Notes under the pieces: generated by a model
Seen by the model: the letters and a program-made list of their open reading frames with translations, nothing else
What the model was told of the DNA's origin: nothing
Database searches by the model: none
DNA from: Parafannyhessea umbonata
Lineage (GTDB): Bacteria; Actinomycetota; Coriobacteriia; Coriobacteriales; Atopobiaceae
Length of the DNA stretch: 64,000 nt
Direction: 5' to 3'
Assembly (NCBI RefSeq): GCF_900105025.1
Contig: NZ_LT629759.1
Coordinates: 868,001-932,000, forward strand
In this document: one piece after another, positions 1 through 64,000 of the stretch
Numbering within the stretch: the first letter of the stretch is position 1
How the letters are laid out: the number at the start of each line of letters is the position of its first letter
Made by a program: the position numbers and the translations under genes

Positions 1-1
1 G

Positions 2-94
2 AAGGTGCGCGTTGCCTGCGGCCTCGAGCTCGGTGACGAAAGGGTCGGTGAACCCGTTCCCAAGCCTGCCGACGGCGACGGTAAGGACGCTTAG
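2..94 (+). CDS. C-terminal end of the gene upstream of recX, probably recA
   Basis: An open frame enters from the left edge and ends at a TAG at 92-94, giving a charged tail that finishes in PADGDGKDA. Only about 30 residues are visible and no catalytic motif is among them. The next gene, starting 2 bases later, is recX, and recA-recX is a very common pair in actinobacteria; RecA proteins also end in an acidic, poorly conserved tail. The recA identity therefore rests on position, not on sequence match. The left edge of the window cuts the gene. Confidence 0.5.
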   Translation, partial: KVRVACGLELGDERVGEPVPKPADGDGKDA

Positions 95-96
95 GA

Positions 97-753
97 ATGG
101 AGTCCTGGGAGCTCAAACTCCCGAAACGGGGCGAAGCTAGGCTCGGCGCGCGAAAGCCGCGTGCCGAGCTCGTCCTTTCCGAGGAGGGTTCGGAGCGAAA
201 GCTGTCAATTCCCGTCATGGTCGCGAAGCGTCTGAAGGGGATTTCCGAGGAGAGGCCCTGGGTGGCAGACAGTACGCTCTCGCTCATGGAGGTGGAACGC
301 GAACTGGAGAGGAGGTGCTGCTCCGAGCGAGCGGAGGCGTTGCTGAACAGGAGGGACTACTCGACTGTCGAGATGAGGTCGAAGCTTCTCGACGACGGGT
401 TCTATGCCCCAATCATTGACGAGTACCTTAGACGTGCAAGCGATGTCGGGCTGCTTGATGATGCGAGATATGCGGACGCCTTCATACGCTCGAAGGTGGC
501 ATCCGGATGGGGCGAGCGAAAGGTCTCCGCCGCCCTGAGGGTCAGGGGAATCGATGCGAGCGGCCTTGACGGCTGGCCGTACGAGTACTTCGACGAGGAC
601 GGCGAGTACGAACGCGCCTTGGAGATTGCTTCCAGGAAGACGTTCTCCGAGCGGAACAGATTCTCGAAGGTGGTTCGCTTCGTGATGGGCAGGGGTTTCT
701 CGGCTACGGTGGCCTACGACGTGGCGCACAGAATCTGCGACGATGAAGAATAA
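97..753 (+). CDS. recX: Regulatory protein RecX
   Basis: This 218-residue protein has the RecX signature in its C-terminal two thirds: the RRDYSTVEMRSKL helix near residues 86-98, the YLRRASDVGLLDDARYADAF segment near 108-130, and the GERKV..ALR..GI repeat unit near 138-152. RecX binds RecA filaments and limits recombinase activity. The first 65 residues are not conserved in the family. It follows the presumed recA tail by 2 bases, so the two are probably co-transcribed. The ATG at 97 is the first available start; a shorter form beginning further in cannot be excluded. Confidence 0.9.
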   Translation: MESWELKLPKRGEARLGARKPRAELVLSEEGSERKLSIPVMVAKRLKGISEERPWVADSTLSLMEVERELERRCCSERAEALLNRRDYSTVEMRSKLLDDGFYAPIIDEYLRRASDVGLLDDARYADAFIRSKVASGWGERKVSAALRVRGIDASGLDGWPYEYFDEDGEYERALEIASRKTFSERNRFSKVVRFVMGRGFSATVAYDVAHRICDDEE

Positions 754-815
754 GGCTACGTTTGCAGTAATTATGTTGCCAGAAGTTCAACGCTTCCTGT
801 AAGCGGAAGGCCAGA

Positions 816-844
816 TTGACAGTCAGCCCGAATAAACTTACGAT
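816..844 (+). promoter_or_regulatory. Predicted sigma-70 type promoter for rny
   Basis: A perfect -35 box TTGACA (816-821) is separated by 17 bases from TACGAT (839-844), which matches 4 of 6 bases of the -10 consensus. It lies in the 268-bp gap between recX and rny and points at rny. The remaining gap sequence shows no clear terminator. Confidence 0.5.
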
Positions 845-1021
845 AAATGTGCCGTTTGAGTATTTTCTCGTCTGCTGTTATGGCAGCTGACGTCCATTAG
901 TTGATATCCGTTCTGCTGACATAGGCTTTCCAGGGCCGGGATTTTCCTCTGATGGCGGGTTCTGCCAACAATGGCAGTCTCCAGAACCACCATGCACGTT
1001 CATACATCAAGGAGCCCAGAC

Positions 1022-2572
1022 ATGGAAATCGTAATTGGAATTGTCTGCCTCGTCGTAGGCGCGCTCGTCACCTATTTCGTGGTCGCGAGTGGAAACAACT
1101 CGAAGGTCCAGGAGGCCAACAAGGCCGTCGAGGACGCAAGGGATCAGGCACAGCGCATCGCGAGCGATGCCAGGCATGATGCGGAGACCGCGAAGAAGGC
1201 CGCGCTCGTAGAGGCTCGTGAGGAGATTCTGCAGCTGAAGCAGAAGTCCGAGTCCGACGAGAAGAAGCGCAAGCAGGAGATTCAGAAGCTCGAGAACAGG
1301 ATCATGCAGCGCGAGGAGTCCCTCGACCGCAGGAACGACGCGCTCGATCGCAAGGAGCACCAGCTCTCGAGCCTCCAGGGGCAGCTCGACAAGCGAAAGA
1401 ACGAGGTTGACCAGCTCTTCCACAAGCAGACGTCAGAACTGGAGCGCATCGCCGACCTCACGAAGGAGGACGCACACCAGGAGCTGCTGGACAGGGTTCG
1501 CTCCGAGGCCGTCCGTGACGAGGCTCAGATTCTGCGTGAGTCTGAGCAGCGGGTGCGCGCCCAGGCCGACAAGACGGCGCGCGAGATCGTCTCGACGGCC
1601 ATTCAACGTTGCGCCGCCGACCAGGCCGGCGAGATAACCGTCACCTCCGTGCACATTCCCTCCGATGACCTCAAGGGTCGTATCATCGGCCGCGAGGGAA
1701 GGAACATCCGTACCTTCGAGCAGGTCACGGGCGTCTCCCTCGTTATCGATGACACTCCCGAGACCGTCGTCCTCTCGAGCTTCAATCCCGTTCGTCGCGA
1801 GACGGCGCGCGTGGCACTCGAGAACCTCATCGCGGACGGCAGGATTCACCCCGCGCGCATCGAGGAGATGTACAAGAAGGCCGAGAAGCTCGTAAGCGAG
1901 CGCGTGCAGGAGGCGGGCGAGCAGGCCGCGTTCGATGCCGGCATTCACGACCTGCACCCCGAGCTCGTGAAGACGCTTGGCGCCCTACGCTACAGGACGT
2001 CGTTCGGCCAGAACGTGCTGCAGCACTCCATTCAGGTCAGCGAGCTTTGCGGAATCATGGCATCAGAGCTCGGCCTCGATCCCGCTCCCGCAAAGAGGGC
2101 TGGACTCCTCCACGACCTTGGCAAGGCAATCGACCACGAGGTCGAGGGTCCGCATGCGGTGATCGGCGCCGACCTCTGCCGCCGCTATGGCGAGAAGCCC
2201 GAGATCGTACACGCCATCGAGGCGCACCATGCCGACATCGAGCCTGACACCGTACTCGACGTTCTCGTCCAAGCTGCTGATGCAATCTCCGCCGCACGTC
2301 CTGGAGCCCGTCGCGAGTCTGCCGAGAACTACATCAAGAGGCTTGAGAAGCTCGAGGAGATCTCGAACGCGCATGATGGCGTCGAGCGCACCTATGCCAT
2401 GCAGGCCGGTCGCGAGCTCCACGTTATGGTCGAGCCCGAGAAGATCTCTGACTCTGAGGCCACGGTTCTCGCTCACGACATCGCGAAGCAGATCGAGGAC
2501 GAGATGGAGTATCCCGGTCAGGTGCGCGTCGTCGTTATTCGTGAGTCCCGCGCAGTCGACATCGCAAAGTAG
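1022..2572 (+). CDS. rny: Ribonuclease Y
   Basis: RNase Y is a membrane-anchored endoribonuclease that starts mRNA decay. The 516-residue product shows the full family order: one N-terminal membrane helix (MEIVIGIVCLVVGALVTYFVV), a long charged coiled coil to about residue 200, a KH RNA-binding domain with IPSDDLKGRIIGREGRNIR, and an HD phosphohydrolase domain with HDLGKAIDHE holding the metal-binding HD pair. The ATG at 1022 is preferred over the in-frame ATG at 971 because AAGGAG stands just upstream and the membrane helix begins at once. The stop overlaps the GTG of the next gene (TAGTG). Confidence 0.96.
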   Translation: MEIVIGIVCLVVGALVTYFVVASGNNSKVQEANKAVEDARDQAQRIASDARHDAETAKKAALVEAREEILQLKQKSESDEKKRKQEIQKLENRIMQREESLDRRNDALDRKEHQLSSLQGQLDKRKNEVDQLFHKQTSELERIADLTKEDAHQELLDRVRSEAVRDEAQILRESEQRVRAQADKTAREIVSTAIQRCAADQAGEITVTSVHIPSDDLKGRIIGREGRNIRTFEQVTGVSLVIDDTPETVVLSSFNPVRRETARVALENLIADGRIHPARIEEMYKKAEKLVSERVQEAGEQAAFDAGIHDLHPELVKTLGALRYRTSFGQNVLQHSIQVSELCGIMASELGLDPAPAKRAGLLHDLGKAIDHEVEGPHAVIGADLCRRYGEKPEIVHAIEAHHADIEPDTVLDVLVQAADAISAARPGARRESAENYIKRLEKLEEISNAHDGVERTYAMQAGRELHVMVEPEKISDSEATVLAHDIAKQIEDEMEYPGQVRVVVIRESRAVDIAK

Positions 2573-3660
2573 TGGCGATGTCCGACTCTGCGTCAAGCCT
2601 CGTGGACTTCGTCGCCTCCATGGGTGGCGAGAGGTCTCTTAGGGTCGAGGAGAACTACGGAGACGGATTCGTCCGTCTCCGGGTTGCCGAGGCCGAGAGG
2701 CGACAGGCAAAGCACGACATCCGCTGCATAGAGGATGTCGTGATCGAGATGCTTCGAAACTCGCGCGACGCCGGAGCAGAAAACATATTCGTGGCGACGA
2801 CGCGAGAGGGTGGGACGCGCTACCTCACCGTTCTCGATGACGGATGCGGCATTCCCCAGGAGATGCAGGACAAGATCTTCGAGGCGCGCGTTACCTCAAA
2901 GCTCGAGTCCGTACACATGGATCGGTGGGGAATCCACGGCAGGGGCATGGCACTCTACTCCGTAAGGGAGAACGCACAATCCGCTCGGGTGATGTCCTCG
3001 GCGCCGGGACTTGGCAGTGCCATCAGGATCGTTACCGACGCAGAGACCCTTGCGGAGCGCAAGGACCAGTCCACCTGGCCGACGCTCGGTACGGACGACG
3101 AGGGCAACCAGGTCGTAGCCACAGGTCCGCACAACATCGTGAGGACGTGCTGCGAGTTCGCGCTTGAGGAGCGGGGAAGATGCAACGTGTATTTCGGGTC
3201 TCCCGCCGAGATGGTGGCGACGGCCCGAAGGCGCGTCAAGCCGACGGTGGAAGGCTCTTCTCTGCTGTTCATCGACGACCTGAGCGAGCTGCCCGTGCTG
3301 GAGAGGATGCATGCCGCGGCGGATGCCTCCGAGCTCATGAGGGTCTCGGGAAGCCTTGGACTCGACATGAGCGAGAGGACCGCGCACCGCATCATAGCGG
3401 GGCAGATACACCCGCAGCGCAGCGTGTTGAAGCGACTCACGCACAAGAGCGACAAGTCGATCGAGCGAGCCGTCGACCTCATGAAGGACAGGCGGGGCCT
3501 GAAGATTTCGAAGGGTGACGCGGAGGAATTCTCTCGCGCGGTCGAGAGGGATTTTAGGATCCTTGCGGAGAAGTACTACCTAAACCTCTCGGACGAACCC
3601 CGCATTCGCGTGTCTCGCGGAAAGATTGTCGTGACGTTTGACATAGACGAATCGGATTAG
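2572..3660 (+). CDS. GHKL-type ATP-binding protein of unknown role
   Basis: The N-terminal half looks like a histidine-kinase-like (GHKL) ATPase domain: an N box with EMLRNSRDAGAENI near residue 58, a G1 box DDGCGIP near 89, and a GIHGRGMALYSV glycine-rich G2 box near 120. There is no phospho-accepting histidine box and no sensor or membrane region, so it is not a standard sensor kinase. The C-terminal 130 residues are basic and helical. It starts at a GTG overlapping the rny stop, which suggests translational coupling, and precedes spoVS. The substrate is unknown; a MutL/Hsp90-like conformational ATPase is as likely as a kinase. Confidence 0.7.
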   Translation: MAMSDSASSLVDFVASMGGERSLRVEENYGDGFVRLRVAEAERRQAKHDIRCIEDVVIEMLRNSRDAGAENIFVATTREGGTRYLTVLDDGCGIPQEMQDKIFEARVTSKLESVHMDRWGIHGRGMALYSVRENAQSARVMSSAPGLGSAIRIVTDAETLAERKDQSTWPTLGTDDEGNQVVATGPHNIVRTCCEFALEERGRCNVYFGSPAEMVATARRRVKPTVEGSSLLFIDDLSELPVLERMHAAADASELMRVSGSLGLDMSERTAHRIIAGQIHPQRSVLKRLTHKSDKSIERAVDLMKDRRGLKISKGDAEEFSRAVERDFRILAEKYYLNLSDEPRIRVSRGKIVVTFDIDESD

Positions 3661-3760
3661 AGTTACGGGATTGACGTTTGCGCAGGAAATGGTACCTTCA
3701 GTACGTCAATAACCCATAGCAGAAACGAAACAGCTCGCAGCGTAATCAGGAGTTACAGAG

Positions 3761-4078
3761 ATGGAGTTTCTCAAGGTCTCCAGCAAGTCGTCCCCGGCAT
3801 CCGTCGCAGGTGCGATCGCCGGCATGGTGAAGGACGGCGTCCCGGTAAACATGCAGGCGGTAGGGGCGGGAGCCGTCAACCAGGCCATCAAGGCCGTTGC
3901 CATTGCGCGCGGCTTCCTCATCCCCACGGGCGTGGACATTTCCTGCGCGCCCACGTTTGCCGACATCGACATCAACGGTGACAGCAGGACGGCAATACGC
4001 ATAGCGGTCTACGTCCACCGCCTGGTCCCCGCGGCTCGCACGGAGTCGTCGCCCCACGAAACAACGGAGTTGGTCTAG
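3761..4078 (+). CDS. spoVS: Stage V sporulation protein S family protein
   Basis: This 105-residue protein matches SpoVS along its whole core: MEFLKVSSKSSPASVAGAIA at the start, the QAVGAGAVNQAIKAVAIARG helix, and the DIDINGDSRTAIRIAV strand. SpoVS is a small Alba-like nucleic-acid-binding protein needed for spore coat and septation timing in Bacillus, but it is widespread in non-sporing bacteria, including Coriobacteriia, where its role is not settled. An RBS (CAGGAG) sits about 10 bases before the ATG. It lies between the GHKL protein and miaB. Confidence 0.93.
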   Translation: MEFLKVSSKSSPASVAGAIAGMVKDGVPVNMQAVGAGAVNQAIKAVAIARGFLIPTGVDISCAPTFADIDINGDSRTAIRIAVYVHRLVPAARTESSPHETTELV

Positions 4079-4079
4079 C

Positions 4080-5450
4080 TTGCCTTACGTTCCACAGCTT
4101 GTCGGGAAAACCTATCACGTCCGCACGTTTGGGTGTCAGATGAACCTGCACGACTCGGAGAGGGTCGCGGGTCTTCTGGATGACTGCGGTTGCGTCCAGG
4201 TAAGTGACGTCTCCGAGGCGGACATCGTCGTGTTCATGACGTGCTCTGTGCGCGAGAAGGCGGACACGCACCTGTACGGCGAGGCTTCGAACCTGGTGAG
4301 GCTGCCGAAGCCGCCCTGCGGAAGGCGCATCGTTGCCATCGGCGGCTGCATCGCGCAGCGTGACGGCGAGGCGCTCAGGAAGAAGATTCCCAACGTGGAC
4401 GTCGTGTTCGGCACGAGCGCGCTCGCATCGGTCCCGCAGCTTTTGGTGGATGCCTTCGAGGACGGTGACGACGGAGAGGTGTTCGTCGACACGGTCGAAG
4501 AGGACAGGGGCTTCTCGACGGAGCTTCCGAGCCATCGCGAGCAGCAGTTCCACGCGTGGGTTCCCATCATGACCGGCTGCAACAACTTCTGCACGTACTG
4601 CATCGTGCCGTATGTTCGCGGGCGCGAGAAGAGTCGCGTTTTCGAGCGCATCGTGGACGAGTGCCGTCGCCTGGTGGACGACGGGGTGCGCGAGGTGACG
4701 CTTTTGGGCCAGAACGTGAACTCGTACGGCAAGGATCTGTATGGAGAGCTTCGCTTTGCGGAGCTGCTTCGCGCGGTGGGGGAGACGGGTGTCGAGCGCA
4801 TACGCTTCACCTCGTCAAACCCAAAGGACCTTTCGCCTGAGATCATCACCGCTATGGCGGAGGTGCCAAACGTGATGCCACACCTGCACCTTGCGGTGCA
4901 GAGCGGATCGTCGCGCGTGCTGAAGGCCATGAACCGCAGCTACACGCGCGAGCAGTACATAGACCTCGCAAAGCGCATCAAGGCCGCCGTCCCGGGCATC
5001 GCGCTTACCACGGACATAATCGTCGGGTTCCCGGGGGAGACGGAGGAGGACTTCGAGCAGACGCTCTCGCTTGTTCGCGAGGTGGGCTTCTCCTCCGCGT
5101 ACACGTTCATATACTCCAAGCGCCCGGGTACTCCTGCCGCGAAGATCGAGGACGACACCCCGCGCGAGGTCATTCAGGAGCGCTTTGACAGGCTTGCTCG
5201 GCTCGTCGAGGACCTTGCTCACGAGGCGAACCAGGTCGACCTGAACACGACGGTAACGTCGCTCGTGGAGGGAACTTCGAAACGAGACAGCTCGGTGCTT
5301 GTGGGCCACAGCCCGAAGAACCAAACCGTCCTGTTCGACCTGCCCGAGGGCAAGAAGGCGGAGGACTACATCGGCAAGATGTGCGATGTCCAGGTGGACG
5401 TCGCGAAGACATGGTACCTGCGGGGTAAGCTGGTCGGCGAGCCGCGATGA
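4080..5450 (+). CDS. miaB: tRNA-2-methylthio-N6-dimethylallyladenosine synthase MiaB
   Basis: MiaB is a radical SAM methylthiotransferase that adds the methylthio group to i6A37 of tRNAs. The 456-residue protein starts with the UPF0004 domain (TFGCQMNLHDSERV, with the cluster cysteines continuing in MTCSVREKA and GGCIAQ), then the radical SAM motif MTGCNNFCTYCIVPYVRGREKSR near residue 161, the TTDIIVGFPGETEEDF segment, and a C-terminal TRAM domain. The TTG at 4080, one base after the spoVS stop, is the likely start. Its stop overlaps the miaA start by 4 bases, and the two enzymes act one after the other on the same nucleotide. Confidence 0.96.
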   Translation: MPYVPQLVGKTYHVRTFGCQMNLHDSERVAGLLDDCGCVQVSDVSEADIVVFMTCSVREKADTHLYGEASNLVRLPKPPCGRRIVAIGGCIAQRDGEALRKKIPNVDVVFGTSALASVPQLLVDAFEDGDDGEVFVDTVEEDRGFSTELPSHREQQFHAWVPIMTGCNNFCTYCIVPYVRGREKSRVFERIVDECRRLVDDGVREVTLLGQNVNSYGKDLYGELRFAELLRAVGETGVERIRFTSSNPKDLSPEIITAMAEVPNVMPHLHLAVQSGSSRVLKAMNRSYTREQYIDLAKRIKAAVPGIALTTDIIVGFPGETEEDFEQTLSLVREVGFSSAYTFIYSKRPGTPAAKIEDDTPREVIQERFDRLARLVEDLAHEANQVDLNTTVTSLVEGTSKRDSSVLVGHSPKNQTVLFDLPEGKKAEDYIGKMCDVQVDVAKTWYLRGKLVGEPR

Positions 5451-6388
5451 GCGACGGCAGGCCTAGGATCATAGCGATCGTGGGGCCGACTGCCTCGGGC
5501 AAGAGCTCTCTTGCCGACGAGGTGGCCTTCCGGCTTGGCTCCTCAGTCGTGTCCGTGGACTCCATGCAGGTGTACCGCGGCATGGACATCGGTACGGCGA
5601 AGGAACCCGAGGATTCCAGGCGCGTGCCCCTGCTCATGGTGGACGTGGCAGACGTGAGGTCAGACTACTCCGTCCAGGTTTTCCAGAGAGACGCTAGGGC
5701 CTGTGTTGACGCATTGCTCCAAGACGACAGGGTGCCCGTGCTGTGCGGCGGCACGGGCCTCTACCTAGACGCCGTTATCGACGAGATGGACTTTCCCCGA
5801 GGCACCACGAACGGCGACCTACGCCGCAAGTACGAGGAAATAGGCCGACAGAGGGGTGCTGCGGCGCTGTGGCAGATACTCAGACAGCGCGACGCAAGGA
5901 GCGCGGAACTCATACATCCCAACAACATGCGAAGGGTGGAACGCGCGCTCGAGTTGCTGGACGACGGAACGTCTTACGCAAAGGAGCACGAGGGGCTCAA
6001 GCGACACAACCCGCATTACGCCGCCTCGATCTTCGCGACGGTTCGCAGGCGAGAAGAGCTGTACAAACGCATCGACACCCGTGTGGACGCGATGATGGCA
6101 GCGGGCCTGGTGAACGAGGTAAAAGCCCTTCTCGACCAAGGGCTACGCGAATCGACCACGGCGGCGCAGGCCATTGGGTACAAGGAGGTCGTCGAGTACC
6201 TAGACGGACACTGTAGCCTCGAGAAATGTGTTGAGACGATCAAACTCAGGTCTCGGCGCTATGCGAAGCGGCAGCTGTCTTGGATACGTCGCGATGGCAG
6301 GGCCCAAGAGGTCGACTTGGATGCCATGACAGTTGCCGAGGCTGCAGAGTTCATAATAGACGGCTTTAAAAACAATGGAGATGAGTAA
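5447..6388 (+). CDS. miaA: tRNA dimethylallyltransferase MiaA
   Basis: MiaA transfers the dimethylallyl group to A37 of tRNAs reading U-starting codons, the step before MiaB. The 313-residue protein has the P-loop GPTASGKSSLA near residue 13, the SVDSMQVYRGMDIGTAK motif near 36, LCGGTGLYLDAVI near 98, and the C-terminal AIGYKEVVEYL and RRYAKRQLSWIR motifs. It begins with an ATGA overlap on miaB and abuts hflX, so miaB, miaA and hflX form one tightly packed operon. Confidence 0.96.
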   Translation: MSDGRPRIIAIVGPTASGKSSLADEVAFRLGSSVVSVDSMQVYRGMDIGTAKEPEDSRRVPLLMVDVADVRSDYSVQVFQRDARACVDALLQDDRVPVLCGGTGLYLDAVIDEMDFPRGTTNGDLRRKYEEIGRQRGAAALWQILRQRDARSAELIHPNNMRRVERALELLDDGTSYAKEHEGLKRHNPHYAASIFATVRRREELYKRIDTRVDAMMAAGLVNEVKALLDQGLRESTTAAQAIGYKEVVEYLDGHCSLEKCVETIKLRSRRYAKRQLSWIRRDGRAQEVDLDAMTVAEAAEFIIDGFKNNGDE

Positions 6389-7684
6389 GTGGGAAGGTTC
6401 AAGCCCCTTTACACTGCGCCGGTTCCCGAGAAGGCGATTCTGGTGGGCGTCGACATGGGCAACTCTGAATGGTCGATAGAGGAGTCCATGGACGAGCTTG
6501 AGCGTCTGGCTCAGACCGACGGTGCAGAGGTCGTCTACCGGATGGTACAGAGGCTGGATGCTCCCGTGCCGAAGACGTTCATCGGGAGCGGCAAGTCCGA
6601 GGAACTCGTGAGCCTAGTGAGGAACCTGGAGGCGGACGTCGTCATCTTCGACGACGAGCTTACGCCTTCGCAGCAGTCGAACCTCGAGCGAATAGTCGGT
6701 CGCGATGTGAAGGTGATTGACAGGACGGCCCTGATACTCGACATCTTTGGCGAGCACGCGAAGACGAACGAGGGAAGGCTGCAGGTCCAGCTGGCACAGC
6801 TGCAATACGTCTATCCTCGCCTGAGGGGCATGTGGAGCCACCTTGTGGGCGAGCAGACCCGTGGAGGAATCGGAAGTCGATTCGGACAGGGCGAGAGTCA
6901 GCTGGAGGTGGATAGGCGCCTTGTGAGGAAACGCATATCGTGGCTTCGCAAGGAGCTTGACCGGCTTGAGACGCGTCGTGGGGTCAGGAGCAAGGCGAGG
7001 TGGGATTCCGGCGTCTATCGCGTCGCGCTTGTAGGCTACACGAACGCCGGAAAGTCCACCCTTCTGAACAGGCTGACGAACGCAGGGGTATACGTACAGG
7101 ACGAGCTGTTTGCAACGTTGGACCCCACTACACGCGCCATGGACCTCGAAGAAGGCAGGAAGATAACCGTTACGGATACGGTCGGATTCATCCAGAAGCT
7201 GCCGACAATGCTCGTGGAGTCGTTCAAGTCTACTCTTGCGGAAGTTACGGCGGCGGACCTCATCCTCAAGGTGGTCGACTGCAGTGACAGGAATGCCGAT
7301 AAGGAAATCGCTGCGGTTGACTCGATTCTGAAGGAAATTGGAGCAGACGAAATTCCCTCCGTCGTCGTGTACAACAAAACTGATCTTCTTGACAAGGACG
7401 GAAAAGCTCAGATGCTTGCATCTCGCCCAGAGTGCGAGTTCATCTCAGCGAAAGAAGGGACAGGGGTAAAGGGACTTCTCTACCGAGTGTCGCAGGAAGC
7501 ATCTCGTGGGGATAAGACGATGACGGTCTTGATACCATACGAGAAGGGGCTTCTCATGAAAATGGTGCACGAAAGATGCCAGGTCGTTCGCGAGAGGTAT
7601 GAGCAGGAGGGCTTGCTAGCTACCGTCAAGGCGTCGAAGCGTATGGCCGACACGCTTACTCCTTATGAAGCCGACGACGAGTAG
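6389..7684 (+). CDS. hflX: GTPase HflX
   Basis: HflX is a ribosome-associated GTPase that splits stalled or idle ribosomes, often under stress. The 431-residue protein has the N-terminal HflX domain with the FDDELTPSQQSNLE motif, a helical linker with GGIGSRFGQGESQLEVDRR, and a G domain with GYTNAGKSTL (G1), DPTTRAMDL, DTVGFIQKLP (G3) and VYNKTDLL (G4). The start is a GTG directly after the miaA stop. It ends 19 bases before the stop of a convergent gene. Confidence 0.95.
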   Translation: MGRFKPLYTAPVPEKAILVGVDMGNSEWSIEESMDELERLAQTDGAEVVYRMVQRLDAPVPKTFIGSGKSEELVSLVRNLEADVVIFDDELTPSQQSNLERIVGRDVKVIDRTALILDIFGEHAKTNEGRLQVQLAQLQYVYPRLRGMWSHLVGEQTRGGIGSRFGQGESQLEVDRRLVRKRISWLRKELDRLETRRGVRSKARWDSGVYRVALVGYTNAGKSTLLNRLTNAGVYVQDELFATLDPTTRAMDLEEGRKITVTDTVGFIQKLPTMLVESFKSTLAEVTAADLILKVVDCSDRNADKEIAAVDSILKEIGADEIPSVVVYNKTDLLDKDGKAQMLASRPECEFISAKEGTGVKGLLYRVSQEASRGDKTMTVLIPYEKGLLMKMVHERCQVVRERYEQEGLLATVKASKRMADTLTPYEADDE

Positions 7685-7703
7685 ACCGCTTGCGCAGCGA
7701 GTT

Positions 7704-8465
7704 TCAGCCCATAAAGGGAATCGAGAGAAGCAATAGCACGGGCTGGTGGAGAAGGTAGATTGGAAGTGCATGGCGTCCCACGAACTCAAGTGGGGCGCCT
7801 TTTATCTTGATGAACCAGTCTGGAAACCCAGCCTGTTTGGCATACGAAATGAGGGAGTTGGCAGAGAGGTAGAGGAATACATAGGGGAGAAGAGGATAGT
7901 AGTCACCCGAGGAGAAAGATGGCCCTGGAAAGCCAGCCCACGATAGCCAGCCACAATCATAGAGTTGTTGCGGCAGAAACACTTTCAGCCCAAAGAGTGA
8001 CACGTACCCTTGAGGAATGTGAAGGGACGAGAGGAATAAGAGCAGTAGCAGAACGGCGCCAACCATACCCTTTGGCAGAATCCTCAGCCTGTCTAAGAAG
8101 AAGGCCGCCAGAGTGCATGCCCCCATGCAAAAGATAATGCCAAAGTTAATAGGTATGTCTACCCGTGCGATTGAGGTAACGACGAAGATGAGAAGGGCTA
8201 CGAGAAGATATTTGCCAGCCCTTCGCAAATTGTTATGAGAGTAGGAATACATAGAGCCAGCGACAAAGACAAACGTCCAAGAAATGCTCGCCCTCCAAAT
8301 ATCTATGAAGGGCGATACAAAGAACTCCAGAGGCACTCCTGCGAGAAACCTAAGGTCGTAGCAGTAATGGAACAGAACCATAGAGATGACCGAAAACCCA
8401 CGAATCAAATCGAACACATGGACTCGATTACGGACTACGGTCTCTGTGGTGTCTTTGCGAAGCAT
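7704..8465 (-). CDS. DUF1624 / HGSNAT-type membrane acyltransferase domain protein
   Basis: A 253-residue integral membrane protein with about seven hydrophobic helices. The N-terminal RVHVFDLIRGFSVISMVLFH segment is the hallmark of the heparan-alpha-glucosaminide N-acetyltransferase catalytic domain family (DUF1624), in which the histidine of the MVLFHY motif is thought to act in acyl transfer across the membrane. The C-terminal GRHALPIYLLHQPVLL motif is also typical. It starts 7 bases after lexA and is probably co-transcribed with it, although a link to the SOS response is not known. The acceptor substrate is unknown. Confidence 0.8.
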   Translation of the reverse strand: MLRKDTTETVVRNRVHVFDLIRGFSVISMVLFHYCYDLRFLAGVPLEFFVSPFIDIWRASISWTFVFVAGSMYSYSHNNLRRAGKYLLVALLIFVVTSIARVDIPINFGIIFCMGACTLAAFFLDRLRILPKGMVGAVLLLLLFLSSLHIPQGYVSLFGLKVFLPQQLYDCGWLSWAGFPGPSFSSGDYYPLLPYVFLYLSANSLISYAKQAGFPDWFIKIKGAPLEFVGRHALPIYLLHQPVLLLLSIPFMG

Positions 8466-8472
8466 AGATTCC

Positions 8473-9138
8473 TTACGAGATGGATCTGAAGAGTCCCGTC
8501 ACTCTTCCGAGTATTACGGGATTCTGGACATAGATTGGCTCCATCGAGTCGTTCTCCGGTTGTAGTCTGATGCGGTCTTTCTCGCGATAAAACGTTTTGA
8601 CTGTTGCGGAGTCATTTATCAGTGCAACGACAATCTCGCCGTCATGGGCGTCATGCTGCTCCTTCACAACGATGTAGTCGCCATCGAGGATTCCGGCGTT
8701 AATCATGGAGTGGCCATGAACCCGGAGAACAAATGAGCTCGCATCGCCGACGATGCTTGTCGGAAGCGTAAGCGTCTCTTCGACGTTTTGCTCGGCAAGT
8801 ATGGGTATGCCAGCAGCAACCCTACCAACCAGAGGAAGGCTTATAGAGTTCGAGTCCAAGTCCTGCTTGATCTCAACAACTCCGTGAGCGCTGACGGGAG
8901 AAGTGGTTCGGCGGCCTTCGCCGTCCACAACCTCAATCGTTCGAGGTTTCTTAGAGTCGCGCTTGATGTAACCTCGCTCTTGGAGGACCTTGAGGTGCAT
9001 GTGTACGGTCGACGGGGATGCAAGGCCGACTGCCTTTCCAATTTCACGTACAGAAGGCGGAAAGCCGTGCTCGTCAGTGTACTTGCAGATGAAGTTGTAG
9101 ATATCCAGCTGACGCTTGCTGAGTCGGTCCTTAGGCAT
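8473..9138 (-). CDS. lexA: SOS repressor LexA
   Basis: LexA represses the SOS regulon and cleaves itself when stimulated by RecA filaments. The 221-residue protein has the N-terminal winged helix (LSKRQLDIYNFICKY, then GFPPSVREIGKAVGLASPSTVHMHL), the VAAGIPILAEQ cleavage region with the Ala-Gly bond, and the S24 peptidase core with HGHSMINAGILDGD (catalytic Ser) and GEIVVALINDSATVKTF (catalytic Lys). An AAAGGAGGAG RBS precedes the ATG. Three LexA-box-like sites in the divergent spacer indicate autoregulation. Confidence 0.96.
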   Translation of the reverse strand: MPKDRLSKRQLDIYNFICKYTDEHGFPPSVREIGKAVGLASPSTVHMHLKVLQERGYIKRDSKKPRTIEVVDGEGRRTTSPVSAHGVVEIKQDLDSNSISLPLVGRVAAGIPILAEQNVEETLTLPTSIVGDASSFVLRVHGHSMINAGILDGDYIVVKEQHDAHDGEIVVALINDSATVKTFYREKDRIRLQPENDSMEPIYVQNPVILGRVTGLFRSIS

Positions 9139-9187
9139 GTTCTCCTCCTTTGACTAATGCAATGATATTTCATTTGTCGAAGGAATT

Positions 9188-9252
9188 CAAACAGATGTTC
9201 TGATTTGCGTTGACAAAAACATATGTTCTCCTTAAAATCGTACCTATGTTCG
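9188..9252 (+). promoter_or_regulatory. Divergent SOS control region: promoter and three LexA-box-like sites
   Basis: Between lexA and the LysM gene there is a strong promoter on the plus strand: TTGACA (9210-9215), 17-base spacer, TAAAAT (9233-9238). Three sites resemble the Gram-positive LexA box CGAACRNRYGTTYC: 9188-9201 (12 of 14 matches), 9216-9229 (11 of 14, inside the promoter spacer) and 9239-9252 (11 of 14). LexA bound at the middle site would block the promoter. Match counts were made by eye. Confidence 0.75.
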
Positions 9253-9318
9253 GAATCGAATTGATGTCCACCGTCTTGCTTATAACGGGTGGCAACAACT
9301 TCGAGAGGAAGAGACGAA

Positions 9319-9795
9319 ATGAGTAACGCAATTCAGCACGAGTACGCAAGCTACGGCTATGCGACTGATGGATCGCTCGCGCTCAGGCCGAAAAGCCATA
9401 CCTTTGTCGTGATACCCGGTTTCGCTTCGGATCCGGCAGATGATTGGAGCGAGAAAGGCAAGGACATTTACGGCAAAAGCGAGGAAGTTCGGAGCGATAG
9501 AATTTCGTCGTTTTCAATAGCGGTAATTGCTGCGGCAGTCGTAGCGAGTGTAATAGCGGGAAGCTTTGGTCTGCATGCTGCAGAAGCACAGAGAATCTCA
9601 AACGCATTCAAAGGCGTAAGAACAAGCAGAGTCGTGGTCGAGCAGGGATCATCAGTCTGGTCATATGCTGAGCTATGCAAAGTGAAAGGTGTCTCAACCC
9701 AAGAGATTGCAGACTGGATTGAAAACAATAACGATATTGGCGTCAACGGACTGACGTCCGGCTCTGAACTCGTGTTGCCGAACTATCAAGACTAA
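9319..9795 (+). CDS. LysM-domain single-pass membrane protein, probable SOS cell-division inhibitor (YneA-like)
   Basis: The 158-residue protein has a polar N-terminal 65 residues, one membrane helix (SIAVIAAAVVASVIAGSFG), and an extracytoplasmic LysM-like module (VVEQGSSVWSYAELCKVKGV through SGSELVLPNY). This layout and the position divergent to lexA match YneA of Bacillus and DivS/ChiZ-type inhibitors of actinobacteria, which pause division during DNA damage. Family assignment is by architecture; sequence identity to YneA is low. The ATG at 9319 has the RBS GAGGAAGAG; an earlier in-frame start at 9289 lacks one. The LexA-controlled promoter lies directly upstream. Confidence 0.72.
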   Translation: MSNAIQHEYASYGYATDGSLALRPKSHTFVVIPGFASDPADDWSEKGKDIYGKSEEVRSDRISSFSIAVIAAAVVASVIAGSFGLHAAEAQRISNAFKGVRTSRVVVEQGSSVWSYAELCKVKGVSTQEIADWIENNNDIGVNGLTSGSELVLPNYQD

Positions 9796-9905
9796 GTATC
9801 TCTTTTACTACCAATATTTCGCGAAATGAACCAATTTCCTCCTGAGCGGTTTTGATTGTGGGAATAGTGTTAATCTTCCTACTGTAAAACTGTAAGGGAG
9901 GTATT

Positions 9906-10361
9906 TTGCGCTGTCCCAAATGTGGCTGCACCGAGTCAAAAGTCGTTGACTCTAGGCCTTCTGAAAGCAATGACGCAATTAGACGCAGGCGTGAGTGTGT
10001 GAAGTGTGGCACTCGTTTCACTACCTATGAGCGACGGGAAGAAATGCCACTTCTCGTCGTCAAAAAAGATGGTTCAAAAGAAACATTTGACAGACAAAAG
10101 ATCATGCGCGGTCTTGTTGCTGCGACGGTTAAGCGTGACGTTCCCTTGGAACAACTTAACGCGCTGATAGACGATATTGAATCGTACCTCAGGGATCATG
10201 GTATGACCGAAGTCGAGTCCCAGGAGATTGGTAAGCTGGTCCTGCAACGTCTCGTTGCAATCGACAAAGTTGCCTATGTCAGATTTGCGTCTGTTTACCG
10301 AGACTTCAAGGACGTTGACGAGTTCAACGAGGAGCTGAGGAGCCTGTCAGATGAACAGTGA
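9906..10361 (+). CDS. nrdR: Transcriptional repressor NrdR
   Basis: NrdR senses ATP/dATP and represses ribonucleotide reductase genes. The 151-residue protein has the zinc ribbon LRCPKCGCTESKVVDSR with the second pair in CVKCGTRFTTYER, and the ATP-cone domain (VVKKDGSKETFDRQKIMRGL through VAYVRFASVYRDF). The start is a TTG at 9906 with AAGGGAGG seven bases upstream; the cysteine pair follows immediately, as usual. The reading frame overlaps dut by 11 bases, joining two genes of deoxynucleotide metabolism. Confidence 0.96.
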   Translation: MRCPKCGCTESKVVDSRPSESNDAIRRRRECVKCGTRFTTYERREEMPLLVVKKDGSKETFDRQKIMRGLVAATVKRDVPLEQLNALIDDIESYLRDHGMTEVESQEIGKLVLQRLVAIDKVAYVRFASVYRDFKDVDEFNEELRSLSDEQ

Positions 10362-10797
10362 ACACGTCAATCTGACCATCAAGAGGCTCGATAAGGATGT
10401 AGAGCTGCCGCAGTATGCTTATCCTGGGGATGCGGGTCTCGACCTGAGATCAAACGCCGACTTGGTTTTAAAGCCTTTTGAGAGAAAGCTCATTCCAACT
10501 GGACTTGCCATTGCGATACCAGAAGGCTACGCGGGTTTTGTGCAGCCGCGTAGTGGACTCGCCTTAAAGCAGGGGCTTTCATTCCCTAATACGCCTGGCC
10601 TTATTGATTCGCATTATCGAGGTGAACTTAAGGTCGTGGCAATTAACCTTGACCCACAGAACCCAATCCTCATTAACAAGGGAGACAGAATCGCGCAACT
10701 CGTTATACAAGAGGTGCCCGTTGTCAATCTCGTAGAAGTAAAAGAGCTGGACGAGACCGACAGGGGGTCCGGTGGTTTCGGTTCAAGTGGCGTTTAG
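10351..10797 (+). CDS. dut: Deoxyuridine 5'-triphosphate nucleotidohydrolase
   Basis: dUTPase removes dUTP and supplies dUMP for thymidylate synthesis. The 148-residue trimeric-type enzyme shows the five motifs in order: GDAGLDLRS (I), QPRSGLALKQGL (II), GLIDSHYRGELKV (III), GDRIAQLVI (IV) and RGSGGFGSSG (V), the last closing over the active site. It overlaps nrdR, so translation is probably coupled. Confidence 0.96.
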   Translation: MNSEHVNLTIKRLDKDVELPQYAYPGDAGLDLRSNADLVLKPFERKLIPTGLAIAIPEGYAGFVQPRSGLALKQGLSFPNTPGLIDSHYRGELKVVAINLDPQNPILINKGDRIAQLVIQEVPVVNLVEVKELDETDRGSGGFGSSGV

Positions 10798-10860
10798 GCG
10801 CCTTTGAATAGGGTCTATAGACCCGAGTATCTATTTGTCTGTACCAAGAGGGGGAGTTCC

Positions 10861-12192
10861 ATGGACAAGTTCTTTCACATTGGGGAAAGGGGTTCGTCGA
10901 TTAGCGATGAGCTACGCGCTGGCCTCACGACATTCCTCGCTATGGCCTACATCATTGCGGTTAACCCCGCAGTGCTCAGCGGCGCCGTTCTGGGTGCTGA
11001 CGGCAAGCCTCTGACCAGTGCTCTGGTCACTGCGACCTGCGTTGGCGCTGGCATCATGACCATCATCATGGGTCTTGCAGCCAATCGACCGCTCGCCTGC
11101 GCCTCGGGTCTTGGTGTTAACGCGATGATCGCAGCCGTTACTCCTGGTATGTGCGGCGGCGACTGGCACGAGGCGATGGGCATTGTCTTCGTCGAGGGCA
11201 TGGCCATCCTCATACTCGTCCTGTGCGGACTTCGCGAGAAGATCATGGACGCAATTCCCGTCAGTCTTCGTCATGCAATCTCCGTCGGCCTTGGTCTTTT
11301 CATTGCTATGATTGGCCTCGTCAACGCCGGCATTGTCGTCGCGGGCAAGGGCACTGTCGTAACCCTCGGCAACGTCTATGATCCTGCGTTCATCGTCGGT
11401 ATCGTCTCCATTGTTGCCACGCTAATCTTTGCGGCGCTCAACGTGAACGGCGGCATCCTCTTCGGCATCATCGTTGCCGTATTGGTCGGAATCCCCCTGG
11501 GCGTTACCTCCGCTCCTAAGGGCATTGTCGATGCACTCGACTTCTCCACGGTCGGCGCTCCGTTCATGGCAGACAAGAATGGCGTCATGGGCTTGCTCAA
11601 GGTGTTTGCGAACCCGACGGCGCTTGTGTTCGCCTTCTCGCTCATGATGTCCGACTTCTTCGATACCATGGGCACGGCTATGGCCGTTGCGAAGAACGGT
11701 GAGTTCCTCACCGAGGATGGAAACGTCGAGAACATCAGGGAGATCCTCGTCGTCGACTCCGCGGCCGCTGCCGTCGGTGGCGCAATGGGTGTTTCGTCCA
11801 TCACCACCTTCGTCGAGTCCGCCTCCGGCGCCGCCGATGGTGGGCGTACGGGTCTCACGTCCGTCGCCACTGGCGTCCTGTTTATTCTCGCTGCTTTCTT
11901 CGCGCCTCTGATTTCCGTTGTTAGCTCCGCTGCTACCTGCGGTGCGCTCGTCTACGTCGGTTTCCTCATGATGACTGAGGTGCACGAGATCGACTGGACC
12001 GACCTACTGCAGGGCTTCCCTGCGTTCCTTACTGCCGCAGGTATCGCCATGACCTACTCCATCTCCTCCGGTATCGGCCTCGGCTTCATCGCCTATGGCC
12101 TCACTGCCATAGTTACCGGCAAGGCAAAGGAGATCAAGCCGCTGATGTGGGTTGCCATCGTGGCCTTCATCATCTACTTCCTGATGTCCTAG
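10861..12192 (+). CDS. NCS2 family purine permease (AzgA type)
   Basis: A 443-residue transporter with about 12 hydrophobic segments. ELRAGLTTFLAMAYIIAVNP at the start, NRPLACASGLGVNAMIA, and FSLMMSDFFDTMGTAMAVAK are typical of the AzgA subgroup, which imports guanine, hypoxanthine or adenine by proton symport. The ATG at 10861 follows a GGGGG-containing RBS; an upstream TTG at 10804 has none. A strong terminator follows, then a second nucleobase permease of a different subgroup, which suggests a purine/pyrimidine salvage pair. Confidence 0.88.
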   Translation: MDKFFHIGERGSSISDELRAGLTTFLAMAYIIAVNPAVLSGAVLGADGKPLTSALVTATCVGAGIMTIIMGLAANRPLACASGLGVNAMIAAVTPGMCGGDWHEAMGIVFVEGMAILILVLCGLREKIMDAIPVSLRHAISVGLGLFIAMIGLVNAGIVVAGKGTVVTLGNVYDPAFIVGIVSIVATLIFAALNVNGGILFGIIVAVLVGIPLGVTSAPKGIVDALDFSTVGAPFMADKNGVMGLLKVFANPTALVFAFSLMMSDFFDTMGTAMAVAKNGEFLTEDGNVENIREILVVDSAAAAVGGAMGVSSITTFVESASGAADGGRTGLTSVATGVLFILAAFFAPLISVVSSAATCGALVYVGFLMMTEVHEIDWTDLLQGFPAFLTAAGIAMTYSISSGIGLGFIAYGLTAIVTGKAKEIKPLMWVAIVAFIIYFLMS

Positions 12193-12205
12193 TCCCGGCA
12201 TGGGA

Positions 12206-12233
12206 GGGCCCGGCTATGCCGGGCCCTTTTTTT
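12206..12233 (+). terminator. Rho-independent terminator after the AzgA-type permease
   Basis: A perfect 9-bp GC stem (GGGCCCGGC / GCCGGGCCC) with a 3-base loop is followed directly by a run of at least seven T. It separates the two permease genes into different transcription units. Confidence 0.9.
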
Positions 12234-12259
12234 GAGCATACAAACAGAAAGGGGAGTGC

Positions 12260-13537
12260 ATGGCTCACCACGAAAGAGAGATCATCGGTGTCGACGATCG
12301 CGTGTCCGTAGGCCGCGCGATACCTCTCGGCATCCAGCACATGATGAGCATGTTCGGTTCCACCGTCTTGGTTCCCGTCCTCACGGGACTCAACCCGAAC
12401 GTCGCCATCATGTGCTCCGGCATCGGAACGATTTGCTACCTGCTCGTTACGCGAAACAAGATTCCAAGCTATCTTGGCAGCTCGTTCGCCTTCATCAGCC
12501 CGATTCTCGCCGCAACCGCGGCGACGGGAAGCATTCACACGGCACTCTCGGGCGTCGTGGTGGCCGGACTGGTGTTCCTTGCCACGGCTGGAATCATCAA
12601 GCTCGTGGGAACCGGATGGCTCGACAGGCTCCTTCCACCTGTACTCGTCGCCTCGGTCATGGTTGTCATTGGAGTCGGTCTCTCGGCGACCGCGGCGAAG
12701 ATGGCACTCAACTCTTCCACTGATTCGTTCGTGGCGAGTGGTGCGCTCGTTGCGGCCATCACGCTCATCGCGGCAGTGGTCTTCTCCGGCATGGGAGGCC
12801 TGATTGGAACGCTGCCTATCCTGCTCGCCATAATCGTTGGCTACGTCGTCTCCAGCTTCTTCGGACTCGTCGACTTCTCCAAGGTTGTTTCCGCTCCCTG
12901 GGTCGGACTTCCGCCAGTACAGACCCCGCACTTCGATCCGGGTGCCGTGGCCCTCATCGCCCCCGTCGCAATCGTGGTTGTAATCGAGCACATCGGGCAC
13001 CTTCTTGCCGTCGGCGAGATCGTAGGCAAGGACTACCGAGAAATGCTTCCGCGCTCGCTTGCTGGCGATGGCCTGTCCACGCTCATTTCCGGCTTCCTCG
13101 GCGGTCCTCCTACGACGACGTATGCCGAGAACATCGGAGTCATGAGCGTCACGCGCGTCTATTCGACGCAGGTCTTCTGGTACGCGGCCGGCTTCGCTCT
13201 GCTGGTGGGCGGCTTCTGCCCGAAGCTCGCGGCGTTCATCAACTCCATTCCCGTTCCCGTCATGGGCGGCGTGAGCCTCCTTCTGTTCGGCCTTATCGCT
13301 TCTAACGGACTTAGGATGCTCGTCACCAACCACGTAGACTTCGACGAGAACCGCAACCTCATGATCGCCTCCGTCGTGATCATCCTCGGCGTTGGCATGG
13401 AGACATCCGGCATTTCTATTCCCATCGGGTCCTATACTCTTCCGGGAATGGCCACGTCCACGCTCGTGGGCATCATCATGAATCTGATTCTCCCGCCCGC
13501 GAAGCCTAAGGGCGAGGCGTCAGAAGCCCAGAAGTAA
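12260..13537 (+). CDS. Uracil/xanthine permease (NCS2 family)
   Basis: A 425-residue multi-pass transporter. IPLGIQHMMSMFGSTVLVP near residue 20 is the NCS2 signature, and the family's paired conserved acidic sites lie in VVVIEHIGHLLAVGEIVG and PPTTTYAENIGVMSVT. The latter motifs fit the uracil/xanthine (UraA/PbuX) branch; the exact substrate cannot be told from sequence alone. The RBS GAAAGGGGAG precedes the ATG. The coding region begins 26 bases after the terminator of the preceding permease, so any own promoter would overlap that terminator. Confidence 0.88.
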   Translation: MAHHEREIIGVDDRVSVGRAIPLGIQHMMSMFGSTVLVPVLTGLNPNVAIMCSGIGTICYLLVTRNKIPSYLGSSFAFISPILAATAATGSIHTALSGVVVAGLVFLATAGIIKLVGTGWLDRLLPPVLVASVMVVIGVGLSATAAKMALNSSTDSFVASGALVAAITLIAAVVFSGMGGLIGTLPILLAIIVGYVVSSFFGLVDFSKVVSAPWVGLPPVQTPHFDPGAVALIAPVAIVVVIEHIGHLLAVGEIVGKDYREMLPRSLAGDGLSTLISGFLGGPPTTTYAENIGVMSVTRVYSTQVFWYAAGFALLVGGFCPKLAAFINSIPVPVMGGVSLLLFGLIASNGLRMLVTNHVDFDENRNLMIASVVIILGVGMETSGISIPIGSYTLPGMATSTLVGIIMNLILPPAKPKGEASEAQK

Positions 13538-13669
13538 TCCCGCGAGAAACCAAGCTTCAATAGTCTGTGATCGGCCGCATGCATTTTGTATGTGGCCGAT
13601 TATATTGTGCGCTATATAACAGAGTCGGGTATACTTCCATTAGAACAGATTCCGAAGAAGGGACCCGAC

Positions 13670-14611
13670 ATGGATCAGATCAAGAAGGACCTAGTCATTA
13701 TCGGCGGCGGGCCAGCCGGTCTATCCGCGGCAATCTACGCACAGAGAGCTCTTCTCGACAACGTCGTCCTTGAGCAGGAGGCGGTGGGTGGACAGGTCAT
13801 CCTCACGAGTGAGGTCGACAACTATCCGGGCGTTCCTCACACGGACGGCTACAGTCTTGTAGAGGCTATGCAGAGCCAGGTAAAGGACCTTGGCGGAACC
13901 ATTCAGATGGAAGTCGTCAGGAGCGTCGAGAAGAACGGGGACGATTTCATCGTTACCACCTCGGAGCACGAGTACGTTGCCAAGGCAGTGATCGTCTCCG
14001 GTGGTGCAACGCCGCGGCACGCGGGCTTTGCCGGCGAGAAGGAGTTTGGCGGAAGGGGAGTGTCCTACTGCGCCACGTGCGATGGCATGTTCTATCGCGG
14101 TAAGAAGGTCTTTGTTATCGGCGGCGGTAACTCCGCGGCCGAGGAGGCGCTCTTCCTTACAAAGTTTGCGGACAAGGTCACCATGGTCGTTCGCAAGGAC
14201 CACATGAGGGCTCAGGCAGCCGTGCAAAGCCAGGTCGACAAGAGCGACAAGATTGACGTCATGTTCAACTCGAAGGTGGTTTCCGTGTCCGGCGACGGAC
14301 TCCTCGAGTCAATCACCTTCGAGAACACGGTCACTGGCGAGCAGACCACCCAGGAGTTCGACAAGGGCTCGTTCGGGGTCTTTGTGTTTGTGGGGCGCGT
14401 TCCCGCCAGCGAGCTCGTTCGCGACCTCGTAGAGAGGGACTCTAGCGGTTATGTAATAACGGATGACCATATGGCAACTGCTACGCCGGGACTCTATGCT
14501 GCTGGCGACATACGCCAAAAGGCTCTTAGACAGATTGTTACGGCGGCTTCTGATGGCGCCATCGCAGCCACGAGCGTTGCGGGATTCCTAGGTCAGCCCG
14601 TAGAAGGCTAG
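13670..14611 (+). CDS. trxB: Thioredoxin-disulfide reductase
   Basis: TrxB passes electrons from NADPH through FAD to thioredoxin. The 313-residue protein has the FAD-binding LVIIGGGPAGLSAAIYAQR near residue 9, the redox motif CATCDG near 137, the NADPH-binding FVIGGGNSAAEEAL near 152, and the C-terminal GLYAAGDIRQKALRQIVTAA. The ATG at 13670 is chosen because the FAD fold starts at once; an earlier in-frame ATG at 13586 would add 28 unrelated residues. The redox cysteine pair is intact. Confidence 0.95.
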   Translation: MDQIKKDLVIIGGGPAGLSAAIYAQRALLDNVVLEQEAVGGQVILTSEVDNYPGVPHTDGYSLVEAMQSQVKDLGGTIQMEVVRSVEKNGDDFIVTTSEHEYVAKAVIVSGGATPRHAGFAGEKEFGGRGVSYCATCDGMFYRGKKVFVIGGGNSAAEEALFLTKFADKVTMVVRKDHMRAQAAVQSQVDKSDKIDVMFNSKVVSVSGDGLLESITFENTVTGEQTTQEFDKGSFGVFVFVGRVPASELVRDLVERDSSGYVITDDHMATATPGLYAAGDIRQKALRQIVTAASDGAIAATSVAGFLGQPVEG

Positions 14612-14650
14612 CTGCCTACTAATTGCTAGTTGCTTACTGATTGATGCTTG

Positions 14651-14681
14651 CGCCGCCCTCACATTCGAGGGCGGCGTTTTT
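14651..14681 (+). terminator. Rho-independent terminator after trxB
   Basis: A 10-bp perfect stem (CGCCGCCCTC / GAGGGCGGCG) with a 6-base loop is followed by five T. It lies 39 bases after the trxB stop. Confidence 0.9.
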
Positions 14682-15398
14682 GCTGGTCAGAGGCATATTC
14701 CTTTAGACTTCGCCAAAACCCTCATGTATATTATGTAACGCTCAAGTTGTATTAAAGTTCTGCTGTAGAGTTAGTTGAGACATGAGCTTCTCCCACGGAA
14801 ATGCGAAATCGCGTCACCTCTGTGATCGAACGCTTCACGTAGCATAGATTGGTCTTTCGTAGCGTTAAGACAGAGGCCTTAGCGTCAGTTGTTCAAAAGC
14901 GACGAGTGACATTGGGGCTACGTCATGGGGAGTTCGAAAAAAGTGTCCCCGGAGGTCGTCTTTACGAGTATTGCCACGCTATTGAATGTCCCAGACTTCA
15001 CAAGAGACTAAGGACTAGAGAATGGTGTCATAGGCCAATAAGCGTGTACGTGCACGAGTGCCTATTTCACACAAGGGGTCGAGACAATCCTCTTAGTGCG
15101 AATGACAATCCGAATGCGATACGAGACCTGGGACAGTCCTAGCTACACAACGTGTCCGTAAAAAAGCTCGTGCGGCTAAGACAGAACGAAATCAGCTGCT
15201 TCTGGTTGTGATGTAGGCACGGGATCAATGTCCGTGCGAATAGCAAGAGTTCCATCGCATAGGCGACGTGGAAGGCATGGATTCGTGTGGCGCGTATACC
15301 GTCTCAATTGTCTATAAAACCGTGATAATATACCTTATGTAAAGTAAGAGAGTTTCTCAGTCAAGTTCAGACGACGCTACGAAGCTGACCCGCTCCCC
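14682..15398. other. Gene-poor stretch with no supported gene
   Basis: About 715 bases between the trxB terminator and the end of the ClC gene. A 97-codon open frame at 14849-15142 on the plus strand has no recognisable domain, no RBS and irregular codon use, so it is not called. GC content looks lower than in the flanking genes. It may be decayed sequence, but no remnant could be identified in any frame. Confidence 0.6.
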
Positions 15399-17051
15399 CT
15401 ACTTCGAGCCGTGCTCGGCTCTAACCTTGCGGATCTTGCGGCGTAGGCGTGATGACTTCGGTCTCCAATTGGACGTCAGCGAGCTGCCAAACATCTGCCA
15501 CAAACGCTCACGCACCTCGTCCTGCTTGTTAGCGTCCAGAATCAGCAGCAAGTTGTCAAGTGCTTGAAGCTTGACGCTGCCCGTGGGAACGACCTCCTCG
15601 CCGGCACGGTCAATCAGCACCACACGTACGGACTTTGGCCACTGTATTTCGCGGATGAGCTTGCCCTCACATTCCGAACCAGCCCCTACGACAAAGTTCT
15701 GCAGGCACTTCTCGCCGCTGCCATCCAGGCGGTCGGAATCCTTGCGGCCCATGTTGCCCAGAAGGCGACCCAGCAGGTGCTCGTAGAACGCATCAACTTG
15801 CAGGAGGTTGGCGGTAACGTACGAAAGGATGGACACGATGGAGACGGATAGCAGCGCGTCCATGCTGCCGGTGAGCTCGAACGCAAGCACGACGGCCGTC
15901 ACGGGCGCCCTCACGACGGACGCGAACAGGCCACCGATTCCCAGGACGATGAAGTTTGTGACGAAGACGGACGGAAGCCCCAGATAGGCGACGGCAAGCC
16001 TGCCAAACAGGCAGCCAAGGAGCGCTCCCATGACGCAGAGAGGGAACAGCGTGCCGCCGGGCGCGCCAGAGCCAAAGCAGAGCGTCGTGAAGAGGTACTT
16101 GCCCAAAAGGAGAAGTACGATCGTACCGATGGCGAGCGACTGCTGCGTCGCGAGTCGCTCCACGATGGCGTCTCCGCCGCAGGCAAGGTCCGGCGCGAGG
16201 AATATGAGGACGCCGGAAGCGAGAAATGGGATGATGAGGCGCGTGTATGGCGCATGTTGCCTGATTTTGTCGAACTGCTCCGTCATCCAGAACATGCCGC
16301 GGTTGTGCGCGGCGCCGGCGATGCCGCAAAAGATGCCGAGCGCAATGACGAACAAGTAGCTGTGGTGAGGCAGGTCTGCCGCGAACACGAACTGCAGCAC
16401 GGGCTTCACGCCCAGAACCTGGGACACCACGAAGTCGGAGCTGATGGCAGCTGCCATGACGGAAACGATGAGCGGCGCGTTGAACTCCTTGTGGATCTCC
16501 TCGATTGCGAAGAGTACGCCCGTGAGCGGCGCGTTGAACGCTGCGGACATGCCGGCCGCCGCTCCACAGGTCGTGAGGAGGCGTTCCTCTCCCCTTTCGC
16601 GCCCCATCAGCTTCGAGACCGCCTTGCCGGCCATGCCGCCGAGCTGAACGCTTGGTCCTTCTCGTCCAAGCGAGAGGCCGCCGAGCGCGCAAAGCGTGCC
16701 CTCGACGAACTTTGCAGAGAGTACGCGCCACCAGGGCATGTCGAGGCGGCCGATCACTTCGGCGTCGATCTGTGGGATGCCGGAGCCCTGCGTGAAGGGC
16801 TCCCATACCATGAGGCGGCACACGATGCCGCAGATGACGACGAGAAACGCAAACCACAGGGGCAGAAACGCCCAGTTGGACTGGATGGCTGCCGCGATGG
16901 TGCGCAGGAGGGTCTCGGCGTGCGACAGTGCCAGGCGATAGAGCGAGACGACCGCCCCCGCCGCGAGACCAACGAAGAGGCCCTCGCCGATCATGTATAC
17001 CTGAAAGCGCCGCGAGAAGTGCCTTGTTACGATGTCCTTGCGTCTTGCCAT
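15399..17051 (-). CDS. ClC-family chloride channel or proton/chloride antiporter with C-terminal TrkA-C domain
   Basis: The 550-residue membrane protein carries the three ClC selectivity motifs: GSGIPQ near residue 88, GREGPSVQLGG near 129 with the gating glutamate, and GSGAPGG near 330. The gating glutamate is present, so both transporter and channel behaviour remain possible. About 100 C-terminal residues (ECEGKLIREIQWPKSVRVVL and on) look like a regulatory RCK/TrkA-C domain. The ATG at 17051 has GGAAGG close by; an in-frame start at 17069 adds six residues. The gene lies downstream of the apt terminator and is transcribed the same way. Confidence 0.9.
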   Translation of the reverse strand: MARRKDIVTRHFSRRFQVYMIGEGLFVGLAAGAVVSLYRLALSHAETLLRTIAAAIQSNWAFLPLWFAFLVVICGIVCRLMVWEPFTQGSGIPQIDAEVIGRLDMPWWRVLSAKFVEGTLCALGGLSLGREGPSVQLGGMAGKAVSKLMGRERGEERLLTTCGAAAGMSAAFNAPLTGVLFAIEEIHKEFNAPLIVSVMAAAISSDFVVSQVLGVKPVLQFVFAADLPHHSYLFVIALGIFCGIAGAAHNRGMFWMTEQFDKIRQHAPYTRLIIPFLASGVLIFLAPDLACGGDAIVERLATQQSLAIGTIVLLLLGKYLFTTLCFGSGAPGGTLFPLCVMGALLGCLFGRLAVAYLGLPSVFVTNFIVLGIGGLFASVVRAPVTAVVLAFELTGSMDALLSVSIVSILSYVTANLLQVDAFYEHLLGRLLGNMGRKDSDRLDGSGEKCLQNFVVGAGSECEGKLIREIQWPKSVRVVLIDRAGEEVVPTGSVKLQALDNLLLILDANKQDEVRERLWQMFGSSLTSNWRPKSSRLRRKIRKVRAEHGSK

Positions 17052-17074
17052 GTGCCTTCCATCCCGCATCCAAC

Positions 17075-17107
17075 GAAAAGCACCTGTCGGCTCTCGCTGA
17101 CAGGTGC
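17075..17107 (-). terminator. Probable terminator after apt
   Basis: A 9-bp stem (GCACCTGTC / GACAGGTGC) with a 10-base loop is followed on the minus strand by TTTTCG. The short T run makes it a moderate terminator. It lies between apt and the ClC gene. Confidence 0.7.
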
Positions 17108-17145
17108 CTGGTGAAGCTACTTGCCTGTTGCCACGTTGCCTGCTG

Positions 17146-17679
17146 CTACTTTACCTTGATGAGCGTGAAGACGTCCTGGTTGTAGGCGGCACCAATCTCC
17201 TTGCGTGGGTCGAGGTAGCAGAGCTCGAGGATGAAGCCGAAGCCCATGACCTCCGCACCGGCCTGCTCGACGAGCTTCGCCGTTGCGACCGCGGTGCCTC
17301 CGGTTGCCACAAGGTCGTCGATGATGAGGACCTTGTCATCCGCGGAGAGCGCGTCCTTGTGGATCTGGAGCTCGTCCGTGCCGTACTCGAGGGAATACGA
17401 CTGCGAGTACACGTCGCGCGGCAGCTTGCCCGGCTTGCGCGCGGGCACGAAGCCGGCACCCAGGCGATACGCGACGGGCGCGCCCACGAGGAAGCCGCGG
17501 GCCTCCGCGCCCACTACCTTGGTGATGCCTGCATCCTTGAAGTGGTCTGCGAGGTCGTCGATGGCCGCCGCGAAGCCCTTGGGATCCGCCATGAGGGGCG
17601 TGATGTCCTTGAAGATGACGCCAGGCTCGGGGTAGTCGGGAATGTCCACGATCAGGCCTGCGTAGTCGCTCTCTGCCAC
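17146..17679 (-). CDS. apt: Adenine phosphoribosyltransferase
   Basis: Apt makes AMP from adenine and PRPP. The 177-residue protein has the [13 protein letters not shown] substrate segment, [18 protein letters not shown], the flexible-loop motif [18 protein letters not shown], and the PRPP-binding signature [17 protein letters not shown]. The GTG at 17679 is preferred because AAAGGA stands six bases upstream; an in-frame GTG at 17694 would include that RBS inside the gene. It is the last gene of a minus-strand run that includes the FtsR-like regulator. Confidence 0.94.
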
Positions 17680-17721
17680 GGGTGTTCCTTTCACTTGTTT
17701 CGCACTGCCAAGTACGTAATT

Positions 17722-18444
17722 CTACTCTTCCATCTCGCTGAAGGTCTTCGAGATCTGCCTGCGGATGAGGGTGTCACGTACCTGACCCGTGAGCGCGAGC
17801 ATCTCGGAGAGCGCCTGGCCAAACTGCTGGCGGTTCTCCTCCGTGCGCTCCATCTCGACCCCACCGCCCTTCTTCGCAAACACGACGAGTGCCTGCTCGA
17901 ACATGGCGCTTTCCCTGTTGGCTGCCGTGACGTACTGGCGGAGGTTCTTCGGGCCGATGCCAAAGTGCCGAAGCTCGCCGCAGGTCCTGATGAGCTGGAA
18001 GTCCTTGCCGTCCACGAGCGAGCGGCCGTGCGGCGACTCGCGAAGCTGGATGACGCCGGCCTCGGACAGCTGGCGCACAAAGCTCACGGGCACGCCCAGA
18101 AGCTCCGGCATGCGGTCGATGGGGTGGAACTTCTGGAGAACCTCCTCGTCGTCCTCCCCTACGTTGGGATACGGCGTCTGTGCAAGGCTCACATGCCCTT
18201 CTCCCCCGTCGAGCTGCTGCTTTATGACGGAGAGCGGCATGAAGCGGTTCTTCTGCAGGTAGAGGATGGTCTCGAGCCTGTGGACGTCCTTCTGCGAGTA
18301 CAGGCGGTATCCCGAGGGCGTGCGAGACGGGTTGAGCAACCCCTCGTCCTCGAGGTACCTGACCTTTGATATGGATAGGTCCGGGTATTGGCCCTGCAGC
18401 CGCTTGACTACCTTGCCGATTGTGAGGTATCCGGCATCGGGCAT
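17722..18444 (-). CDS. MerR-family transcriptional regulator, FtsR-like
   Basis: The 240-residue protein has a MerR winged helix at residues 5-75: YLTIGKVVKRLQGQYPDLSI, then KVRYLEDEGLLNPSRTPSGYRLYSQKDV. A second, divergent helix-turn-helix-like segment lies near residues 110-150 (MPELLGVPVSFVRQLSEAGV). This long form directly downstream of a GarA-like FHA gene is the arrangement seen in actinobacteria, where the product (FtsR in Corynebacterium, Rv1828 in Mycobacterium) regulates ftsZ. The role is inferred from architecture and neighbour; no target site was found here. Confidence 0.75.
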   Translation of the reverse strand: MPDAGYLTIGKVVKRLQGQYPDLSISKVRYLEDEGLLNPSRTPSGYRLYSQKDVHRLETILYLQKNRFMPLSVIKQQLDGGEGHVSLAQTPYPNVGEDDEEVLQKFHPIDRMPELLGVPVSFVRQLSEAGVIQLRESPHGRSLVDGKDFQLIRTCGELRHFGIGPKNLRQYVTAANRESAMFEQALVVFAKKGGGVEMERTEENRQQFGQALSEMLALTGQVRDTLIRRQISKTFSEMEE

Positions 18445-18447
18445 GGC

Positions 18448-18876
18448 TTAGTTTCCAGTCTCGATCCTCACGTTCTTCCGGTTGGTGTGGAAGATCATGC
18501 GGAAGGTGCCCACCTGGATGGTCGAGCCATCCTTGAGCAGCGCGCGGTTGACGATGGCGCCGTCGACCCACGTGCCGTTGAGCGAGCCGAGGTCCTCGAT
18601 GGTGGCAAGGCCGCTCTCCAGGCCGGAAAGGTCAAGGCGCGCATGGCGACGAGAGACCGTCATGTCGTTCAGGAACACGGTGTTGCTGGGGTCGCGCCCG
18701 ATGGTGACGATGCTATCTGCCAGCTCGAACGTCGATCCCATCTGCGGCCCCTTCACGATGGTGAGGGTGGGGTGACTGGGGGTCGCCGCGGCCATGAGGT
18801 CCGGAGAGGTGGCGTCCGTAGCGGGCATGCGGAAGATCTTGGTGGCTCCCGCGTCGTTGTTCTTGGTAGGCTGCAT
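18448..18876 (-). CDS. FHA-domain protein, GarA/OdhI-like
   Basis: The 142-residue protein has an N-terminal tail of about 45 residues rich in Thr and Ser (FRMPATDATSPD), followed by an FHA domain (STFELADSIVTIGRDPSNTV, NDMTVSRRHARLDL with the phosphothreonine-binding Ser-Arg-Arg-His, and DLGSLNGTWVDGA). GarA and OdhI use a phosphorylated N-terminal threonine to switch the FHA domain and so control 2-oxoglutarate metabolism. The exact ETTS phospho-motif of GarA is not seen here, so equivalence is not certain. The ATG at 18876 has the RBS GAGGGGAGA. The gene stops 3 bases before the MerR gene. Confidence 0.8.
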   Translation of the reverse strand: MQPTKNNDAGATKIFRMPATDATSPDLMAAATPSHPTLTIVKGPQMGSTFELADSIVTIGRDPSNTVFLNDMTVSRRHARLDLSGLESGLATIEDLGSLNGTWVDGAIVNRALLKDGSTIQVGTFRMIFHTNRKNVRIETGN

Positions 18877-18921
18877 GTGCCTATCTCCCCTCTTGTTAGG
18901 TTTCCGTACCATGATAGCGCT

Positions 18922-19302
18922 TTAGCGACACGCGACGCAGTCCATCTCGACGAGCGCCCCCATGGGCAGGCGCGATACCTCCACGACGGTGCGGGCAGGG
19001 GCAGGCGCCACGAAGTAGCGCTCGTACACGTGGTTCACGGTGTCGAGGTCATCCAGGTTCGCCAGGTAGAGCGTCGTCTGGGCGACGTCTGACAGGGTGC
19101 AGTCCGCCTCGGCGAGAAGTGCCTGGACTATCTGGATGACGCGTTCGGTCTGGACCGCGGCGTCTCCCGCTATCAGGCGGTCGCAGTTGTTTGGGTCGAT
19201 GGGCAGCTGTCCGGATGCGAACACGAGCCTGCCGGCAGTCGTGCCTTGGGAGTATGGGCCGATGGAATCAGGCGCAGCAGGCGCGTTTATTGCATACTTC
19301 AC
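18922..19302 (-). CDS. ridA: RidA-family enamine/imine deaminase
   Basis: RidA hydrolyses reactive 2-aminoacrylate-type enamines released by PLP enzymes. The 126-residue protein matches the family: APDSIGPYSQGTTAGRLVFASGQLPIDP near the start, and RLPMGALVEMDCVA at the end with the conserved C-terminal acidic site. The GTG at 19302 overlaps the stop of the upstream MalY-type gene (GTGA), with CGGAGGGA as RBS. The coupling makes sense because cystathionine beta-lyase chemistry forms aminoacrylate, the RidA substrate. Confidence 0.92.
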   Translation of the reverse strand: MKYAINAPAAPDSIGPYSQGTTAGRLVFASGQLPIDPNNCDRLIAGDAAVQTERVIQIVQALLAEADCTLSDVAQTTLYLANLDDLDTVNHVYERYFVAPAPARTVVEVSRLPMGALVEMDCVACR

Positions 19303-20528
19303 TTTTGGCTCCCTCCGTTTGGACCCAAGAGGCCGGCGTTTCTCGCCGCGGCGTACAGGCGCTCCAGCGCAGAGCGCAGCACGTGATCGGGACATGCGAG
19401 GTTAAAGCGCTCGAAACCGTCGCCCTCGCTGCCAAAAACGTGACCCTCGTCCAGGTAGAGCTGGGCGTCCTCGTGCATGAAGCGCTCGAGCCCCTGTGGG
19501 CTGAGACCCCATGCGCCAAAGTCTGCCCACGCGAGGTACGTGCCCTCCAGCGGGTACACCTCCACCTCGGGCATGCGTTCGTGCATGAAGTCGCGAAGCA
19601 TCTGGTAGTTGGACCAGATGACGCCCAGCAGCTGCTCCAGCCATGCGTCGCAACGGGTGTATGCGGCAATGGTCGCAGAATATGCAAAGCAGTTGAGCTC
19701 CGTAGACGCAACGTCCGTAAAACCGCGCACGAAGCGCTCGCGAACGTCCGCGTCCGGTACGTAGTTCACGGACGCCTGGCAGCCGGCGATGTTGAATGTC
19801 TTGCTCGGCGCGGTGCACACCACAAGGCGCGTCCAGTCTGCCGGGCGTGCGACGGACATGATGGCCGTGTGCCTGACGCCGGGCATGATGAGGTCGTCGT
19901 GAATCTCGTCCGCGACGATGGTCACGTCGTGGCGCGCGCAGATGTCAAGCACGCGCTCGAGCTCGCGTCGTGTCCAAACGCGGCCTACGGGGTTGTGCGG
20001 ACTGCAGAGCACCAGCATGGTGTTCGCGGGGTTTGAGGCCTTGCGCTCCAGGTCGTCGAAGTCCATGCGGTAGCGGGGCGTGCCGCCCGTGCGGTCCACG
20101 GCAAGCGGGTTGCGCACGATGTGCCGCCCGCTTGCCTCGACTGCCATGAAGAACGGGTAATACACCGGCGGCTGCACGATGACGCCGTCGCCGGGGCTCG
20201 TGAGCGTGCGTACCGCGTTGAAGATCGCGGGCACCACGCCCGGTGACGTCACCACCCACTCGCGCTTGGGCGTCCAGCCGTGGCGGCGCTCCTGCCAGCC
20301 AAGGCACGCAGAGAAGAACTCGTCCGTAGGGTCCGTGTAGCCCATGACGGCGCCGTCCAGCCACTCGCGTAGCGCCTGCTTTACCTCCGGCGGGTTTTCG
20401 AACTCCATGTCCGCAACGGAAAGCGGTACTATGTCAGGCCCCAGGTTGGGCTGGTCGCGATACATTTGCTCCCACTTTGCCGATCCCGTGTCGCGGCGCT
20501 GTGGCAGAGTCTGAAAGTCGTAGTGCAT
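19299..20528 (-). CDS. MalY/PatB-type PLP-dependent C-S lyase (cystathionine beta-lyase)
   Basis: A fold-type I aminotransferase-like enzyme of 409 residues. SVADMEFENPPEV and GYTDPTDEFFSACLGWQERRHGW near the N terminus mark the MalY/PatB branch. The PLP lysine is in CTAPSKTFNIAGCQ, the phosphate and ring contacts in CSPHNPVGRVW and VADEIHDDL, and the C-terminal arginine in ERFNLACPDHVL. These enzymes split cystathionine or cysteine conjugates into thiol, ammonia and pyruvate. The RBS is GAGGGGGGC. It is translationally coupled to ridA. Confidence 0.9.
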   Translation of the reverse strand: MHYDFQTLPQRRDTGSAKWEQMYRDQPNLGPDIVPLSVADMEFENPPEVKQALREWLDGAVMGYTDPTDEFFSACLGWQERRHGWTPKREWVVTSPGVVPAIFNAVRTLTSPGDGVIVQPPVYYPFFMAVEASGRHIVRNPLAVDRTGGTPRYRMDFDDLERKASNPANTMLVLCSPHNPVGRVWTRRELERVLDICARHDVTIVADEIHDDLIMPGVRHTAIMSVARPADWTRLVVCTAPSKTFNIAGCQASVNYVPDADVRERFVRGFTDVASTELNCFAYSATIAAYTRCDAWLEQLLGVIWSNYQMLRDFMHERMPEVEVYPLEGTYLAWADFGAWGLSPQGLERFMHEDAQLYLDEGHVFGSEGDGFERFNLACPDHVLRSALERLYAAARNAGLLGPNGGSQK

Positions 20529-20592
20529 GGCGTGCCCCCCTCGTGTTTGATGTTAGGAATTATATCCAGAGCGGGGCCGTCCCAATCACGCG

Positions 20593-21450
20593 CTACAGGG
20601 CTCGACCTCCTATGAAGTCGGCCGACGGCCTGATGAGGCCCCATTCCAGCAGGTCGGCACGGTCAAATCGCACGCGGTCCGGCTTCTGCAGCGCGTCGAG
20701 CCACGGCGCGCTGGCGTTCGCCGCATCACACAGCTCCGCAAGGCCCGTCGGACGCACGCCCGTAAAGCTCAAGAGACTGCGCCACAGCACGCGCGCGAAG
20801 CTTGGCGGAACAAGCAGCACGTAGAGCGGCGCCCCGCCGAGCAAAACCGCGCATGCCACCACGGGGATGTGACCGTCAAGCATGAGGTTCGCCACGTGGT
20901 CCGCCCGCGGCAGCGAGGAATCACCGTCCACGTAGTCTCCCAGCACGCGCGGGGCGTCGTTTCCCCACAGGACCAGTGGCACAAGGTCGCGGCTCACGTC
21001 CTGAACCTCGAGCCCCTCGTAAGGACGGAAGCCGTTCTGCTCGATGGACGCCACAAACGTGAGCCACGCAGACAGCACCCCCGCACGCGGGCTCGCGTCG
21101 AACGCGAGCAGCTCGTGGTCTCCCGTGCGTGCCGCCAGCGGGATGGACGCGACGGCCCCGTCGCCCAGGAACACGGGCGAGAAGACCGCGTGCCCCACGG
21201 CAAGTGGCTCCGCCGCGAACGCGGCCTCGCCAAACGCCGCCACGGGATCGCCCGAGGCCAGGAGCATTCGCATGCCGGTGGCGTCAGCCAAGAGCGTGCC
21301 GTCCTCAAGCGACTCCGCAACGGGCGCGGACGCGCCGTACGCCACGGTCCTGAGCGCCCCCAGCTCCGTGCGCTCGAACGTCGCGCCAAGCAACAGGTGC
21401 TCTTCGTACAGGGGTCCCACGACCCCCGGCAACTTGTCCTTCTCGGCCAT
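20593..21450 (-). CDS. Putative GcvT/YgfZ-like folate-binding-fold protein
   Basis: This 285-residue soluble protein is not firmly recognised. LYEEHLLLGATFERTELG near the N terminus resembles the start of glycine-cleavage T protein, and LLADATGMRMLLASGDPVAAF resembles the T-protein/YgfZ strand-turn that usually reads D.S..G...V.G.DA..FL. The middle part (NGFRPYEGLEV) also fits. The overall match is weak and it is shorter than GcvT (about 365 residues). No gcv genes are nearby; it lies 8 bases downstream of dacA. Another possibility is an unrelated Coriobacteriia-specific protein. Confidence 0.5.
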   Translation of the reverse strand: MAEKDKLPGVVGPLYEEHLLLGATFERTELGALRTVAYGASAPVAESLEDGTLLADATGMRMLLASGDPVAAFGEAAFAAEPLAVGHAVFSPVFLGDGAVASIPLAARTGDHELLAFDASPRAGVLSAWLTFVASIEQNGFRPYEGLEVQDVSRDLVPLVLWGNDAPRVLGDYVDGDSSLPRADHVANLMLDGHIPVVACAVLLGGAPLYVLLVPPSFARVLWRSLLSFTGVRPTGLAELCDAANASAPWLDALQKPDRVRFDRADLLEWGLIRPSADFIGGRAL

Positions 21451-21458
21451 GAGACCCC

Positions 21459-22604
21459 CTACGAGACGAGACCTGCCACGTCGTAGAACAGCGGCAGCGC
21501 AAATACGTTATAGGATGATACTCGGTGCAGCCAGCGGCTGGCACTATACACTTCGCGCGCGACGGGTCGGCCCTGCTGCGTCCACGAGGAGCGACCAAAC
21601 GGCTGCTGCGCGCCAAGCATCGTGCCCGAGGGCAGCATCGTGGTGTGCCACGTCACGTCCTGGCCGCGATAGACGCGCCCGGCGGCGTCCCACTGCGCCG
21701 TGACCACGCGCTTTGCCCAGAAGCAGTCCGCGTCAGAAACCACGCGCACAGGCCACGCCTTGCGCGCCAGGCTGATGCGCCCCAGGTAGGTGTCGTACGC
21801 CCAGTCCATCAGGATGGCAGTGTCCGTGAAGCGCCCCTCGTGCGTTGAGCAGCCGAGCACGGCCGAGAAGAGCTGGACGCCCCAGCGGCGACTCGATCCC
21901 AAAAACGTGGTGCCGGACTCGACCGCGCCGGTCTTGATGCCACACAGGCCGGCGTAGCTTCCCATAAGGTCGTCCGTGGATACGAGCGTCTTCTGCTGGC
22001 CTCCGGCCGTGACCGTTACGGATCGCGTGGTGACGGCGGCCGCGATCAGCGGGTAGTTCTGCAGTGCGTAGCGGCCCATGAGTGCGAGGTCGTGCGCGCA
22101 GGAGTAGTGCCCGTCCTCCTCCAGGCCGTGCGGGTTCTTGAACTGCGTGTTCGTCATCCCGATTTCCTGGGCCTTCTTGTTCATGAGCTCCGCGAACTTG
22201 TCGACGCTGCCCGACACCGCGACGGCGATGTTTGCGGCGGCGTCGTTTGCGGAGTACACGAGCATGGCCATCATGAGCTCGCGCAGCGTGGGCGCATCGC
22301 CCGCCTTGTAGCCGGCGAGCTGGGCGCCGTCCTGGTACGTCATGTCCTGGATGGTGCACGTCTTGTCCAGGTCCATGCCGGAGTCCAGCGCGACCATGGC
22401 CGTCATGATTTTGGTGATCGAGGCGGGTGCCATGTGCTCCGTGGCGTCGTGGCTTGCGAGCACGTTGCCGTCCTGGTCGATGATCTCGTAGCTCTTGGCC
22501 TCGGTCACCTGCGGCTTTGCCTCCTCGGCCAAAGCCGGCGCCGCGGGCCATGCAAACAGGGCGGCCAATAGCATAGTCGCCACAAGGAAAATCGCTCTTC
22601 TCAT
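21459..22604 (-). CDS. dacA: D-alanyl-D-alanine carboxypeptidase (PBP5/6 type)
   Basis: A penicillin-binding carboxypeptidase that trims the terminal D-Ala of peptidoglycan stems. The 381-residue precursor starts with a signal peptide (MRRAIFLVATMLLAALFAWP, cleavage likely after ALA) and has the three active-site motifs: SITK near residue 60, SAN in VYSANDAAANIA, and KTG in GIKTGAVESG. The C-terminal region ends in DVAGLVS without the amphipathic anchor of PBP5. The ATG at 22604 is chosen because the signal peptide starts there; the longer frame would add 70 Arg/Pro-rich residues overlapping pgsA. It begins 4 bases after the pgsA stop. Confidence 0.93.
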   Translation of the reverse strand: MRRAIFLVATMLLAALFAWPAAPALAEEAKPQVTEAKSYEIIDQDGNVLASHDATEHMAPASITKIMTAMVALDSGMDLDKTCTIQDMTYQDGAQLAGYKAGDAPTLRELMMAMLVYSANDAAANIAVAVSGSVDKFAELMNKKAQEIGMTNTQFKNPHGLEEDGHYSCAHDLALMGRYALQNYPLIAAAVTTRSVTVTAGGQQKTLVSTDDLMGSYAGLCGIKTGAVESGTTFLGSSRRWGVQLFSAVLGCSTHEGRFTDTAILMDWAYDTYLGRISLARKAWPVRVVSDADCFWAKRVVTAQWDAAGRVYRGQDVTWHTTMLPSGTMLGAQQPFGRSSWTQQGRPVAREVYSASRWLHRVSSYNVFALPLFYDVAGLVS

Positions 22605-22608
22605 CCTG

Positions 22609-23496
22609 CTAGTTCGCCTCCGTGGCACGGCTGCCCTTCTTCTTGGCGCTGCGCTCCGCACTGCGCTCGGCCGCAGCCTCGCGCACCGCGGCCTCCTTTG
22701 CGGCGGCACCGGTTGCAGCCGCCTCCGCGGCGACGGCGGAGGCAGGCGTGGGCTCGCCCTCCGGGGTCTCGTCCGTGCGGTGGCCAAGCTCGAGCGCGCG
22801 GCGCTTGATGGCAAAGCCGCGCTTGGTGTACACGAGGGCCGTCACAAGCGAGCACAGGAGCCCCGCGTACACGAAGAAAATGCCAAGAGTGGCGCGCGCG
22901 TGGCCCAGACCGGGAAGCCAGCCCACATCCACCAGGCCAAGGCCACCTACTTTGGGCAGCCCTAGCAGCAGAAAGCTGAAGCCCGTCATGAGGAACGCGG
23001 TCGCGAACTTGCCCACGTAGATCACGTCCACCGGGCGGCGCTGGTACTTTTGCAGGATCATCGATCCTGCAAACAGGTACGCATCGCGGCCGATCACGAA
23101 CACGGCCATCCACACCGGGAGCTCCCCCCTGAGCATGAGGCCGAGCACGCCTGTAAACAGCAGCACGCGGTCCATCACGGGGTCCATGATCTTTCCGAGC
23201 CAGCTGACCGTCTGCGTGCGGCGCGCCACCTGGCCGTCCAAAAAGTCCGTCACGGCCGCTATCACGTAGAACGTGAGCGCCAGGTAGCGATTGAGGTCGT
23301 TCACGAACATGTACAGAAACACGCCCGTAAGGACAAAGCGGCACATCGTGATCACGTTCGCGATGGTAAATATGCGGTGGGAGGGGTTGTCAGAGGTTCC
23401 CTCCGGTGCGTTAGTGCCCTGAGCCTGCGCGATCGCGGCGTCGCGACCGACCTGGTTCTTGACGGATATCTTGAAGTTCTCGCGCTTGGTGCCCAA
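22609..23496 (-). CDS. pgsA: CDP-diacylglycerol-glycerol-3-phosphate 3-phosphatidyltransferase
   Basis: PgsA makes phosphatidylglycerophosphate, the precursor of phosphatidylglycerol. The membrane core has the CDP-alcohol phosphotransferase signature D-G-x2-A-R-x8-G-x3-D-x3-D in TDFLDGQVARRTQTVSWLGK followed by IMDPVMD, plus several hydrophobic helices. The C terminus carries an unusual 60-residue Ala/Glu-rich tail (EAAATGAAAKEAAVREAA) not needed for catalysis. The TTG at 23496 is favoured as start because GAGGAGA lies just upstream; the frame is open further up. Confidence 0.9.
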   Translation of the reverse strand: MGTKRENFKISVKNQVGRDAAIAQAQGTNAPEGTSDNPSHRIFTIANVITMCRFVLTGVFLYMFVNDLNRYLALTFYVIAAVTDFLDGQVARRTQTVSWLGKIMDPVMDRVLLFTGVLGLMLRGELPVWMAVFVIGRDAYLFAGSMILQKYQRRPVDVIYVGKFATAFLMTGFSFLLLGLPKVGGLGLVDVGWLPGLGHARATLGIFFVYAGLLCSLVTALVYTKRGFAIKRRALELGHRTDETPEGEPTPASAVAAEAAATGAAAKEAAVREAAAERSAERSAKKKGSRATEAN

Positions 23497-23683
23497 GGGG
23501 TCTCTCCTCGTTTTAGCTTGTAACGTTGCTATGGTACCCGATTGCCCGCGTTTCTCCCAAACTCTGCCAAGATTACGCATGCGTCACGGCCCGCCCGCGG
23601 GCGGGCCTCGCGGAGCCGCGCCGTAGTACAGTTGCGTCAGGAACCGCGCCGCGGCGGCGGCATCGCGAACGTGGAGGTAACGC

Positions 23684-24940
23684 ATGCGCTACGAGGTTGG
23701 CATCGGCACGCGCACGGAGGGCTTCGAGCTTCCGCAGGAAGACGTCATCGAGGTCATGCACGCGAACCCCGTGGCGAGCGGCCCCACGGGCGAGAAGGTC
23801 GTGCGCGCCTCGCTTGCGGCGCCCATAGGCACGCCGCGTCTGCGCGAGCTGGTGCGCCCTGGCCAGACCGTGTGCGTCATCACGAGCGACGTGACGCGGC
23901 CGCTTCCCACGGCGACGGTGCTGCCGTCCGTGATGGACGAGCTCCATGCCGCCGGCGTGCGCGACGAGGACGTGCTTCTGGCCATCGCGCTGGGTAGCCA
24001 TCGCCCGCAGACGGAAGACGAGCTCCGTGCCATCATGGGCCCGTACTACGGGCGCCTGCGCGTGCTGAACGGGGACTCGCGCGGGCTTGCGCACGTGGGC
24101 ACCACGTCGCACGGCACGCCGGTCGACGTGCTGGCAGAGGTCGCGGCGGCGGACGTGCGCGTCGCGCTCGGCAACGTGGAGTACCACTACTTCGCGGGCT
24201 ACTCCGGTGGCGCCAAGGCCATCATGCCCGGTTGCTCCACATTCGCCGCGATCCAGGCAAACCACTCGCTCATGGTGGACCCGGCCGCGCGCTCCGGCAA
24301 CATGGAGAGCCCCGTCCGCCTGGACCTTGAGGAAGCCTGCGCCATGGTGGGCCTCGACTTCATCGTGAACGTGGTCCTCGACGAGGAGAAGAACGTGGTG
24401 TACAGCGCCGCGGGCGACTTTGTGGCCGCGCAGCGCGACGCGTGCCGCAAGCTGGACGAGCTCTACGGCTGCGAGCTTCACGAGTACGCGGACGTCGTGG
24501 TGGTGAGCCAGGGCGGCGCGCCGAAGGACCTGAACCTGTACCAGCTGCAGAAGGCGCTCGACAACGCGAAGCACCCCGTGAAAGACGGCGGTGTCATAGT
24601 GCTGGTGGGCTCGTGCGCGGAGGGACTGGGCCAGGACACGTTTGCGAAGTGGATGCACGAGGCGCGCACGCCACGGGATGTGGTGGACCACCTGCAGCGC
24701 GACTTCCGCCTGGGCGGCCACAAGGCGGCGGCCATCGCGCAGATAGAGCTGCGCTGCGACGTGTACCTGGTGTCGGACATGGAGCCCGACCAGGTGCGCG
24801 ACTGCTTCATGACGCCGTTTGCCCACGTGCAGGATGCCGTGGATGCGGCCATGGAGTCCCAGCGCCGTCGCCTGGGCCGCGAGCCGCGCGTGCTCATCAT
24901 GCCGCACGGCGGCTCCACGCTGCCCCTCATGCGCACGTAG
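23684..24940 (+). CDS. LarA-family nickel-pincer racemase/epimerase
   Basis: The 418-residue protein is of the lactate racemase (LarA, DUF2088) family. Family residues that can be seen are the histidine of ALGSHRPQTEDEL, the HYFAGYSGGAKAIMPG motif holding the second histidine and the lysine that binds the pincer nucleotide, and SQGGAPKDLNLYQLQKALDNA in the C-terminal domain. LarA needs the nickel-pincer cofactor made by LarB, LarC and LarE, none of which is in this window. Family members act on several 2-hydroxyacids, so lactate as substrate is not assured. An RBS GGAGGT lies before the ATG. Confidence 0.85.
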   Translation: MRYEVGIGTRTEGFELPQEDVIEVMHANPVASGPTGEKVVRASLAAPIGTPRLRELVRPGQTVCVITSDVTRPLPTATVLPSVMDELHAAGVRDEDVLLAIALGSHRPQTEDELRAIMGPYYGRLRVLNGDSRGLAHVGTTSHGTPVDVLAEVAAADVRVALGNVEYHYFAGYSGGAKAIMPGCSTFAAIQANHSLMVDPAARSGNMESPVRLDLEEACAMVGLDFIVNVVLDEEKNVVYSAAGDFVAAQRDACRKLDELYGCELHEYADVVVVSQGGAPKDLNLYQLQKALDNAKHPVKDGGVIVLVGSCAEGLGQDTFAKWMHEARTPRDVVDHLQRDFRLGGHKAAAIAQIELRCDVYLVSDMEPDQVRDCFMTPFAHVQDAVDAAMESQRRRLGREPRVLIMPHGGSTLPLMRT

Positions 24941-24968
24941 CGTGGGACATCCGGGGCGGCACAACGCC

Positions 24969-25014
24969 GGGCGAGAAGTGCCGCCCTCGGGTCCGTGCGG
25001 CGTCCTTCTCGCCC
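24969..25014. terminator. Hairpin between convergent larA-like and XRE genes
   Basis: Ten-base arms (GGGCGAGAAG / CTTCTCGCCC) enclose a GC-rich loop that can form an inner GCCGC/GCGGC stem. There is no T run on either side, so it may be a bidirectional hairpin without a classic U tract. The left arm belongs to a recurring 13-mer described in the findings. Confidence 0.45.
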
Positions 25015-25030
25015 AGCGCCAGCGCGCCCG

Positions 25031-25807
25031 CTAGCTTGCCTGGATCCTGAGCGGCGCGGACTGGTTAGACGGGTCGTTGCTCACGACGCTGTAGAGCGGG
25101 GTTCGCCACACCATGCGCTCGCGTCCCGCGGAATCGGCCATGTATTCCTTCTGATAGCAGAAGCGGGGCGGCTGGTTAAACTGCGTCACGCCCACGTAGT
25201 CGCTCAGCAGGAACATGGCTGCAAAGGCAACTGCAAGCGCGGCCGTCGCTGCCACGCGACGCGCGCGGGTCGCGCATACATCCGCAAGCAGCACCCACGC
25301 CGTGGCGACCACCACGATGGCGCCGGCCGTCGCGTAGACGGAGCCCCAGCTGCTGTCGCGCGGAAACACCGCGAGCGCGCTCATGACCACGAGCGCCCCA
25401 AACGCCGCCAGCATGGCGGCCACCGTCTTCCTGCGGCGCGCGCGAAGCTCGTGCTCCCCGTACGTCGCCATCGTGCGCGCCGTCTCCTCCGTCGCCGCAT
25501 CCATCGCGGGCTCCTTTCTGCCTCCGCCAATAAGCTCCGGGATGCTCACCCCAAAGGCCTTTGCCAGCTCAACCACCATGACAAGGTCCGGCATGGTCGT
25601 GCCGTTCTCCCAGCGCGACACCGTACGCGCGGACACGCCAAGCCGATCTGCCAGCGCCTCTTGCGTCACGTCCTGCTCGCAGCGCAGCTGACGCAGAAAT
25701 GCGCCCATGCGCCGCAGGTCCACCGCCCGGGCCTGCTCCACGCCCCGCACCTCAGGGGCAGACTCGCCACCCGCGTGGCGCCGGCCTTCTTGCGTTTGTC
25801 TTTCCAT
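25031..25807 (-). CDS. XRE-family transcriptional regulator with membrane helices
   Basis: A 258-residue protein with a Cro/C1-type helix-turn-helix at residues 28-85: LRCEQDVTQEALADRLGVSARTVSRWENGTTMPDL. After a linker there are about four hydrophobic helices (TVAAMLAAFGALVVMSALAV, YATAGAIVVVATAWVLLADV, VAATAALAVAFAAMFLLSDY). This fusion of a cytoplasmic DNA-binding head with a membrane tail suggests a membrane-signal-linked regulator, though the signal is unknown. The start at 25807 has the RBS AGGAGG five bases upstream. Confidence 0.85.
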   Translation of the reverse strand: MERQTQEGRRHAGGESAPEVRGVEQARAVDLRRMGAFLRQLRCEQDVTQEALADRLGVSARTVSRWENGTTMPDLVMVVELAKAFGVSIPELIGGGRKEPAMDAATEETARTMATYGEHELRARRRKTVAAMLAAFGALVVMSALAVFPRDSSWGSVYATAGAIVVVATAWVLLADVCATRARRVAATAALAVAFAAMFLLSDYVGVTQFNQPPRFCYQKEYMADSAGRERMVWRTPLYSVVSNDPSNQSAPLRIQAS

Positions 25808-25959
25808 CCCGACCTCCTTCGGCCGAAATTGTAGGCGGAAGCCTCGCAAAGCAACACGACACGCATGTCGCATGCGGGTTTGTTTTTGGTTTAGGGCAAA
25901 GGTGTCCGCATAGCAAACTAAAGTGTGGGTGTCGAACGGGCACGAGGATCGGAGGACGC

Positions 25960-26469
25960 ATGGTCAACTACGACGAGGCAGCGGCACACTGGCAGGCACG
26001 GGAGAAGGACGCGGCCCGCATGCCGGAGGAAGAGCTTCAAGACGCAATGGAGAAGTTTGTTGAGAGCCACAGGGTGTGCGCGCTTGCGTGCGCCAGCTCC
26101 GACGGGTCGCTCGTGCGCAACACCCCCATCGAGTACGAGTGGTTCGACGGCGCGTTCTGGATGTTCTCGGAAGGCGGGCTCAAGTTCCGCGCACTCGCCA
26201 CTAACAAGCGCGTGTGCCTTGCGATCTTCGACCCGGATCCCACGTTTGGCCACCTTGCGGGCATGCAGGTGACGGGGACCGCGGAGGTGCTTGAGCCGTT
26301 TGGGCCGGACTACCTTGCCGCATGCGAGCACAAGGGCATCCCCACGGATCGGCTTCGCGCGCTGCCGTTCACGATGATGGTTATTCGCGTGCAGCCTACG
26401 CGCGTGGACATGCTGTGCTCCGCGTTCAAGGACGGGGGCTACGACGTGAGGCAGTGGATGGAGCTGTAG
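25960..26469 (+). CDS. Pyridoxamine 5'-phosphate oxidase-like flavin/F420-binding protein
   Basis: The 169-residue protein shows the split-barrel fold of the PNPOx-like family: ESHRVCALACASSDGSLVRNTPIEYEWFDGAFWMFSEGG, then FRALATNKRVCLAIFD, and GMQVTGTAEVLEP. Such proteins bind FMN, F420 or heme and have varied roles. It is divergent from the XRE gene, 152 bases apart, so that regulator may control it. The ATG at 25960 has GGAGG just before it. Confidence 0.85.
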   Translation: MVNYDEAAAHWQAREKDAARMPEEELQDAMEKFVESHRVCALACASSDGSLVRNTPIEYEWFDGAFWMFSEGGLKFRALATNKRVCLAIFDPDPTFGHLAGMQVTGTAEVLEPFGPDYLAACEHKGIPTDRLRALPFTMMVIRVQPTRVDMLCSAFKDGGYDVRQWMEL

Positions 26470-26618
26470 CCAGGGCGCTTGCACACCATGATGCCGGGGC
26501 CAAGCCGCTTGCCAGCCAATGGGCACCTCGTGCGAGACGGCGTGCGTTTGCGCAGATACGCACAAGATTGAGCGCCTAAGATTGAGACATCACGTGGACG
26601 AGTGCGAGGGAGGCTTCT

Positions 26619-26915
26619 ATGGCAGACGAGACTTCGAGCGACGTGGACGTCGAGCTGGGTGACGACTACTTCATCACGCTTGACTACGACGACGGGACCT
26701 CGGAGGAGTGCGAGGTCATCGGCATCTTCGAGCACGACGGCGGCGAATATATCGCGCTGGGGCCCGAGGAAAGCGACGACGTGTACATCTATGGGTACCG
26801 CGAGACGGACGACGGCGGCTTTGACCTGCTGGAGCTGGACGAGTCCGTGTTCGACGACGTGAGCGCCGCGTACCTGGCGATTCAGGACCAGCTTGAGGGC
26901 GAGCCGGAGGGATAG
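26619..26915 (+). CDS. DUF1292 family protein
   Basis: A very acidic 98-residue protein. The core YFITLDYDDGTSEECEVIGIFEHDGGEYIALGP matches DUF1292, a small family of unknown function common in Firmicutes and Coriobacteriia. It stands alone with the RBS GAGGGAGG. Confidence 0.88.
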   Translation: MADETSSDVDVELGDDYFITLDYDDGTSEECEVIGIFEHDGGEYIALGPEESDDVYIYGYRETDDGGFDLLELDESVFDDVSAAYLAIQDQLEGEPEG

Positions 26916-27065
26916 GACCTGGGCGGCTCCGAGTTCGCTGCGGGTTTAGCCCGCGAGACGTGCACGACTCCTTGGAAGAAGCAAGCGAGACTCAGAAAGG
27001 CTTCCTCCGGAGCCGACGACCGCTAACCAGACCCAAAAGACCTGCGCGCATCGTTGCATCGACTG

Positions 27066-27091
27066 CACCGCATCCGGTATCGGATGCGGTG
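27066..27091. repeat. Perfect inverted repeat downstream of the Nudix gene
   Basis: Eleven-base arms (CACCGCATCCG / CGGATGCGGTG) with a 4-base loop, 4 bases beyond the Nudix stop codon. It is well placed as a terminator for that gene, but no T run follows on the minus strand. Confidence 0.55.
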
Positions 27092-27095
27092 TAGC

Positions 27096-27722
27096 TTACA
27101 TAAGCCGCAGCAGCTTGGGGTAAACCCAACGCTCCATCCACGGCTCGGCCACGTTTGCGAGGACCTCGTCCTTCTCGAACCAGCGAACCGCCTTGTTCTC
27201 GTCCGGCTTCGGGCGGATGGGCTCGGCCAGGTCGGCCTCGATCAGATACGTCAGGTTGAGGTGCAGGTGGCTGCACACGTACGCGCCACGCTTGACGTGG
27301 CCGTTCACGCACAGCGTCTCGAGCGAGACGGGCGACGGCACGGCAAGGCGCGCGTGCGCAAGGCCGGACTCCTCCCCCACCTCGCGCAGCGCCACGCGTG
27401 CCAGGTCAAAGTCGCCGTCCGCATGACCGCCCAGCCACGCCCAGGTGTCGTATATGCGGTGGTATGCCATGAGAACGCGCGTGCGGTCTGCATCGACCAC
27501 CCACGCGGACGCCGTCAGATGCGCCACGTCATTTTCGCGCGTGCTGACGTCGGGGCAGTCGCGGCGCTCGAGCCAGCGCAGAAACAGCTCCTGATCCTTC
27601 TCCTCCTGCTCGCACGTGGGCGAGAAGTGCCTCACGTCTGCCACGAGGCGCTGCCTCTCGTGCGCCCGCGCATCTACCGAGTCGCGCGCGACGCCCTTTT
27701 CACCATCCTGCTCGAACGTCAT
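27096..27722 (-). CDS. Nudix hydrolase
   Basis: The 208-residue protein holds a Nudix box in GGHADGDFDLARVALREVGEESG near residue 118; the catalytic REVGEE core is intact while the first acidic position of the usual GX5E is an Asp. Nudix enzymes cleave nucleoside diphosphates linked to another group; the substrate here is unknown. The preceding HLTASAWVVDADRTRVLM strand is also typical. The ATG at 27722 has the RBS AAAGGTGG. Confidence 0.88.
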   Translation of the reverse strand: MTFEQDGEKGVARDSVDARAHERQRLVADVRHFSPTCEQEEKDQELFLRWLERRDCPDVSTRENDVAHLTASAWVVDADRTRVLMAYHRIYDTWAWLGGHADGDFDLARVALREVGEESGLAHARLAVPSPVSLETLCVNGHVKRGAYVCSHLHLNLTYLIEADLAEPIRPKPDENKAVRWFEKDEVLANVAEPWMERWVYPKLLRLM

Positions 27723-27770
27723 CCGTCCACCTTTCAAACGCGCCCTTGGTACGATGCTAAGGGTAGCAGC

Positions 27771-28415
27771 TCACTCGCAGGTCTCGCGCACCAGCCTCTG
27801 CCCAATCTGGTAGGCGTTCTCCAGGTCCCTCGGGAAGTTCTTCTCGCGCGAGAGCTTCTTTCTCTCGGCGTCGAAGCCCGCCATGTTGTACTTGGAGTAA
27901 TCGGCCACCTGCAGCGTATCGTGGCACGGGTACAGGCATACCTCACCGTTGAGCATCTGGAGCTCGCGCGCGTAGCCCTCGAACGCGTCCTTGTAGAGCT
28001 TGTCATAGAACTCCTTCGACGCGTTCATGCTGACGAAGAGCCCCACGTTCACCTTTCCGGTGAAGTAGTTGCTGTAGTCGTCGTAGGAAAGCGAGCAGAA
28101 GTGCAGCCGCTCCAGTACCTCGAAGTAGCGGCTCGTAGGCCTACCCAGGTATATCGCGGTGCCGATGAGAAGAACGTCCGCCCGGAATATCTTGTCGATG
28201 ATTGGGGACAGGTCGTCCTTCCAGTAGCAGTGGCACCTCTGGGCGCCTTTCCGCTTGCAGAGCATGCAGCTCCTGCAGCCGGTGAAGTTGAGGTCATACA
28301 GGTCTATGTACTCGACCTCGGACCCGGCGCTCTTGGCGCCCTCGGCCGCGGACTTCAAGAGCTTGGCGGTGTTCCATGCCTTCCTCGGGCTTGCGCTGAG
28401 CGCTAGCGTTTGCAA
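27771..28415 (-). CDS. Flavodoxin-like NAD(P)H-dependent FMN oxidoreductase
   Basis: The 214-residue protein has an FMN-binding N terminus (TLALSASPRKAWNTAKLL), a cysteine pattern C-RSCMLCKRKG...CHCY that recalls iron-sulfur flavoproteins, and VLLIGTAIYLGRPTSRYFEVLERL typical of the NADPH-dependent FMN reductase fold. The likely start is a TTG at 28415 with GGAGGGGAG seven bases upstream. It is the first of several flavodoxin-fold genes in this 8-kb redox cluster. Confidence 0.8.
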   Translation of the reverse strand: MQTLALSASPRKAWNTAKLLKSAAEGAKSAGSEVEYIDLYDLNFTGCRSCMLCKRKGAQRCHCYWKDDLSPIIDKIFRADVLLIGTAIYLGRPTSRYFEVLERLHFCSLSYDDYSNYFTGKVNVGLFVSMNASKEFYDKLYKDAFEGYARELQMLNGEVCLYPCHDTLQVADYSKYNMAGFDAERKKLSREKNFPRDLENAYQIGQRLVRETCE

Positions 28416-28650
28416 TCCATGTCTCCCCTCCGCACCAAATGTCGTCACACTTATTCTCTACGAGAAGTCACCGTGTCGGCTACTCAGAGTTCCTGCAGAA
28501 CGCGTATTTGTTGGATTGAAGTACGTCCTAACAGATTCGTTGCGGTCAGTCCTGCGTTGGCCAGGTGGGCTTACTTTCCTTACGATGCTCATGGGGATGC
28601 TGCGCGCGGGTGGCTTCGTCGGCTAGCCGGAAAGCACGGCGGACGTCTTG

Positions 28651-29670
28651 CTACGTTGGGTCGGTCGTGCCTGCAAGGGGTCTCTCCCCCGGCCGCGCGA
28701 GGGGGCCAACGAGCTCGTGGGGGCGGTATGGATCCTCGAGGAAGCCCGCCTCCTCGGCAGAAAGGCTCAAGTCCAGCGCCCTCACGGCGTCGTCCACGCG
28801 GTCGGGCCTGGAGCAGCCCACGATGGGCGCGGCAACCCCACGGGCCCAATGCCACGCGAGCGCAATGTCGGCCATGGGCACGCCTCGCCTTTGCGCCAGC
28901 TCGGCAACGCGCGCGACGACCGGCAAATCCAACTCCCTATCGTGGTCGTACTTCTCGCGCATGGTGGAGTCGGTCTTGGAGCGCCTGCTTTCGGAGTCCC
29001 ACGTCGGACGCGTGAGGTGGCCGCTCGCGAGCGGGCTGTACGGGGTGAGCGACACGCCGTACTGCCGGCACACGGGAATCATCTCGCGCTCGTCCTCGCG
29101 GTACAGCAGGTTGTAGTGGCACTGCATGGCGCTGAACGGGACCCAACCGTTTTCTTGCGCCGCGACCTGCATGTTGTGGAACTGGTAGCCGTACATCGCG
29201 CTCGCGCCCAGTGCCCGCACCTTGCCCGCGCGCACGAGGCCGTCCAGCGCCTCCATGGTCTCCTCGATGGGTGTGTCGTAGTCGAAGCGGTGGATGATGT
29301 AGAGGTCCAGGTAGTCGGTGCCAAGGCGCCGTAGGGTGCCGTCGATTTCGCGCTCTATCGCAGCCTTGGTAAGGTGCCCGAGGCTTCCCTCGTTGAAGAA
29401 CACCTTGCTCGCCAGCACAACGTCCTCGCGCCTCACCCCGAGGTTCTTCAGAGAAGTGCCTATGAACTCCTCGCTCGTACCGTGCGCGTAGCAGTTCGCC
29501 GTGTCGATGAAGTTTACGCCGAGCTCGAGGGCGCGTCTGAGGACGGCCTGCGTTGCCGGCTGGTCGATGACCCACTGGTGAAAGTCGGGAAACACCTTGC
29601 CAAAGCTCATGCCGCCGATGCACACGCGCGATACCTTGATGTCGGTCCTGCCAAGAGTCGCGTACTCCAC
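28651..29670 (-). CDS. Aldo/keto reductase
   Basis: A 339-residue (alpha/beta)8 NADPH-dependent reductase. The catalytic tetrad can be read as Asp in NFIDTANCYAHG, Tyr in the same motif, Lys in VLASKVFFNEG and His in LDLYIIHRFDYD. The cofactor region is IVGCSRPDRVDDAV near the C terminus. The start is GTG at 29670 with the RBS AAAGGAGG. Downstream of an incomplete flavodoxin copy, it is one of three AKR genes within 6 kb. Substrate unknown. Confidence 0.9.
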   Translation of the reverse strand: MEYATLGRTDIKVSRVCIGGMSFGKVFPDFHQWVIDQPATQAVLRRALELGVNFIDTANCYAHGTSEEFIGTSLKNLGVRREDVVLASKVFFNEGSLGHLTKAAIEREIDGTLRRLGTDYLDLYIIHRFDYDTPIEETMEALDGLVRAGKVRALGASAMYGYQFHNMQVAAQENGWVPFSAMQCHYNLLYREDEREMIPVCRQYGVSLTPYSPLASGHLTRPTWDSESRRSKTDSTMREKYDHDRELDLPVVARVAELAQRRGVPMADIALAWHWARGVAAPIVGCSRPDRVDDAVRALDLSLSAEEAGFLEDPYRPHELVGPLARPGERPLAGTTDPT

Positions 29671-29689
29671 GATTGCCTCCTTTCGACAA

Positions 29690-29855
29690 AAAGCCAGCTA
29701 TATCCCAAGCCCATCGACCCACTCGGCAAGGCGACGCCCTGACGGCGAGCCGTTAAGGACGCGGCCGTCGAGCACGCGGGCCTCGGGATGAAGCTTCCTG
29801 ATGCGCTCCGTCGCGCGCGAGATCCCGCTTCCCCCCACTTGTCGCGAAGGGGACC
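29690..29855 (-). pseudogene. 3' fragment of a flavodoxin gene (left copy of a 166-bp direct repeat)
   Basis: This stretch repeats 32772-32936, the 3' end of the intact flavodoxin gene, in the same orientation with about five substitutions and one inserted base. On the minus strand it ends in WVDGLGI and a stop, like the intact VDGLGV. The inserted base lengthens a G run (six instead of five), which shifts the frame, and the 5' two thirds of the gene are missing. It is therefore a dead fragment. It directly precedes the first aldo/keto reductase. Confidence 0.88.
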
Positions 29856-29941
29856 CGGAGACCACGCAAGCGTCTCAGGTGGAAGTGCCCCTGGGGGGTC
29901 TACCACCGCCATTCGTTGCGCTTGCTCTGAGGATTCGTCCT

Positions 29942-31084
29942 CTAGAAGAACGAATTCTCGATCAGCCAATCCGCTGCCTTGTTCACCAACTCCGTCTCAT
30001 CGGTCCCATCAGGGAGGATGGTGCGCGGGTGGGGCACATCACCGTGCATATCGATACCGGCATCGGCAAGAGCACCCCGGAAGTAGTTGTTGTCATCGGA
30101 GAAGCCGGGGTCGGGCTGGATCTGGCAGATGCTGTAGGCCTGGAGGATCGCTGTGGTAGGTACACCATTCCACGTCAATCCGATGAAGCTCTTCATCATA
30201 TGGGGTGTGATAGGCGCACTGTTGCGGTAGATGTCCATGGCACGCCAGAAAGCCAGCTTCTCCTCCTTCGAGAAGCGCTTATCCGCCTGAGCGGTTCGGA
30301 TGTTGTCCTCCATCTGCTCCATGTTCGACATGCCCGACAGGATGGCGATGGTGTCCTCCAGGTCCAAGCTGAAGCGCAGGGACCACGAGGTCATGGAATC
30401 AGCGGGCCGGTAGGAACGAAGGAGCTGCTCGGCCTCTTCGGGCAACGTCGACAGGCCGCCGCCCTTTACCATTTCCATGCCGACCACCGGAAGGCCGTGG
30501 CGGCGAACCACTTCGTAGCACTTAGCCGCTTGGACGAGCTCGCTATCCCAATCAATGGGATTGATGGCCAACTGCACGAACTCCACCTCGGGATGCTCGG
30601 TCAGCAGCCTGTCCAGAAGCTCGGCAGACGCATGGAAGGAGATGCCCAGATGCTTGATGCGCCCTTGGGACTTCCATTCCTTCATGTGCTCGAAGAGGCG
30701 CGTCTTCGGGATGATGCCATCCTCGCCCCCAACGCCCTCGTAGAAGACTGTCTGGATGTCGTGCATCAGGTAGTAATCGATATACTCGACGCCCAGGTTG
30801 TCCAGCTGCGCCTGGAACGTCTCCTCGACCTTGTCCTCGGGCACGAGGTTGAATGTGGGGAACTTCGTCGCGATGGTGAACGAATCGCGCGGATGGCGCT
30901 CCACGATGGACTTGCGGGCAGCCTCTTCGCTCTTGCCTGCATGGTAGGCCGCGCTGGTATCGAAGTAGGTGAACCCCGCCTCTAGGAAGCGGTCCACCAT
31001 GGCGTTCAGCTCTTCGTAGTCGAAGTCCGTCACATCGTCGCTCTTGAGCGGCAGACGCATCATGCCGAAACCTAGTTTCCCCAT
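29942..31084 (-). CDS. Aldo/keto reductase of the large (ferredoxin-like tail) type, cluster motif missing
   Basis: A 380-residue reductase starting MGKLGFGMMRLPLKSDD. Asp and Tyr lie in TYFDTSAAYHAGKSEEA, Lys in IATKFP and His in YYLMHDIQTVFY. Long AKRs of this subgroup usually end in a region with CxxCxxCxxxCP iron-sulfur motifs; here that place (IYRNSAPITPHMMKSFIG) has no cysteine cluster. The protein may thus be an ordinary NADPH reductase with a vestigial tail. Low-GC stretches differ from the neighbouring genes, and it lies between the two copies of the 166-bp repeat, so it may have come in by recombination. Confidence 0.85.
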   Translation of the reverse strand: MGKLGFGMMRLPLKSDDVTDFDYEELNAMVDRFLEAGFTYFDTSAAYHAGKSEEAARKSIVERHPRDSFTIATKFPTFNLVPEDKVEETFQAQLDNLGVEYIDYYLMHDIQTVFYEGVGGEDGIIPKTRLFEHMKEWKSQGRIKHLGISFHASAELLDRLLTEHPEVEFVQLAINPIDWDSELVQAAKCYEVVRRHGLPVVGMEMVKGGGLSTLPEEAEQLLRSYRPADSMTSWSLRFSLDLEDTIAILSGMSNMEQMEDNIRTAQADKRFSKEEKLAFWRAMDIYRNSAPITPHMMKSFIGLTWNGVPTTAILQAYSICQIQPDPGFSDDNNYFRGALADAGIDMHGDVPHPRTILPDGTDETELVNKAADWLIENSFF

Positions 31085-31138
31085 GCTCTTCCCCTTGCTC
31101 TTATTATGACTACGTCACGTATATTTACTTACATTTAC

Positions 31139-31696
31139 TCACGCGGCATCGAAGCTTGCGCTGATGGAGCCGCTTCCCACCACGGCCGCCAAATCCGATG
31201 CATCCGCTATCTTACCGATGCGCGTATAGGCATAGGAGGTGGCGTGGGATTCGTAGAAGACCACCAGGCAGTTGTTCCCATAGAGCATCACATCCCCTGC
31301 CTCGATGGTACCGGGGTTGGATGCGTTGGTCGGGAGCGAGCTGTCCAGATAGACGTACTTCTCGTTCCTGTTGAGCTCACTCATCTCCGTCTGCAGCGGG
31401 AGCATCGCCACGAAGGCTGCCGCCGTCTTATTATCAGCCAGGTCGATGGCGAACTGGTGTCCCTCAACCGAGAGCATGACCGTTGAAATGGACGGGTTCA
31501 TAGAGGACTCCTTCCCTTGCTTGGTAGCAGATGCCGTCGCATCCTGGTTCGCAGAATCAATCTCTTGAGGTGCGATCGCATTCGCGCTGGATTCATTCAC
31601 GCCATTCTTATCGCTGGATTGCTCCTGAGCGCATACTCCAAGGAAGGAGATGAAGAGCACGGACGCTAAGGCAGCTGTCAACAGGATTCTCTTCAC
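31139..31696 (-). CDS. Secreted or lipid-anchored cyclophilin-like domain protein
   Basis: The 185-residue protein starts at a GTG with the RBS GAGGAGGAAGG. A signal peptide (MKRILLTAALASVLFISFLG) ends in LGVC, which could serve as a lipobox, although the Val before Cys is not ideal. A Ser/Asn-rich linker follows, then a cyclophilin-like fold (DUF-type Cyclophil_like) with TVMLSVEGHQFAIDLADNKT, MLPLQTEMSELNRNEKYVYL and GDVMLYGNNCLVVFY. Such proteins often sit beside flavodoxins and aldo/keto reductases. No prolyl isomerase active site is evident. Confidence 0.75.
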   Translation of the reverse strand: MKRILLTAALASVLFISFLGVCAQEQSSDKNGVNESSANAIAPQEIDSANQDATASATKQGKESSMNPSISTVMLSVEGHQFAIDLADNKTAAAFVAMLPLQTEMSELNRNEKYVYLDSSLPTNASNPGTIEAGDVMLYGNNCLVVFYESHATSYAYTRIGKIADASDLAAVVGSGSISASFDAA

Positions 31697-31711
31697 GGGG
31701 GGCCTTCCTCC

Positions 31712-32230
31712 TCACAAGCTCCGGCCGAACTGGCGAACCTCTTCCAGGCTCTGGGGAGAGGACGCGGCTGCGCCGGGATATTCGAAGATGCCACAGTCCT
31801 CCACGCCGTACCAGCCTTGCAGGAACCCATGGTAGATGCGCTCGGCCGCGGCATACACGCCCGAAGATCCGGAATCCAGAATCATGGCCATCTTCTTGCA
31901 TGCCTTCGGGATCTCAAGGGCATAGGTCCGATGGATGGCGCAGTGCAGCTGCCCCGTGAACGAGCCATAGTAGATCGGGCTTGCCAGCACAATCATGTCA
32001 GCGCTGGCGTAATGGGGGTAGATCTGCTGCATGTCATCCTTTTGGATGCATTCGCCGTTCCCTTGGATGTGACACCACTCGCACCCGATGCACCCATGGA
32101 TGTCCATGGAGGCAACGTCGAACACAGTCACTTCATTGCCCGCTTCGCGCGCTCCCTCGGCGAACGCCTGGGCCAACGCGGTCGTATGCCCATTCTTGCG
32201 GGCGCTTCCCTGCAGGACGAGTATCTTCAT
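31712..32230 (-). CDS. Flavodoxin family / NADPH-dependent FMN reductase with Cys motif
   Basis: A 172-residue protein with the FMN phosphate loop KILVLQGSARKNGHTTALA, the iron-sulfur-flavoprotein-like cysteines in HGCIGCEWCHIQGNGECIQ, and VLASPIYYGSFTGQLH. The ATG at 32230 has AGGAAGG nearby. It is very tightly packed with the cyclophilin-like gene upstream and followed by the secreted cyclophilin-like gene. The product probably moves electrons, partner unknown. Confidence 0.85.
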   Translation of the reverse strand: MKILVLQGSARKNGHTTALAQAFAEGAREAGNEVTVFDVASMDIHGCIGCEWCHIQGNGECIQKDDMQQIYPHYASADMIVLASPIYYGSFTGQLHCAIHRTYALEIPKACKKMAMILDSGSSGVYAAAERIYHGFLQGWYGVEDCGIFEYPGAAASSPQSLEEVRQFGRSL

Positions 32231-32231
32231 G

Positions 32232-32591
32232 CTATGCCTTCCTGATCGTGACGTCATAGGACCCCCTCAGCCCGTGCAAGGTCTCGATGGCTCCATCGTC
32301 CAAGCGGCCCATGTTCACCTGGTCCCCATAGGACCCTGAAGCGTCTTCGCCATCGAAGAAGACGGCGAACCAACCGCCGCCGGGGTTGTAGTTGATGTCA
32401 CCGTTCGACCATCCATACCCGACTTGTGCCGCGTCATAGGGAAAGCTCTGCTCCATCTGGCCACAGAAATCCATTCCCGAGGACCCCACATGAACGGAGA
32501 TGGGGAGCGCTTCGAAGAACGCTTTCGCGGTTTCCGAATCGTTCAGTGTTCCCGAGACGATGGTTCCGTCAAAGTCTATCTCAATGTGCAT
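32232..32591 (-). CDS. Cytoplasmic cyclophilin-like fold protein
   Basis: The 119-residue protein has the cyclophilin-like pattern IEIDFDGTIVSGTLNDSETA, ALPISVHVGSSGMDFCGQ, and NPGGGWFAVFFDG, without a signal peptide. It is the soluble counterpart of the secreted domain encoded one gene further on. The RBS is AGGAGG. The stop is 1 base before the next gene's start codon, indicating a single transcript. The molecular role of this fold in bacteria is not established. Confidence 0.75.
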   Translation of the reverse strand: MHIEIDFDGTIVSGTLNDSETAKAFFEALPISVHVGSSGMDFCGQMEQSFPYDAAQVGYGWSNGDINYNPGGGWFAVFFDGEDASGSYGDQVNMGRLDDGAIETLHGLRGSYDVTIRKA

Positions 32592-32609
32592 TTCTGACCT
32601 CCTGCATCT

Positions 32610-32760
32610 TTACGATAGGTTGCGGCCAAGCTCGTAGGCATCCTGCAAGAAAGGTGATGCAGCAGTCATATTAGGATTGCCGCAGCTAAGCCCCAACACC
32701 ATGCCAGCTTCTCAGCGGCGCGCTTCGCCGTGCCTGTGGCGCTGAAGTATGCCGCTAACT
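32610..32760 (-). pseudogene. Fused remnants of flavodoxin-type genes
   Basis: Reading the minus strand, 32700-32757 encodes AYFSATGTAKRAAEKLA, clearly related to the N terminus of the intact flavodoxin (TYFSATGTTESAAKALA) next door. It then runs into unrelated codons and stops. A second piece, 32610-32670, encodes SPFLQDAYELGRNLS and a stop, the kind of C terminus seen in FMN reductases such as the gene at 31712 (EEVRQFGRSL). The stretch looks like a deletion product that joined a 5' and a 3' flavodoxin end. Confidence 0.7.
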
Positions 32761-32771
32761 TATTGCCGCAG

Positions 32772-32936
32772 AAAGCCAGCTACACCCCAAGCCCATCGAC
32801 CCACTCGGCAAGGCGACGCCCTGACGGCGAGCCGTTAAGGACGCGACCGTCGAGCACGCGGGCCTCGGGATGAAGCTTCCTGATGCGCTCCGTAGCGCGA
32901 GAGATCCCGCTTCCCCCACTTGTCGCGAAGGGGACC
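32772..32936 (-). repeat. Right copy of the 166-bp direct repeat (3' end of intact flavodoxin gene)
   Basis: Matches 29690-29855 with about 96 percent identity by eye. Here it forms the functional 3' end of a flavodoxin gene. The two copies are 3.08 kb apart and enclose an aldo/keto reductase, both cyclophilin-like genes and a flavodoxin, so recombination between them would delete that block. Confidence 0.88.
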
Positions 32937-33259
32937 ACGGTCGTGCCCGCAAGGTCCACGGAGTCGAGGAAGCTGTCAACAATCCGGGGCTCCACAGCCC
33001 ACCAGATGGGAAACCCCACCAACACGGCGTCGTAGGCAGAGAGGTCCGGTGCCTTGCCCGCGAGCGAGGGGCGCGAGGACTCGTCATTCCGCTCGGCTGA
33101 CGTTCTACTGGACGCGTCGTTCCAGTCTAGATCGCGCCTCGTGTACCGCTCTTTGGGCTCAATCCGGTAGAGCTCGCCGCCAGTTGCCCTGGCAAGCGCC
33201 TTCGCAGCGCTCTCCGTCGTGCCGGTAGCGCTGAAGTACGTGACGATCATTCTTGTCAT
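32780..33259 (-). CDS. Flavodoxin
   Basis: A 159-residue single-domain flavodoxin. The FMN phosphate-binding loop is VTYFSATGTTESAAKALA at the N terminus, and VLVGFPIWWAVEPRIVDSFL and FATSGGSGI form the ring-binding loops. The sequence ERYTRRDLDWNDASSRTSAE resembles the flavodoxin_4 type that often pairs with aldo/keto reductases. Its last 55 codons are within the repeated 166 bp. The RBS GAGGGAG stands eight bases before the ATG. Confidence 0.9.
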   Translation of the reverse strand: MTRMIVTYFSATGTTESAAKALARATGGELYRIEPKERYTRRDLDWNDASSRTSAERNDESSRPSLAGKAPDLSAYDAVLVGFPIWWAVEPRIVDSFLDSVDLAGTTVVPFATSGGSGISRATERIRKLHPEARVLDGRVLNGSPSGRRLAEWVDGLGV

Positions 33260-33337
33260 AGTGAATACTCCCTCATTTGGATTGGCGCCGTCCGGATGTC
33301 GCGGAATCCGAACCCACCGTTCTCGCCAGGCACGAGA

Positions 33338-33886
33338 CTACTTCCTGTCGAGACGCAGGCATCCCCCGACGCGCTCGCCAAGACTCCAGTACGAGTAGGT
33401 GGGGAACTCGAAGAGGACCGGCGCCACCCTGCCGTAGTCGATCTTTCCCTTCTCGTCCAGGCATGCCTCATCCACGTACGTGTCGTCGATCGCGAGCACG
33501 AAGGTTTCGAAGCCGTCCGTCTCGTACACATCCTCGACGGAGCAGGCAAGCGAGAGGGGCGACTCGTCGACGAGCGGCGCGCCGTCCTCGGCCGCGCTCC
33601 ACGCAAAGTCGCAGGACTTGTCCTCCTTGGCGCCGCTCACGCTGCCCACGTGGTCTGCCGCGCGAAGGAGCTTCTCATCGATCAGGTTGACCGAGCAGGT
33701 GCCGTTCTTGCGGATCCACTGGTTGGTGTAGTGCTGCTTGGCGCAGCTGATGGTCACCCTGTCGTGCCCTATGATGCCGACGTGCGCGACGAGAAGCCAG
33801 TTGGGACCCTTGTCCGTCATGGCACCCACGACCGTCACGGGCGTGGGGTACAGTGCGAGCTTCGATCCAAGGTTCTTCTTTGCCAT
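33338..33886 (-). CDS. Flavin reductase family protein
   Basis: The 182-residue protein matches the FMN-binding split-barrel flavin reductase domain: ALYPTPVTVVGAMTDKGPNW, then HDRVTISCAKQHYTNQWIRKNGTCSVNLI, and FVLAIDDTYVDEACLDEKGKIDY. These proteins reduce flavins or act in hydroxylase systems. It lies between flavodoxin and aldo/keto reductase genes read the same way; its start follows that reductase by 8 bases. Confidence 0.88.
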   Translation of the reverse strand: MAKKNLGSKLALYPTPVTVVGAMTDKGPNWLLVAHVGIIGHDRVTISCAKQHYTNQWIRKNGTCSVNLIDEKLLRAADHVGSVSGAKEDKSCDFAWSAAEDGAPLVDESPLSLACSVEDVYETDGFETFVLAIDDTYVDEACLDEKGKIDYGRVAPVLFEFPTYSYWSLGERVGGCLRLDRK

Positions 33887-33894
33887 TGTCTCTC

Positions 33895-34836
33895 CTAGTC
33901 CATCTTCTTTTCCCAGGCGCGCACGGCGTTGATGCCGAGAGAGTCCGCGACATTTTCGAGCTCGCGCACCTCGTCAGTGGATAGCGCGACGGAGCTTGCA
34001 TTTGCGGCATCCGTCACGTGCGACTCCTTCGTGACGCCCACGATGGGGCGCGTCCCCTTGGCAATCGCCCAGGCGACGGGGACCTGCGCCAACCCCACGC
34101 CATGCGCCTCCGCGACCTTGGCGAGCTCGGCGTTGAGGGTCTCGAGCCTGTCGAGGACCGGGTTGTACTTCTGGGCGCGGGCGGAACCCTCGGGCATGGG
34201 ATGCGACGTGTCGTACTTGCCGGACAGAGCGCCCTGCTCGAGCACCATGTACGACCAGAACTCGACGTCGTTCTGGTGGCACCAATCGAGGATGCCCGAG
34301 TCCTCGGACGGGCGGTTGACGAGGCTGAAGTGGTTCTGCACGGCGCCCAGGCGAAGCCCGTGCTCGCGCAGGATTGCGTCCGCCTGCTTGACCTCTGCGA
34401 GGTTGTGGTTGGAGACACCGATCACGGGGGCGTCCTCCCTGCCCTTGAAGAACGCCGCGAGCTCGGCAATCCAGCGCGGCGCGTCCATCGTGTTGTGCAC
34501 CCAGTACACGTCGAAGTGGTCGAGCCCCATGGTGTGGAGCTGCATCTCGTACATGTCGGCCACGGCGGTCTTGGATGATGCGTCCATGCACTGCGGCGTG
34601 AGCTTGTCGGAAACGCGGTAGTCCTCGCGTGGCAGGTCCTTCAGGAAGCCTGCGAGCATCCTCTCGGACTCGCCCATGCCATAGACGTACGCGGTGTCCC
34701 ACAGGTTGAGGCCCGCGTTCATAGCGACGTCAAACACGGGTCGAAGATCGTCTTCGGCAAGCCCATGCCCAAACGTGCCATCGTTTCCCCAGGCCCAGGC
34801 ACCCAGCACGATCTTAGGGTCCTTCTCGTCGTTCAT
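33895..34836 (-). CDS. Aldo/keto reductase
   Basis: A 313-residue enzyme with LGAWAWGNDGTFGHGLAE at the start, Asp and Tyr in LNLWDTAYVYGMGESE, Lys in VSDKLTP and His in FDVYWVHNTMDAP, and the cofactor motif RPIVGVTKESHV. It faces the MerR-family gene across a short spacer that contains a MerR-type operator, so it is probably the regulated first gene of the redox operon. Substrate unknown; reactive aldehydes would fit the regulator type. Confidence 0.9.
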   Translation of the reverse strand: MNDEKDPKIVLGAWAWGNDGTFGHGLAEDDLRPVFDVAMNAGLNLWDTAYVYGMGESERMLAGFLKDLPREDYRVSDKLTPQCMDASSKTAVADMYEMQLHTMGLDHFDVYWVHNTMDAPRWIAELAAFFKGREDAPVIGVSNHNLAEVKQADAILREHGLRLGAVQNHFSLVNRPSEDSGILDWCHQNDVEFWSYMVLEQGALSGKYDTSHPMPEGSARAQKYNPVLDRLETLNAELAKVAEAHGVGLAQVPVAWAIAKGTRPIVGVTKESHVTDAANASSVALSTDEVRELENVADSLGINAVRAWEKKMD

Positions 34837-34891
34837 CCCTGTCTCCCATCGTCCGAGTTGTGTCTTCCTCGAGTCGCTGGGACGATTCTCA

Positions 34892-34913
34892 GACTTAGAC
34901 TATGGTTTAAGTC
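34892..34913 (-). promoter_or_regulatory. Probable MerR-type operator in the promoter of the aldo/keto reductase operon
   Basis: Inverted repeat GACTTA-N10-TAAGTC. On the minus strand it overlaps TTGACT (-35) and is followed, after an unusually long 19-base spacer, by GAGAAT (-10, 4 of 6). A dyad inside a 19-base spacer is the classic layout of MerR-activated promoters, where the regulator untwists the DNA. Confidence 0.65.
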
Positions 34914-34991
34914 AATATACTTCCTCTAAATTATGAAAGCGGCTTCACATCCAGTGACGGGGTGCGGGGCGCCACCAGGAGGGGAAGCGTT

Positions 34992-35450
34992 TTGGAGAAG
35001 ATCTACACCATTGGGGAGGCGGCGGCCGCGCTGGGAATGCCGGCATCGACCATCCGCTACTACGACAAGAACGGCCTGTTCCCGGACATGGCGCGAAGCC
35101 AGGGCGGCATCCGCGTGTTCACCGAGGACGACTTGGAGTGGGCGCGCTTCATAGAGCGGCTCAAGGTTTCTGGCATGCCCATCCGCGAGATCAAGCGCTA
35201 CATCGACCTCTATCGCGAGGGGGACTCCACCATCGAGGAGCGCCGGCGCATCGTGAACGAGCGGCGCGAGGCCATCCTGAGGCTGATCGAGGACCTCAGG
35301 CTCTCGCTCGACTTCATCACCTACAAGTGCTGGTATTACGACGTGGCGGCAAAGTCGGGCACCTGCGACACGCCCAAGAACATGCCAGCCGAGGAGCTTC
35401 CGGAAGACATCCGCCGCATCAAGGCGGAGTGTCGAATCAACAGGTACTAG
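34992..35450 (+). CDS. MerR-family transcriptional regulator (AdhR/YfmP-like)
   Basis: The 152-residue protein starts at a TTG (34992) with GGAGGGGAAG upstream. The winged helix is KIYTIGEAAAALGMPASTIR, YYDKNGLFPDMARSQGGIRVF, followed by the MPIREIKRYIDLYREGDSTIEERR dimer helix typical of the aldehyde-responsive AdhR/NmlR branch. Two cysteines near the C terminus (YKCWYYD and GTCDTP) could sense electrophiles, but this is inference. It probably controls the divergent redox genes. Confidence 0.85.
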   Translation: MEKIYTIGEAAAALGMPASTIRYYDKNGLFPDMARSQGGIRVFTEDDLEWARFIERLKVSGMPIREIKRYIDLYREGDSTIEERRRIVNERREAILRLIEDLRLSLDFITYKCWYYDVAAKSGTCDTPKNMPAEELPEDIRRIKAECRINRY

Positions 35451-35925
35451 GTTGCCGGGAAGCGCCGCGCGCGGAGGGCTCGACGGCGACAAGTGTCAAT
35501 CGGAGAGCGCATGAGCGATACTTTGACACGGTGACTCGAGTCCCTGTTCGCACGCGTCGCCTTGAACATAGCCCTGCAAAACGCAGACGAACAACTACGG
35601 AACCCAGCTTCCTTCGAAGAGGAGGAAGCTGGGTTCTCCCCCGTGTCTGACGTCAACATCAATCCCGACCCAGGCAACAGCGCGTCACGTCGGTCTTTGG
35701 CGAGATGCGGAGGTCCAAGATCGATGGACAGCGGTAGCTGGCATAAGCATGTGGTCACAGCCGAAAAGAGCACATCCGCGGCCGCGAGGATAGTAGGCGC
35801 GACACGTTCGTGGAGGAACCTAGCCAGGAGAAACGGTTGCCCAGAAGAAACGGTTTCAAGGAGGCGGAGGGCAACATAATGGGCCGCGTTGTGGACGAGC
35901 GTGTCAAAGCGTTAAGTGAGGCGTT
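35451..35925. other. Junction region between core genome and mobile-element scrapyard
   Basis: No gene is supported here. One inverted repeat is clear: 12-base arms (AACCCAGCTTCC / GGAAGCTGGGTT) at 35601-35635 without a T run. A 105-codon open frame on the plus strand (35562-35879) lacks a domain and is rejected. The last bases lead into a truncated Abi gene, so the recombination border lies near 35920. Confidence 0.5.
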
Positions 35926-36056
35926 CGGCTGAGTCGCCATGCCCGTGCCCACTCGGCCGCCGTCATCAACGGACTCGGAACCAACGACCACGTTGCAAGG
36001 CCGGCGCCAAGCGAGCTCACGACCGCTCTCCGCGAGGCGGGGTTCTCGAAGCGGTC
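35926..36056 (+). pseudogene. Abi_2 (AbiD/AbiF) family remnant
   Basis: In the plus strand, frame starting around 35926 reads RAHSAAVINGLGTNDHVARPAPSELTTALREAGFSKRSRSR. This parallels a stretch of the intact Abi protein at 45344-46309 (CAHSSAIINGFGAASHVARP and on to AGFSKRSRAS), at clearly less than full identity. The N-terminal two thirds are missing, and the match ends abruptly at about 36056 where the IS21-type istA remnant begins on the other strand. A decayed second copy of the same gene family. Confidence 0.8.
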
Positions 36057-36779
36057 GCGCTCTCGTCCTTGCCCTTCGTCTGGGGCGTCCTGGCGGCGCA
36101 GAGCCCTGTCTTGAAGCCCATCCTCCCGGCGAAGGCGAACGCCCTCTCCACCCTGTGCCTCTTCCCGCCGGAATCTATCGTGACGAGCGCGGACATGTTG
36201 TCGGTGAGCCACTCGGGAGGGGCCCCGCCGAGCCTCTGGGCGGTCTGGTAGGCGCATCCCACGAAGTCGTCCGTCGTGATCGTGTCAGAGCGGATGCAGA
36301 TGCGCCTCCTCGAGTATCCGAGGGCTACGCTCCACACGCTGGACAGGAACTCGGCGCCGTCCCGCCCGTGCAGGAGCAGCCTCTCCTTCCAGCCGGACTG
36401 GAGCTGCCTTCCCGGCTCCGTCCCGTGGCGGGGATGCGCGTCGGGGAGGGGCTGGCCCGCCTTCAGCCCGCGTGCATCCATCCAGTGCCTGGGGGCGCCG
36501 TACTTGGGGGGGCTTCCCGTCCGGATGCCTGCCGGGGAGCCGCTCGTGCATCGCCTTCGTCGTTATGCCGGGTATCTGGGCCCTGTCCCCTGTCTCATCC
36601 CTGTATCTGTCGAAGCCGTTGCGCCTTGCGGGGCGACCGTCCTCCATCTCTGCGCCTCCCTTCCGGTGCTTCGCGACCGTATGCCGGTCCATCCCGTATC
36701 TGCGTGCCATCTCCGAGAAGCTGGGGCGCACGCCCATCTCCCTGAGCATATCCATGTCTCCGATTAGGTTGGTCTCCAT
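36057..36779 (-). pseudogene. istA: IS21-family transposase istA, frameshifted and truncated
   Basis: The first part reads METNLIGDMDMLREMGVRPS and EMARRYGMDRHTVAKHRKGG, the helix-turn-helix of IS21 IstA. After a frameshift near 36470 the integrase core continues in another frame: PGRQLQSGWKERLLLHGRDG, LGYSRRRICIRSDTITTDDF, PPEWLTDNMSALVTID and RTPQTKGKDESA. The ORF is cut at that point by the Abi remnant, and no istB follows. Repeated GCTGCCCCGGATGG-like units at 36825-36890 look like the multiple terminal repeats of the IS21 right end. Confidence 0.85.
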
Positions 36780-36919
36780 CCTGGCTGCCTCCGGATCCGT
36801 CTCCGCATGTCCGTACGGAGCGGATTCTCGCTGCCCCGGATGGTGAAACTGTATTGACCTGGATGGTCGAAGCGCACTGCCCCGGCTGGAATATCGCTTC
36901 GCCCGGACTGGTAGCTTCT

Positions 36920-37534
36920 AGATTGCCATTAACAAGAATCGATGTCGCGCGAGGGATTGCCAAGAGCCCCGAGGACTTCCAGGGTGCGCTCCGGGAGATG
37001 GGCGTCAACGTCCGCGAGTCCGCCTCGAGGAAGGGAGACTGGGTCTACTCCCTGGCCGGGACGCCCTCCCGCCAGGTGACGGGATCCAAGCTCGGCGCCT
37101 CGTACACCAGGCGCGAGGTCACGGGCTGGCTCAGGAGCCCCACGAGGAGGGCGCAGGGCCCCGTCACCGTGCGCAACGTCCGCGAGGTCGCCGCCGGAGC
37201 CATCGAGGTCAATGACCTGCGAGAGCTCGTCGCCCTATCGGAGGCTGTGAGCGTCGTCTCCAAGGGCGGATTCAGGAGCCTCTCCGTCATGGACTCAGCT
37301 GCCAGCAGAATGCGCGGCATGCCCAACCGCGAGGCGACCGTGGCCAGGCTGGAACGAGCGAAGCAGTACTGCGCAGAGCACGGGATACTTCCCGAGCGGT
37401 CGGCAGCACAACCCAGCCGTAGGGCGGCAGGTTCAACGGGCATGCGCAACAACCACGGAGGCGGGCAGAAGCATCGCAACGGCAGCCGTCCCGCCCGCCA
37501 GCAGACGAGGAGAGACGAGAGGCCCGAGCGATGA
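36920..37534 (+). pseudogene. Relaxase (mobilization nuclease) C-terminal remnant
   Basis: The frame resembles the C-terminal part of a MobA-type relaxase: SPEDFQGALREMGVNVRESA, then RKGDWVYSLAGTPSRQVTGSKLGASYTRREV. The catalytic N-terminal domain with its tyrosine and histidine triad is absent; an open frame from 36854 has no likeness to it. The neighbouring IS21 end at about 36900 probably removed it. The basic, low-complexity tail (RNNHGGGQKHRNGSRPARQQ) is typical. It marks an old conjugative or mobilizable element. Confidence 0.7.
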
Positions 37535-38070
37535 GGATCACCGTGCGCTTCCAGGACGGCGCCATCGAGGAGTTCGACACCAACACGCTGACGACCGACA
37601 GCGCACTGGGCAGGATGAACGCCCTCACGGACCTGCGGGTCGTCCTCGAAGACGGGCTCTGGGTCGAGGCGAGCTGGTACCGGGTCGTAGGCTCGGAGGG
37701 CGCAGACATGCCCCTGGCACAGAGGTCCGCGGGGTGCCGCCTCCACGTCCTGTCCGAGGAGGAGGTGGCACTGGTCCGCTCTGTCGAACTCGACGGGCGC
37801 CTCCAGTGGGTGCGTGTCGGGCCCGACCTCTGCGACGTGGCGAAGCTCGACGAGGCAAGTGACCTCTTCTACGACGCCGACGAGCCCTCGCGCTCCATGG
37901 CGGGGCGCGCGGTGTGGCTGCACGACTACCTGAGGGACGCCCTTTCCGGCGAGCTTCATGGCCCCGATGGTGAGCGGCTCATCTGCGAGAAGCTCGGCAT
38001 GACTGTGGCCAGCTATGAATTTGTGTCCGGTGTGGCTGCTAGTGTTTACTCGGACGATACTTTCGAGTAG
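37531..38070 (+). CDS. Hypothetical protein of a mobilization locus
   Basis: A 179-residue acidic protein with no recognised domain (MRITVRFQDGAIEEFDTNTL; LHVLSEEEVALVRSVELDGR). Its ATG overlaps the relaxase remnant's stop by 4 bases, so it was translated together with the relaxase. It has no membrane helix or signal peptide. Coupling to a relaxase gene suggests a role in element maintenance, but function is not known. Good codon use speaks for a real gene. Confidence 0.65.
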   Translation: MRITVRFQDGAIEEFDTNTLTTDSALGRMNALTDLRVVLEDGLWVEASWYRVVGSEGADMPLAQRSAGCRLHVLSEEEVALVRSVELDGRLQWVRVGPDLCDVAKLDEASDLFYDADEPSRSMAGRAVWLHDYLRDALSGELHGPDGERLICEKLGMTVASYEFVSGVAASVYSDDTFE

Positions 38071-38081
38071 GAGCGTGTGAG

Positions 38082-38186
38082 ATGGGCGTGGCCAATCGTG
38101 TACTGGGTGCGATAGGTAAGTTCTTCCTGATGTGGATGAGATTCGTGGCGAGAATCATCCTGCTGTTCTGGCACTACGGGTCGTGA
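38082..38186 (+). CDS. Small hydrophobic peptide, 34 residues
   Basis: MGVANRVLGAIGKFFLMWMR plus FVARIILLFWHYGS forms one likely membrane helix with basic residues in the middle. AGGAG lies seven bases before the ATG and overlaps the previous stop. Such short hydrophobic peptides can be toxins of type I systems or simply membrane microproteins; no antisense RNA was identified. Confidence is limited by length. Confidence 0.4.
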   Translation: MGVANRVLGAIGKFFLMWMRFVARIILLFWHYGS

Positions 38187-38201
38187 GGTGCACCAACGCC
38201 G

Positions 38202-39263
38202 CTACGAATCGGAATCCACACTTGCTTTGAAGCTCATTAATGCCTCGAACGAGTAGTTCTTCCAGAGGACGGGACACCCGCCGTAGCATTGGTCTAGAAA
38301 CGCGCAAGACGAGCATTTCTCGGATGGGTACTTCCGCATCTCCTCCACTGCAGATTGATATTCGTGACCATCCATCCAGTTATCGAGCTCTTCGTAAGTG
38401 CTGAAGTCATCGCCGAGTCGACCCAAGTTGGCGCTGGCGTACATGTCACAAGGCAAGAGTTTCATCGTATTGTCGACGGTTATCGCGTTCTGGAGGTGGA
38501 TCTGGCAGGGTCCTGCCAATCTGCCCTCGAGCAGTTTCAACTGTCGTTCGGTGTAAGCGCAGAGTGGGAAGCTGTATTCGACCCACCAGTCATCCGTTAT
38601 GGCGTTCAGGCGGTCAATCTGCGAGACAAACGACTCGATCAGAGCAAACGGATCGTGCTCCTTTAGATAATCCATATCCTTTGTATTCGACTCGATGTTG
38701 TCGATGAAGAAGGTGAACGAGAACTGCCTCGCGCCGTTGTCATGGGCAGCTCGGACCGCCTCGCACACCCTCGTGACGTTCTCTTCGGTTACCACCATCG
38801 AGCAGGTGAACTCCAGCTCCGTGGAGGCGAGGTTTCTTATCGCTCGTAGTTGCTTGGCGTATCCGTCGTAACCGGTCGCCCTTTTCCATTCCGATGCGTC
38901 GGCCCCTTTCATGGAGATGTCGAGGTACCTGAGGCCACAGTCAATGAGTCTCTGGCAGAGCTCCATGTCCTCGAGGAGGACCCCGTTGGTCGCGATGGTT
39001 GGAGTGATTGCCGGGTACTCCTCCTTGATGTACTTGAGGACGTCAAGGAGGTGAGGGTAGGTAAGTGGCTCGCCGCCCGTGAGGAACACGTACTTCACGT
39101 TTGCGTCACCGCAGAGGTCTACGATACGCTTCGCCTCGTCAAGTGACAGCTGGTCATGCGCGCGGTAGCCGGCCTCCTTCTCGAAGCAGAAGTCGCACCG
39201 CAGGTTGCAGCCACGGGTCAGGACTACCGTGCATTGCTTGAGTCTGTTCTTGTCACTGCTCAT
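38202..39263 (-). CDS. Radical SAM/SPASM protein, second maturase of the RiPP operon
   Basis: The 353-residue protein has the radical SAM cluster motif CNLRCDFCF near residue 20, the SAM-contact motif FLTGGEPLTYP and TNGVLLEDMELC, and a C-terminal SPASM region (LPCDMYASANLGRL, then CSSCAFLDQCYGGCP) for auxiliary iron-sulfur clusters. Such enzymes install thioether or C-C links or epimerise residues in peptides. It has no PqqD-like peptide-binding domain of its own, unlike the first maturase. It is the last gene of the operon, 73 bases after the UvrA-like gene, with GAGG as weak RBS. Confidence 0.85.
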   Translation of the reverse strand: MSSDKNRLKQCTVVLTRGCNLRCDFCFEKEAGYRAHDQLSLDEAKRIVDLCGDANVKYVFLTGGEPLTYPHLLDVLKYIKEEYPAITPTIATNGVLLEDMELCQRLIDCGLRYLDISMKGADASEWKRATGYDGYAKQLRAIRNLASTELEFTCSMVVTEENVTRVCEAVRAAHDNGARQFSFTFFIDNIESNTKDMDYLKEHDPFALIESFVSQIDRLNAITDDWWVEYSFPLCAYTERQLKLLEGRLAGPCQIHLQNAITVDNTMKLLPCDMYASANLGRLGDDFSTYEELDNWMDGHEYQSAVEEMRKYPSEKCSSCAFLDQCYGGCPVLWKNYSFEALMSFKASVDSDS

Positions 39264-39336
39264 CTATTTGACCTCGCCGTCACTCCCGTTGGTTTTCGCT
39301 GTGTTTTCGAGCCCGATAGAAAAGGCTGGACCAACA

Positions 39337-41676
39337 TTAATTCGCCAGAACAGAGAGCCCGTACAGCGATGAAGACTCATCTGTGAAGACGGATCGGGGC
39401 GACCCCTGTGCCATCACTTTTCCCCCAGCTGCACCGCTGTGCACGCCGAAGTCGACAACGTAGTCCGCGACAGTGGCGACGAACTCCAGGTTGTGCTCGA
39501 CGATAATGATTGTGTCGCCCTTCTCCTGCAGGTACATCAGCACCTTGACGAACTTCGCGATGTCAACGTCGTTCAGGCCGGACGTGGGTTCGTCCAGGAT
39601 GTAAAGGTTCCTTCCGTGGGAGGGCGTCCCGAGAGCCTTCGCGAGCTTTATGCGCTGGGCCTCGCCCCCCGACAGGCTCATGGACATCTGCCCGAGCCGC
39701 AGGTAGCCCAGACCCAGCTCGATCATGCTGCGGAGCACTGAGTGGACCTTAGCTGAGCCTCCGAACTTGTCTACCAGCTCGGAGATCGGCGTCTCCAGCA
39801 CGTCCAGGATCGTCATCCCCTCGTACTCCACGGCGAGGACCTTCTCGTTGAACCTCCTCCCGCCACACTCCGGACAGGGGATGTAGGTACTCGGAAGGTA
39901 GTTCAGCTCGATCTTCTGCATCCCGGTGCCCTGACAGCACTCGCAGCGGCCTCCCTTGATGTTCATGCTGAACTGGCTGGCACCGACCTTCATCTTGCGC
40001 GCCGTTGCGGTCTTGGCGAAAAGCGACCGAATCTCATCAAAGATGCCTAGGTACGAGACAACGGTTGATCTCGGGGTCTTCCCGACGGGAGCCTGATCGA
40101 CCCTCAGGCACCTCTTGATGGAGTCCCCGCCGGAGAAGGTTTCGCAGCAGTCTCCCGACCTCTTCCCGAAGCACCTGGCAACCACTTCGGCGAGCGTCGA
40201 CTTGCCGGAACCGGACACTCCGGTGATGCAGGATATTCCACCGATCGGGAATCGCACCGCCTGTCCGTCGATGTTCCTGAAGTTGATTCCGCCAATCTCA
40301 AAGTACTGCTTGGCGGCGTGGGGGCTCTTGAAGGCGAGTGGGGCTTCGTCGCAATCCATGCCGTTCGTCACCCCCACGAGATAGCCCCCCTCGGGCCCTC
40401 CGACCGGCCCCAGCTCTATTGTCTCGTCCGCCGAGGCTATGTACTGTTTGTTGTGCTCAATCGCAATGACCGTGTTGCCTCGGTCGACCATGTCCCTGGT
40501 GGCGCGGATAATGCGCTCGGTGTCCCTGCGATGTAGTCCCTTGCAGGGTTCGTCCAGAATGTACAGCAGCCCCCTGAGCGAGCAGGTGAGCTGGGTGGCG
40601 ATTCTGATGCGCTGTCTTTCACCATCAGAGAGCGAGGGGATGGTCCTGCTCAGGCACAGGTAACCGACGTTGAGCTCGGCCAGGGCCTCCAGCCTGCGAT
40701 CCGTCTCGTCGACAAGCTGTGATACTACATCCTTCTTCGGGTGGTCCGAGAAGTCGCGGACAACCCCGTGAAGCCATTCGCGCAGCGCGACGAGCTCCAT
40801 TCCCTCCGCCTCGCCGTAGTTCAGGCCACAGACCTTGTAGGACAGGGCTTCAGGGCCCAGCTTGGTGCCACCGCAGACGTGGCAAGGCCGCTCCTCCATG
40901 AACCTCGAGTATGCCGACGATTGGCCGGTGGAGTTGACGCTGTCGAGATGGTCGCGGATGGCGGGAACGGCACCTTGTAGGTACACGAAGTGCTGCTTAC
41001 GGCGCCTCCCCTCCTTGTAGGAAAGCTTGTGCCTCACCTGGTCGTCCGCATGGAGAAGTATGTCGAGCTCACGGTCATTCAGCTCTGAGACCCTCCGGTC
41101 GATGTCGATGCCGTAGTGAGCGCAGAGCGCCTCGAGGAGCTTCTGCTCCTTGCCCTCTGCGGGGCCCTTAAAGAACAGGATACCGCCATCGCGCAGGGTC
41201 ACCTCGCGATCGGGTATCAGAAGGGATTCGGAGACCACACTCTCCGTGCCGAGGCCTGAGCAATTTGGGCAGAACGACTTGGGGTTGTTCGAGGAGAAGG
41301 TGCCTTCGGATATGTCCCGAGAACGGTCGCTGTTCGTAACCGCGAAGAGTGAGCGAAGGTAGTAGGCGACCTCTGTCACCGTCCCAACGGTCGAGCGCGG
41401 GTTGACGTTGTAGTAGTTCTGGGAGACGTTGAGCGCGGGATGGAGGTTCTCGATGGACCCGACCTTGGGTTTGCTCATGAGCTTCTGCCCGTAGAGGTTG
41501 CCCGTCATTCCCTCAAGAAAACCCCTCTGACTCTCGGCGTAGATGGTGTCAAAGACCAGCGAGGACTTCCCACAGCCCGAGCAACCTGTTACGCAGGTGA
41601 ATGCCCCGATAGGGATCTCTAGGTCGATGTGTTTCAGGTTGTGCTCGTGGGCATCCCTTATGAGTATCTTCTCCAT
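39337..41676 (-). CDS. UvrA-like ABC ATPase of the RiPP operon
   Basis: A twin-ABC protein of 779 residues, shorter than housekeeping UvrA (about 940). It has Walker A1 GCSGCGKSSL, signature 1 SLSDGERQRIRIATQL, Walker B1 LLYILDEPCKGLH, Walker A2 GVSGSGKSTL, the zinc module CECCQGTG...CPECGG, and signature 2 SLSGGEAQRIKLAKAL with ILDEPTSGL. The region between Walker A1 and signature 1 is compact, as in UvrA2 forms that lack the full UvrB-binding domain. Similar UvrA-like proteins (for example DrrC) give self-resistance to DNA-binding antibiotics. The ATG at 41676 is taken as start; an in-frame ATG at 41745 overlaps the maturase. Confidence 0.88.
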   Translation of the reverse strand: MEKILIRDAHEHNLKHIDLEIPIGAFTCVTGCSGCGKSSLVFDTIYAESQRGFLEGMTGNLYGQKLMSKPKVGSIENLHPALNVSQNYYNVNPRSTVGTVTEVAYYLRSLFAVTNSDRSRDISEGTFSSNNPKSFCPNCSGLGTESVVSESLLIPDREVTLRDGGILFFKGPAEGKEQKLLEALCAHYGIDIDRRVSELNDRELDILLHADDQVRHKLSYKEGRRRKQHFVYLQGAVPAIRDHLDSVNSTGQSSAYSRFMEERPCHVCGGTKLGPEALSYKVCGLNYGEAEGMELVALREWLHGVVRDFSDHPKKDVVSQLVDETDRRLEALAELNVGYLCLSRTIPSLSDGERQRIRIATQLTCSLRGLLYILDEPCKGLHRRDTERIIRATRDMVDRGNTVIAIEHNKQYIASADETIELGPVGGPEGGYLVGVTNGMDCDEAPLAFKSPHAAKQYFEIGGINFRNIDGQAVRFPIGGISCITGVSGSGKSTLAEVVARCFGKRSGDCCETFSGGDSIKRCLRVDQAPVGKTPRSTVVSYLGIFDEIRSLFAKTATARKMKVGASQFSMNIKGGRCECCQGTGMQKIELNYLPSTYIPCPECGGRRFNEKVLAVEYEGMTILDVLETPISELVDKFGGSAKVHSVLRSMIELGLGYLRLGQMSMSLSGGEAQRIKLAKALGTPSHGRNLYILDEPTSGLNDVDIAKFVKVLMYLQEKGDTIIIVEHNLEFVATVADYVVDFGVHSGAAGGKVMAQGSPRSVFTDESSSLYGLSVLAN

Positions 41677-41713
41677 GCCTGCCAACGCCTTTCCGACATC
41701 CGGTTCGTCTACG

Positions 41714-43165
41714 TCAGGAATTGAGCGCGCCGCCATCCTCCGCAAGGAACTCGACGACCTTGCGATGGGTCATCGCTGCGGCCTCGCAGTGGAAGTCGTT
41801 GATGACGAACGGGTCGCCATCGGGGTTCTCGTTCGAGTTGCACATCATGCAGACGGTGCAGTAGCCCCTGTCATCGCAGTCGACGCACTTGGGGAAGTCC
41901 CCCCTCTTGACCTCCCGGAGCCGGTGCAACTTCTCGGATCCGACCCAGATGTCCCTCAGCGACTGATGGGCCAGGTTCCCGAGGACGTTGGTCTGCCAGC
42001 CTACACAGGGATAGACGTCCCCGTTGGCTGCCACGCAGAGGCTGTACCGGCAGATCGAGCAGACAGGGTCGCTTGCGGCTACAGACTCCTTCTCCTCCGC
42101 CGAGTCGATCAGCACAGACGCGTAGCCTTGGGAGAACTCCTTCTCCAGAACGCCTTCGAGGTCGTTCAGGAGAATCCGGTTCTCAAGGTTGACCCCCGAG
42201 TGGTCGTACGAGGCGAAGATCACCGGCTCGATGGCGACCGCGATGTCGTGCTCCCTTCCCCATGAGACGACGTCGATGAAGCTGTCCTTGTTCTGCCTCA
42301 TGATGGGGCACGATATCTGCGCCGGTATGCCAGCGTCAATTACCCTCAGGAGCCCGTCCTTGGTCTTCTCAAAGCTGCCTGTTTGCCTGGTGATACCATC
42401 GTGGACGGCGGCGTCCATGGAGTAGAGAGATGTTTGCACCGAGAGGAGTGGGTTCTCTCTCATCTCGCTGAGGATGCCGTCCGAAAGGAGCGTGAGGTTC
42501 GACAGGACGTTGACGGACAGGTCGAGCTCCCTGCATCTGGAGAGGAAACCAATGAGCTCCTTGTGAAGCAAGGGCTCACCACCAGAGAGAGTGACGTGAA
42601 CGACGTTGAGCTCTCTCGCTTCGTCAAGGATCCGATAGAGAAGCTCGGGATCGATCACGTCGGTTTTGTACTGGTGGGGGATGTAGCAGTGCACGCAGCG
42701 CTCGTTGCAGGCGCTCGCGATTTCGATGTGGATGCCTCGCAGGAAGTCGTCGGGGCCGATTCTGTCCCGCGCACAGTTCTCTGTCGGGACGATTGCCTCT
42801 CCGGCACCGTCTTCTTCGGCAGATGTCCCTGACCAACGTCGGTCAACGCAGTCTTCCATGGTTTCACCGACGCTCAGCAGGCCTCTTTCGACAAGCATCT
42901 GGAAGAACTCTATGACATCTTCCTTCAGTACCTCGCGATCCACCCCGATAAACACCCGCATCAGGTCGTCAACGATCTCTTCGATGCTCCGGGGAGTCTT
43001 GCTCAGTGAGGCAAGCATGACGGAACCGCTCTCGGATACATACTCTTCTCTGCCGCTGGAGGTCGAATCGCTGAGAAACCGATAACCGAACTCGGAGTTG
43101 TCCGCGATGTATCCATGCCCGTCATACTGTCTGAACTGGATGTCATTCCTAATCTTGTAGAACAT
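41714..43165 (-). CDS. PqqD-like/radical SAM/SPASM peptide maturase
   Basis: The 483-residue protein begins with about 100 residues like PqqD/RRE peptide-binding domains (SVMLASLSKTPRSIEEIVDD and VIEFFQMLVERGLLSVG), followed by a radical SAM core with SACNERCVHCYIPH near residue 150 and VTLSGGEPLLHKE, then SPASM-type cysteines (CSICRYSLCVAANGDVYPC and CVDCDDRGYCTVCMMC). Fused recognition and catalysis is typical of thioether-forming RiPP maturases (sactipeptide or ranthipeptide type). The ATG at 43165 with TTGAGGACC upstream is preferred to 43186. It lies directly downstream of the peptide gene and its hairpin. Confidence 0.9.
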   Translation of the reverse strand: MFYKIRNDIQFRQYDGHGYIADNSEFGYRFLSDSTSSGREEYVSESGSVMLASLSKTPRSIEEIVDDLMRVFIGVDREVLKEDVIEFFQMLVERGLLSVGETMEDCVDRRWSGTSAEEDGAGEAIVPTENCARDRIGPDDFLRGIHIEIASACNERCVHCYIPHQYKTDVIDPELLYRILDEARELNVVHVTLSGGEPLLHKELIGFLSRCRELDLSVNVLSNLTLLSDGILSEMRENPLLSVQTSLYSMDAAVHDGITRQTGSFEKTKDGLLRVIDAGIPAQISCPIMRQNKDSFIDVVSWGREHDIAVAIEPVIFASYDHSGVNLENRILLNDLEGVLEKEFSQGYASVLIDSAEEKESVAASDPVCSICRYSLCVAANGDVYPCVGWQTNVLGNLAHQSLRDIWVGSEKLHRLREVKRGDFPKCVDCDDRGYCTVCMMCNSNENPDGDPFVINDFHCEAAAMTHRKVVEFLAEDGGALNS

Positions 43166-43202
43166 TGCGTGGTCCTCAAGTTGCAAACACCGACAGAACT
43201 AA

Positions 43203-43231
43203 CGAGACGCAGAGGCTGCCCCTGCGTCTCG
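43203..43231 (-). terminator. Hairpin between precursor peptide and maturase genes, possible read-through terminator
   Basis: A perfect 10-bp stem (CGAGACGCAG / CTGCGTCTCG) with a 9-base loop, then TTAGTTCTGT on the minus strand: a weak T tract. In RiPP operons such a hairpin lets the peptide transcript exceed the enzyme transcript. Confidence 0.7.
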
Positions 43232-43254
43232 TAGCCTTCTATGCAGAGCCTGCT

Positions 43255-43353
43255 TTAGGCCTTCTTGCTGCAAGGCCTCCCGCAAGGACCGTCGCCACAC
43301 TTGGCGCCCTGGACCTTCTCCGCCTTCAGAATCGTGGGCTTGGTGTACTGCAT
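43255..43353 (-). CDS. RiPP precursor peptide candidate, 32 residues with three Cys
   Basis: The peptide has a leader MQYTKPTILKAEKVQGA and a core-like end KCGDGPCGRPCSKKA with cysteines at positions 19, 24 and 28. The Tyr-x-Lys-Pro-x-Ile start resembles leaders of small clostridial and actinobacterial radical-SAM peptides. It has its own strong promoter about 40 bases upstream, the RBS AAGGGGG four bases before the ATG, and a hairpin after the stop. The maturase with a peptide-recognition domain follows directly. The three cysteines are probable acceptors for thioether links; this has not been shown. Confidence 0.85.
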   Translation of the reverse strand: MQYTKPTILKAEKVQGAKCGDGPCGRPCSKKA

Positions 43354-43391
43354 ACGTCCCCCTTAAGATGGAGAATGACATAAACATAACG

Positions 43392-43420
43392 ATTATCTCA
43401 ATCGCCTATTTTTAAGTCAA
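43392..43420 (-). promoter_or_regulatory. Strong promoter of the RiPP operon
   Basis: On the minus strand TTGACT (43420-43415), an exact 17-base spacer, then GATAAT (43397-43392): each box matches 5 of 6 consensus bases. The predicted transcript starts about 30 bases before the peptide ATG at 43353. Confidence 0.8.
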
Positions 43421-43573
43421 GCCGCACCAAGACCGGTGTCACTGAGCTTTATGCCGTTCACCTGCTAATACTTCTGTATTTATAAAAGAAAGGACGGCGG
43501 CCCCGAAGAACCGCCGCCCCAACTCGTTCACGAACCGGCTGCTTCTACCGGTGGACGGCGGGACGCGCATGGG

Positions 43574-43698
43574 TGGCGGGCGCAGTGGCCTTCGACTACG
43601 AGACCTCACACGGCATCGTGCGAAACCTGCGCTCCATAGGGACGCTCTACAACCAGTCCGTGACGGCGCTCAACACGATCGCGAAGGTCGCCCGCTAG
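43574..43698 (+). pseudogene. MobC-type mobilization protein, C-terminal remnant
   Basis: In frame to the TAG at 43696-43698 the plus strand reads AVAFDYETSHGIVRNLRSIG and TLYNQSVTALNTIAKVAR. This looks like the C terminus of MobC relaxosome proteins (asparagine-rich helix that contacts the relaxase). No start or N-terminal part is present. Together with the relaxase remnant at 36.9 kb it shows that an older mobilizable element was here. The 43421-43573 stretch before it holds nothing recognisable. Confidence 0.6.
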
Positions 43699-43755
43699 TC
43701 TTGAAACAAAAGTAGGGCAGGACCGATCGTCGAAGTACAAAAACTGTACACACAA

Positions 43756-43786
43756 GAAAAAAGGTCAGAGGCTTAAGCCTCTGACC
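43756..43786 (-). terminator. Rho-independent terminator downstream of the tRNA-Pro 3' half
   Basis: On the minus strand a perfect 10-bp stem (GGTCAGAGGC / GCCTCTGACC, loop TTAA) is followed by six T. It stands 10 bases past the tRNA CCA end, as for a tRNA transcript terminator. Confidence 0.85.
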
Positions 43787-43796
43787 TGCGGATTCG

Positions 43797-43844
43797 TGGT
43801 CGGGTGGACTGGATTCGAACCAGCGACCCCTTGACCCCCAGGGC
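43797..43844 (-). other. 3' half of tRNA-Pro(GGG): attachment site of the integrative element
   Basis: The minus strand reads from the anticodon loop (CTGGGGGTC) through the T arm (GGTTCGAATCC) to the acceptor end CCACCCGACCA, as in tRNA-Pro with anticodon GGG. The 5' half (acceptor 5' strand, D arm) is missing on the right, where integrase DNA begins. This is what remains at the far end after an element integrates into the 3' end of a tRNA gene. The intact tRNA should lie at the other end of the element, beyond 64000. Confidence 0.75.
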
Positions 43845-43972
43845 AAAATCCTTGATGAATGTCAATAGACAACAAAGGACATTACTTCCACAAATTGTGC
43901 TGTTTAACTGGTCATTTGCGTACTTTCATCAACATCAGGCGACCACAGCCCCCGTCATGTAAAGTCGTCCGC

Positions 43973-44009
43973 AGGACACACATAGGACACGGTGTCCTAT
44001 GTGTGTCCT
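43973..44009. repeat. 37-bp perfect palindrome with iterated AGGACAC/GTGTCCT units upstream of the integrase gene
   Basis: Arms of 18 bases around one central G at 43991. The heptamer AGGACAC occurs twice in the left arm and its complement GTGTCCT twice in the right arm, with one more GTGTCCT at 44012-44018. It lies 60 bases before the integrase ATG. It may be an operator or arm-type recombinase site, or a terminator that shields the integrase from tRNA-side transcription. Confidence 0.8.
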
Positions 44010-44068
44010 TTGTGTCCTGCGAGGGCCCCTCCTCCGCAGGCGGATGGTTCCAAGTTTTGGGAGGAACG

Positions 44069-45304
44069 ATGGCGAGGAAGCTCAGCAGCGGCTACGTGTA
44101 CAAGAACCAGAGGCTCGGGAAGTGGCGCCTCGCGATAAGCTGGCAGGACGACGACGGCAGGCAGCACAAGATGACCCGTTCCACACAGGTGCCGTGCTAC
44201 GAGGACAAGGTCGGCAGGAACGGGAAGGTGAGGAGGGACAACCGCGGCAGGGGCGCAGCCGAGCAGCTCCTGCGGGAGTGGCGCGACGAGGAGGTCCGAA
44301 AGGACGAGGAGCTCTCCGGCACCGTCTCCTGCGAGACGCCTGTCTACCGCTACGTCCTCGACTACATAGACCTGAAGGAGTCCACCGGCAACATCCTCGC
44401 CTCCACGGCCGACGGCTACCGCTGGTACGCGAAGCACCTCCTGGGCACCGAGCTCGGCAAGACCCCCGTGGGGCAGGTCACCGCGCGGCAGATCCAGGAG
44501 TTCGAGCGCGACATGGTACAGGACGGCTACGGCGGAAACACGGTCTCGCACACCCACGTGCTCCTCAAGACCGCCTTCATTAGGGCGCGCAAGCTGGGCG
44601 ACATACCCTCCAACCCCTTCGACCTCGTCGACGCGCCCAAGAGGCCTACGAAGCCGATAAACTCGCTCGACGCACAGAGCGTCCGGCAGCTCAACCAGAC
44701 CTTGGGGAGCGTCGCCGACCCGTTCTCGACCGCCGTGCTCCTCGCGCTCATGACGGGGATGAGGCAGGGGGAGATATGCGCCCTCAGGTGGCAGGACGTC
44801 GACCGCGTGTCACGCAAGATCCGCGTCTCGCACGCCCTCACGAGGGCGAACGGCACGTTCGCGCTCTCCACCCCGAAGACCAGGAGCTCCGCCAGGACCA
44901 TCCCCTACGGCGACGAGCTCGCCCGCGTGCTGGAGGCGAGGGCACGCGCGATGCACGGCGAGCGCGAGGCCATGGGGCTCGACTGGGACGAGGGCCTCTT
45001 CGTCGTGGGAAACGCCGTCACCGGCGCCTGGAAGAGCCCGATGGCGCTCGGGCAGGAGTGGAGGGCGTTCGTGAGGGTGGCGAAGCTCGTGGGCTCTCAG
45101 GGCGAGCCGCCGAGGTTCCACGACCTTAGGCACACCTTCGCGACCATGGCGATTGGGTCGGGGGTGGACGTGAAGACCGTGAGCGCCATCCTCGGCCACT
45201 CCAACGCCGCGATGACCCTCAACGTCTACGCGGACGCGCTCGCCGACAGCAAGAAGGTGAGCATGGACCTCATGGGCAGGATAATGTCCGCGGGGCTCTC
45301 GTAG
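44069..45304 (+). CDS. int: Site-specific tyrosine recombinase (integrase)
   Basis: A 411-residue phage-type integrase. The N-terminal 60 residues hold an arm-binding-like domain (SGYVYKNQRLGKWRLAISWQ), residues 95-180 a SAM-like core-binding domain, and the catalytic domain has Arg in LMTGMRQGEICALRW, His and Arg in RFHDLRHTFATMA, His in ILGHSNAAMTLN and Tyr in VYADAL. All catalytic residues are present. The ATG at 44069 has GGGAGGAACG upstream; the frame is open to 43859 but those codons overlap the palindrome and tRNA region. It serves the adjacent tRNA-Pro site. Confidence 0.93.
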   Translation: MARKLSSGYVYKNQRLGKWRLAISWQDDDGRQHKMTRSTQVPCYEDKVGRNGKVRRDNRGRGAAEQLLREWRDEEVRKDEELSGTVSCETPVYRYVLDYIDLKESTGNILASTADGYRWYAKHLLGTELGKTPVGQVTARQIQEFERDMVQDGYGGNTVSHTHVLLKTAFIRARKLGDIPSNPFDLVDAPKRPTKPINSLDAQSVRQLNQTLGSVADPFSTAVLLALMTGMRQGEICALRWQDVDRVSRKIRVSHALTRANGTFALSTPKTRSSARTIPYGDELARVLEARARAMHGEREAMGLDWDEGLFVVGNAVTGAWKSPMALGQEWRAFVRVAKLVGSQGEPPRFHDLRHTFATMAIGSGVDVKTVSAILGHSNAAMTLNVYADALADSKKVSMDLMGRIMSAGLS

Positions 45305-45343
45305 GCCGTAGAATACTACTTCACCAGCCGCAGGACGGTTAGA

Positions 45344-46309
45344 TTGGCGGGTTTTGAGATGGGCCAACGGAACAGTAGCGGGAAGCCTAAGCTCGACCCC
45401 GAGGAGCAGGTGGCTTTCCTCAGGGACAAGGGAGTAGCGTTCGAGCGCATGGGCGAGGCAGACGCCATGCGCTACCTCTCGCGGGAGTCGTACCTCTTTT
45501 CAGCGTACGCGTACCGGACGCTCTTCCCGAAGCGCGTCGGAGGGGCGCACGACGGCGAGTACGCGAACCTCGACTTCCGCGACCTGGTAGACCTGGAGCG
45601 GCTCGACCGGGATCTCAGGGCAGCGCTCCTGCCGCTTGCGCTCGACGCGGAGCACCTCGCGAAGGCGCGGGTTCTCGACGAGGTGGCGAGGCGGCAGGAC
45701 GAGGACGGTTACTCCATCGTGCGCGACTACATGGCCTCGCTCTCCCCCGCCGAGCGTTCCCGGAGGGAGGCAGAGATTTCGAGGCTCCGGCGCGACGAGT
45801 ACTCCGGAGACCTCCAGAGGCACTACGCCGCCGAGATGCCCATATGGGTGCTGCTCGAGCTCTCATCCTTCGGCACCGTCGCGGACATCTACCGCTTCTG
45901 CGCGAACCGGTGGGGCGACCGCTCTATGCTGCGAGAGCACTACTTCCTCAGGTCGGCGAAGGGGGTGCGCAACGCCTGCGCCCACTCCTCCGCGATAATC
46001 AACGGGTTCGGCGCAGCGAGCCACGTCGCACGTCCGGCGCCGGACGCCCTCACCGTCGCCCTGCGCGACGCGGGCTTCTCGAAGAGGTCTAGGGCGTCCA
46101 GGATGAGGAACCCGCGCCTCCAGCAGATAGCCTCGCTCCTGCTCCTCCACAGGCGCATGGCCGAGGGGACCGCGCTCGCAGGCGAGGCGTCAGCCGGGCT
46201 CCGTACCCTTGCCGGTGGCATTAGGTCCGTGCTCTCCGTCACCCGCCCCGACGCCTCCGCGGAGGCGTCCATGGAATTCCTCGCCGAGCTGGTTGACCGC
46301 TGGTTCTGA
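45344..46309 (+). CDS. Abi_2 family abortive-infection-type protein
   Basis: The 321-residue protein matches the AbiD/AbiF (Abi_2) family: LDPEEQVAFLRDKGVAFERM, RESYLFSAYAYRTLF, and the characteristic RNACAHSSAIIN helix that places a conserved R-x4-6-H motif, seen in HEPN-fold RNases. Abi_2 members stop phage growth, probably by RNA damage. The TTG at 45344 with AGGACGG upstream, or the ATG at 45359, is the start. It follows the integrase by 39 bases. A decayed relative lies at 35926-36056. Confidence 0.85.
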   Translation: MAGFEMGQRNSSGKPKLDPEEQVAFLRDKGVAFERMGEADAMRYLSRESYLFSAYAYRTLFPKRVGGAHDGEYANLDFRDLVDLERLDRDLRAALLPLALDAEHLAKARVLDEVARRQDEDGYSIVRDYMASLSPAERSRREAEISRLRRDEYSGDLQRHYAAEMPIWVLLELSSFGTVADIYRFCANRWGDRSMLREHYFLRSAKGVRNACAHSSAIINGFGAASHVARPAPDALTVALRDAGFSKRSRASRMRNPRLQQIASLLLLHRRMAEGTALAGEASAGLRTLAGGIRSVLSVTRPDASAEASMEFLAELVDRWF

Positions 46310-46665
46310 TCGGGTATAGTGTATATGGATGTCAAAACCCGAGAGGGTTTTATGTGGCGGGGACGCGTGAGCGCCTCCGCCTAATTTTTTGCCTTTCGTA
46401 TCCGGCGAGGCCGACGCCTTCCGGAATCGTGGCGTGTCGGCTTCTGAGCATGCGTGCGACACTCCTGCCAGGGCGACCGATCCGACCGTCATCCAAAGCG
46501 AGTCCGGCACAAGGCGCCCGGGCGCCGGACGTCACTATTCGCGGGTCGCCGGCACCGGCACCAAATTCCCGGCATCTGCCCGGAGAATCCCCGCAACGCA
46601 TTGCCATCAGTCTCGTTGTAGCATGGCTGCCGCATCAAGCGGACGCGCGAACTGGAGGAAATGCC
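46310..46665. other. Noncoding spacer with a small hairpin
   Basis: A 7-bp stem (AAAACCC / GGGTTTT, loop GAGA) at 46334-46351 could end the Abi transcript weakly. No gene is supported in the rest; open frames here lack an RBS and domain. Confidence 0.5.
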
Positions 46666-46881
46666 ATGAGGTGGATCTACGACGCTTGCGGCAACGCGGA
46701 CCTCGAAGAGGTCGCATTAGCGGGGATGGGCATCTCGGCGATACTGGAGCACGTCGACCTCTCCTCCGCACCGAGGGACGCTGCGGACGCCGCGACGTGC
46801 CTCCTGGGGCGTTTGGCAAGGGAGCTCGCCGAGGCTACCGTGTCGCATGCCCAAGCGGAGGACGACGAGCCTGAGCGGTAA
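46666..46881 (+). CDS. Small hypothetical protein, 71 residues
   Basis: An acidic, mainly helical protein starting MRWIYDACGNADLEEVALAG with RBS CTGGAGGAA. LARELAEATVSHAQAEDDEP forms its C-terminal helix. No domain recognised. An in-frame extension to 46354 exists but has no start signal. Position in the island suggests an accessory or regulatory role; nothing more can be said. Confidence 0.6.
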   Translation: MRWIYDACGNADLEEVALAGMGISAILEHVDLSSAPRDAADAATCLLGRLARELAEATVSHAQAEDDEPER

Positions 46882-46932
46882 GCCCTGCTCGCCGCCCTTC
46901 TCCGAAAGGCCGTCTTGCCAGCCGGTCCAGAC

Positions 46933-47082
46933 GGTCCAGCCGCCCCGCGGGGCGGCTGGACCTTGGGAGATGGTGCCCTTCCGACATCCGCTGCGCCGGG
47001 GATAGCCGCCCCATCCCCTATCCTCGCGCCCGTCGAAAGCGCCCGGCCGGAGCAGGAGCACAGTGTACTTCTGCTCCGGCAA
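46933..47082. repeat. Two strong inverted repeats in a GC-rich spacer
   Basis: The first has 14-base perfect arms (GGTCCAGCCGCCCC / GGGGCGGCTGGACC, 46933-46962) around GC; the second has 9-base arms (CCGGAGCAG / CTGCTCCGG, 47048-47082). They lie in the 387-bp gap between the small hypothetical gene and the YraN-like gene, which otherwise holds only GC-rich, CCGCGC-type sequence. They may be terminators or regulatory hairpins. Confidence 0.7.
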
Positions 47083-47268
47083 CTCCACGCCCTCCCCCGC
47101 CCAAGACGCTGGCACAGGGAGCAAGCACCTCTTCCCGCTCCCTGACGGCCCGCGCGACGGGCCGGCGCCGCGCCACGCCCGCAGGGGCGCGCCGCCCCGC
47201 CACGCGGGCCTTGCCGCTCTTTGGGCGAGGGAGGGCAAAGGACCTTCCCACGTCCTAGGGAGGTCACC

Positions 47269-47676
47269 ATGACCGAGAAGACAGAGAGTGCCGCGACCAT
47301 GGCCGAGGAGGGGCTCGCCGTCACGTGCGAGGGCATCGTGAGGGACTACCTCGCCCACAGGGGATATGAGGTCCACGTGGCAGACGGCTGGTCCTGCGAC
47401 GGCGAGGACGCGCCGGTGGTGGCCGAGGACGGGGATGAGACGGTGCTGATAGCCGTCATCTCCGCGTACGAGGAGGGCTCGGCCAGGATGCCCGAGCTCA
47501 GCGTAGGCGCGGCCGAGTTCGCGATAATGAGGCGCGCGTGCCTGCTCTACCTCGCGGACCACAGCGACGTGGACGCGATACGCCACGACGTGGTCTCCAT
47601 CGTCGTGACGGGAGAGCGCCAGGCGAAGCTCCGCCACCTCATAGGCGCCTGGCAGTGGGCGGAGAGCAGGGAGTGA
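47269..47676 (+). CDS. YraN/UPF0102-like protein lacking nuclease residues
   Basis: A 135-residue protein with VRDYLAHRGYEVHVADGWSC and DGEDAPVVAEDGDETVLIAV. This follows the layout of the UPF0102 restriction-like fold (YLxxxGYxIxxxNxRxxxGEIDLVAxDGxxxVFVEVK), but GEID is replaced by GEDA and VEVK by IAVIS, so the usual catalytic Glu-Lys of the fold is missing. The assignment is by pattern only and moderate. RBS GGGAGG before the ATG at 47269. It may bind DNA or nucleic-acid ends without cutting. Confidence 0.5.
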   Translation: MTEKTESAATMAEEGLAVTCEGIVRDYLAHRGYEVHVADGWSCDGEDAPVVAEDGDETVLIAVISAYEEGSARMPELSVGAAEFAIMRRACLLYLADHSDVDAIRHDVVSIVVTGERQAKLRHLIGAWQWAESRE

Positions 47677-47706
47677 CCTAGGACGTCATAGCACAGACAC
47701 CGCTCA

Positions 47707-47831
47707 CGGCAGGAAGGCGACCGCTCGGGGAATACCCGGGCGGTCGCCCCTTCCTGCCGCCACGGCCGTAGCCAAGCCCTCCCGCGGCCGCCCTCCCCAC
47801 CGTCAGGAACACCTGGCGACGGCGGGGAGGG
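47707..47831. repeat. Tandem long hairpins at the left border of the tet(W) segment
   Basis: First hairpin 47707-47759: arms CGGCAGGAAGG / CCTTCCTGCCG with an inner CGACCGC/GCGGTCG stem. Second 47791-47831: 14-base arms with one mismatch. Then GC falls sharply at about 47835 where tet(W) flanking DNA starts. The first hairpin could end the YraN-like transcript. Confidence 0.7.
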
Positions 47832-47849
47832 ACAACTGCTTATGTATCT

Positions 47850-49769
47850 TTACATTACCTTCTGAAACATATGGCGCACCTTGTCCAGGCGGCTGTTTGG
47901 ACGGCGGGGCTGGATGACCGGCTGACCGACAGCGGCCTGATATCCTTTCAGCTCTGTAAGGCATACGCTCCGCCCGTTGGTGTAAAAGGCCAGATCAGTA
48001 CGGTATGCCTGTATACAGCGGGCGGGAATCTCGCCAGTAAAGACAACTTCATCCTTTTTTACCTGGGCCGTTTCGATGGTGGCACAGTATTTCGGTGCAT
48101 CATGATAAGCCCTGGAAAGGTATTCCTGGGGCGCATAGAGGGTGAAGGAGAGATAAGGTTCCAGCAGCTGCGTCCCCGATTCCTTCAATGCCTGTTCCAA
48201 TACAATCGGGGCCAATGAGCGGAAGTCCGCCGGCGTGCTGACTGGACTGTAATAAAGCCCGTATTCAAAGCAAATCTTACAGTCCGTTACGTTCCAGCCG
48301 AACAAGCCCTGCTCCAGCCCGTAACGGATACCATCCCTGACAGCGTTTTGAAAACTCTGGTTCAAGTATCCCAGCGAAACCCGGCTCTCGTATTGTACGC
48401 CGGAGCCAAGCGGGAGTGGTGTAACAGACAGTCCGATAGATGCCCAAAACGGGTTGGGCGGCACCTCGATATGGATGGTGTGGCTGGCTGCTTTGAGCGG
48501 CCGCTCCATATAAATGACGGTGGGTTCCTTTACCACTGTTTCAATCTTGTATTTTTCCGACAGCAAAGCGGAAACGACCTCCAACTGCACCCGGCCCAAA
48601 TAAGAAAGAATGATCTCATGGGTGATGGAATCCACTTCGCAGCGCAAAAGCGGGTCAGTATCCGCAAGTTGCGTAAGAGCGTCCAGCAGCCGTTCTCTTT
48701 GCGCTGCCGTTTTCGGCGCAATCGTCGTCCGCAGCATGGGGAGGGGGGCCTCGCGCCACCTTTTACGAGGGAGCCGGGTTTGATCCCCTAATACATCGTT
48801 TAACCTCACGCTGTCGCTGGGAAGGATAACAATTTCGCCCGGATAAGCGGTGTCTGTCCGAACAATTTCCCCTTTGGATGGAATACGCATCTCTGTGATT
48901 TTCAGCTTTTCTCTCCCGGCCAGGGCCACCGTATCCCGCAGGCGCAGCGTTCCGCTGTATAGCCGCAGATAGACACGCCGCTGGCCGCAATCGGTGTACT
49001 CAACCTTGAAAACGCTGCCGCATAGGGTGGCGCTCCCCTGTTCCCCAATCGGTTGGAACAGTCCTGTCACCGCATCCATCAACGGTTGAATGCCAAGGCC
49101 CTTTTTGGCGCTGCCATGATAGACCGGAAACAGGGAGGCTTCTTGAACCCGCCGCTGTTCCTCCCGCGCAAGTTTTTCCTGGCTGATTGGTTCTCCTGCG
49201 ATATACTTTTCCAATAATGCATCGTTATTTTCGATGACCGCATCCCATGCTTCTATGTCGGTATTTTCCTCCAGGACTATTTCCGGGGACAGCGACACCG
49301 TCTGCTTGATGATAATATCGGCGGAGAGCTTATCCCGAACAGACTGAACCACGCTCTGCAAATCAACGCCAGCCTGGTCGATCTTGTTGATAAAGATAAC
49401 GGTGGGAATGTTCATTTTCCGCAGGGCATGGAACAGAATACGGGTCTGGGCCTGCACGCCATCTTTCGCGGAGATCACCAAGATGGCCCCATCTAAAACA
49501 GCCAAAGAGCGGTACACCTCCGCCAAAAAATCCATGTGGCCGGGCGTATCCACAATGTTAACTTTACATCTGTGCCACTGGAAGGAAGTGACTGCCGCTT
49601 GAATGGTAATCCCACGCTGCCGCTCCAAAAACAAGGTGTCCGTCCTCGTTGTCCCTTTTTCGACGCTCCCTGGTTCTGAAATGGCTCCACTGGCATATAG
49701 CAGACTCTCCGTCAAGGTCGTCTTTCCAGCGTCTACATGGGCAAGAATCCCGATATTGATAATGTTCAT
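47850..49769 (-). CDS. tet(W): Tetracycline resistance ribosomal protection protein Tet(W)
   Basis: The 639-residue protein has the elongation-factor-like GTPase domain with [20 protein letters not shown] (G1), DTPGHMDF (G3) and NKIDQAG (G4), and the C-terminal EF-G-like domains ending in [13 protein letters not shown]. Length and sequence agree with Tet(W) nearly throughout, from my knowledge of the family; a mosaic with other classes cannot be excluded without alignment. It removes tetracycline from the ribosome. Low GC compared with both sides marks recent transfer. RBS GGAGG lies before the ATG; expression is probably controlled by the attenuator upstream. Confidence 0.95.
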
Positions 49770-49801
49770 GTCTATCCTCCATACAAGGCCCGAATGGGCG
49801 C

Positions 49802-49837
49802 AAAAATCCCCAGCGGCTAATACTTTTACCGCTGGGG
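49802..49837 (-). terminator. Attenuator terminator in the tet(W) leader
   Basis: A 9-bp stem (CCCCAGCGG / CCGCTGGGG) with a 12-base loop is followed on the minus strand by ATTTTT, 33 bases before the tet(W) start. Tet(M)-class genes use such a terminator for attenuation. Confidence 0.85.
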
Positions 49838-49987
49838 ATCATGACTTCGGACACACAGAAACATACACGACTTACATAAGCCGCGGTCCGTCACGATATT
49901 TACTAAAAAGGCAAAAGTATTCTTAAAATTGGGTACAAAAACCAAGCCCCTGCAAGGGGCAATCATTTTTGCGCCCATTATCAAATT

Positions 49988-50011
49988 TTATTTAAGAATA
50001 CCTTGCCGCAT
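49988..50011 (-). CDS. Short leader peptide of tet(W)
   Basis: Seven-codon frame MRQGILK ahead of tet(W). Its TATTCTTAAAT end is complementary to ATTTTAAGAATA further down the leader (about 49915), so ribosome position can change pairing and the downstream terminator. This follows the model known for tet(M). A Shine-Dalgarno-like AAAGGAG lies upstream of the ATG. Confidence 0.65.
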   Translation of the reverse strand: MRQGILK

Positions 50012-50126
50012 ATTTTTTACTCCTTTTCTGGATTAAATCATTGTATCACATCAGTTTTAAGATATCACATCAGTTTTAGGAAAGCAAGTACCTAAAAGAA
50101 ATTTTTCTTCCCCTTATATGTAACAA
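50012..50126 (-). promoter_or_regulatory. tet(W) promoter region with direct repeat
   Basis: The minus strand has two copies of TAAAACTGATGTGATA (about 50042-50078), the second followed by CAAT so that TACAAT could serve as -10. No perfect -35 is at standard spacing. AT-rich, typical of the conserved tet(W) flank. Confidence 0.45.
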
Positions 50127-50255
50127 TCATACCGGCTTCCTAGCGTTCAGAATGTTTTCTGCTGTCTGCTGTGGTGTTTGGTTGGAATTGTCCAGCCAAA
50201 AGCCGATCCGTGGTGTTGTCTGCATTTTACTAAATACAAATTCAATGTATACAGA
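50127..50255 (-). pseudogene. C-terminal fragment of an unidentified gene
   Basis: The minus strand reads VYIEFVFSKMQTTPRIGFWL and DNSNQTPQQTAENILNARKP, then stop. The IGFWLDNSNQTPQQTAENIL pattern recalls the ends of small P-loop kinases or ATP-binding proteins in Firmicutes, but this is a weak recollection. The rest of the gene is absent. It belongs to the low-GC tet(W) segment. Confidence 0.4.
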
Positions 50256-50291
50256 AAGATATAAGGAGTGGGAGGGATTCCGCCGTAGTTG

Positions 50292-50343
50292 GCATTGTAG
50301 GAAAATCCAAAAGTTTAGATTTTCCCACAATGCTTATCTTTTG
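50292..50343. repeat. Inverted repeat at the right border of the tet(W) segment
   Basis: Arms GCATTGTAGGAAAATC and GATTTTCCCACAATGC (one mismatch) enclose a 20-base spacer. Its position where tet(W)-type DNA meets the OLD-like fragment suggests an element end or a terminator. Confidence 0.65.
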
Positions 50344-50344
50344 G

Positions 50345-50504
50345 TCTTTGGTTCGGAATAGTGTAGTGCTGGCGGTCTATCTCTTGTTTTCGGTTGCTTG
50401 CTTCCTTACCGTACATGAGCATTCGCCCAAGGATTGTCCATTGGCTCGATGCGGGGTTCTCCCTCATGCGACGGTCGGGTCCGATTGATGCGGAAACATA
50501 TTTG
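50345..50504 (-). pseudogene. Downstream piece of the split OLD-like ATPase gene
   Basis: Starting in the target duplication, the minus strand continues the reading frame broken at 59549: ...DKYVSASIGPDRRMRENPAS, SQWTILGRMLMYGKEASNRK. The phrase GPDRRM...WTILGRML fits the region after the N-terminal Walker part of OLD-family ATPases. The rest of the protein (Walker B, Toprim nuclease) is missing: the frame runs into the inverted repeat at 50343 and stops at 50315. A second event, probably arrival of the tet(W) segment, removed it. Confidence 0.8.
50497..50504. repeat. Left target-site duplication CATATTTG of the ISL3-type transposon
   Basis: Perfect 8-bp direct repeat with 59549-59556, immediately outside the terminal inverted repeats. 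Eight bases is the duplication length of ISL3-family elements. Confidence 0.95.
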
Positions 50505-50528
50505 GGGTATGTAAAATAAGTGGTTGGA
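50505..50528 (+). repeat. Left terminal inverted repeat of the transposon
   Basis: GGGTATGTAAAATAAGTGGT followed by TGGA. Pairs with 59525-59548, differing only at positions 14 and 16. Confidence 0.93.
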
Positions 50529-50617
50529 AATTGGTAAATCTCTGGTTGGCCGCGTTCGAGTCATAGCTAAGGCATCCAACCATCTTTTTAACAATCTGGA
50601 ATACTAGAGTCCAACCA
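50521..50617. repeat. Left subterminal motif array (four TGGTTGG sites)
   Basis: TGGTTGG at 50521-50527 and 50543-50549 on the plus strand, and its complement CCAACCA at 50576-50582 and 50611-50617, each beside an AT-rich TTTTTAACAA- or TAAAT-like block. They match the motif in the right end and probably bind the transposase. Confidence 0.8.
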
Positions 50618-50618
50618 C

Positions 50619-51254
50619 TTATCTACCGTCTTTACGCATTGAATCGAAGTCGATCAGCTCTAGTTGCTCTACGAACTTCTCGAGATATGAGGCGACTTCC
50701 TCGTCGTTCACGAAGAGCGGCCTATCCTGTGTGAGCCTTCCTGAACTGTCTTGCGGATAGCGAAGGCTGATGCCGTTGTCGTCGATGCCGGCTACGGCCC
50801 CTACGAATGCGCCCATGTTTTTGATGGCCCTGTTGTCCTCACGGCACCTCTGCCCTGGGAACCTCGAGAGCAGGGAGCTCCACAGCTTCGTGAGGCTGTG
50901 CTCTCTCTTGGGCTCGACTCCGCACTTCCTAATCGCCCGCTTGATAGCGAGCTCCATGCAGTGTCTCGTGAGGAACAGGACCGGGATCGCATAGGAATGC
51001 TTCAGCATCACGTACATCCCCGGCCTGTCGATGGCCCTTCTTCCGGCGGCCGCCAGTTCCTTCGCGGCGTTGAGGAACGAGCGGATGAACTCCTCCTCGA
51101 ACAGCTCGCCCTTGAGCTCTTCATTCATCAGGACGGACGAGTCCAGCAGGGAGAAATCCCTCAGGGTGGGGTCGTTAAAGCCGTTCATCTGCGGCTTCAT
51201 CACTTGACGGCGCACGTATCGTGGAAATACATGCTCGGTGAATAGACTTCCCAT
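50619..51254 (-). CDS. HEPN-like hypothetical protein, transposon cargo
   Basis: A 211-residue protein. MLKHSYAIPVLFLTRHCMELAIKRAIRKCGVEPKREHSLTKLWSSL has the look of a HEPN domain: hydrophobic helices with a central ELAIKRAI and a following EHSLTKLW. HEPN proteins are often RNases or their binding partners in defence modules; the usual Rx4-6H catalytic motif is not clear. The ATG overlaps the transposase stop (TAATG). It is the last gene of the transposon and ends among the left subterminal repeats. Confidence 0.55.
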   Translation of the reverse strand: MGSLFTEHVFPRYVRRQVMKPQMNGFNDPTLRDFSLLDSSVLMNEELKGELFEEEFIRSFLNAAKELAAAGRRAIDRPGMYVMLKHSYAIPVLFLTRHCMELAIKRAIRKCGVEPKREHSLTKLWSSLLSRFPGQRCREDNRAIKNMGAFVGAVAGIDDNGISLRYPQDSSGRLTQDRPLFVNDEEVASYLEKFVEQLELIDFDSMRKDGR

Positions 51255-52633
51255 TAAAGAACCTCCCCAGTCGTTGCGTCGACCCTCACTCCCGACCTCG
51301 GGTCTATGAACTCGTCCACGGCCTCGTCCTCGCGGTCGGGCTCGGTCACGAAGAGCGGGCCGGGTGCATCGATGCGAGGGCCAATCGTGAGCCCGTTGCT
51401 CGCGATGATGCGGTCGAGGTTCTGCCTTCGGTAGAGGGTCCTGGCCCGAAGCGTCTCGAACGAGTAGCCGCGCCCCCTCATGTCCGTCTCGTTGATGAGC
51501 CGGTTCGCGCACTCGGTGTAGCCGTTCGAGATGCGGCTGGGGCAGTCCCAGTAGTTGAAGATGAACTCGCGGTGGTTCTGGACGGTCCGGGCAAGGGCTC
51601 TGAACGGATTGAGGTCCCTGCCTTCGGGAATCTCCCGAACCCAGGCGTCGAACGCCGCCTCAGCCTCCTCGCGCGAGGACGGATGGTCGTCGTAGATGCC
51701 GAAGAAGTCCTCCTTGAGGTCGTACGCGGCCATCAGCGTCGAGTAGGAGGGGTCCTCCCGCAGCGCCCTGAGGGCCGATGCCTCGTAGGGGCTGAGGTCG
51801 CTCGTCCGCTTCCTGAGGGCGTAGGCGAGGCCCTTCTTCAGCTCAAGGCGGCCCTTCCTGTCGAGGGTCCCCTGGAGGCCCTTGCGGATCGTGTCCAGGG
51901 CCTCGTTGGCCCCCTTCACGACATGGAAGTGGTCGATGACCCATGTCGCGTTCGGGGTGTACTTGGCTATGCTCTTCCAGAAAGGCCGGTACATGTCGCT
52001 CGAGACCCACCGCACGCGCTCAAGGCCCTCCAACGAGGAGAAGTAGGCGTCGAGGTCTGACTGCGTCCTGCCGGGCACCATGTCGAATACCGTCCTGTGC
52101 TCGAGGTCGGTGATCACGGTCACCATGCCGACCCTCTTGAGGTTCTTCTCGTCTATGCCCAGGAACGCCGGCACCTTGAAGCGAAGCCTCGAGGCGTTCT
52201 CGCGGACGTAGTCCTCGAAGACGTTCTTCACGGTGACGTGCGAGAGCGGGTACTCCTCGGCGACCTCGCGGAAGGTGAGCCTGAGCGAGCGCTGGGCGAT
52301 GTCGGCGTATGCCGCCTCCGTCATCCGGTGGCCCTCGTCGACCCCGCCTATCTCCGGGCGCCACACGTAGCCGCACTCCGGGCACCGCATCCGCGGGAAC
52401 CCTATCTCGAGCCTCGTCGGGATGCCCAGGTGGGGCGTAGACGCCACGCCGACGGTCCTCGCGCCGTGGCTGTGCAGCGTCCCCCCGCACTCGGGGCACG
52501 TTGCGGGGACGGGGCCACGGTATCTCAGGTCGAACTGCTGGAGCCTCCTGCCGCAATCGACCTTGGTCGAGCTGCCGATGAGCTCGCAGTCCCGGACGCC
52601 GAGCAGCTCCTCGACGTATCCTGCCGCGCCCAT
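51254..52633 (-). CDS. ISL3-family transposase
   Basis: The 459-residue protein begins with a zinc-finger-like N terminus (CPECGGTLHSHGARTVGV and MRCPECGYVWRP), a helix-turn-helix (FREVAEEYPLSHVTVKNVFEDYV), and the DDE_Tnp_ISL3 core: PAFLGIDEKNLKR with the first Asp, VSSDMYRPFWKSIAKYTPNA with the second, and SNGYTECANRLINETDMRGRGYSFE with the Glu. All three look present. The ATG directly follows the hsdR stop (TAGATG), and GGGGGAAG inside hsdR is the RBS, so it is expressed with the RM operon rather than from its own promoter. Confidence 0.93.
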   Translation of the reverse strand: MGAAGYVEELLGVRDCELIGSSTKVDCGRRLQQFDLRYRGPVPATCPECGGTLHSHGARTVGVASTPHLGIPTRLEIGFPRMRCPECGYVWRPEIGGVDEGHRMTEAAYADIAQRSLRLTFREVAEEYPLSHVTVKNVFEDYVRENASRLRFKVPAFLGIDEKNLKRVGMVTVITDLEHRTVFDMVPGRTQSDLDAYFSSLEGLERVRWVSSDMYRPFWKSIAKYTPNATWVIDHFHVVKGANEALDTIRKGLQGTLDRKGRLELKKGLAYALRKRTSDLSPYEASALRALREDPSYSTLMAAYDLKEDFFGIYDDHPSSREEAEAAFDAWVREIPEGRDLNPFRALARTVQNHREFIFNYWDCPSRISNGYTECANRLINETDMRGRGYSFETLRARTLYRRQNLDRIIASNGLTIGPRIDAPGPLFVTEPDREDEAVDEFIDPRSGVRVDATTGEVL

Positions 52634-55600
52634 CTACTTCCCCCTAGAGAGGTAGGAGGCGAGCTCGGCGATGTCGTAGCGCTTCCCCTGCGAGATGAGG
52701 TCGTACACCTGGTCGGCAAGGGGCTCGATCGCCTGCGGGTCGTCGAGCGCCTGCTCGGCGAGGTCGCCCAGCTCGTTGCTCATCATCGACATGAGGGCCC
52801 TGATGACGATGTTGCGAAGGCGCCCGTCCGCGAGGACGGCCTCCTTCGTGTTGCTCGTGTTCGTGATCTGGGTGTTGGTCACGGGGTCTGCCGCCACGGC
52901 GTCGGAGACCGCGTTGACGGCGCGTGCCTTCACGAGGGGGTCGCCCTCGTCGCCCCACGTACGGTTCAGCCGTTCCACGATTCTTGCCATGGTGTCTCGC
53001 TTGGGGGCTGATCCGGAACCTCCGGCACCCACCGGCATGAGCTCGCCGCCCTCGACCCCCTCGGGGACCTTCTGGGCCGATATGCGGAAGTCCCGGAGCA
53101 CGAGGCCACGCACGTCGACGTCGTCGAGCGAGGTGCCCGCGATCCTGTGGCCGAGCAGCTTTGCGAAGCCGTAGAACACCTCGAGGTCGGGATCGCCGTA
53201 GTCGAGCGCCTGGGACAGGAACGTGTAGGCGGAGCAGTACTTGGAGAGCTTCTTCCTGAAGGTCATCAGCTCGGCGACCCGCCCCGCCGCCTCGTCCGCG
53301 CTCCTCTTGGCCCTCTCCGCCTCCTCGGCCTCGCCGGCCGCCTCCGCCCGGTTGGCGCACTCCAGCCAGGTCTCATACGAGTCCTTGGCCGAGGCGAACC
53401 TCTCCCGAAAGATCTCCGCGGGGCGCGACACGGCGGAGTAGAGCGCCGCCCTGTAGGCATCGCTCTCACCGCCCGCGGCAAGGCCCTTTGACCTATAGAG
53501 GGCCTCCTTGAACTCCTCGACGTCGCGCGTCGCATACACGTCGGCGGCGTCGAGTGCCTCCTTCAGCTCGTAGACCACGTCGGGGTCCTGAGCCATGTTC
53601 ATGCTTGCGCCCTTGTCGTAGGTCTTGAAGGCCGCGAGCACCGTCTCGGGATCGTTCACGAAGTCGACCACGAAGACCTTGTCCTTGCCAGAGCACGTCC
53701 TGTTGACGCGCGAGTAGGTCTGGACGATCTCGATTGCGTTGCCGAGGGGCTTGTCAACGTAGAGGGCCACGAGCTTCTTCTGGTCGAAGCCGGTCTGGAA
53801 CTTGTTCGCGACGATGAGGAGCCTGCGCTCCGGTCGGTCGAACGCCCTCTCGACCGCGCCCTCGCCGGCAGGGTTCATGTTGGCCTCGGTGTACTCGTAG
53901 TCGCGCTCAATGAGGGCGAACGGGTTGTCCTTGAGGTACTCGTCCTCGGGCAGGACGCACTTGTCACCCAGCACCTTCTGGGAGAAGGCGACGAGAGGTT
54001 CGCCGGGCACCTTGAAGCGCAGCTTCGGCTCGACCTTCGCCGGATCGAGGTCGGGCCGCGACTTCAGGTATGCCTCGATCGCATACTTGTAGCGCACCAC
54101 CTCGGGACGGCCGGAGGTGACGATCATGGCCTTGGCCTCGCCGTTCAGGAGCGGCGCCACGTTGTCGACGAAGTGGTCGATGATCCACTTGGCCTTCTCC
54201 ATTACGTTGGTCGGGTGGAGCGAGCGCCATTTAGCGATCTTCCTTTTTGCCCTGCGTTCGTCGACGAGCCTGTCATCGGCATCCTCGGACTCGTCCTCGA
54301 TCCTCGATAGCGTCCTCAAAGGCACGTAACCCGTAAGCGGGTCGATGATGTAGCCCTCCTCGATCGCCTGCCGCATCGGGTAGAGGTGGAAGCTGCCCAT
54401 GACCGGGTTGCCATCCTCGTCCATCTCGCCGGTCGGGGTCCCGAAGAGGGTCTTGGTCTCGGCCTTGGGGGTCGCGGTGAACGCCAGGAAGGAGACGTTC
54501 GGCGGCATGAGGTTGCTCGCCTGCATCTGGGCGAAGTAGGCGTCCATGACGGTCTCATCGTCCGACTCGTCGTCGAAGTCGAGCATCCTCTCGAACTTCA
54601 GCTTGTCAGCCGCGGCGTTGAAGGCGGTCTTTAGGGACGCGGCGGAGCTTCCTTCCTGGGAGCTGTGGGCCTCGTCGACGATGACCGCGAAGCCGGCGCC
54701 GTCGAGCTCCGGCAGCGACGCGATGTCCGGCCAGGCGTAGAGGAACGTCTGGATAGTGACGACGACGATCTCCCTCTTCTGCCGAAGGGCCTCGACGAGC
54801 TGCGAGCTCTTGGAGCCGTCGGCGACGGCGTTGCCCCGCTCGTCGCGACCGACCATGACGACCTGTCCCGTCACCTTGGAGAGCTGGGAGATGGTCTTCT
54901 TTATGTTCTGGTCGAGCGACAGCCTGTCGGTGACCACCACGACGCTCGAGAACATCTTCTCGCCGTCCGCGCGGCGGAGCCTCGCGAGGTCGTGCGCGGC
55001 CCAGGAGATGGTCTCAGTCTTGCCGGAGCCGGCCGAGTGCTCGATGAGGTAGCGGCGACCCGGCCCGTGCTCCCGTGCATCGGCCAAGACCTTTCTCTCG
55101 GCGTCGAACTGGTGGTAGCGGGGGAATATCTGCGTCGCCTGCCTGCGCCACCGACCGCTCGCGTCCTGCCTGTCCTCGACCTCCTCGAATACGAACCTGT
55201 CGAAGATGGACAGCCAGTTGTCGCGCTGTAGAATGGTGTCCCAGAGGTAGTGGGTCCTGTACTCGCCCTCCGGCGCGTCCGGATTGCCCGCGCCGCCGTC
55301 ACGTCCCAGGTTGAACGGGAGGAATCGGGGCCTCGCCGACTTGCTCGGGAAGGGGCCAAGGTTCGTGCACATCCAGACCTCGTCCTCGGAGACGGCGAAG
55401 TGGACGACCGCCCCGCGCTTGTACATGAGCAGCGGGTTCTTCCTGCCGCCGTCGGGCTCCACCGCCTTTCGCTCCTCGGCGTACTCGTCGATCGCGTCCC
55501 GGACCGTCTGCGTGAGCTCGGTCTTGACCTCGCCCGTGGCGACGGGGATGCCGTTGACGAAGAGCGCGAAGTCGAGCGACTTGCTCCCGGCGGTCTGGTA

Positions 55601-56059
55601 GTGGACCTGGTGCATGAAGCGCAGGATGTTCGCGTCGTAACGCTCCCTCGCGCCGGGGACGCGCTCGTCGTCGGGGTAGCCCGCCATGCACTCGATGGTC
55701 TGGTACCCCGCCATCTGGAAGCCCTTGCGCAGAGTGAGGACAGTGCCGTTCCTCTCGAGGCTCTTCACCAGGGCGCGTCTCAGCTGGTCGGCCCAGCGGG
55801 CGCCCTTCTCGCGGCGCATTTTGTCGAGTTTCTCGGGTGCGGTAGCCTCGAGCCAGGCCACGAAGTCGTCAAAGACCAGCGCATTGTCTGCGTCGAAGCC
55901 CGTGTCGTCGGGCGAGAGTTCCCAGCCCGAGTTGCCGAGCCCCGCGACCTTGCGCGAGATGTAGCGCTCGAAGGCGTCCTCCTGGTGAATCTTGCGTAAG
56001 CCGTTGTAATCGACGGTAATCTGGCCTTTGCTCGCGCGATGCATGTCGGACAGCGCCAT
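52634..56059 (-). CDS. hsdR: Type I restriction endonuclease subunit R
   Basis: The 1141-residue motor and nuclease subunit. The N-terminal nuclease domain has the PD-(D/E)xK motif in SLDFALFVNGIPVATGEVKT (Asp..Glu-Val-Lys). The helicase domains show Walker A EHSAGSGKTETISW near residue 346, DEAH in AVIVDEAHSSQEGS, TATPKAETK (motif III) and NKFQTGFDQKKLVALYV, ending in a helical C-terminal domain that binds the methylase. It starts 2 bases after hsdS. It cuts unmethylated DNA after translocation. Confidence 0.95.
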   Translation of the reverse strand: MALSDMHRASKGQITVDYNGLRKIHQEDAFERYISRKVAGLGNSGWELSPDDTGFDADNALVFDDFVAWLEATAPEKLDKMRREKGARWADQLRRALVKSLERNGTVLTLRKGFQMAGYQTIECMAGYPDDERVPGARERYDANILRFMHQVHYQTAGSKSLDFALFVNGIPVATGEVKTELTQTVRDAIDEYAEERKAVEPDGGRKNPLLMYKRGAVVHFAVSEDEVWMCTNLGPFPSKSARPRFLPFNLGRDGGAGNPDAPEGEYRTHYLWDTILQRDNWLSIFDRFVFEEVEDRQDASGRWRRQATQIFPRYHQFDAERKVLADAREHGPGRRYLIEHSAGSGKTETISWAAHDLARLRRADGEKMFSSVVVVTDRLSLDQNIKKTISQLSKVTGQVVMVGRDERGNAVADGSKSSQLVEALRQKREIVVVTIQTFLYAWPDIASLPELDGAGFAVIVDEAHSSQEGSSAASLKTAFNAAADKLKFERMLDFDDESDDETVMDAYFAQMQASNLMPPNVSFLAFTATPKAETKTLFGTPTGEMDEDGNPVMGSFHLYPMRQAIEEGYIIDPLTGYVPLRTLSRIEDESEDADDRLVDERRAKRKIAKWRSLHPTNVMEKAKWIIDHFVDNVAPLLNGEAKAMIVTSGRPEVVRYKYAIEAYLKSRPDLDPAKVEPKLRFKVPGEPLVAFSQKVLGDKCVLPEDEYLKDNPFALIERDYEYTEANMNPAGEGAVERAFDRPERRLLIVANKFQTGFDQKKLVALYVDKPLGNAIEIVQTYSRVNRTCSGKDKVFVVDFVNDPETVLAAFKTYDKGASMNMAQDPDVVYELKEALDAADVYATRDVEEFKEALYRSKGLAAGGESDAYRAALYSAVSRPAEIFRERFASAKDSYETWLECANRAEAAGEAEEAERAKRSADEAAGRVAELMTFRKKLSKYCSAYTFLSQALDYGDPDLEVFYGFAKLLGHRIAGTSLDDVDVRGLVLRDFRISAQKVPEGVEGGELMPVGAGGSGSAPKRDTMARIVERLNRTWGDEGDPLVKARAVNAVSDAVAADPVTNTQITNTSNTKEAVLADGRLRNIVIRALMSMMSNELGDLAEQALDDPQAIEPLADQVYDLISQGKRYDIAELASYLSRGK

Positions 56060-56061
56060 GG

Positions 56062-57321
56062 CTAAGCCTCCGTGCAGTCGATCTTGCCGGTGACGGCGTG
56101 GTGGATGATGGATTTGCGGTACTCTCCGAGCTTCTCGATGAGCTGTTCCTGTCGGGAGATCGCCTCGTCGATGGCGGCACAGCGTTCATCGAGGAACGCA
56201 ACAATTGATTCCCTATCAGCTATTGGCGGCACTATAGCTGAGAGTTTCAGGAAAACCTCTGGATATAGTCGAAGCCTGGAATCCATAATCCCAGTCGAAA
56301 ACGATTTGAAATAAGTACAGTAAAGGTTCGTTCTAAACAGATAATGAAAATAGCGGGGACAAATGGAGCCCTTGGGGCTAAAGACGCCATAAGAGGGGCT
56401 AATTACGCCATCGTGTTCCGAAACGGCCTGTGCGCCTTTCCAGGCAAGCATAATATTCATTATCAGGTCGCCGCACTTGCATTGCTGATATCCACGCAGC
56501 GATTCTGCTCGCACCAGCGTATCGCTTTCCTTGATACGTTTCTTTCGATAGTCAACGCCGTAGTATTCGGAGACAGAAAGAAGTTCATCTTCTGTCGCGT
56601 CGTCAATCAGAACCCTCCTTTGTTGAAATAGAGAGCCGATACGTAAAATTTCCCAGGTAGTCGGCACCTTGCCGAGCCACTCGACCCCGCTGTCCTTCAT
56701 TTCAGTATTCGGGTCGAGGCCCTTCGTCACAGCACGCGCGATGAGGGACTTCTTGTACTCTTTGAGCTTCTCGATGACCTCACGGCGCTTGTCGATGTCT
56801 GCATCGATGGCGGCGCAACGCTCGTCGAGGTAGGAGACGATACGGCGTTGCTCAGAAAGAGGTGGCACGGGAAACACGGTGTTTTCTACGCCTTCTTTTG
56901 TCACATGGACCATCGTTGAGCCATGGCTCTGCATTCGCTGCCATTCAGCGTTGGCGCCGAGCGCATAAAAGGCATACCGCTGGAGATAATCTCTAAACTG
57001 ATCGACCTTCCAGATGTGGTAGTGATATATAACCTTTTCTTCATTCCAAAATACGGGCCCAAAGGTTGTCGCCCACAGATAGAGGAGATCTCCCTTTTTG
57101 CAGTACTGCTTTTCCGGGAGCTCCAAATCGCTGTAATACCACTTGTCGTTGGTGTTGAAATTGCCCACTCTCAAAACCCGATAAGTTCCTTTGGCAAGAA
57201 GCTCCTGTTGCTTATAGGCACGACCGTTTGTGAGCGACATGAGATACTTAACCTTGCTTTGTTTCCAATTCTGGGGCACCTCGCCAATCCACTCAACCCC
57301 GCTGTCCTTCATCTCCCTCAT
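56062..57321 (-). CDS. hsdS: Type I restriction specificity subunit S
   Basis: The 419-residue protein has two target-recognition domains, each starting with a repeated MKDSGVEWIGEVP/MKDSGVEWLGKVP unit (residues 4-16 and 208-220) and ending in a conserved helix: PPLSEQRRIVSYLDERCAAIDADI and PPIADRESIVAFLDERCAAID. The two domains read different half-sites; their low GC relative to hsdM and hsdR suggests exchange. ATGA overlap with hsdM. The recognition sequence cannot be read from the protein. Confidence 0.95.
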   Translation of the reverse strand: MREMKDSGVEWIGEVPQNWKQSKVKYLMSLTNGRAYKQQELLAKGTYRVLRVGNFNTNDKWYYSDLELPEKQYCKKGDLLYLWATTFGPVFWNEEKVIYHYHIWKVDQFRDYLQRYAFYALGANAEWQRMQSHGSTMVHVTKEGVENTVFPVPPLSEQRRIVSYLDERCAAIDADIDKRREVIEKLKEYKKSLIARAVTKGLDPNTEMKDSGVEWLGKVPTTWEILRIGSLFQQRRVLIDDATEDELLSVSEYYGVDYRKKRIKESDTLVRAESLRGYQQCKCGDLIMNIMLAWKGAQAVSEHDGVISPSYGVFSPKGSICPRYFHYLFRTNLYCTYFKSFSTGIMDSRLRLYPEVFLKLSAIVPPIADRESIVAFLDERCAAIDEAISRQEQLIEKLGEYRKSIIHHAVTGKIDCTEA

Positions 57322-59393
57322 GCCAGGAACCCCCTCATGAGCTCGCCGAGGCCGTCCTCGAGCGCGAGGATCTCCTTCGCGATGACCTCGGGGTCGCGGG
57401 GCTTCTCATACTTGTAGAAGTACCTGTTGAACGAGATTGACGTGCCGACCACGCCCACCCCACCGTCGCCGAGCGGGTTGGAGGTGAGACCGGTCTTCTT
57501 GTCGAACCTCGGCTCGTCGATCACGGACGCGTCCACGACGGCGTCGGGTGCGTAGGGCAGCACCTCGCTCGCCATGTAGTCGTCGATGTCCATGCCGAGC
57601 GGCACGTTCTCGGAGTCCCTCAGCTCGGGGTCGAACACGGGGTTGCCCTTCGCGTCGACCGCCGGCTCCGCGGAGGGGTCTTGCCGACCGAACACCTTGA
57701 CGAGCGCCTCGACGAGCTTCGTCTTCTGCGGCTTAGGGTTCTCGAGCCTCTTGAAGAGCCCATCGACGTCCTTGAGGAGCTGAGCATAGGTGAGCGCGTC
57801 GCCCTCGTTCGCCGCCGCCCACAACCGGATGGTCGCCCGGTTTTCCCCAGTCATCTTCTCCATGGGTTTGCTGAACGAGAAGAGCTCGTCGAGCTTCTCG
57901 GGCGTAGGCTCGACGAACACGCGCAGCGGGCGCTGGGTCGTTACCTTGCGGTACATGAAGTCCTCGACGGGAACGATGACCGACTTGCCGTGGTCGTGGC
58001 CGTCGACGTAAGTGCGGACGATCCACGCTGCCTGCTCCTCGCCGATTTCGTATCGCTTGTTGCCCTGGCTCTTGCGCAGCGCCGTCCTCTCCTCGGAGGC
58101 GTCGATGAGCTGGACGTAGCCCTTACGGTTCTCGGGCTTATGGTTGTTGAGCACCCAGACATAGGTGGCGATGCCCGTGCGGAAGAAGATCTCGGTTGGG
58201 AGCTTAACGATGCAGTCGACCAGGTCCTCATGGAAGAGCCAGCGGCGGATGTTCGAGGGCCCGCTTCCCGCGTCCCCGTTGAACAGAGGAGAGCCGGAGA
58301 GCACGATGGCCGCCTTGCCGCCGCCCTCCTCGACAGGCGCCATCTTCGCGGCGACGTTCTGAAGGAACAGCATACTCCCGTCGTCGATGCTGGGAAGGCC
58401 CGCGCCGAACTTGCCGCCGAAGCCCCTCTGCGCCTCCTCGACCACGCCGTCCTGTTCCTTCCTCCACTCCTTCCCGTAAGGTGGGTTGGTGAGCTGGTAG
58501 TTGAAGGTGCGCCCATCGAACCTGTCGTCGTCGAGGGTGTCGCCGAGCATGATGCCCGCCGAGAGGTCGCTCATCTGGTCGAGCACGTCACCGGAGCCAC
58601 CGGCGATGTTGCGCAGCATAAGGGCCGCCTTGCCCATGGCCCACGTCGCGTCTTCGAGCTCCTGGCCGTAGGGGACGATCTTGGTGGGGCTGCTGAAGTG
58701 TCCCTTGTCGTGCCATTCGTCGAGCTGGTCGAGCGCGTCGCAGATGAAGCCACAGGTCCCGCAGCTGCCGTCGTAGAGCGTGCGGATGTCGCCGTTGTCG
58801 GCGTTGAGCAGCGTGTCCTCGTTTGCGAAGAGCAGCGCGGTGGCGAGGCGAGCGACGTCCTTGGGCGTCATGAAGTCCTCGGCGTCCTGCGAGATCTCCT
58901 CGCCGTAGCGCTGGATGAGGTGCTCGTAGATGTCGGTCATCATGCGGTCCGAGACCGACTCAGGTCCAAGGTCGAAGCTCGCGAAGCGCGTGCAGACCTC
59001 GTAGAGCATGCCCTTCTCGTCCAGCTTCTCGCAGGTCTGGCGCATCTCGAAGCGCTGCAAGACCTCGCGGGCGTTCGCGGAGAAGCCGTTGATGTAGGCC
59101 ATGAGGGCGTCACAGGTCTTAGTGGCACCGAGGTTGGAGAGCGTGAAGCTCGTCACGTTGTAGAAGCAGTGGCCCGAGATGGCGCAGTACTTCGGGTCGT
59201 CGTCGTCCCAAACTCCCTTGGCGGCTTGCCTGCTGACCGCACCTCTCGTCGCATCGAGCGCGCACTCGAAGCGCCTCAGCACCGCAAAGGGCAGAATGAG
59301 CTTGTTGTAGTCGGCGGGGCGGATCACGTCGCGCACGTAGTTTGCGATGCCCCATATCTCGTTCACGTAGTCGAACGCGGACTTCACGGCCAT
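57318..59393 (-). CDS. hsdM: Type I restriction-modification methyltransferase subunit M
   Basis: The 691-residue N6-adenine methylase has the N-terminal HsdM bundle (IWGIANYVRDVIRPADYNKL), an SAM-binding motif region (LYDGSCGTCGFICDALDQLD) and the catalytic NPPYGKEW. It is longer than the EcoKI type (about 530) but fits the larger HsdM class. The ATG at 59393 with GAGAGGA upstream is the start. It is the first gene of the cargo operon; a candidate promoter (TTGTAA, 17 bases, CTATTT) lies among the right subterminal repeats, so transposase and methylase control may share sites. Confidence 0.95.
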   Translation of the reverse strand: MAVKSAFDYVNEIWGIANYVRDVIRPADYNKLILPFAVLRRFECALDATRGAVSRQAAKGVWDDDDPKYCAISGHCFYNVTSFTLSNLGATKTCDALMAYINGFSANAREVLQRFEMRQTCEKLDEKGMLYEVCTRFASFDLGPESVSDRMMTDIYEHLIQRYGEEISQDAEDFMTPKDVARLATALLFANEDTLLNADNGDIRTLYDGSCGTCGFICDALDQLDEWHDKGHFSSPTKIVPYGQELEDATWAMGKAALMLRNIAGGSGDVLDQMSDLSAGIMLGDTLDDDRFDGRTFNYQLTNPPYGKEWRKEQDGVVEEAQRGFGGKFGAGLPSIDDGSMLFLQNVAAKMAPVEEGGGKAAIVLSGSPLFNGDAGSGPSNIRRWLFHEDLVDCIVKLPTEIFFRTGIATYVWVLNNHKPENRKGYVQLIDASEERTALRKSQGNKRYEIGEEQAAWIVRTYVDGHDHGKSVIVPVEDFMYRKVTTQRPLRVFVEPTPEKLDELFSFSKPMEKMTGENRATIRLWAAANEGDALTYAQLLKDVDGLFKRLENPKPQKTKLVEALVKVFGRQDPSAEPAVDAKGNPVFDPELRDSENVPLGMDIDDYMASEVLPYAPDAVVDASVIDEPRFDKKTGLTSNPLGDGGVGVVGTSISFNRYFYKYEKPRDPEVIAKEILALEDGLGELMRGFLA

Positions 59394-59422
59394 GGTCGGT
59401 CCTCTCTGAGAGAAATAGAATT

Positions 59423-59532
59423 CCAACCATGTATTTTACAACCGAAAGCCATGATTTGAGCTGTTAGCCAACCAATAGTTTAACAACTCTGGCGAACGGT
59501 TTCGCCAACCACTGACTTAACGAATCCAACCA
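59423..59532. repeat. Right subterminal motif array (four CCAACCA sites)
   Basis: CCAACCA starts at 59423, 59468, 59505 and 59526, each followed by an AT block such as ATAGTTTAACAAC. Spacings are 45, 37 and 21 bases. All four have the same direction, the last one being part of the terminal repeat. They also surround the probable hsdM promoter. Confidence 0.85.
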
Positions 59533-59548
59533 GTAATTTTACATACCC
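59525..59548 (-). repeat. Right terminal inverted repeat of the transposon
   Basis: On the minus strand reads GGGTATGTAAAATTACTGGT then TGGA, matching 22 of 24 bases of the left end. Confidence 0.93.
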
Positions 59549-59556
59549 CATATTTG
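59549..59556. repeat. Right target-site duplication CATATTTG
   Basis: Perfect match to 50497-50504, directly outside the right terminal repeat. Confidence 0.95.
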
Positions 59557-59894
59557 TCGCGAGCATCGCCGTTGGCGTAGCTGCCATTCAGATTCAGGCC
59601 ATGTCTCTCTTTACCTCGGTAGTCAACCCAGGTGGAGTCAAATGAGAGGATGTTTCTATCATCGAACCGCATCGCAATCTTCAAAGGCTGGTCATCTTTG
59701 CCGTTGTAAAAATCTGACTTATCCAGTCGGTTCGGTACAGGATATGTGGGTCCGAGCAGGTACTCCATGGCTGCCATGATGTTGCTCTTCCCAACGTTGT
59801 TGGCACCGATGAATACGTTGATGCGAGGGTTAAGATCAACGTGAAGTTCTTTGATGCTCTTGTAGTTGATGATGTCGAGATGCTCGATCTTCAT
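59549..59894 (-). pseudogene. N-terminal part of an OLD-like ATPase gene, split by the transposon
   Basis: The ATG at 59894 overlaps the DUF4391 stop. The frame reads MKIEHLDIINYKSIKELHVD, then FIGANNVGKSNIMAAMEYLL with a Walker A loop, typical of OLD-family overcoming-lysogenization-defect ATPases. At codon 116 it runs into the transposon end and stops at 59517 after nine foreign codons. The continuation is found at 50345-50504. The eight bases 59549-59556 are the right target duplication. As it stands only about a quarter or less of the gene is present, so the product is non-functional. Confidence 0.9.
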
Positions 59895-60517
59895 TTGGCA
59901 CCGCCTTCCATAAGACGTCGTATCTCTTCGCGCAACTTGTTTTCCTCGTCGAAGAGCCGGTTCCTGCGCGCGAACTGCTTCTCTTTCCTGTGCCTTGCCT
60001 CTACCTTGGCAAGCCGCTCCTTGAGACGCTCGATCTTCTCGTCCGTGGCATGGCGTTCCTCCACGGTCTCGCCTGCACGTCCCTCATCGCCGTAGGCCAC
60101 CTGCGATGCCATGAGGTCCCAGGTCTGGTCCATGCCGGTGGGGTCGAGCCTGAGCGCGAGCTCGCCGGCGTCCTGCCACTGTCCCACGACGAGGCTCCCG
60201 AGCAGCACCGCAAGGCACGCCCTTCCGTCCCGGGTGCATGCGAACAGCAGCCTGTGCGGGTTCGAGCGGGCGATTGCCGCTAGCGCGGCCTTCGGCACCG
60301 TTGCTCCCTTGAGCGCCACCTCGAGGACGAGCACCTCCTGGACGACATCCCCCGCGGGGATGCCGGTCGTCGAGGGCTTAATCGAGTTCCTCAGGGTGAT
60401 GGACTCGATGTCGTCCACGAACGATCGCCTGGTCGCGGGGTCGAGCTGAAGGTGCTCGTAGAACGCCCTCTTCGGCAGGACCCTGTCGACCTCCGTCGTG
60501 CTCGGCAGTCCTAGCAT
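59891..60517 (-). CDS. DUF4391 domain protein
   Basis: The 208-residue protein fits DUF4391: MLGLPSTTEVDRVLPKRAFYEHL at the start, VLVLEVALKGATVPKAALAAIARSNPHRLLF, and a charged C-terminal coiled coil (EKIERLKERLAKVEARHRKE). DUF4391 genes often stand next to SNF2-type helicases and methyltransferases in defence loci; their function is not known. The ATG at 60517 overlaps the helicase stop (ATGCTAG), and its own stop overlaps the OLD-like start, so the operon is tightly coupled. Confidence 0.75.
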   Translation of the reverse strand: MLGLPSTTEVDRVLPKRAFYEHLQLDPATRRSFVDDIESITLRNSIKPSTTGIPAGDVVQEVLVLEVALKGATVPKAALAAIARSNPHRLLFACTRDGRACLAVLLGSLVVGQWQDAGELALRLDPTGMDQTWDLMASQVAYGDEGRAGETVEERHATDEKIERLKERLAKVEARHRKEKQFARRNRLFDEENKLREEIRRLMEGGAK

Positions 60518-63500
60518 CTGGGCCTCACCACCAGGAAGCACACGAGCTCGAAGTCGTCGAGGCCCGCCACGTCGTTCTCCAGGAAGCCGGTCGTGCCGCC
60601 GCCGAAGAAGCTGTCCACGTCCGACTCCTCCTTGGCGCCCATGATGGAGCTCACGGCGGCATTGAGGAGTCCCATTGCCCAGCGCATGTCGCGGCCGTTC
60701 TTGGTCTCTCTGTTGAGGGGCTTGTAGAGCCGCGGGTCCGGTTCGCCTCTCCCCTTGCAGAGTAGCCTCATCTCGTCGAGGACTGCCTTGGGCTCCAGGT
60801 GTGAGTGGACCACCTCCCCGTCCGAGGCGACCTGTACCACATAGAAGGGGTGGATGCGGTTCCTGCCGTCGGGGTTCATCGCCTCGTTCACGTTGCGAAG
60901 GACGAAGACGATGCCGGGCGTGTCGCCCTCGCAGACCGCCTCGATCCCGGAGGGGAGCCGGTCTATCTCGGGGTTTTCCTTGTAGTAGGCAAGCAGGTCC
61001 ATGCGGAACTCGTTGAGCCCCAGGTCCGTGATCGAGACCCCGCCGGAGACGTCCTCGAGGTCGACGACCTCGTGGCGCATCTGCTCTAGCTGCTGCCTGC
61101 GGTACTCGAGGTCGCCCCTCTCGCCCGGGTTCACGTAGTCGTCGTCCCCCGTTGACGCGAGCACGGTCGCCCTCATCCGCGCCTCGACCCGCTCCTTAAG
61201 GTTGATGTACTCGTCCAGCTCGACGTTGGGCCAGTAGTTGACGAGTTGGATGCAGGCATTCCTGGAGCCGATGCGGTCGATCCGCCCGAAGCGCTGCACG
61301 ATGCGCACGGGGTTCCAGTGGATGTCGTAGTTCACGAGGTAGTCGCAGTCCTGCAGGTTCTGGCCCTCGGAGATGCAGTCCGTGGCTATGAGGACGTCTA
61401 TGTCGTGGCCCTCGAGCGCAGGCGAGAGCACGGCGCGCTCCTTGGAGGCGGGGCTGAAGCACTCGAGCACCTCGGCCATCCTCGCGGGGATGCCGGGGCA
61501 GTTGGTCATACAGCCCTTACCCGTGACGACGGCGGTATTCAGGCCGAGCTCATTCTTCGCGAACTCGGAGACGTGCTCGTAGAGGTAGCGCGCCGTGTCG
61601 GAGAACGCGGTGAAGACGAGCACGTTCCTGTTGCCGGGGTTTATGGGGTGCTCGGCCTTCTCTCGGATGTCCTCGCAGAGCCGCAGGAGCTTCGCGTCGT
61701 GGGCGGGGTCGATGTCATCGATCATGGAGAGCAGCAGGCGCACCGTGTCCGCGTCGCGCGCTACCTCCCCCTCCCAGCTCATCCAGTCCATGTCCTCGAG
61801 AAGGATCCCTGTGCCGCCACCGGCCTCCACCGCCTCCGCGTCGTCGGGGTCGAGGTCGAGGTCGATAGTAGCTCCGGCGTCCGAGACCGAGGCGTTCCCC
61901 TCTCTGTGCTGCTTGTAGTGCTCGATGGTCTGAAGCGTCTGCTCCATGTAGGAGAGCACGCGCTCGAGCGTGAGCCGAAAGGAGCTCACGGAGCTCTCGA
62001 GCCGCTTGAGGAGGTTCGTCGTCATGAGGCGCCTGATGCCCGCCTCGCGACCGGCGGCGGAGAGGTTGCCGCTCTCGGGGTCCTCGTACTTCCCCACCTT
62101 GCTCGGCTGCAGGAAGGCGCTTGGCATGTAGACCGAGAGCGTGAGGGAGTCCAGCTCCGCGTAGATCTCGCGGTAGTTGATGGCGCCAGGCAGCGTCGAG
62201 AGGCTGGGGTCGCGCGAGATGGGCGGGAGGCGCCTCGGGAACGGCCCGAGCGCCGCCGTGTCGTAGTACTGCTGTATGTGCCGCCTGCTGCGTGCGATCG
62301 TAACCTGGTCCAGCACCTCGAAGAAGTCGAAGTCGAGCATGTCCTGGAGCCTGGCGGTGGTCCTCTGGCCGACGGGCAGCTTGGACCACGCGGTGTAGGC
62401 GCCCTGCGCGTTCCTGAAGACCGTCTCCACGTCGCACGAGAGCCCGAGGCGTGCCGACCACGCCTCCGGGTCTCCCTGGTAGGCGAGCGCGAGCTGGTTC
62501 CTGAGGTCGCGGAAGCGGTTGTTGACCGGGGTGGCGGAGAGCATGAGCACCTTGGTCCTCACGCCCTGCTTGATGACCTTCTCCATAAGGGTCTGGTATC
62601 GGTTGAGCCTGTCGTTGGTGGCCGAGTCGCCGCCGTTCCTGAAGTTGTGGCTCTCGTCTATCACGACGAGGTCGTAGTTGCCCCAGTTGACGCGGGAGAG
62701 GTCGACCCCCATGGTCTCGGACATCCCGCGCTCGCGCGAGAGGTCCGTGTGGTAGAGCACGTCGTAGCGGAGCCTGTCCGAGGCGATGGGGTTGTTCACG
62801 ACGTTGCGGTTGTATGTTGTCCAGTTGTCCCGGAGCTTCTTGGGGCACAGGACGAGCACGTTCCTGTTGCGGGACTCGTAGTACTTTATGACCGCGAGCG
62901 CCGTGAACGTCTTGCCCAGGCCGACGGAGTCCGCGAGGATGCAGCCGTCGAAGGTCTCGAGCTTGTTGATGATCGCGATGGCGGCATCCCTCTGGAAGTC
63001 GTACAGCTTGCCCCAAATGGCGCTCTCGCGGAAGCCGGTGCCCTCCTTGGGGAGCACGTCCTCGGACACGTCGTCGAGGAACTCGCTGAAGATGCGGTAG
63101 AGGGCCATGTAGTAGACGAGTTCGGGAGGGTTCTCCTTGTACATGGCCGTGATGGAGTCGACCACCGCGTCCGTCACGTCGTCGAGCCGGCCGGAGTCCC
63201 AGGCCTCGTCGAAGATGTCGAGGAGGGCCCTCGACGTGGACGCGTCCGGCCGCATGACAAGCGCCTGCCTGCCCGAGGAGTTGTCCACGCCCAGCTCCGC
63301 CGTGGTCAGCCCGGCGAACGGCGTGTAGGCGGCGGTCCCCTCCGGGCCGTCCACCACGAGGAAGGTGTTGTCCATCCCGTTGTCCACGCCGAAGGAGCGG
63401 AACTTGGCCTTCCGGCGGATCCAGCGGGCGCACTCGGAGGCGACCGACTTCTGCGTCAGCTCGTTGCGGAGGCGAATCTCCAGCTGGGTCCCGCAGAGCC

Positions 63501-63750
63501 CCTTCTCCCGGGCGAGCCGGGGGATGTAGAACTCCCGCTCCTGCTTGGGGGGCCGGCTCCTGGTGAACGCCTGCGACGTGAAGATGAAGCGGAACTCGTC
63601 GAGGCCGTCGAGCTGCTCCTTGAGCTCCTGGTAGGCGTACATCGAGAAGACCTCGGCCGCGACCGACACGCGGTCGCCGGACCTGATGGTCGAGACCAGG
63701 TCGTCCTTCACGATGTTCGCCTTGTTGTCGAAGAAGGGGGGATGCGTCAT
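60511..63750 (-). CDS. SNF2-like helicase with N-terminal PLD-like domain
   Basis: The 1079-residue protein begins with about 220 residues resembling a phospholipase D-like nuclease fold (DLVSTIRSGDRVSVAAEVFS, LDEFRFIFTSQAF), then superfamily 2 motifs: I in CILADSVGLGKTFTALAV, II in LVVIDESHNFRN, III in LMLSATPVNNR, and the C-terminal V/VI in IATDCISEGQNLQDCDY and QRFGRIDRIGS. An acidic insert lies near residue 640. Such PLD-helicase proteins occur in phage-defence operons. The start at 63750 has GGAGGGAAG and overlaps the RHH gene (ATGA). Confidence 0.88.
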   Translation of the reverse strand: MTHPPFFDNKANIVKDDLVSTIRSGDRVSVAAEVFSMYAYQELKEQLDGLDEFRFIFTSQAFTRSRPPKQEREFYIPRLAREKGLCGTQLEIRLRNELTQKSVASECARWIRRKAKFRSFGVDNGMDNTFLVVDGPEGTAAYTPFAGLTTAELGVDNSSGRQALVMRPDASTSRALLDIFDEAWDSGRLDDVTDAVVDSITAMYKENPPELVYYMALYRIFSEFLDDVSEDVLPKEGTGFRESAIWGKLYDFQRDAAIAIINKLETFDGCILADSVGLGKTFTALAVIKYYESRNRNVLVLCPKKLRDNWTTYNRNVVNNPIASDRLRYDVLYHTDLSRERGMSETMGVDLSRVNWGNYDLVVIDESHNFRNGGDSATNDRLNRYQTLMEKVIKQGVRTKVLMLSATPVNNRFRDLRNQLALAYQGDPEAWSARLGLSCDVETVFRNAQGAYTAWSKLPVGQRTTARLQDMLDFDFFEVLDQVTIARSRRHIQQYYDTAALGPFPRRLPPISRDPSLSTLPGAINYREIYAELDSLTLSVYMPSAFLQPSKVGKYEDPESGNLSAAGREAGIRRLMTTNLLKRLESSVSSFRLTLERVLSYMEQTLQTIEHYKQHREGNASVSDAGATIDLDLDPDDAEAVEAGGGTGILLEDMDWMSWEGEVARDADTVRLLLSMIDDIDPAHDAKLLRLCEDIREKAEHPINPGNRNVLVFTAFSDTARYLYEHVSEFAKNELGLNTAVVTGKGCMTNCPGIPARMAEVLECFSPASKERAVLSPALEGHDIDVLIATDCISEGQNLQDCDYLVNYDIHWNPVRIVQRFGRIDRIGSRNACIQLVNYWPNVELDEYINLKERVEARMRATVLASTGDDDYVNPGERGDLEYRRQQLEQMRHEVVDLEDVSGGVSITDLGLNEFRMDLLAYYKENPEIDRLPSGIEAVCEGDTPGIVFVLRNVNEAMNPDGRNRIHPFYVVQVASDGEVVHSHLEPKAVLDEMRLLCKGRGEPDPRLYKPLNRETKNGRDMRWAMGLLNAAVSSIMGAKEESDVDSFFGGGTTGFLENDVAGLDDFELVCFLVVRPRC

Positions 63751-63956
63751 TCTTTGCTTCCCTCCGAGAGCCTCTCTATGAGGCATACCTTCACGTACGT
63801 TGTCAGGCTCATGCCCTTCAGCTCCGCCGCTTCCTTCGCCGCGTCGCGCAGGTTCCGCGGGATTCGCATAGTGACCGGGACGTTCTCCGAACCCACGAGG
63901 AACGCCTGAATCTCGGTGGGGGTGGCGCCGGAGTCGACGAGCTCTGAGTACTTCAT
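63747..63956 (-). CDS. Ribbon-helix-helix type small DNA-binding protein
   Basis: A 69-residue protein: MKYSELVDSGATPTEIQAFL then VPVTMRIPRNLRDAAKEAAE and LKGMSLTTYVKVCLIERLSE. The VTMRIPRNLRDAAKEAA strand-helix followed by a second helix is the RHH fold seen in Arc-like repressors and antitoxins. The ATG at 63956 is preferred as the fold begins soon after; an in-frame start at 63989 exists. As first gene of the helicase operon it is probably its autoregulator. No cognate toxin of the usual kind follows. Confidence 0.75.
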   Translation of the reverse strand: MKYSELVDSGATPTEIQAFLVGSENVPVTMRIPRNLRDAAKEAAELKGMSLTTYVKVCLIERLSEGSKE

Positions 63957-64000
63957 GGGGACTCTCCTCGAATGCCGCGTGCAGTACAAGTGCAGTCCAT

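Follow-up and report, generated by a model that had tools for sequence, protein, structure and literature searches.

Organization of the element

The window, i.e. the whole 64,000-nucleotide stretch of DNA analysed here, contains a complete ISL3-family transposon with subterminal arrays of short sites at both ends, as proposed in a preliminary description of this DNA, and with a five-gene operon between them (Table 1). The tips of the element read GGGTATGT, the 33-nt inverted repeat includes the outermost units of both ends, and the target duplication CATATTTG is perfect on both sides. When the flanks are rejoined minus one copy of the duplication, the frame of an AAA_15-type ATPase reads through (175 aa, with the junction near residue 112), indicating that the ATPase gene was interrupted by the element. 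Both the G-rich tips of the terminal repeats and the 8-bp duplication are those of the ISL3 family, for which duplications of this length are the rule. The DR column of PMC6305408 lists 8-bp duplications for ISL3 elements. The element is situated within a defence-like cluster (window 59517-63786) comprising an SNF2 helicase (PADLOC C3a139), a DUF4391 protein and the interrupted AAA_15/OLD-like ATPase, and is adjoined by a Tet(M)/Tet(W)-type ribosomal protection gene (window 47850-49769).

The five genes, hsdM-hsdS-hsdR-transposase-HEPN, form one operon on the minus strand, in which neighbouring genes overlap by 4 nt or sit 0-2 nt apart and the transposase takes fourth place, behind the three restriction genes. 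The frames of hsdM, hsdS and hsdR (691, 419 and 1141 aa) are intact and have the expected domains, and the element is thus predicted to carry a complete type I restriction-modification (RM) gene set. The hsdM-hsdS-hsdR-tnp order within one operon is also that of the ISKpn25/ISSm4-like RM elements. In a profile search, PF01610, PF13542 and PF14690 all scored above their cut-offs in the transposase, which accordingly combines an ISL3 DDE domain with a zinc ribbon and a helix-turn-helix (HTH). The only region upstream of the operon inside the element is occupied by the right array.

Table 1. Coordinates of the transposon, its terminal units and its genes in the window
Feature	Position	Strand	Basis	Remarks
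Complete ISL3-family transposon	50505..59548	.	inverted terminal repeats, tips, flanking 8-bp duplication	9,044 bp
Target duplication CATATTTG, left copy	50497..50504	+	tip/flank comparison	8 bp
Target duplication CATATTTG, right copy	59549..59556	+	tip/flank comparison	8 bp
Left unit 1 (terminal repeat)	50505..50528	+	matrix scan	offset 0
Left unit 2	50527..50550	+	matrix scan	offset 22
Left unit 3	50575..50598	-	matrix scan	offset 70; inverted
Left unit 4	50610..50633	-	matrix scan	offset 105; inverted; AT half overlaps 3' end of HEPN gene
Right unit 1 (terminal repeat)	59525..59548	-	matrix scan	offset 0
Right unit 2	59504..59527	-	matrix scan	offset 21
Right unit 3	59467..59490	-	matrix scan	offset 58
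Right unit 4	59422..59445	-	matrix scan	offset 103; contains TAAAAT; box begins 36 bp before hsdM ATG
hsdM, type I methylase	57318..59393	-	open frame; N6_Mtase + HsdM_N; PADLOC MTase_I	691 aa; first in operon
hsdS, specificity subunit	56062..57321	-	Methylase_S; PADLOC	419 aa
hsdR, restriction subunit	52634..56059	-	HSDR_N, SWI2_SNF2; PADLOC	1141 aa
ISL3 transposase	51254..52633	-	DDE_Tnp_ISL3 2e-53, HTH_Tnp_ISL3, Zn_ribbon_ISL3; NF033550 above cut-off	459 aa
HEPN-domain protein	50619..51257	-	PF05168 2.8e-5, just above cut-off	212 aa; last gene

Eight two-part units at the element ends

The preliminary description had drawn attention to eight TGGTTGG sites, four per end, with AT-rich partners, two direct and two inverted on the left and four in one direction on the right, and all of this is borne out. 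The sites lie at 50521+, 50543+, 50576-, 50611-, 59423-, 59468-, 59505- and 59526-, and a ninth nearby copy (50179+) falls outside the element. TGGTTGG is the inner half, or box, of a two-part 24-bp unit, about TTGTWAAAnnnnTGGTTGG, which doubles as the terminal repeat and has an AT-rich half of about TTGTWAAA. Counted from the tip, the offsets are 0/22/70/105 on the left (++--) and 0/21/58/103 on the right (----). A 24-bp matrix derived from the eight units gives each of them a score of at least 27.8, compared with 14.0 for the next best site in the window, the eight being also its training set.

The heptamer occurs 15 times in the window versus 5.2 expected (s.d. 2.4), a count reached in 0 of 100 shuffles. 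Across the whole genome (2,353,093 bases) the 215 copies, or about one per 11 kb, compare with 187 in a backwards-read control, and TGGTTGG by itself is unremarkable at this scale. The element ends, by contrast, hold eight copies in about 250 bp (two regions, each spanning some 130 bp), and the uniform genome-wide density that had been named as an argument against the arrays is not what is found. Moreover, all five matches to the stricter pattern TWAAANNNNTGGTTGG in the 2.35-Mb genome lie within the two ends of the element, with none in the reversed control. Chance or a genome-wide motif can thus be rejected on the basis of the shuffles, the genome counts and the confinement of TWAAANNNNTGGTTGG.

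Conservation of the arrays within the order

Conservation of motif number and spacing among relatives, suggested earlier as a check, is observed in genomes of the same order, where the offsets recur. Transposases 94-96% identical to that of the window are present in two of the 394 other genomes of the order and the tip pattern in 11 of 392, whereas no relative was found among the viral contigs searched, and in a phylum sample of 396 genomes G000 and G260 are the only ones with relatives. At least part of the right array is present in seven genomes, the window's included, which is a small set of related elements. The right offsets 0/21/58/103 are kept in the window, G260, G019, G152 and G181, with G149 having the same offsets save for a 1-bp gap and G156 having the inner three right units, at the same spacings, at a contig edge. 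The left array (0/22/70/105-106, with the last two units inverted) is found in the window, G260 and G149; in G152 the second left unit is under the matrix threshold, and in G181 the first. Column conservation in the right inner units is 0.89 for the box and 0.84 for the AT half versus 0.60 for the spacers (1 of 101 circular shifts as good), and in the left inner units 0.85 and 0.76 versus 0.36 (0 of 97). When 6-mers were counted end by end, significance was reached by the two ends of the window element and the left end of G260, and not by the other elements.

Perfect 8-bp duplications flank the elements of the window, G260, G152 and G149 (in G149 across two contigs), and that of G181 has decayed. 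The G260 copy, of 10.3 kb, has hsdR, tnp and HEPN 94-96% identical to those of the window and an hsdS of just 40% identity. We note that in G260 the right array and hsdM are split by the insertion of a Mutator-type transposase gene (L014:17313-18431), which would separate the operon from its array.

In G152 (L040:8828-10116) and G181 (L043, about 1895-3250) the element is reduced to derivatives of ~1.3 kb. An in-frame fusion joins residues 1-28 of hsdM to residues 363-459 of the transposase, and behind it lies HEPN in G152 and a different, 232-aa gene in G181. These derivatives, which have no working transposase or RM system, retain both arrays and the operon start and are inserted at different sites. 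The shared hsdM-tnp junction suggests that one deletion event gave rise to both, and the differing surroundings and the perfect duplication in G152 suggest that they were later moved by a transposase from elsewhere. The alternative last gene, of 232-234 aa, replaces the HEPN gene behind tnp in G149 (L015:2271-2975) as well as in G181 (L043:2431-3129); the two are 69% identical to each other and matched no Pfam or PADLOC family. In addition, two-tip pieces of 94, 94 and 113 bp are found in G051, G303 and G304 (L037:9404-9497, L044:8786-8879 and L046:10159-10271), with no matching target duplication in their flanks; both 94-bp pieces have the exact left-array geometry 0/22/70 (inverted).

Related RM-carrying elements in Pseudomonadota

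The element type is already known from ISKpn25, an ISL3 element (ISfinder) of Klebsiella plasmids, with 8,154 bp and four reading frames including restriction genes (PMC8796155), for which hsdM has been described as a passenger gene (PMC5142620). Identical 8,154-bp copies are reported on pKpQIL plasmids and in mgrB (PMC8796155, PMC5142620), indicating that the whole unit moves. In L058, ISKpn25 starts with the methylase frame and ends with that of the transposase; a table footnote in PMC8796155 seems to swap these function labels. As in the window element, the ISL3 transposase of ISKpn25 comes last in hsdM-hsdS-hsdR-tnp and the duplication is 8 bp, in this case GAAATTAG. ISKpn25 differs in its transposase (42% identical), tip (GGCTATTTGC), AT half (TTGTGCAAA) and lack of a HEPN gene, as well as in having three positions per end in a single direction, rather than four units. 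Its boxes lie at 56 and 102 at the hsdM end, where the tip box differs by one base, and at 0/56/101 at the tnp end.

The best plasmid transposase matches are 41-44% identical to that of the window, and six of the seven elements fetched (Serratia ISSm4, Azospira, Paracoccus, Enterobacter, Burkholderia and Klebsiella ISKpn25) have hsdM first and hsdR directly before the transposase; in the Acinetobacter record the transposase is preceded by hsdM, hsdS and an Abi gene, with no annotated hsdR. The ISSm4-like elements (on Serratia, Azospira, Paracoccus and Burkholderia plasmids) share hsdM first and hsdR adjoining tnp with the window element and have boxes at 0/55-57/100-103 at each end, but differ in their extra operon genes, the lack of a HEPN gene and the position of the tnp-end inner boxes inside tnp. 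The Azospira and Paracoccus copies have perfect 8-bp duplications, as in the window, whereas the ISSm4 and Burkholderia copies have no matching duplication.

Boxes are found at 0/55-57/101-103 at the hsdM end of five Pseudomonadota elements (the Acinetobacter tip could not be placed at this end) and at 0/55-56/100-101 at the transposase end of five (ISSm4, Azospira, Paracoccus, Burkholderia and ISKpn25; no tip was found at this end of the Enterobacter record). The AT half reads about TTGTGCAAA in these elements. The right end of the window element fits this one-directional layout (0/~56/~102) with one extra unit, whereas the left end, 0/22/70/105 with two inverted units, departs from it. A single-end tip-similarity test gave no significant result at several of the relatives' ends, among them the 3' end of G260, both ends of ISKpn25 and the Enterobacter end. 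Boxes 2 and 3 of the transposase end lie within or beside tnp and have no AT half. In L050, L055, L056, L057 and L058 two boxes fall within or next to the final 100 bp of tnp, with offsets matching those of the other end, and the same stretch may thus encode protein and serve as a binding site.

With the hsdM ATG as reference point, five of the six elements scored have boxes at about -117, -61 and -15, and the Acinetobacter element has them at -64 and -15. In scoring without shuffle control, the best or tied-best promoter match begins in box 2 in five of the six, and the second best does so in ISSm4; the hexamers in the clearest three are TTGAAA or TTGACA and TATGCT or TATTCT, again without shuffle control. 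Box 3, GGTTGGAG in most of these elements, covers the ribosome-site region. The hsdM promoter region is thus likely to be threaded through the boxes, with the -35 hexamer in box 2.

ISPst2 and ISPpu12 share the tip form ending in TGGTTGAT, with one inner copy per end at an offset of 47 to 56, but carry permease/regulator or metal cargo and have two units per end; transposases of ISPpu12-type matches are 32-34% identical. None of the three transposase-only ISL3 elements with placed ends (ISKox3, IS1251 and a multi-copy element of the window's genome) has a box array, and the ends of a fourth, ISEfa11, were not found. Although the sample is small, this agrees with the earlier remark that such arrays are atypical of simple ISL3 elements; the tie to Tn7-like transposons implied in the same remark is not supported, given the ISL3 transposase, the 8-bp duplication and the occurrence of such arrays in cargo-carrying ISL3 elements. 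These are very probably transposase-binding arrays, typical of cargo-carrying ISL3 elements of the ISPst2/ISPpu12/ISSm4/ISKpn25 kind, rather than a Tn7 trait.

Proposed role of the arrays

From the observed units, their geometry and conservation, the transposase family, the target duplication and the gene order, we infer that the eight units are, with good probability, recognised by the ISL3 transposase that the element itself encodes, that the inner units help to pair the ends and that binding at the right array also limits the operon. The zinc ribbon and HTH of the transposase could read the two halves of the unit, i.e. the AT-rich half and the TGGTTGG box. Cutting would happen at the outermost unit of each end, and the inner units would dock more transposase and give the two ends distinct geometries, thereby enabling left and right ends to pair correctly before cutting and subsequent insertion with an 8-bp target duplication. 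Where the units lie, how they are conserved and what the derivatives keep all argue for transposase binding at every unit and for inner units that distinguish and pair the ends.

The right array occupies the sole upstream stretch that the operon has within the element, so that transposase bound at these sites should limit transcription of hsdM-S-R-tnp-HEPN, its own gene included. This agrees with the preliminary description, which had placed the right array over the hsdM promoter region and raised regulation of the methylase by the transposase. Such regulation is plausible from the layout, with the best evidence coming from the Pseudomonadota relatives. No sigma-70-like promoter passed a scan of this region in the window, where the AT half of right unit 4 contains a TAAAAT as a possible -10 candidate.

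In favour of arrays read by the transposase we count the confinement of TWAAANNNNTGGTTGG, the kept offsets, the unit conservation, the duplications, the derivatives with arrays, the boxes in Pseudomonadota elements with 42-44% identical transposases and the promoter overlap there. Against it we count the absence of a window promoter in the scan, the non-significant single-end tests, the small number of related elements and the tnp-end boxes 2 and 3 of the Pseudomonadota elements, whose position inside tnp without an AT half may be explained by protein coding.

Alternatively, the inner units could be mainly operators, through which the transposase or another protein controls the restriction operon, with only the outermost unit serving transposition. 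The right array is well placed for this upstream of hsdM, as are the likely -35 hexamer within box 2 and, in most elements, box 3 over the ribosome-site region in Pseudomonadota; however, the left array, behind the last gene, is equally conserved with no promoter to control, and the derivatives keep both arrays with no working RM system, and we consider this explanation improbable. That offsets have been held to about 1 bp while the spacer sequence diverged, and are similar in another phylum, makes it very improbable that the arrays are functionless debris of repeated nested insertion or terminal-repeat duplication, to which the 94-113-bp two-tip pieces in G051, G303 and G304, with no target duplications, might otherwise point. 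Tn7 has several sites at each end, differently arranged, and Tn7-like transposons resemble the window element at most in this function of several transposase sites per end with left unlike right, yet Tn7 has unrelated transposition genes, a 5-bp duplication and targeted insertion, and membership can be rejected with near certainty for an element whose sole transposase is of the ISL3 family, whose five genes have no detected domain that would mark a TnsA, TnsB or TnsC and whose duplication is 8 bp long.

Returning to arrays bound by the transposase, we tentatively suggest, as a speculation for which the odds are somewhat unfavourable, that throughout the ISKpn25/ISSm4-like class the transposase would act as the control protein of the restriction system, with the end sites as hsdM operators over the -35 and ribosome-site region. 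One concentration-dependent switch would then set end pairing, transposition and restriction, being open when the element enters a new cell and closing as transposase builds up, and the Coriobacteriia branch would have added a fourth site and the inverted left array. This branch, on sequence comparison, differs from ISKpn25 in its four units per end, inverted left array, other AT half and added last gene.

The element and its relatives bear on two open questions, namely how a cell can acquire type I restriction genes and survive, and by what means a large ISL3 element distinguishes its two ends; they offer a concrete layout, amenable to testing, in which a single protein could handle both tasks. 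In our literature search, with subscription journals mostly outside its coverage, we recognised no description of subterminal arrays, their asymmetry, promoter overlap or transposase control of hsdM in ISL3 elements. Control of such elements matters clinically, since ISKpn25, which has the same organisation, is reported to disrupt mgrB in colistin-resistant Klebsiella (PMC8796155).

Ancestry of the RM genes and transposase

The hsdM, hsdR and tnp of the window are all about 41-44% identical to those of ISKpn25/ISSm4. We do not claim one ancient unit from this co-divergence, since the window's hsdM and hsdR are more similar to those of a free-standing type I system in G231 (hsdM 51-52%, hsdR 48-54%). 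No ISSm4-type transposase or array was found at the G231 system, and either independent capture of the RM genes or transposase loss in G231 may account for this. The hsdS region of this system contains a simple ISL3 element. In a tree of 16 transposases, the deep forks allow no firm placement, and the transposases nearest by path to that of the window are RM-linked.

Follow-up and report, generated by a model that had tools for sequence, protein, structure and literature searches.

The described systems closest to the locus considered here are the type III restriction–modification (RM) systems, such as EcoP15I and EcoP1I, which comprise Mod (N6 adenine methyltransferase) and Res (SF2 helicase plus PD-(D/E)XK endonuclease). 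The restriction helicases SauUSI and NgoAVII and the BREX-related HKD-helicases combine a PLD fold at the N terminus with an SNF2 helicase, and HKD-SNF2 effectors are known in BREX-related systems (PMC12839542). Further points of comparison are the SNF2 helicase DrmD of DISARM and the OLD/GajA nucleases (class 1 OLD, Gabija) with their ATPase and C-terminal TOPRIM domain. Two types of mobile element are also relevant, namely IME_Rho_tet, an integrative mobilizable element that carries tet(W) and in which conserved upstream sequence of about 657 nt separates this gene from the element's 5' boundary (PMC12904643), and the ISL3-family element ISPst2, for which 8-bp target duplications are listed (PMC6305408).

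In the window, i.e., the whole stretch of 64,000 nucleotides that was analysed, genes for an RHH protein, an SNF2 helicase, a DUF4391 protein and a truncated OLD-type ATPase lie on the minus strand at 59517-63956, and all four open reading frames were confirmed (Table 1). As was claimed in an earlier sequence-only reading, neighbouring genes overlap at every junction: ATGA at 63747-63750, ATGCTAG at 60511-60517 and ATGA at 59891-59894. With a probability of about 0.88, it may be concluded that the locus is what remains of a type III RM-like quartet with a wide distribution, made up of the SNF2 helicase, whose PLD domain is dead, together with DUF4391, Mod and Res. This copy carried OLD as cargo, and the RHH protein is a probable regulator. 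In intact members Mod and Res would be EcoP15I-like, with the helicase and DUF4391 most likely as assisting partners; the copy in the window lacks Mod, Res and the greater part of OLD and should therefore neither modify nor restrict DNA.

Table 1. Features of the decayed operon and of the elements inserted into it (window positions)
Feature	Position	Strand	Remarks
RHH (CopG/DUF6290-like) small protein, 69 aa	63747..63956	-	In relatives, homologues precede the helicase directly
SNF2-family helicase, N-terminal PLD-fold domain without HKD residues, 1079 aa, intact	60511..63750	-	Pfam SNF2/Helicase_C; PADLOC C3a139
DUF4391 protein, intact	59891..60517	-	Pfam DUF4391, 8e-37
OLD-type ATPase/TOPRIM gene, 5' part (first ~115 codons)	59551..59894	-	AAA_15, 1.7e-18; the reading frame continues into the transposon end as far as 59517
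Target-site duplication CAAATATG, helicase-side copy (minus-strand reading)	59551..59558	.	
ISL3-family transposon within OLD, 9046 bp	50505..59550	-	Exact ends, inverted ends, 8-bp duplication
Transposon gene hsdM	57318-59426	-	Type I RM
Transposon gene hsdS	56062-57321	-	Type I RM
Transposon gene hsdR	52634-56059	-	Type I RM
Transposon gene for ISL3 transposase (DDE_Tnp_ISL3)	51254-52633	-	
Transposon HEPN-like ORF	about 50619-51250	-	
Target-site duplication CAAATATG, second copy	50497..50504	.	
OLD continuation past the transposon (L033 protein residues ~114-140)	50424..50504	-	
tet(W) unit, truncated	47850..50423	-	93.6% identical to L047 4524-7106

Gene neighbourhoods were counted in 76 related helicase loci whose sequence extends 5 kb or more past the helicase on its downstream side. 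The loci come from scans that used this helicase clade and DUF4391 as search keys, so that helicases in other settings may be under-sampled. Mod was found in 75 of these loci, Res in 74 and both together in 73. For some loci a score of no DUF4391 is an artefact of the simple ORF picker, and L048, L049 and L050 do have this gene by Pfam. OLD was present in only four loci, before Mod in L033 and L130 and after Res in L115 and L117. Since Mod and Res are together so much more frequent, OLD is an optional cargo of the cluster, placed here in the slot between DUF4391 and Mod. Cargo genes are common in general and occupy this slot in 39 of 82 loci and the Mod/Res slot in 32 of 75. The nearest relatives (L035/L039) share 96% DNA identity with the window over 4079 bp, through the helicase–DUF4391 junction to position 59922, and have the order RHH–helicase–DUF4391–Mod–AlbA–Res, followed by GmrSD.

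In sequence, Mod and Res of the relatives match ModA (3e-52) and Res (1e-69) of EcoP15I and, in intact loci, the PADLOC type III models along their length. All 81 long Mods contain the methyltransferase motif DPPY, and Walker A, DEPQ/DEAH and PD..ExK patterns, i.e., helicase and endonuclease motifs, are present in each of 75 long Res proteins. What sets the quartet apart from type III RM is that Mod is preceded, in almost all related loci, by two further genes, those for the PLD-fold SNF2 helicase and DUF4391, and that cargo often lies between the core genes. It was found across many phyla and on plasmids, occurring in bare form on the annotated plasmids pHS30-1 of E. coli and LkipL4701 of Leuconostoc kimchii, on the latter at 8527-17293, and, in the same order, on an E. 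faecium plasmid, where the second gene is annotated as hypothetical. One genome scan gave at least 582 candidate helicase relatives, and there were 100 plasmid records. Full-text searches, which covered a minority of subscription papers, so that a name may exist, gave no published name for the quartet, and it is filed here as a variant of type III RM. The remnant in the window points to a very common cluster, which in annotation falls apart into loose genes and what looks like an ordinary type III RM pair.

In the window itself, a helicase of this clade is directly followed by DUF4391, as in the relatives, and no match to either Mod or Res was found in the genome (G000) to which the window belongs. 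The place of these two genes is now held by the OLD fragment, the transposon and the tet(W) unit, and in comparison with type III RM the locus is a remnant and not a working member.

The RHH gene gave a weak Pfam match below the cut-off (CopG, 0.004). Its homologues stand directly 5' of the helicase in L033, L035, L037, L042, L044, L048, L049 and L051, and it is likely an autoregulator of the operon.

The sequence-only reading had taken the four overlapping genes for one self-contained defence machine, broken here by an RM transposon. The overlap of all junctions is in line with this, and the search for intact loci that it proposed did yield one relative, L033 in genome G139, where the order RHH–helicase–DUF4391–OLD recurs with an intact OLD of 564 aa coupled by the same ATGA overlap; however, Mod follows directly after OLD even there. 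The same reading had named as its own counter-evidence a regular succession of type III Mod and Res after the helicase and DUF4391, with OLD absent, and this is mostly what the relatives display: 73 of the 76 loci against OLD in four, at differing positions. A four-gene machine is thereby largely refuted by the neighbourhood count and must be regarded as highly improbable. It is unlikely, to a somewhat lesser degree, that the helicase and DUF4391 form an independent unit, such as an orphan helicase with repair or anti-phage activity, which merely lies near type III RM genes and still works here. Both genes are open and conserved in this genome, they overlap, and the SNF2 core motifs are intact; on the other hand, their order with Mod and Res is nearly fixed across many phyla and on plasmids. 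Moreover, in the order sample of 150 relatives, in which alone this co-occurrence was measured, 27 of roughly 29 genomes in which Res is matched over most of its length have DUF4391 as well; apart from the window genome, those with DUF4391 but no Res (G054 and G079) carry the DUF4391 gene on short contigs or at the edge of a contig, which makes the absence of Res uninformative.

The helicase has a PADLOC match to C3a139, labelled 'HKD+Snf2' (2e-107). Using Foldseek, it was shown that its N-terminal model resembles the PLD-fold nucleases Zucchini (4.6e-4), NgoAVII R protein (7.6e-4), SauUSI (1.2e-3) and BfiI, with E values from 5e-4 to 2e-2 overall; the structure model is partly of low confidence (mean pLDDT 71.8). 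The PLD label given to the helicase earlier is therefore appropriate for the fold but not for catalysis: in 83 homologues no conserved H or K was found in the columns corresponding to the HKD histidine and lysine, and H.K patterns occur in this region in only four of them, without a common aligned place. Hence, despite the fold matches and the family label, a SauUSI-like, one-protein ATP-dependent restriction enzyme cutting modified DNA is hardly credible. The family is partnered with type III Mod and Res and would not itself be the nuclease. The helicase also scores distantly against DrmD models of DISARM, but its 141 bits are far under the curated cut-off of 610 bits, and the genes around it are Mod and Res of type III instead of the DISARM set. 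In comparison with one relative, the reading frame is open, with 72 synonymous and 38 non-synonymous differing codons among 1080.

The DUF4391 protein is likewise open and conserved against a relative. Its model (pLDDT 96.4) consists of a globular N-terminal part and a C-terminal helical hairpin. No match with E < 0.6 was obtained for the whole model in the Foldseek search, a VIA-align match was limited to the hairpin (residues ~155-208), which resembles common coiled coils, and the sequence search of PDB gave designed coiled coils only. Full-text searches, which covered a minority of subscription papers, revealed this family in one paper, as a table entry only.

As for the mechanism of an intact quartet, Mod would methylate adenine at a short site, and Mod with Res would, like EcoP15I, translocate along unmethylated DNA and cleave it. 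The helicase and DUF4391, near-obligatory partners, would most likely serve as an extra DNA translocase or scaffold controlling or assisting Mod–Res, a joint action suggested by their conserved neighbourhood. OLD could act as a backup nuclease effector, and the RHH protein would probably regulate the operon. Since the helicase and DUF4391 are still open in the window, they may retain some residual function. We also consider, at slightly less than even odds, that the quartet constitutes a separate class of ATP-dependent restriction system with four subunits. Type III-like restriction would then require the second DNA translocase and DUF4391, and the cluster would act as a chassis in which backup effectors (AlbA/Schlafen, Fic, OLD, YhcG nuclease, RhuM, Abi) can be exchanged at fixed slots. 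Should the helicase and DUF4391 turn out to be essential, a considerable part of what is classed as type III RM would work in another way than EcoP15I.

The intact OLD of L033 has an ABC-type ATPase and an OLD TOPRIM domain, as in class 1 OLD and Gabija nucleases, and matches the solved OLD-family protein 6p74. The 5' part in the window is 61% identical to its residues 1-118. Only the first ~140 residues are left here, in two pieces and without the TOPRIM domain, and the remainder has no match anywhere in the window genome. The gene is cut twice, by the ISL3-family transposon and again by the 5' end of the tet(W) unit at 50423. The resumption of OLD past the transposon, the second cut and the loss of Mod and Res were overlooked in the sequence-only reading.

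The tet(W) gene (47850-49769) is accompanied by 654 nt of upstream sequence that ends at the described 5' end of IME_Rho_tet. The unit differs from this element in being truncated after tet(W) and in sitting in the OLD gene, not in the usual MAFF2 ORF. The proposed position of the operon on an integrative element is plausible: a 3' fragment of tRNA-Pro lies at 43805-43844, and the operon adjoins tRNA-Pro in L035/L039. An intact tRNA-Pro as the other att site was not found elsewhere, this fragment being the only match within 2 mismatches.

The break of the operon by an RM-carrying transposon is real, as is evident from its exact ends, the inverted ends GGGTATGTAAAAT..TGGTTGG and the 8-bp target duplication. 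The element belongs to the ISL3 family and shares with ISPst2 the DDE_Tnp_ISL3 transposase, ends of the type GGGTAT...CTGGTTG and 8-bp target duplications; it differs from ISL3-family elements with passengers, such as ISPst2, in that its passengers comprise an entire type I RM system together with a HEPN-like gene, at 9 to 10 kb overall. The idea that one defence system has disrupted another holds for OLD, inside which this system lies, but not for the main damage, which is the loss of Mod and Res. The element is complete and has transposed repeatedly, and it offers a direct way in which one restriction system can move and displace another. Homologous copies with their own 8-bp duplications were found in G139 (L147) and G141 (L148), and the duplications of the three insertions are CAAATATG, CAAAAAAA and TATACTTT.

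Two different mobile elements have broken the locus on the minus strand at the end of the window, a decayed, cargo-bearing member of a type III restriction-modification (RM) variant. This variant, a quartet of SNF2 helicase with a PLD-fold domain, DUF4391, Mod and Res, apparently has no name. In our opinion, the intact family and the type I RM transposon are of greater interest than the focal copy.

The sequence-only reading regarded the RHH, helicase, DUF4391 and OLD genes as one machine. All four were found in a complete 2.35-Mb chromosome, in the order described and with the overlaps ATGA, ATGCTAG and ATGA at successive junctions. Over its first 4079 bp the operon shares 96% identity with two other genomes, and the helicase differs from a relative by 72 synonymous and 38 non-synonymous codon changes, so nothing in the observed gene set is due to chance.

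Features of the focal locus and of related loci (L, extracted loci; G, genomes)
Feature	Position	Strand	Remarks
RHH	63747-63956	-	Pfam match weak
SNF2 helicase	60511-63750	-	Pfam SNF2/Helicase_C
DUF4391	59891-60517	-	Pfam 8e-37
OLD-type ORF	59517-59894	-	125 codons; Pfam AAA_15 1.7e-18
Transposon	50505-59550		ends GGGTATGTAAAATTACTGGTTGG and GGGTATGTAAAATAAGTGGTTGG; CAAATATG flanks both sides
Transposon, G139	L147 3268-13584		duplication CAAAAAAA
Transposon, G141	L148 about 3928-5116		deleted internally; duplication TATACTTT
OLD, resumed	50504-50424		residues ~114-140
tet(W) unit, 5' boundary	50423		in OLD
tet(W) unit, 5' boundary	L047 4524		in mod, towards 3' half
tet(W) unit, 5' boundary	L051 7009		in mod, near codon 18
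tRNA-Pro(GGG), 3' part	43805-43844		remaining tRNA absent
Split mod, G139	L033 9190-10893; L151 4987-8382		about 1.00 and 1.13 Mb

DUF4391 loci were gathered from 150 relatives (30 genomes matched) and helicase loci from a scan of ~85,000 species genomes (80 among the matches listed), and neighbours were classified by HMMs built for this analysis. Among the matches listed, 76 loci extend at least 5 kb past the helicase; Mod was found in 75/76, Res in 74/76, both in 73/76 and OLD in 4/76. The genes of the sequence-only reading are real, but their interpretation as a machine of their own gives way to that of a type III RM variant with cargo. That reading had itself named type III genes behind helicase-DUF4391, with OLD absent, as evidence against it; most loci have this arrangement, and the absence of OLD is general but not universal, as G139 has the gene. 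Mod and Res match PADLOC type III models and, in sequence, the EcoP15I subunits, and contain the expected motifs. DUF4391 also occurs in 27 of ~29 genomes with a near-full-length Res match among the 150 relatives; of the two exceptions, G063 involves a contig edge and G022 a decayed Res. Record labels of the listed helicase loci include Coriobacteriia, Clostridia, Bacteroidales, Verrucomicrobia, Planctomycetes, Spirochaetes, Proteobacteria and others. Bare quartets in the same order are present on annotated plasmids of E. coli (pHS30-1) and Leuconostoc kimchii (LkipL4701); Enterococcus faecium p116-3 has this order with the second gene annotated merely as hypothetical, and Aeromonas media pE31A carries cargo in both slots.

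OLD is one kind of cargo. In G139, RHH-helicase-DUF4391-OLD is followed by Mod, and its 564-aa OLD, overlapping as in the focal operon, is 61% identical to the focal fragment. Judged by gap length, extra sequence occupies the DUF4391/Mod slot in 39/82 loci and the Mod/Res slot in 32/75. Among 82 cargo proteins, Pfam detected AlbA/Schlafen (8), Fic (6), YhcG PD-(D/E)XK (5), RhuM (4), Abi_C (4), 23S rRNA IVP (3) and OLD-type ATPases, and several match PADLOC candidate defence models.

An AlphaFold model of the first 245 aligned helicase residues (83 homologues) was of mixed quality (mean pLDDT 71.8). Its best matches are the PLD-fold nucleases Zucchini, NgoAVII R, SauUSI and BfiI, and M/N/G/T and similar residues fill the expected HKD histidine/lysine columns of the homologues; most likely, the domain does not catalyse but serves in DNA binding or docking. 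The DUF4391 model is very confident (pLDDT 96.4), with a helical hairpin at the C-terminal end, and gave no usable fold match in Foldseek, VIA-align or PDB sequence searches.

In EcoP15I, Mod methylates an asymmetric site on one strand; following ATP-driven movement, Mod-Res cuts DNA with unmethylated sites. By homology, the quartet Mod and Mod-Res would act likewise. Near-obligatory presence and tight coupling suggest that helicase and DUF4391 belong stably to the machine, the simplest role being that of a second motor or a scaffold, which would load, license or extend Mod-Res action. OLD and other cargo may serve as a backup effector, by parallel with the proposal for OLD, HEPN and Schlafen cargo of BREX loci (PMC12839542). 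The focal locus cannot perform this scheme because Mod and Res are missing; the remainder of OLD, Mod and Res had no match anywhere in the window genome.

The focal OLD gene ends at 59551, where the transposon starts, and the earlier claim that an RM transposon breaks the operon holds. Besides its ISL3 transposase, the element contains hsdM, hsdS, hsdR and a HEPN-like ORF; this ISL3-family transposon has as passengers a HEPN-like gene together with an entire type I RM system. The G139 copy (92% over 5.7 kb) lies at another site, and each of the three genomes has its own 8-bp target duplication, so the transposon is mobile as a single unit. Similar ends, 8-bp duplications and passenger genes have been recorded for ISL3 elements before (PMC6305408).

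Past the transposon, the resumed OLD piece is interrupted a second time, here by a tet(W) unit whose 5' end cuts it. A 657-nt region upstream of tet(W), reaching the element boundary, was described in IME_Rho_tet (PMC12904643); the focal unit corresponds to this region up to that boundary and stops at tet(W). The identical 5' boundary lies inside cluster genes in three genomes.

The tRNA-Pro(GGG) piece is likely an attachment-site scar; no other copy was found in the window genome at up to 2 mismatches. Related operons adjoin an intact tRNA-Pro(GGG) in L035 and L039, the nearest relatives of the focal operon. The G139 mod is split by roughly 129 kb with plasmid/ICE-like genes; residues 613-622 match at both sides, which suggests a direct repeat of ~30 bp and thereby an integrative element using the mod 3' part as a site. 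L153 (G022) holds a solitary frameshifted Res, with pieces 90-96% identical to the L035 Res and no Mod, DUF4391 or helicase nearby; it is another decayed copy of the cluster. In G012 and G022, no more than roughly 12 kb separates tet(W) from the cluster or what remains of it. The window chromosome carries a second tet(W)-like gene (G000:C1:1294938-1296854; 97% protein identity).
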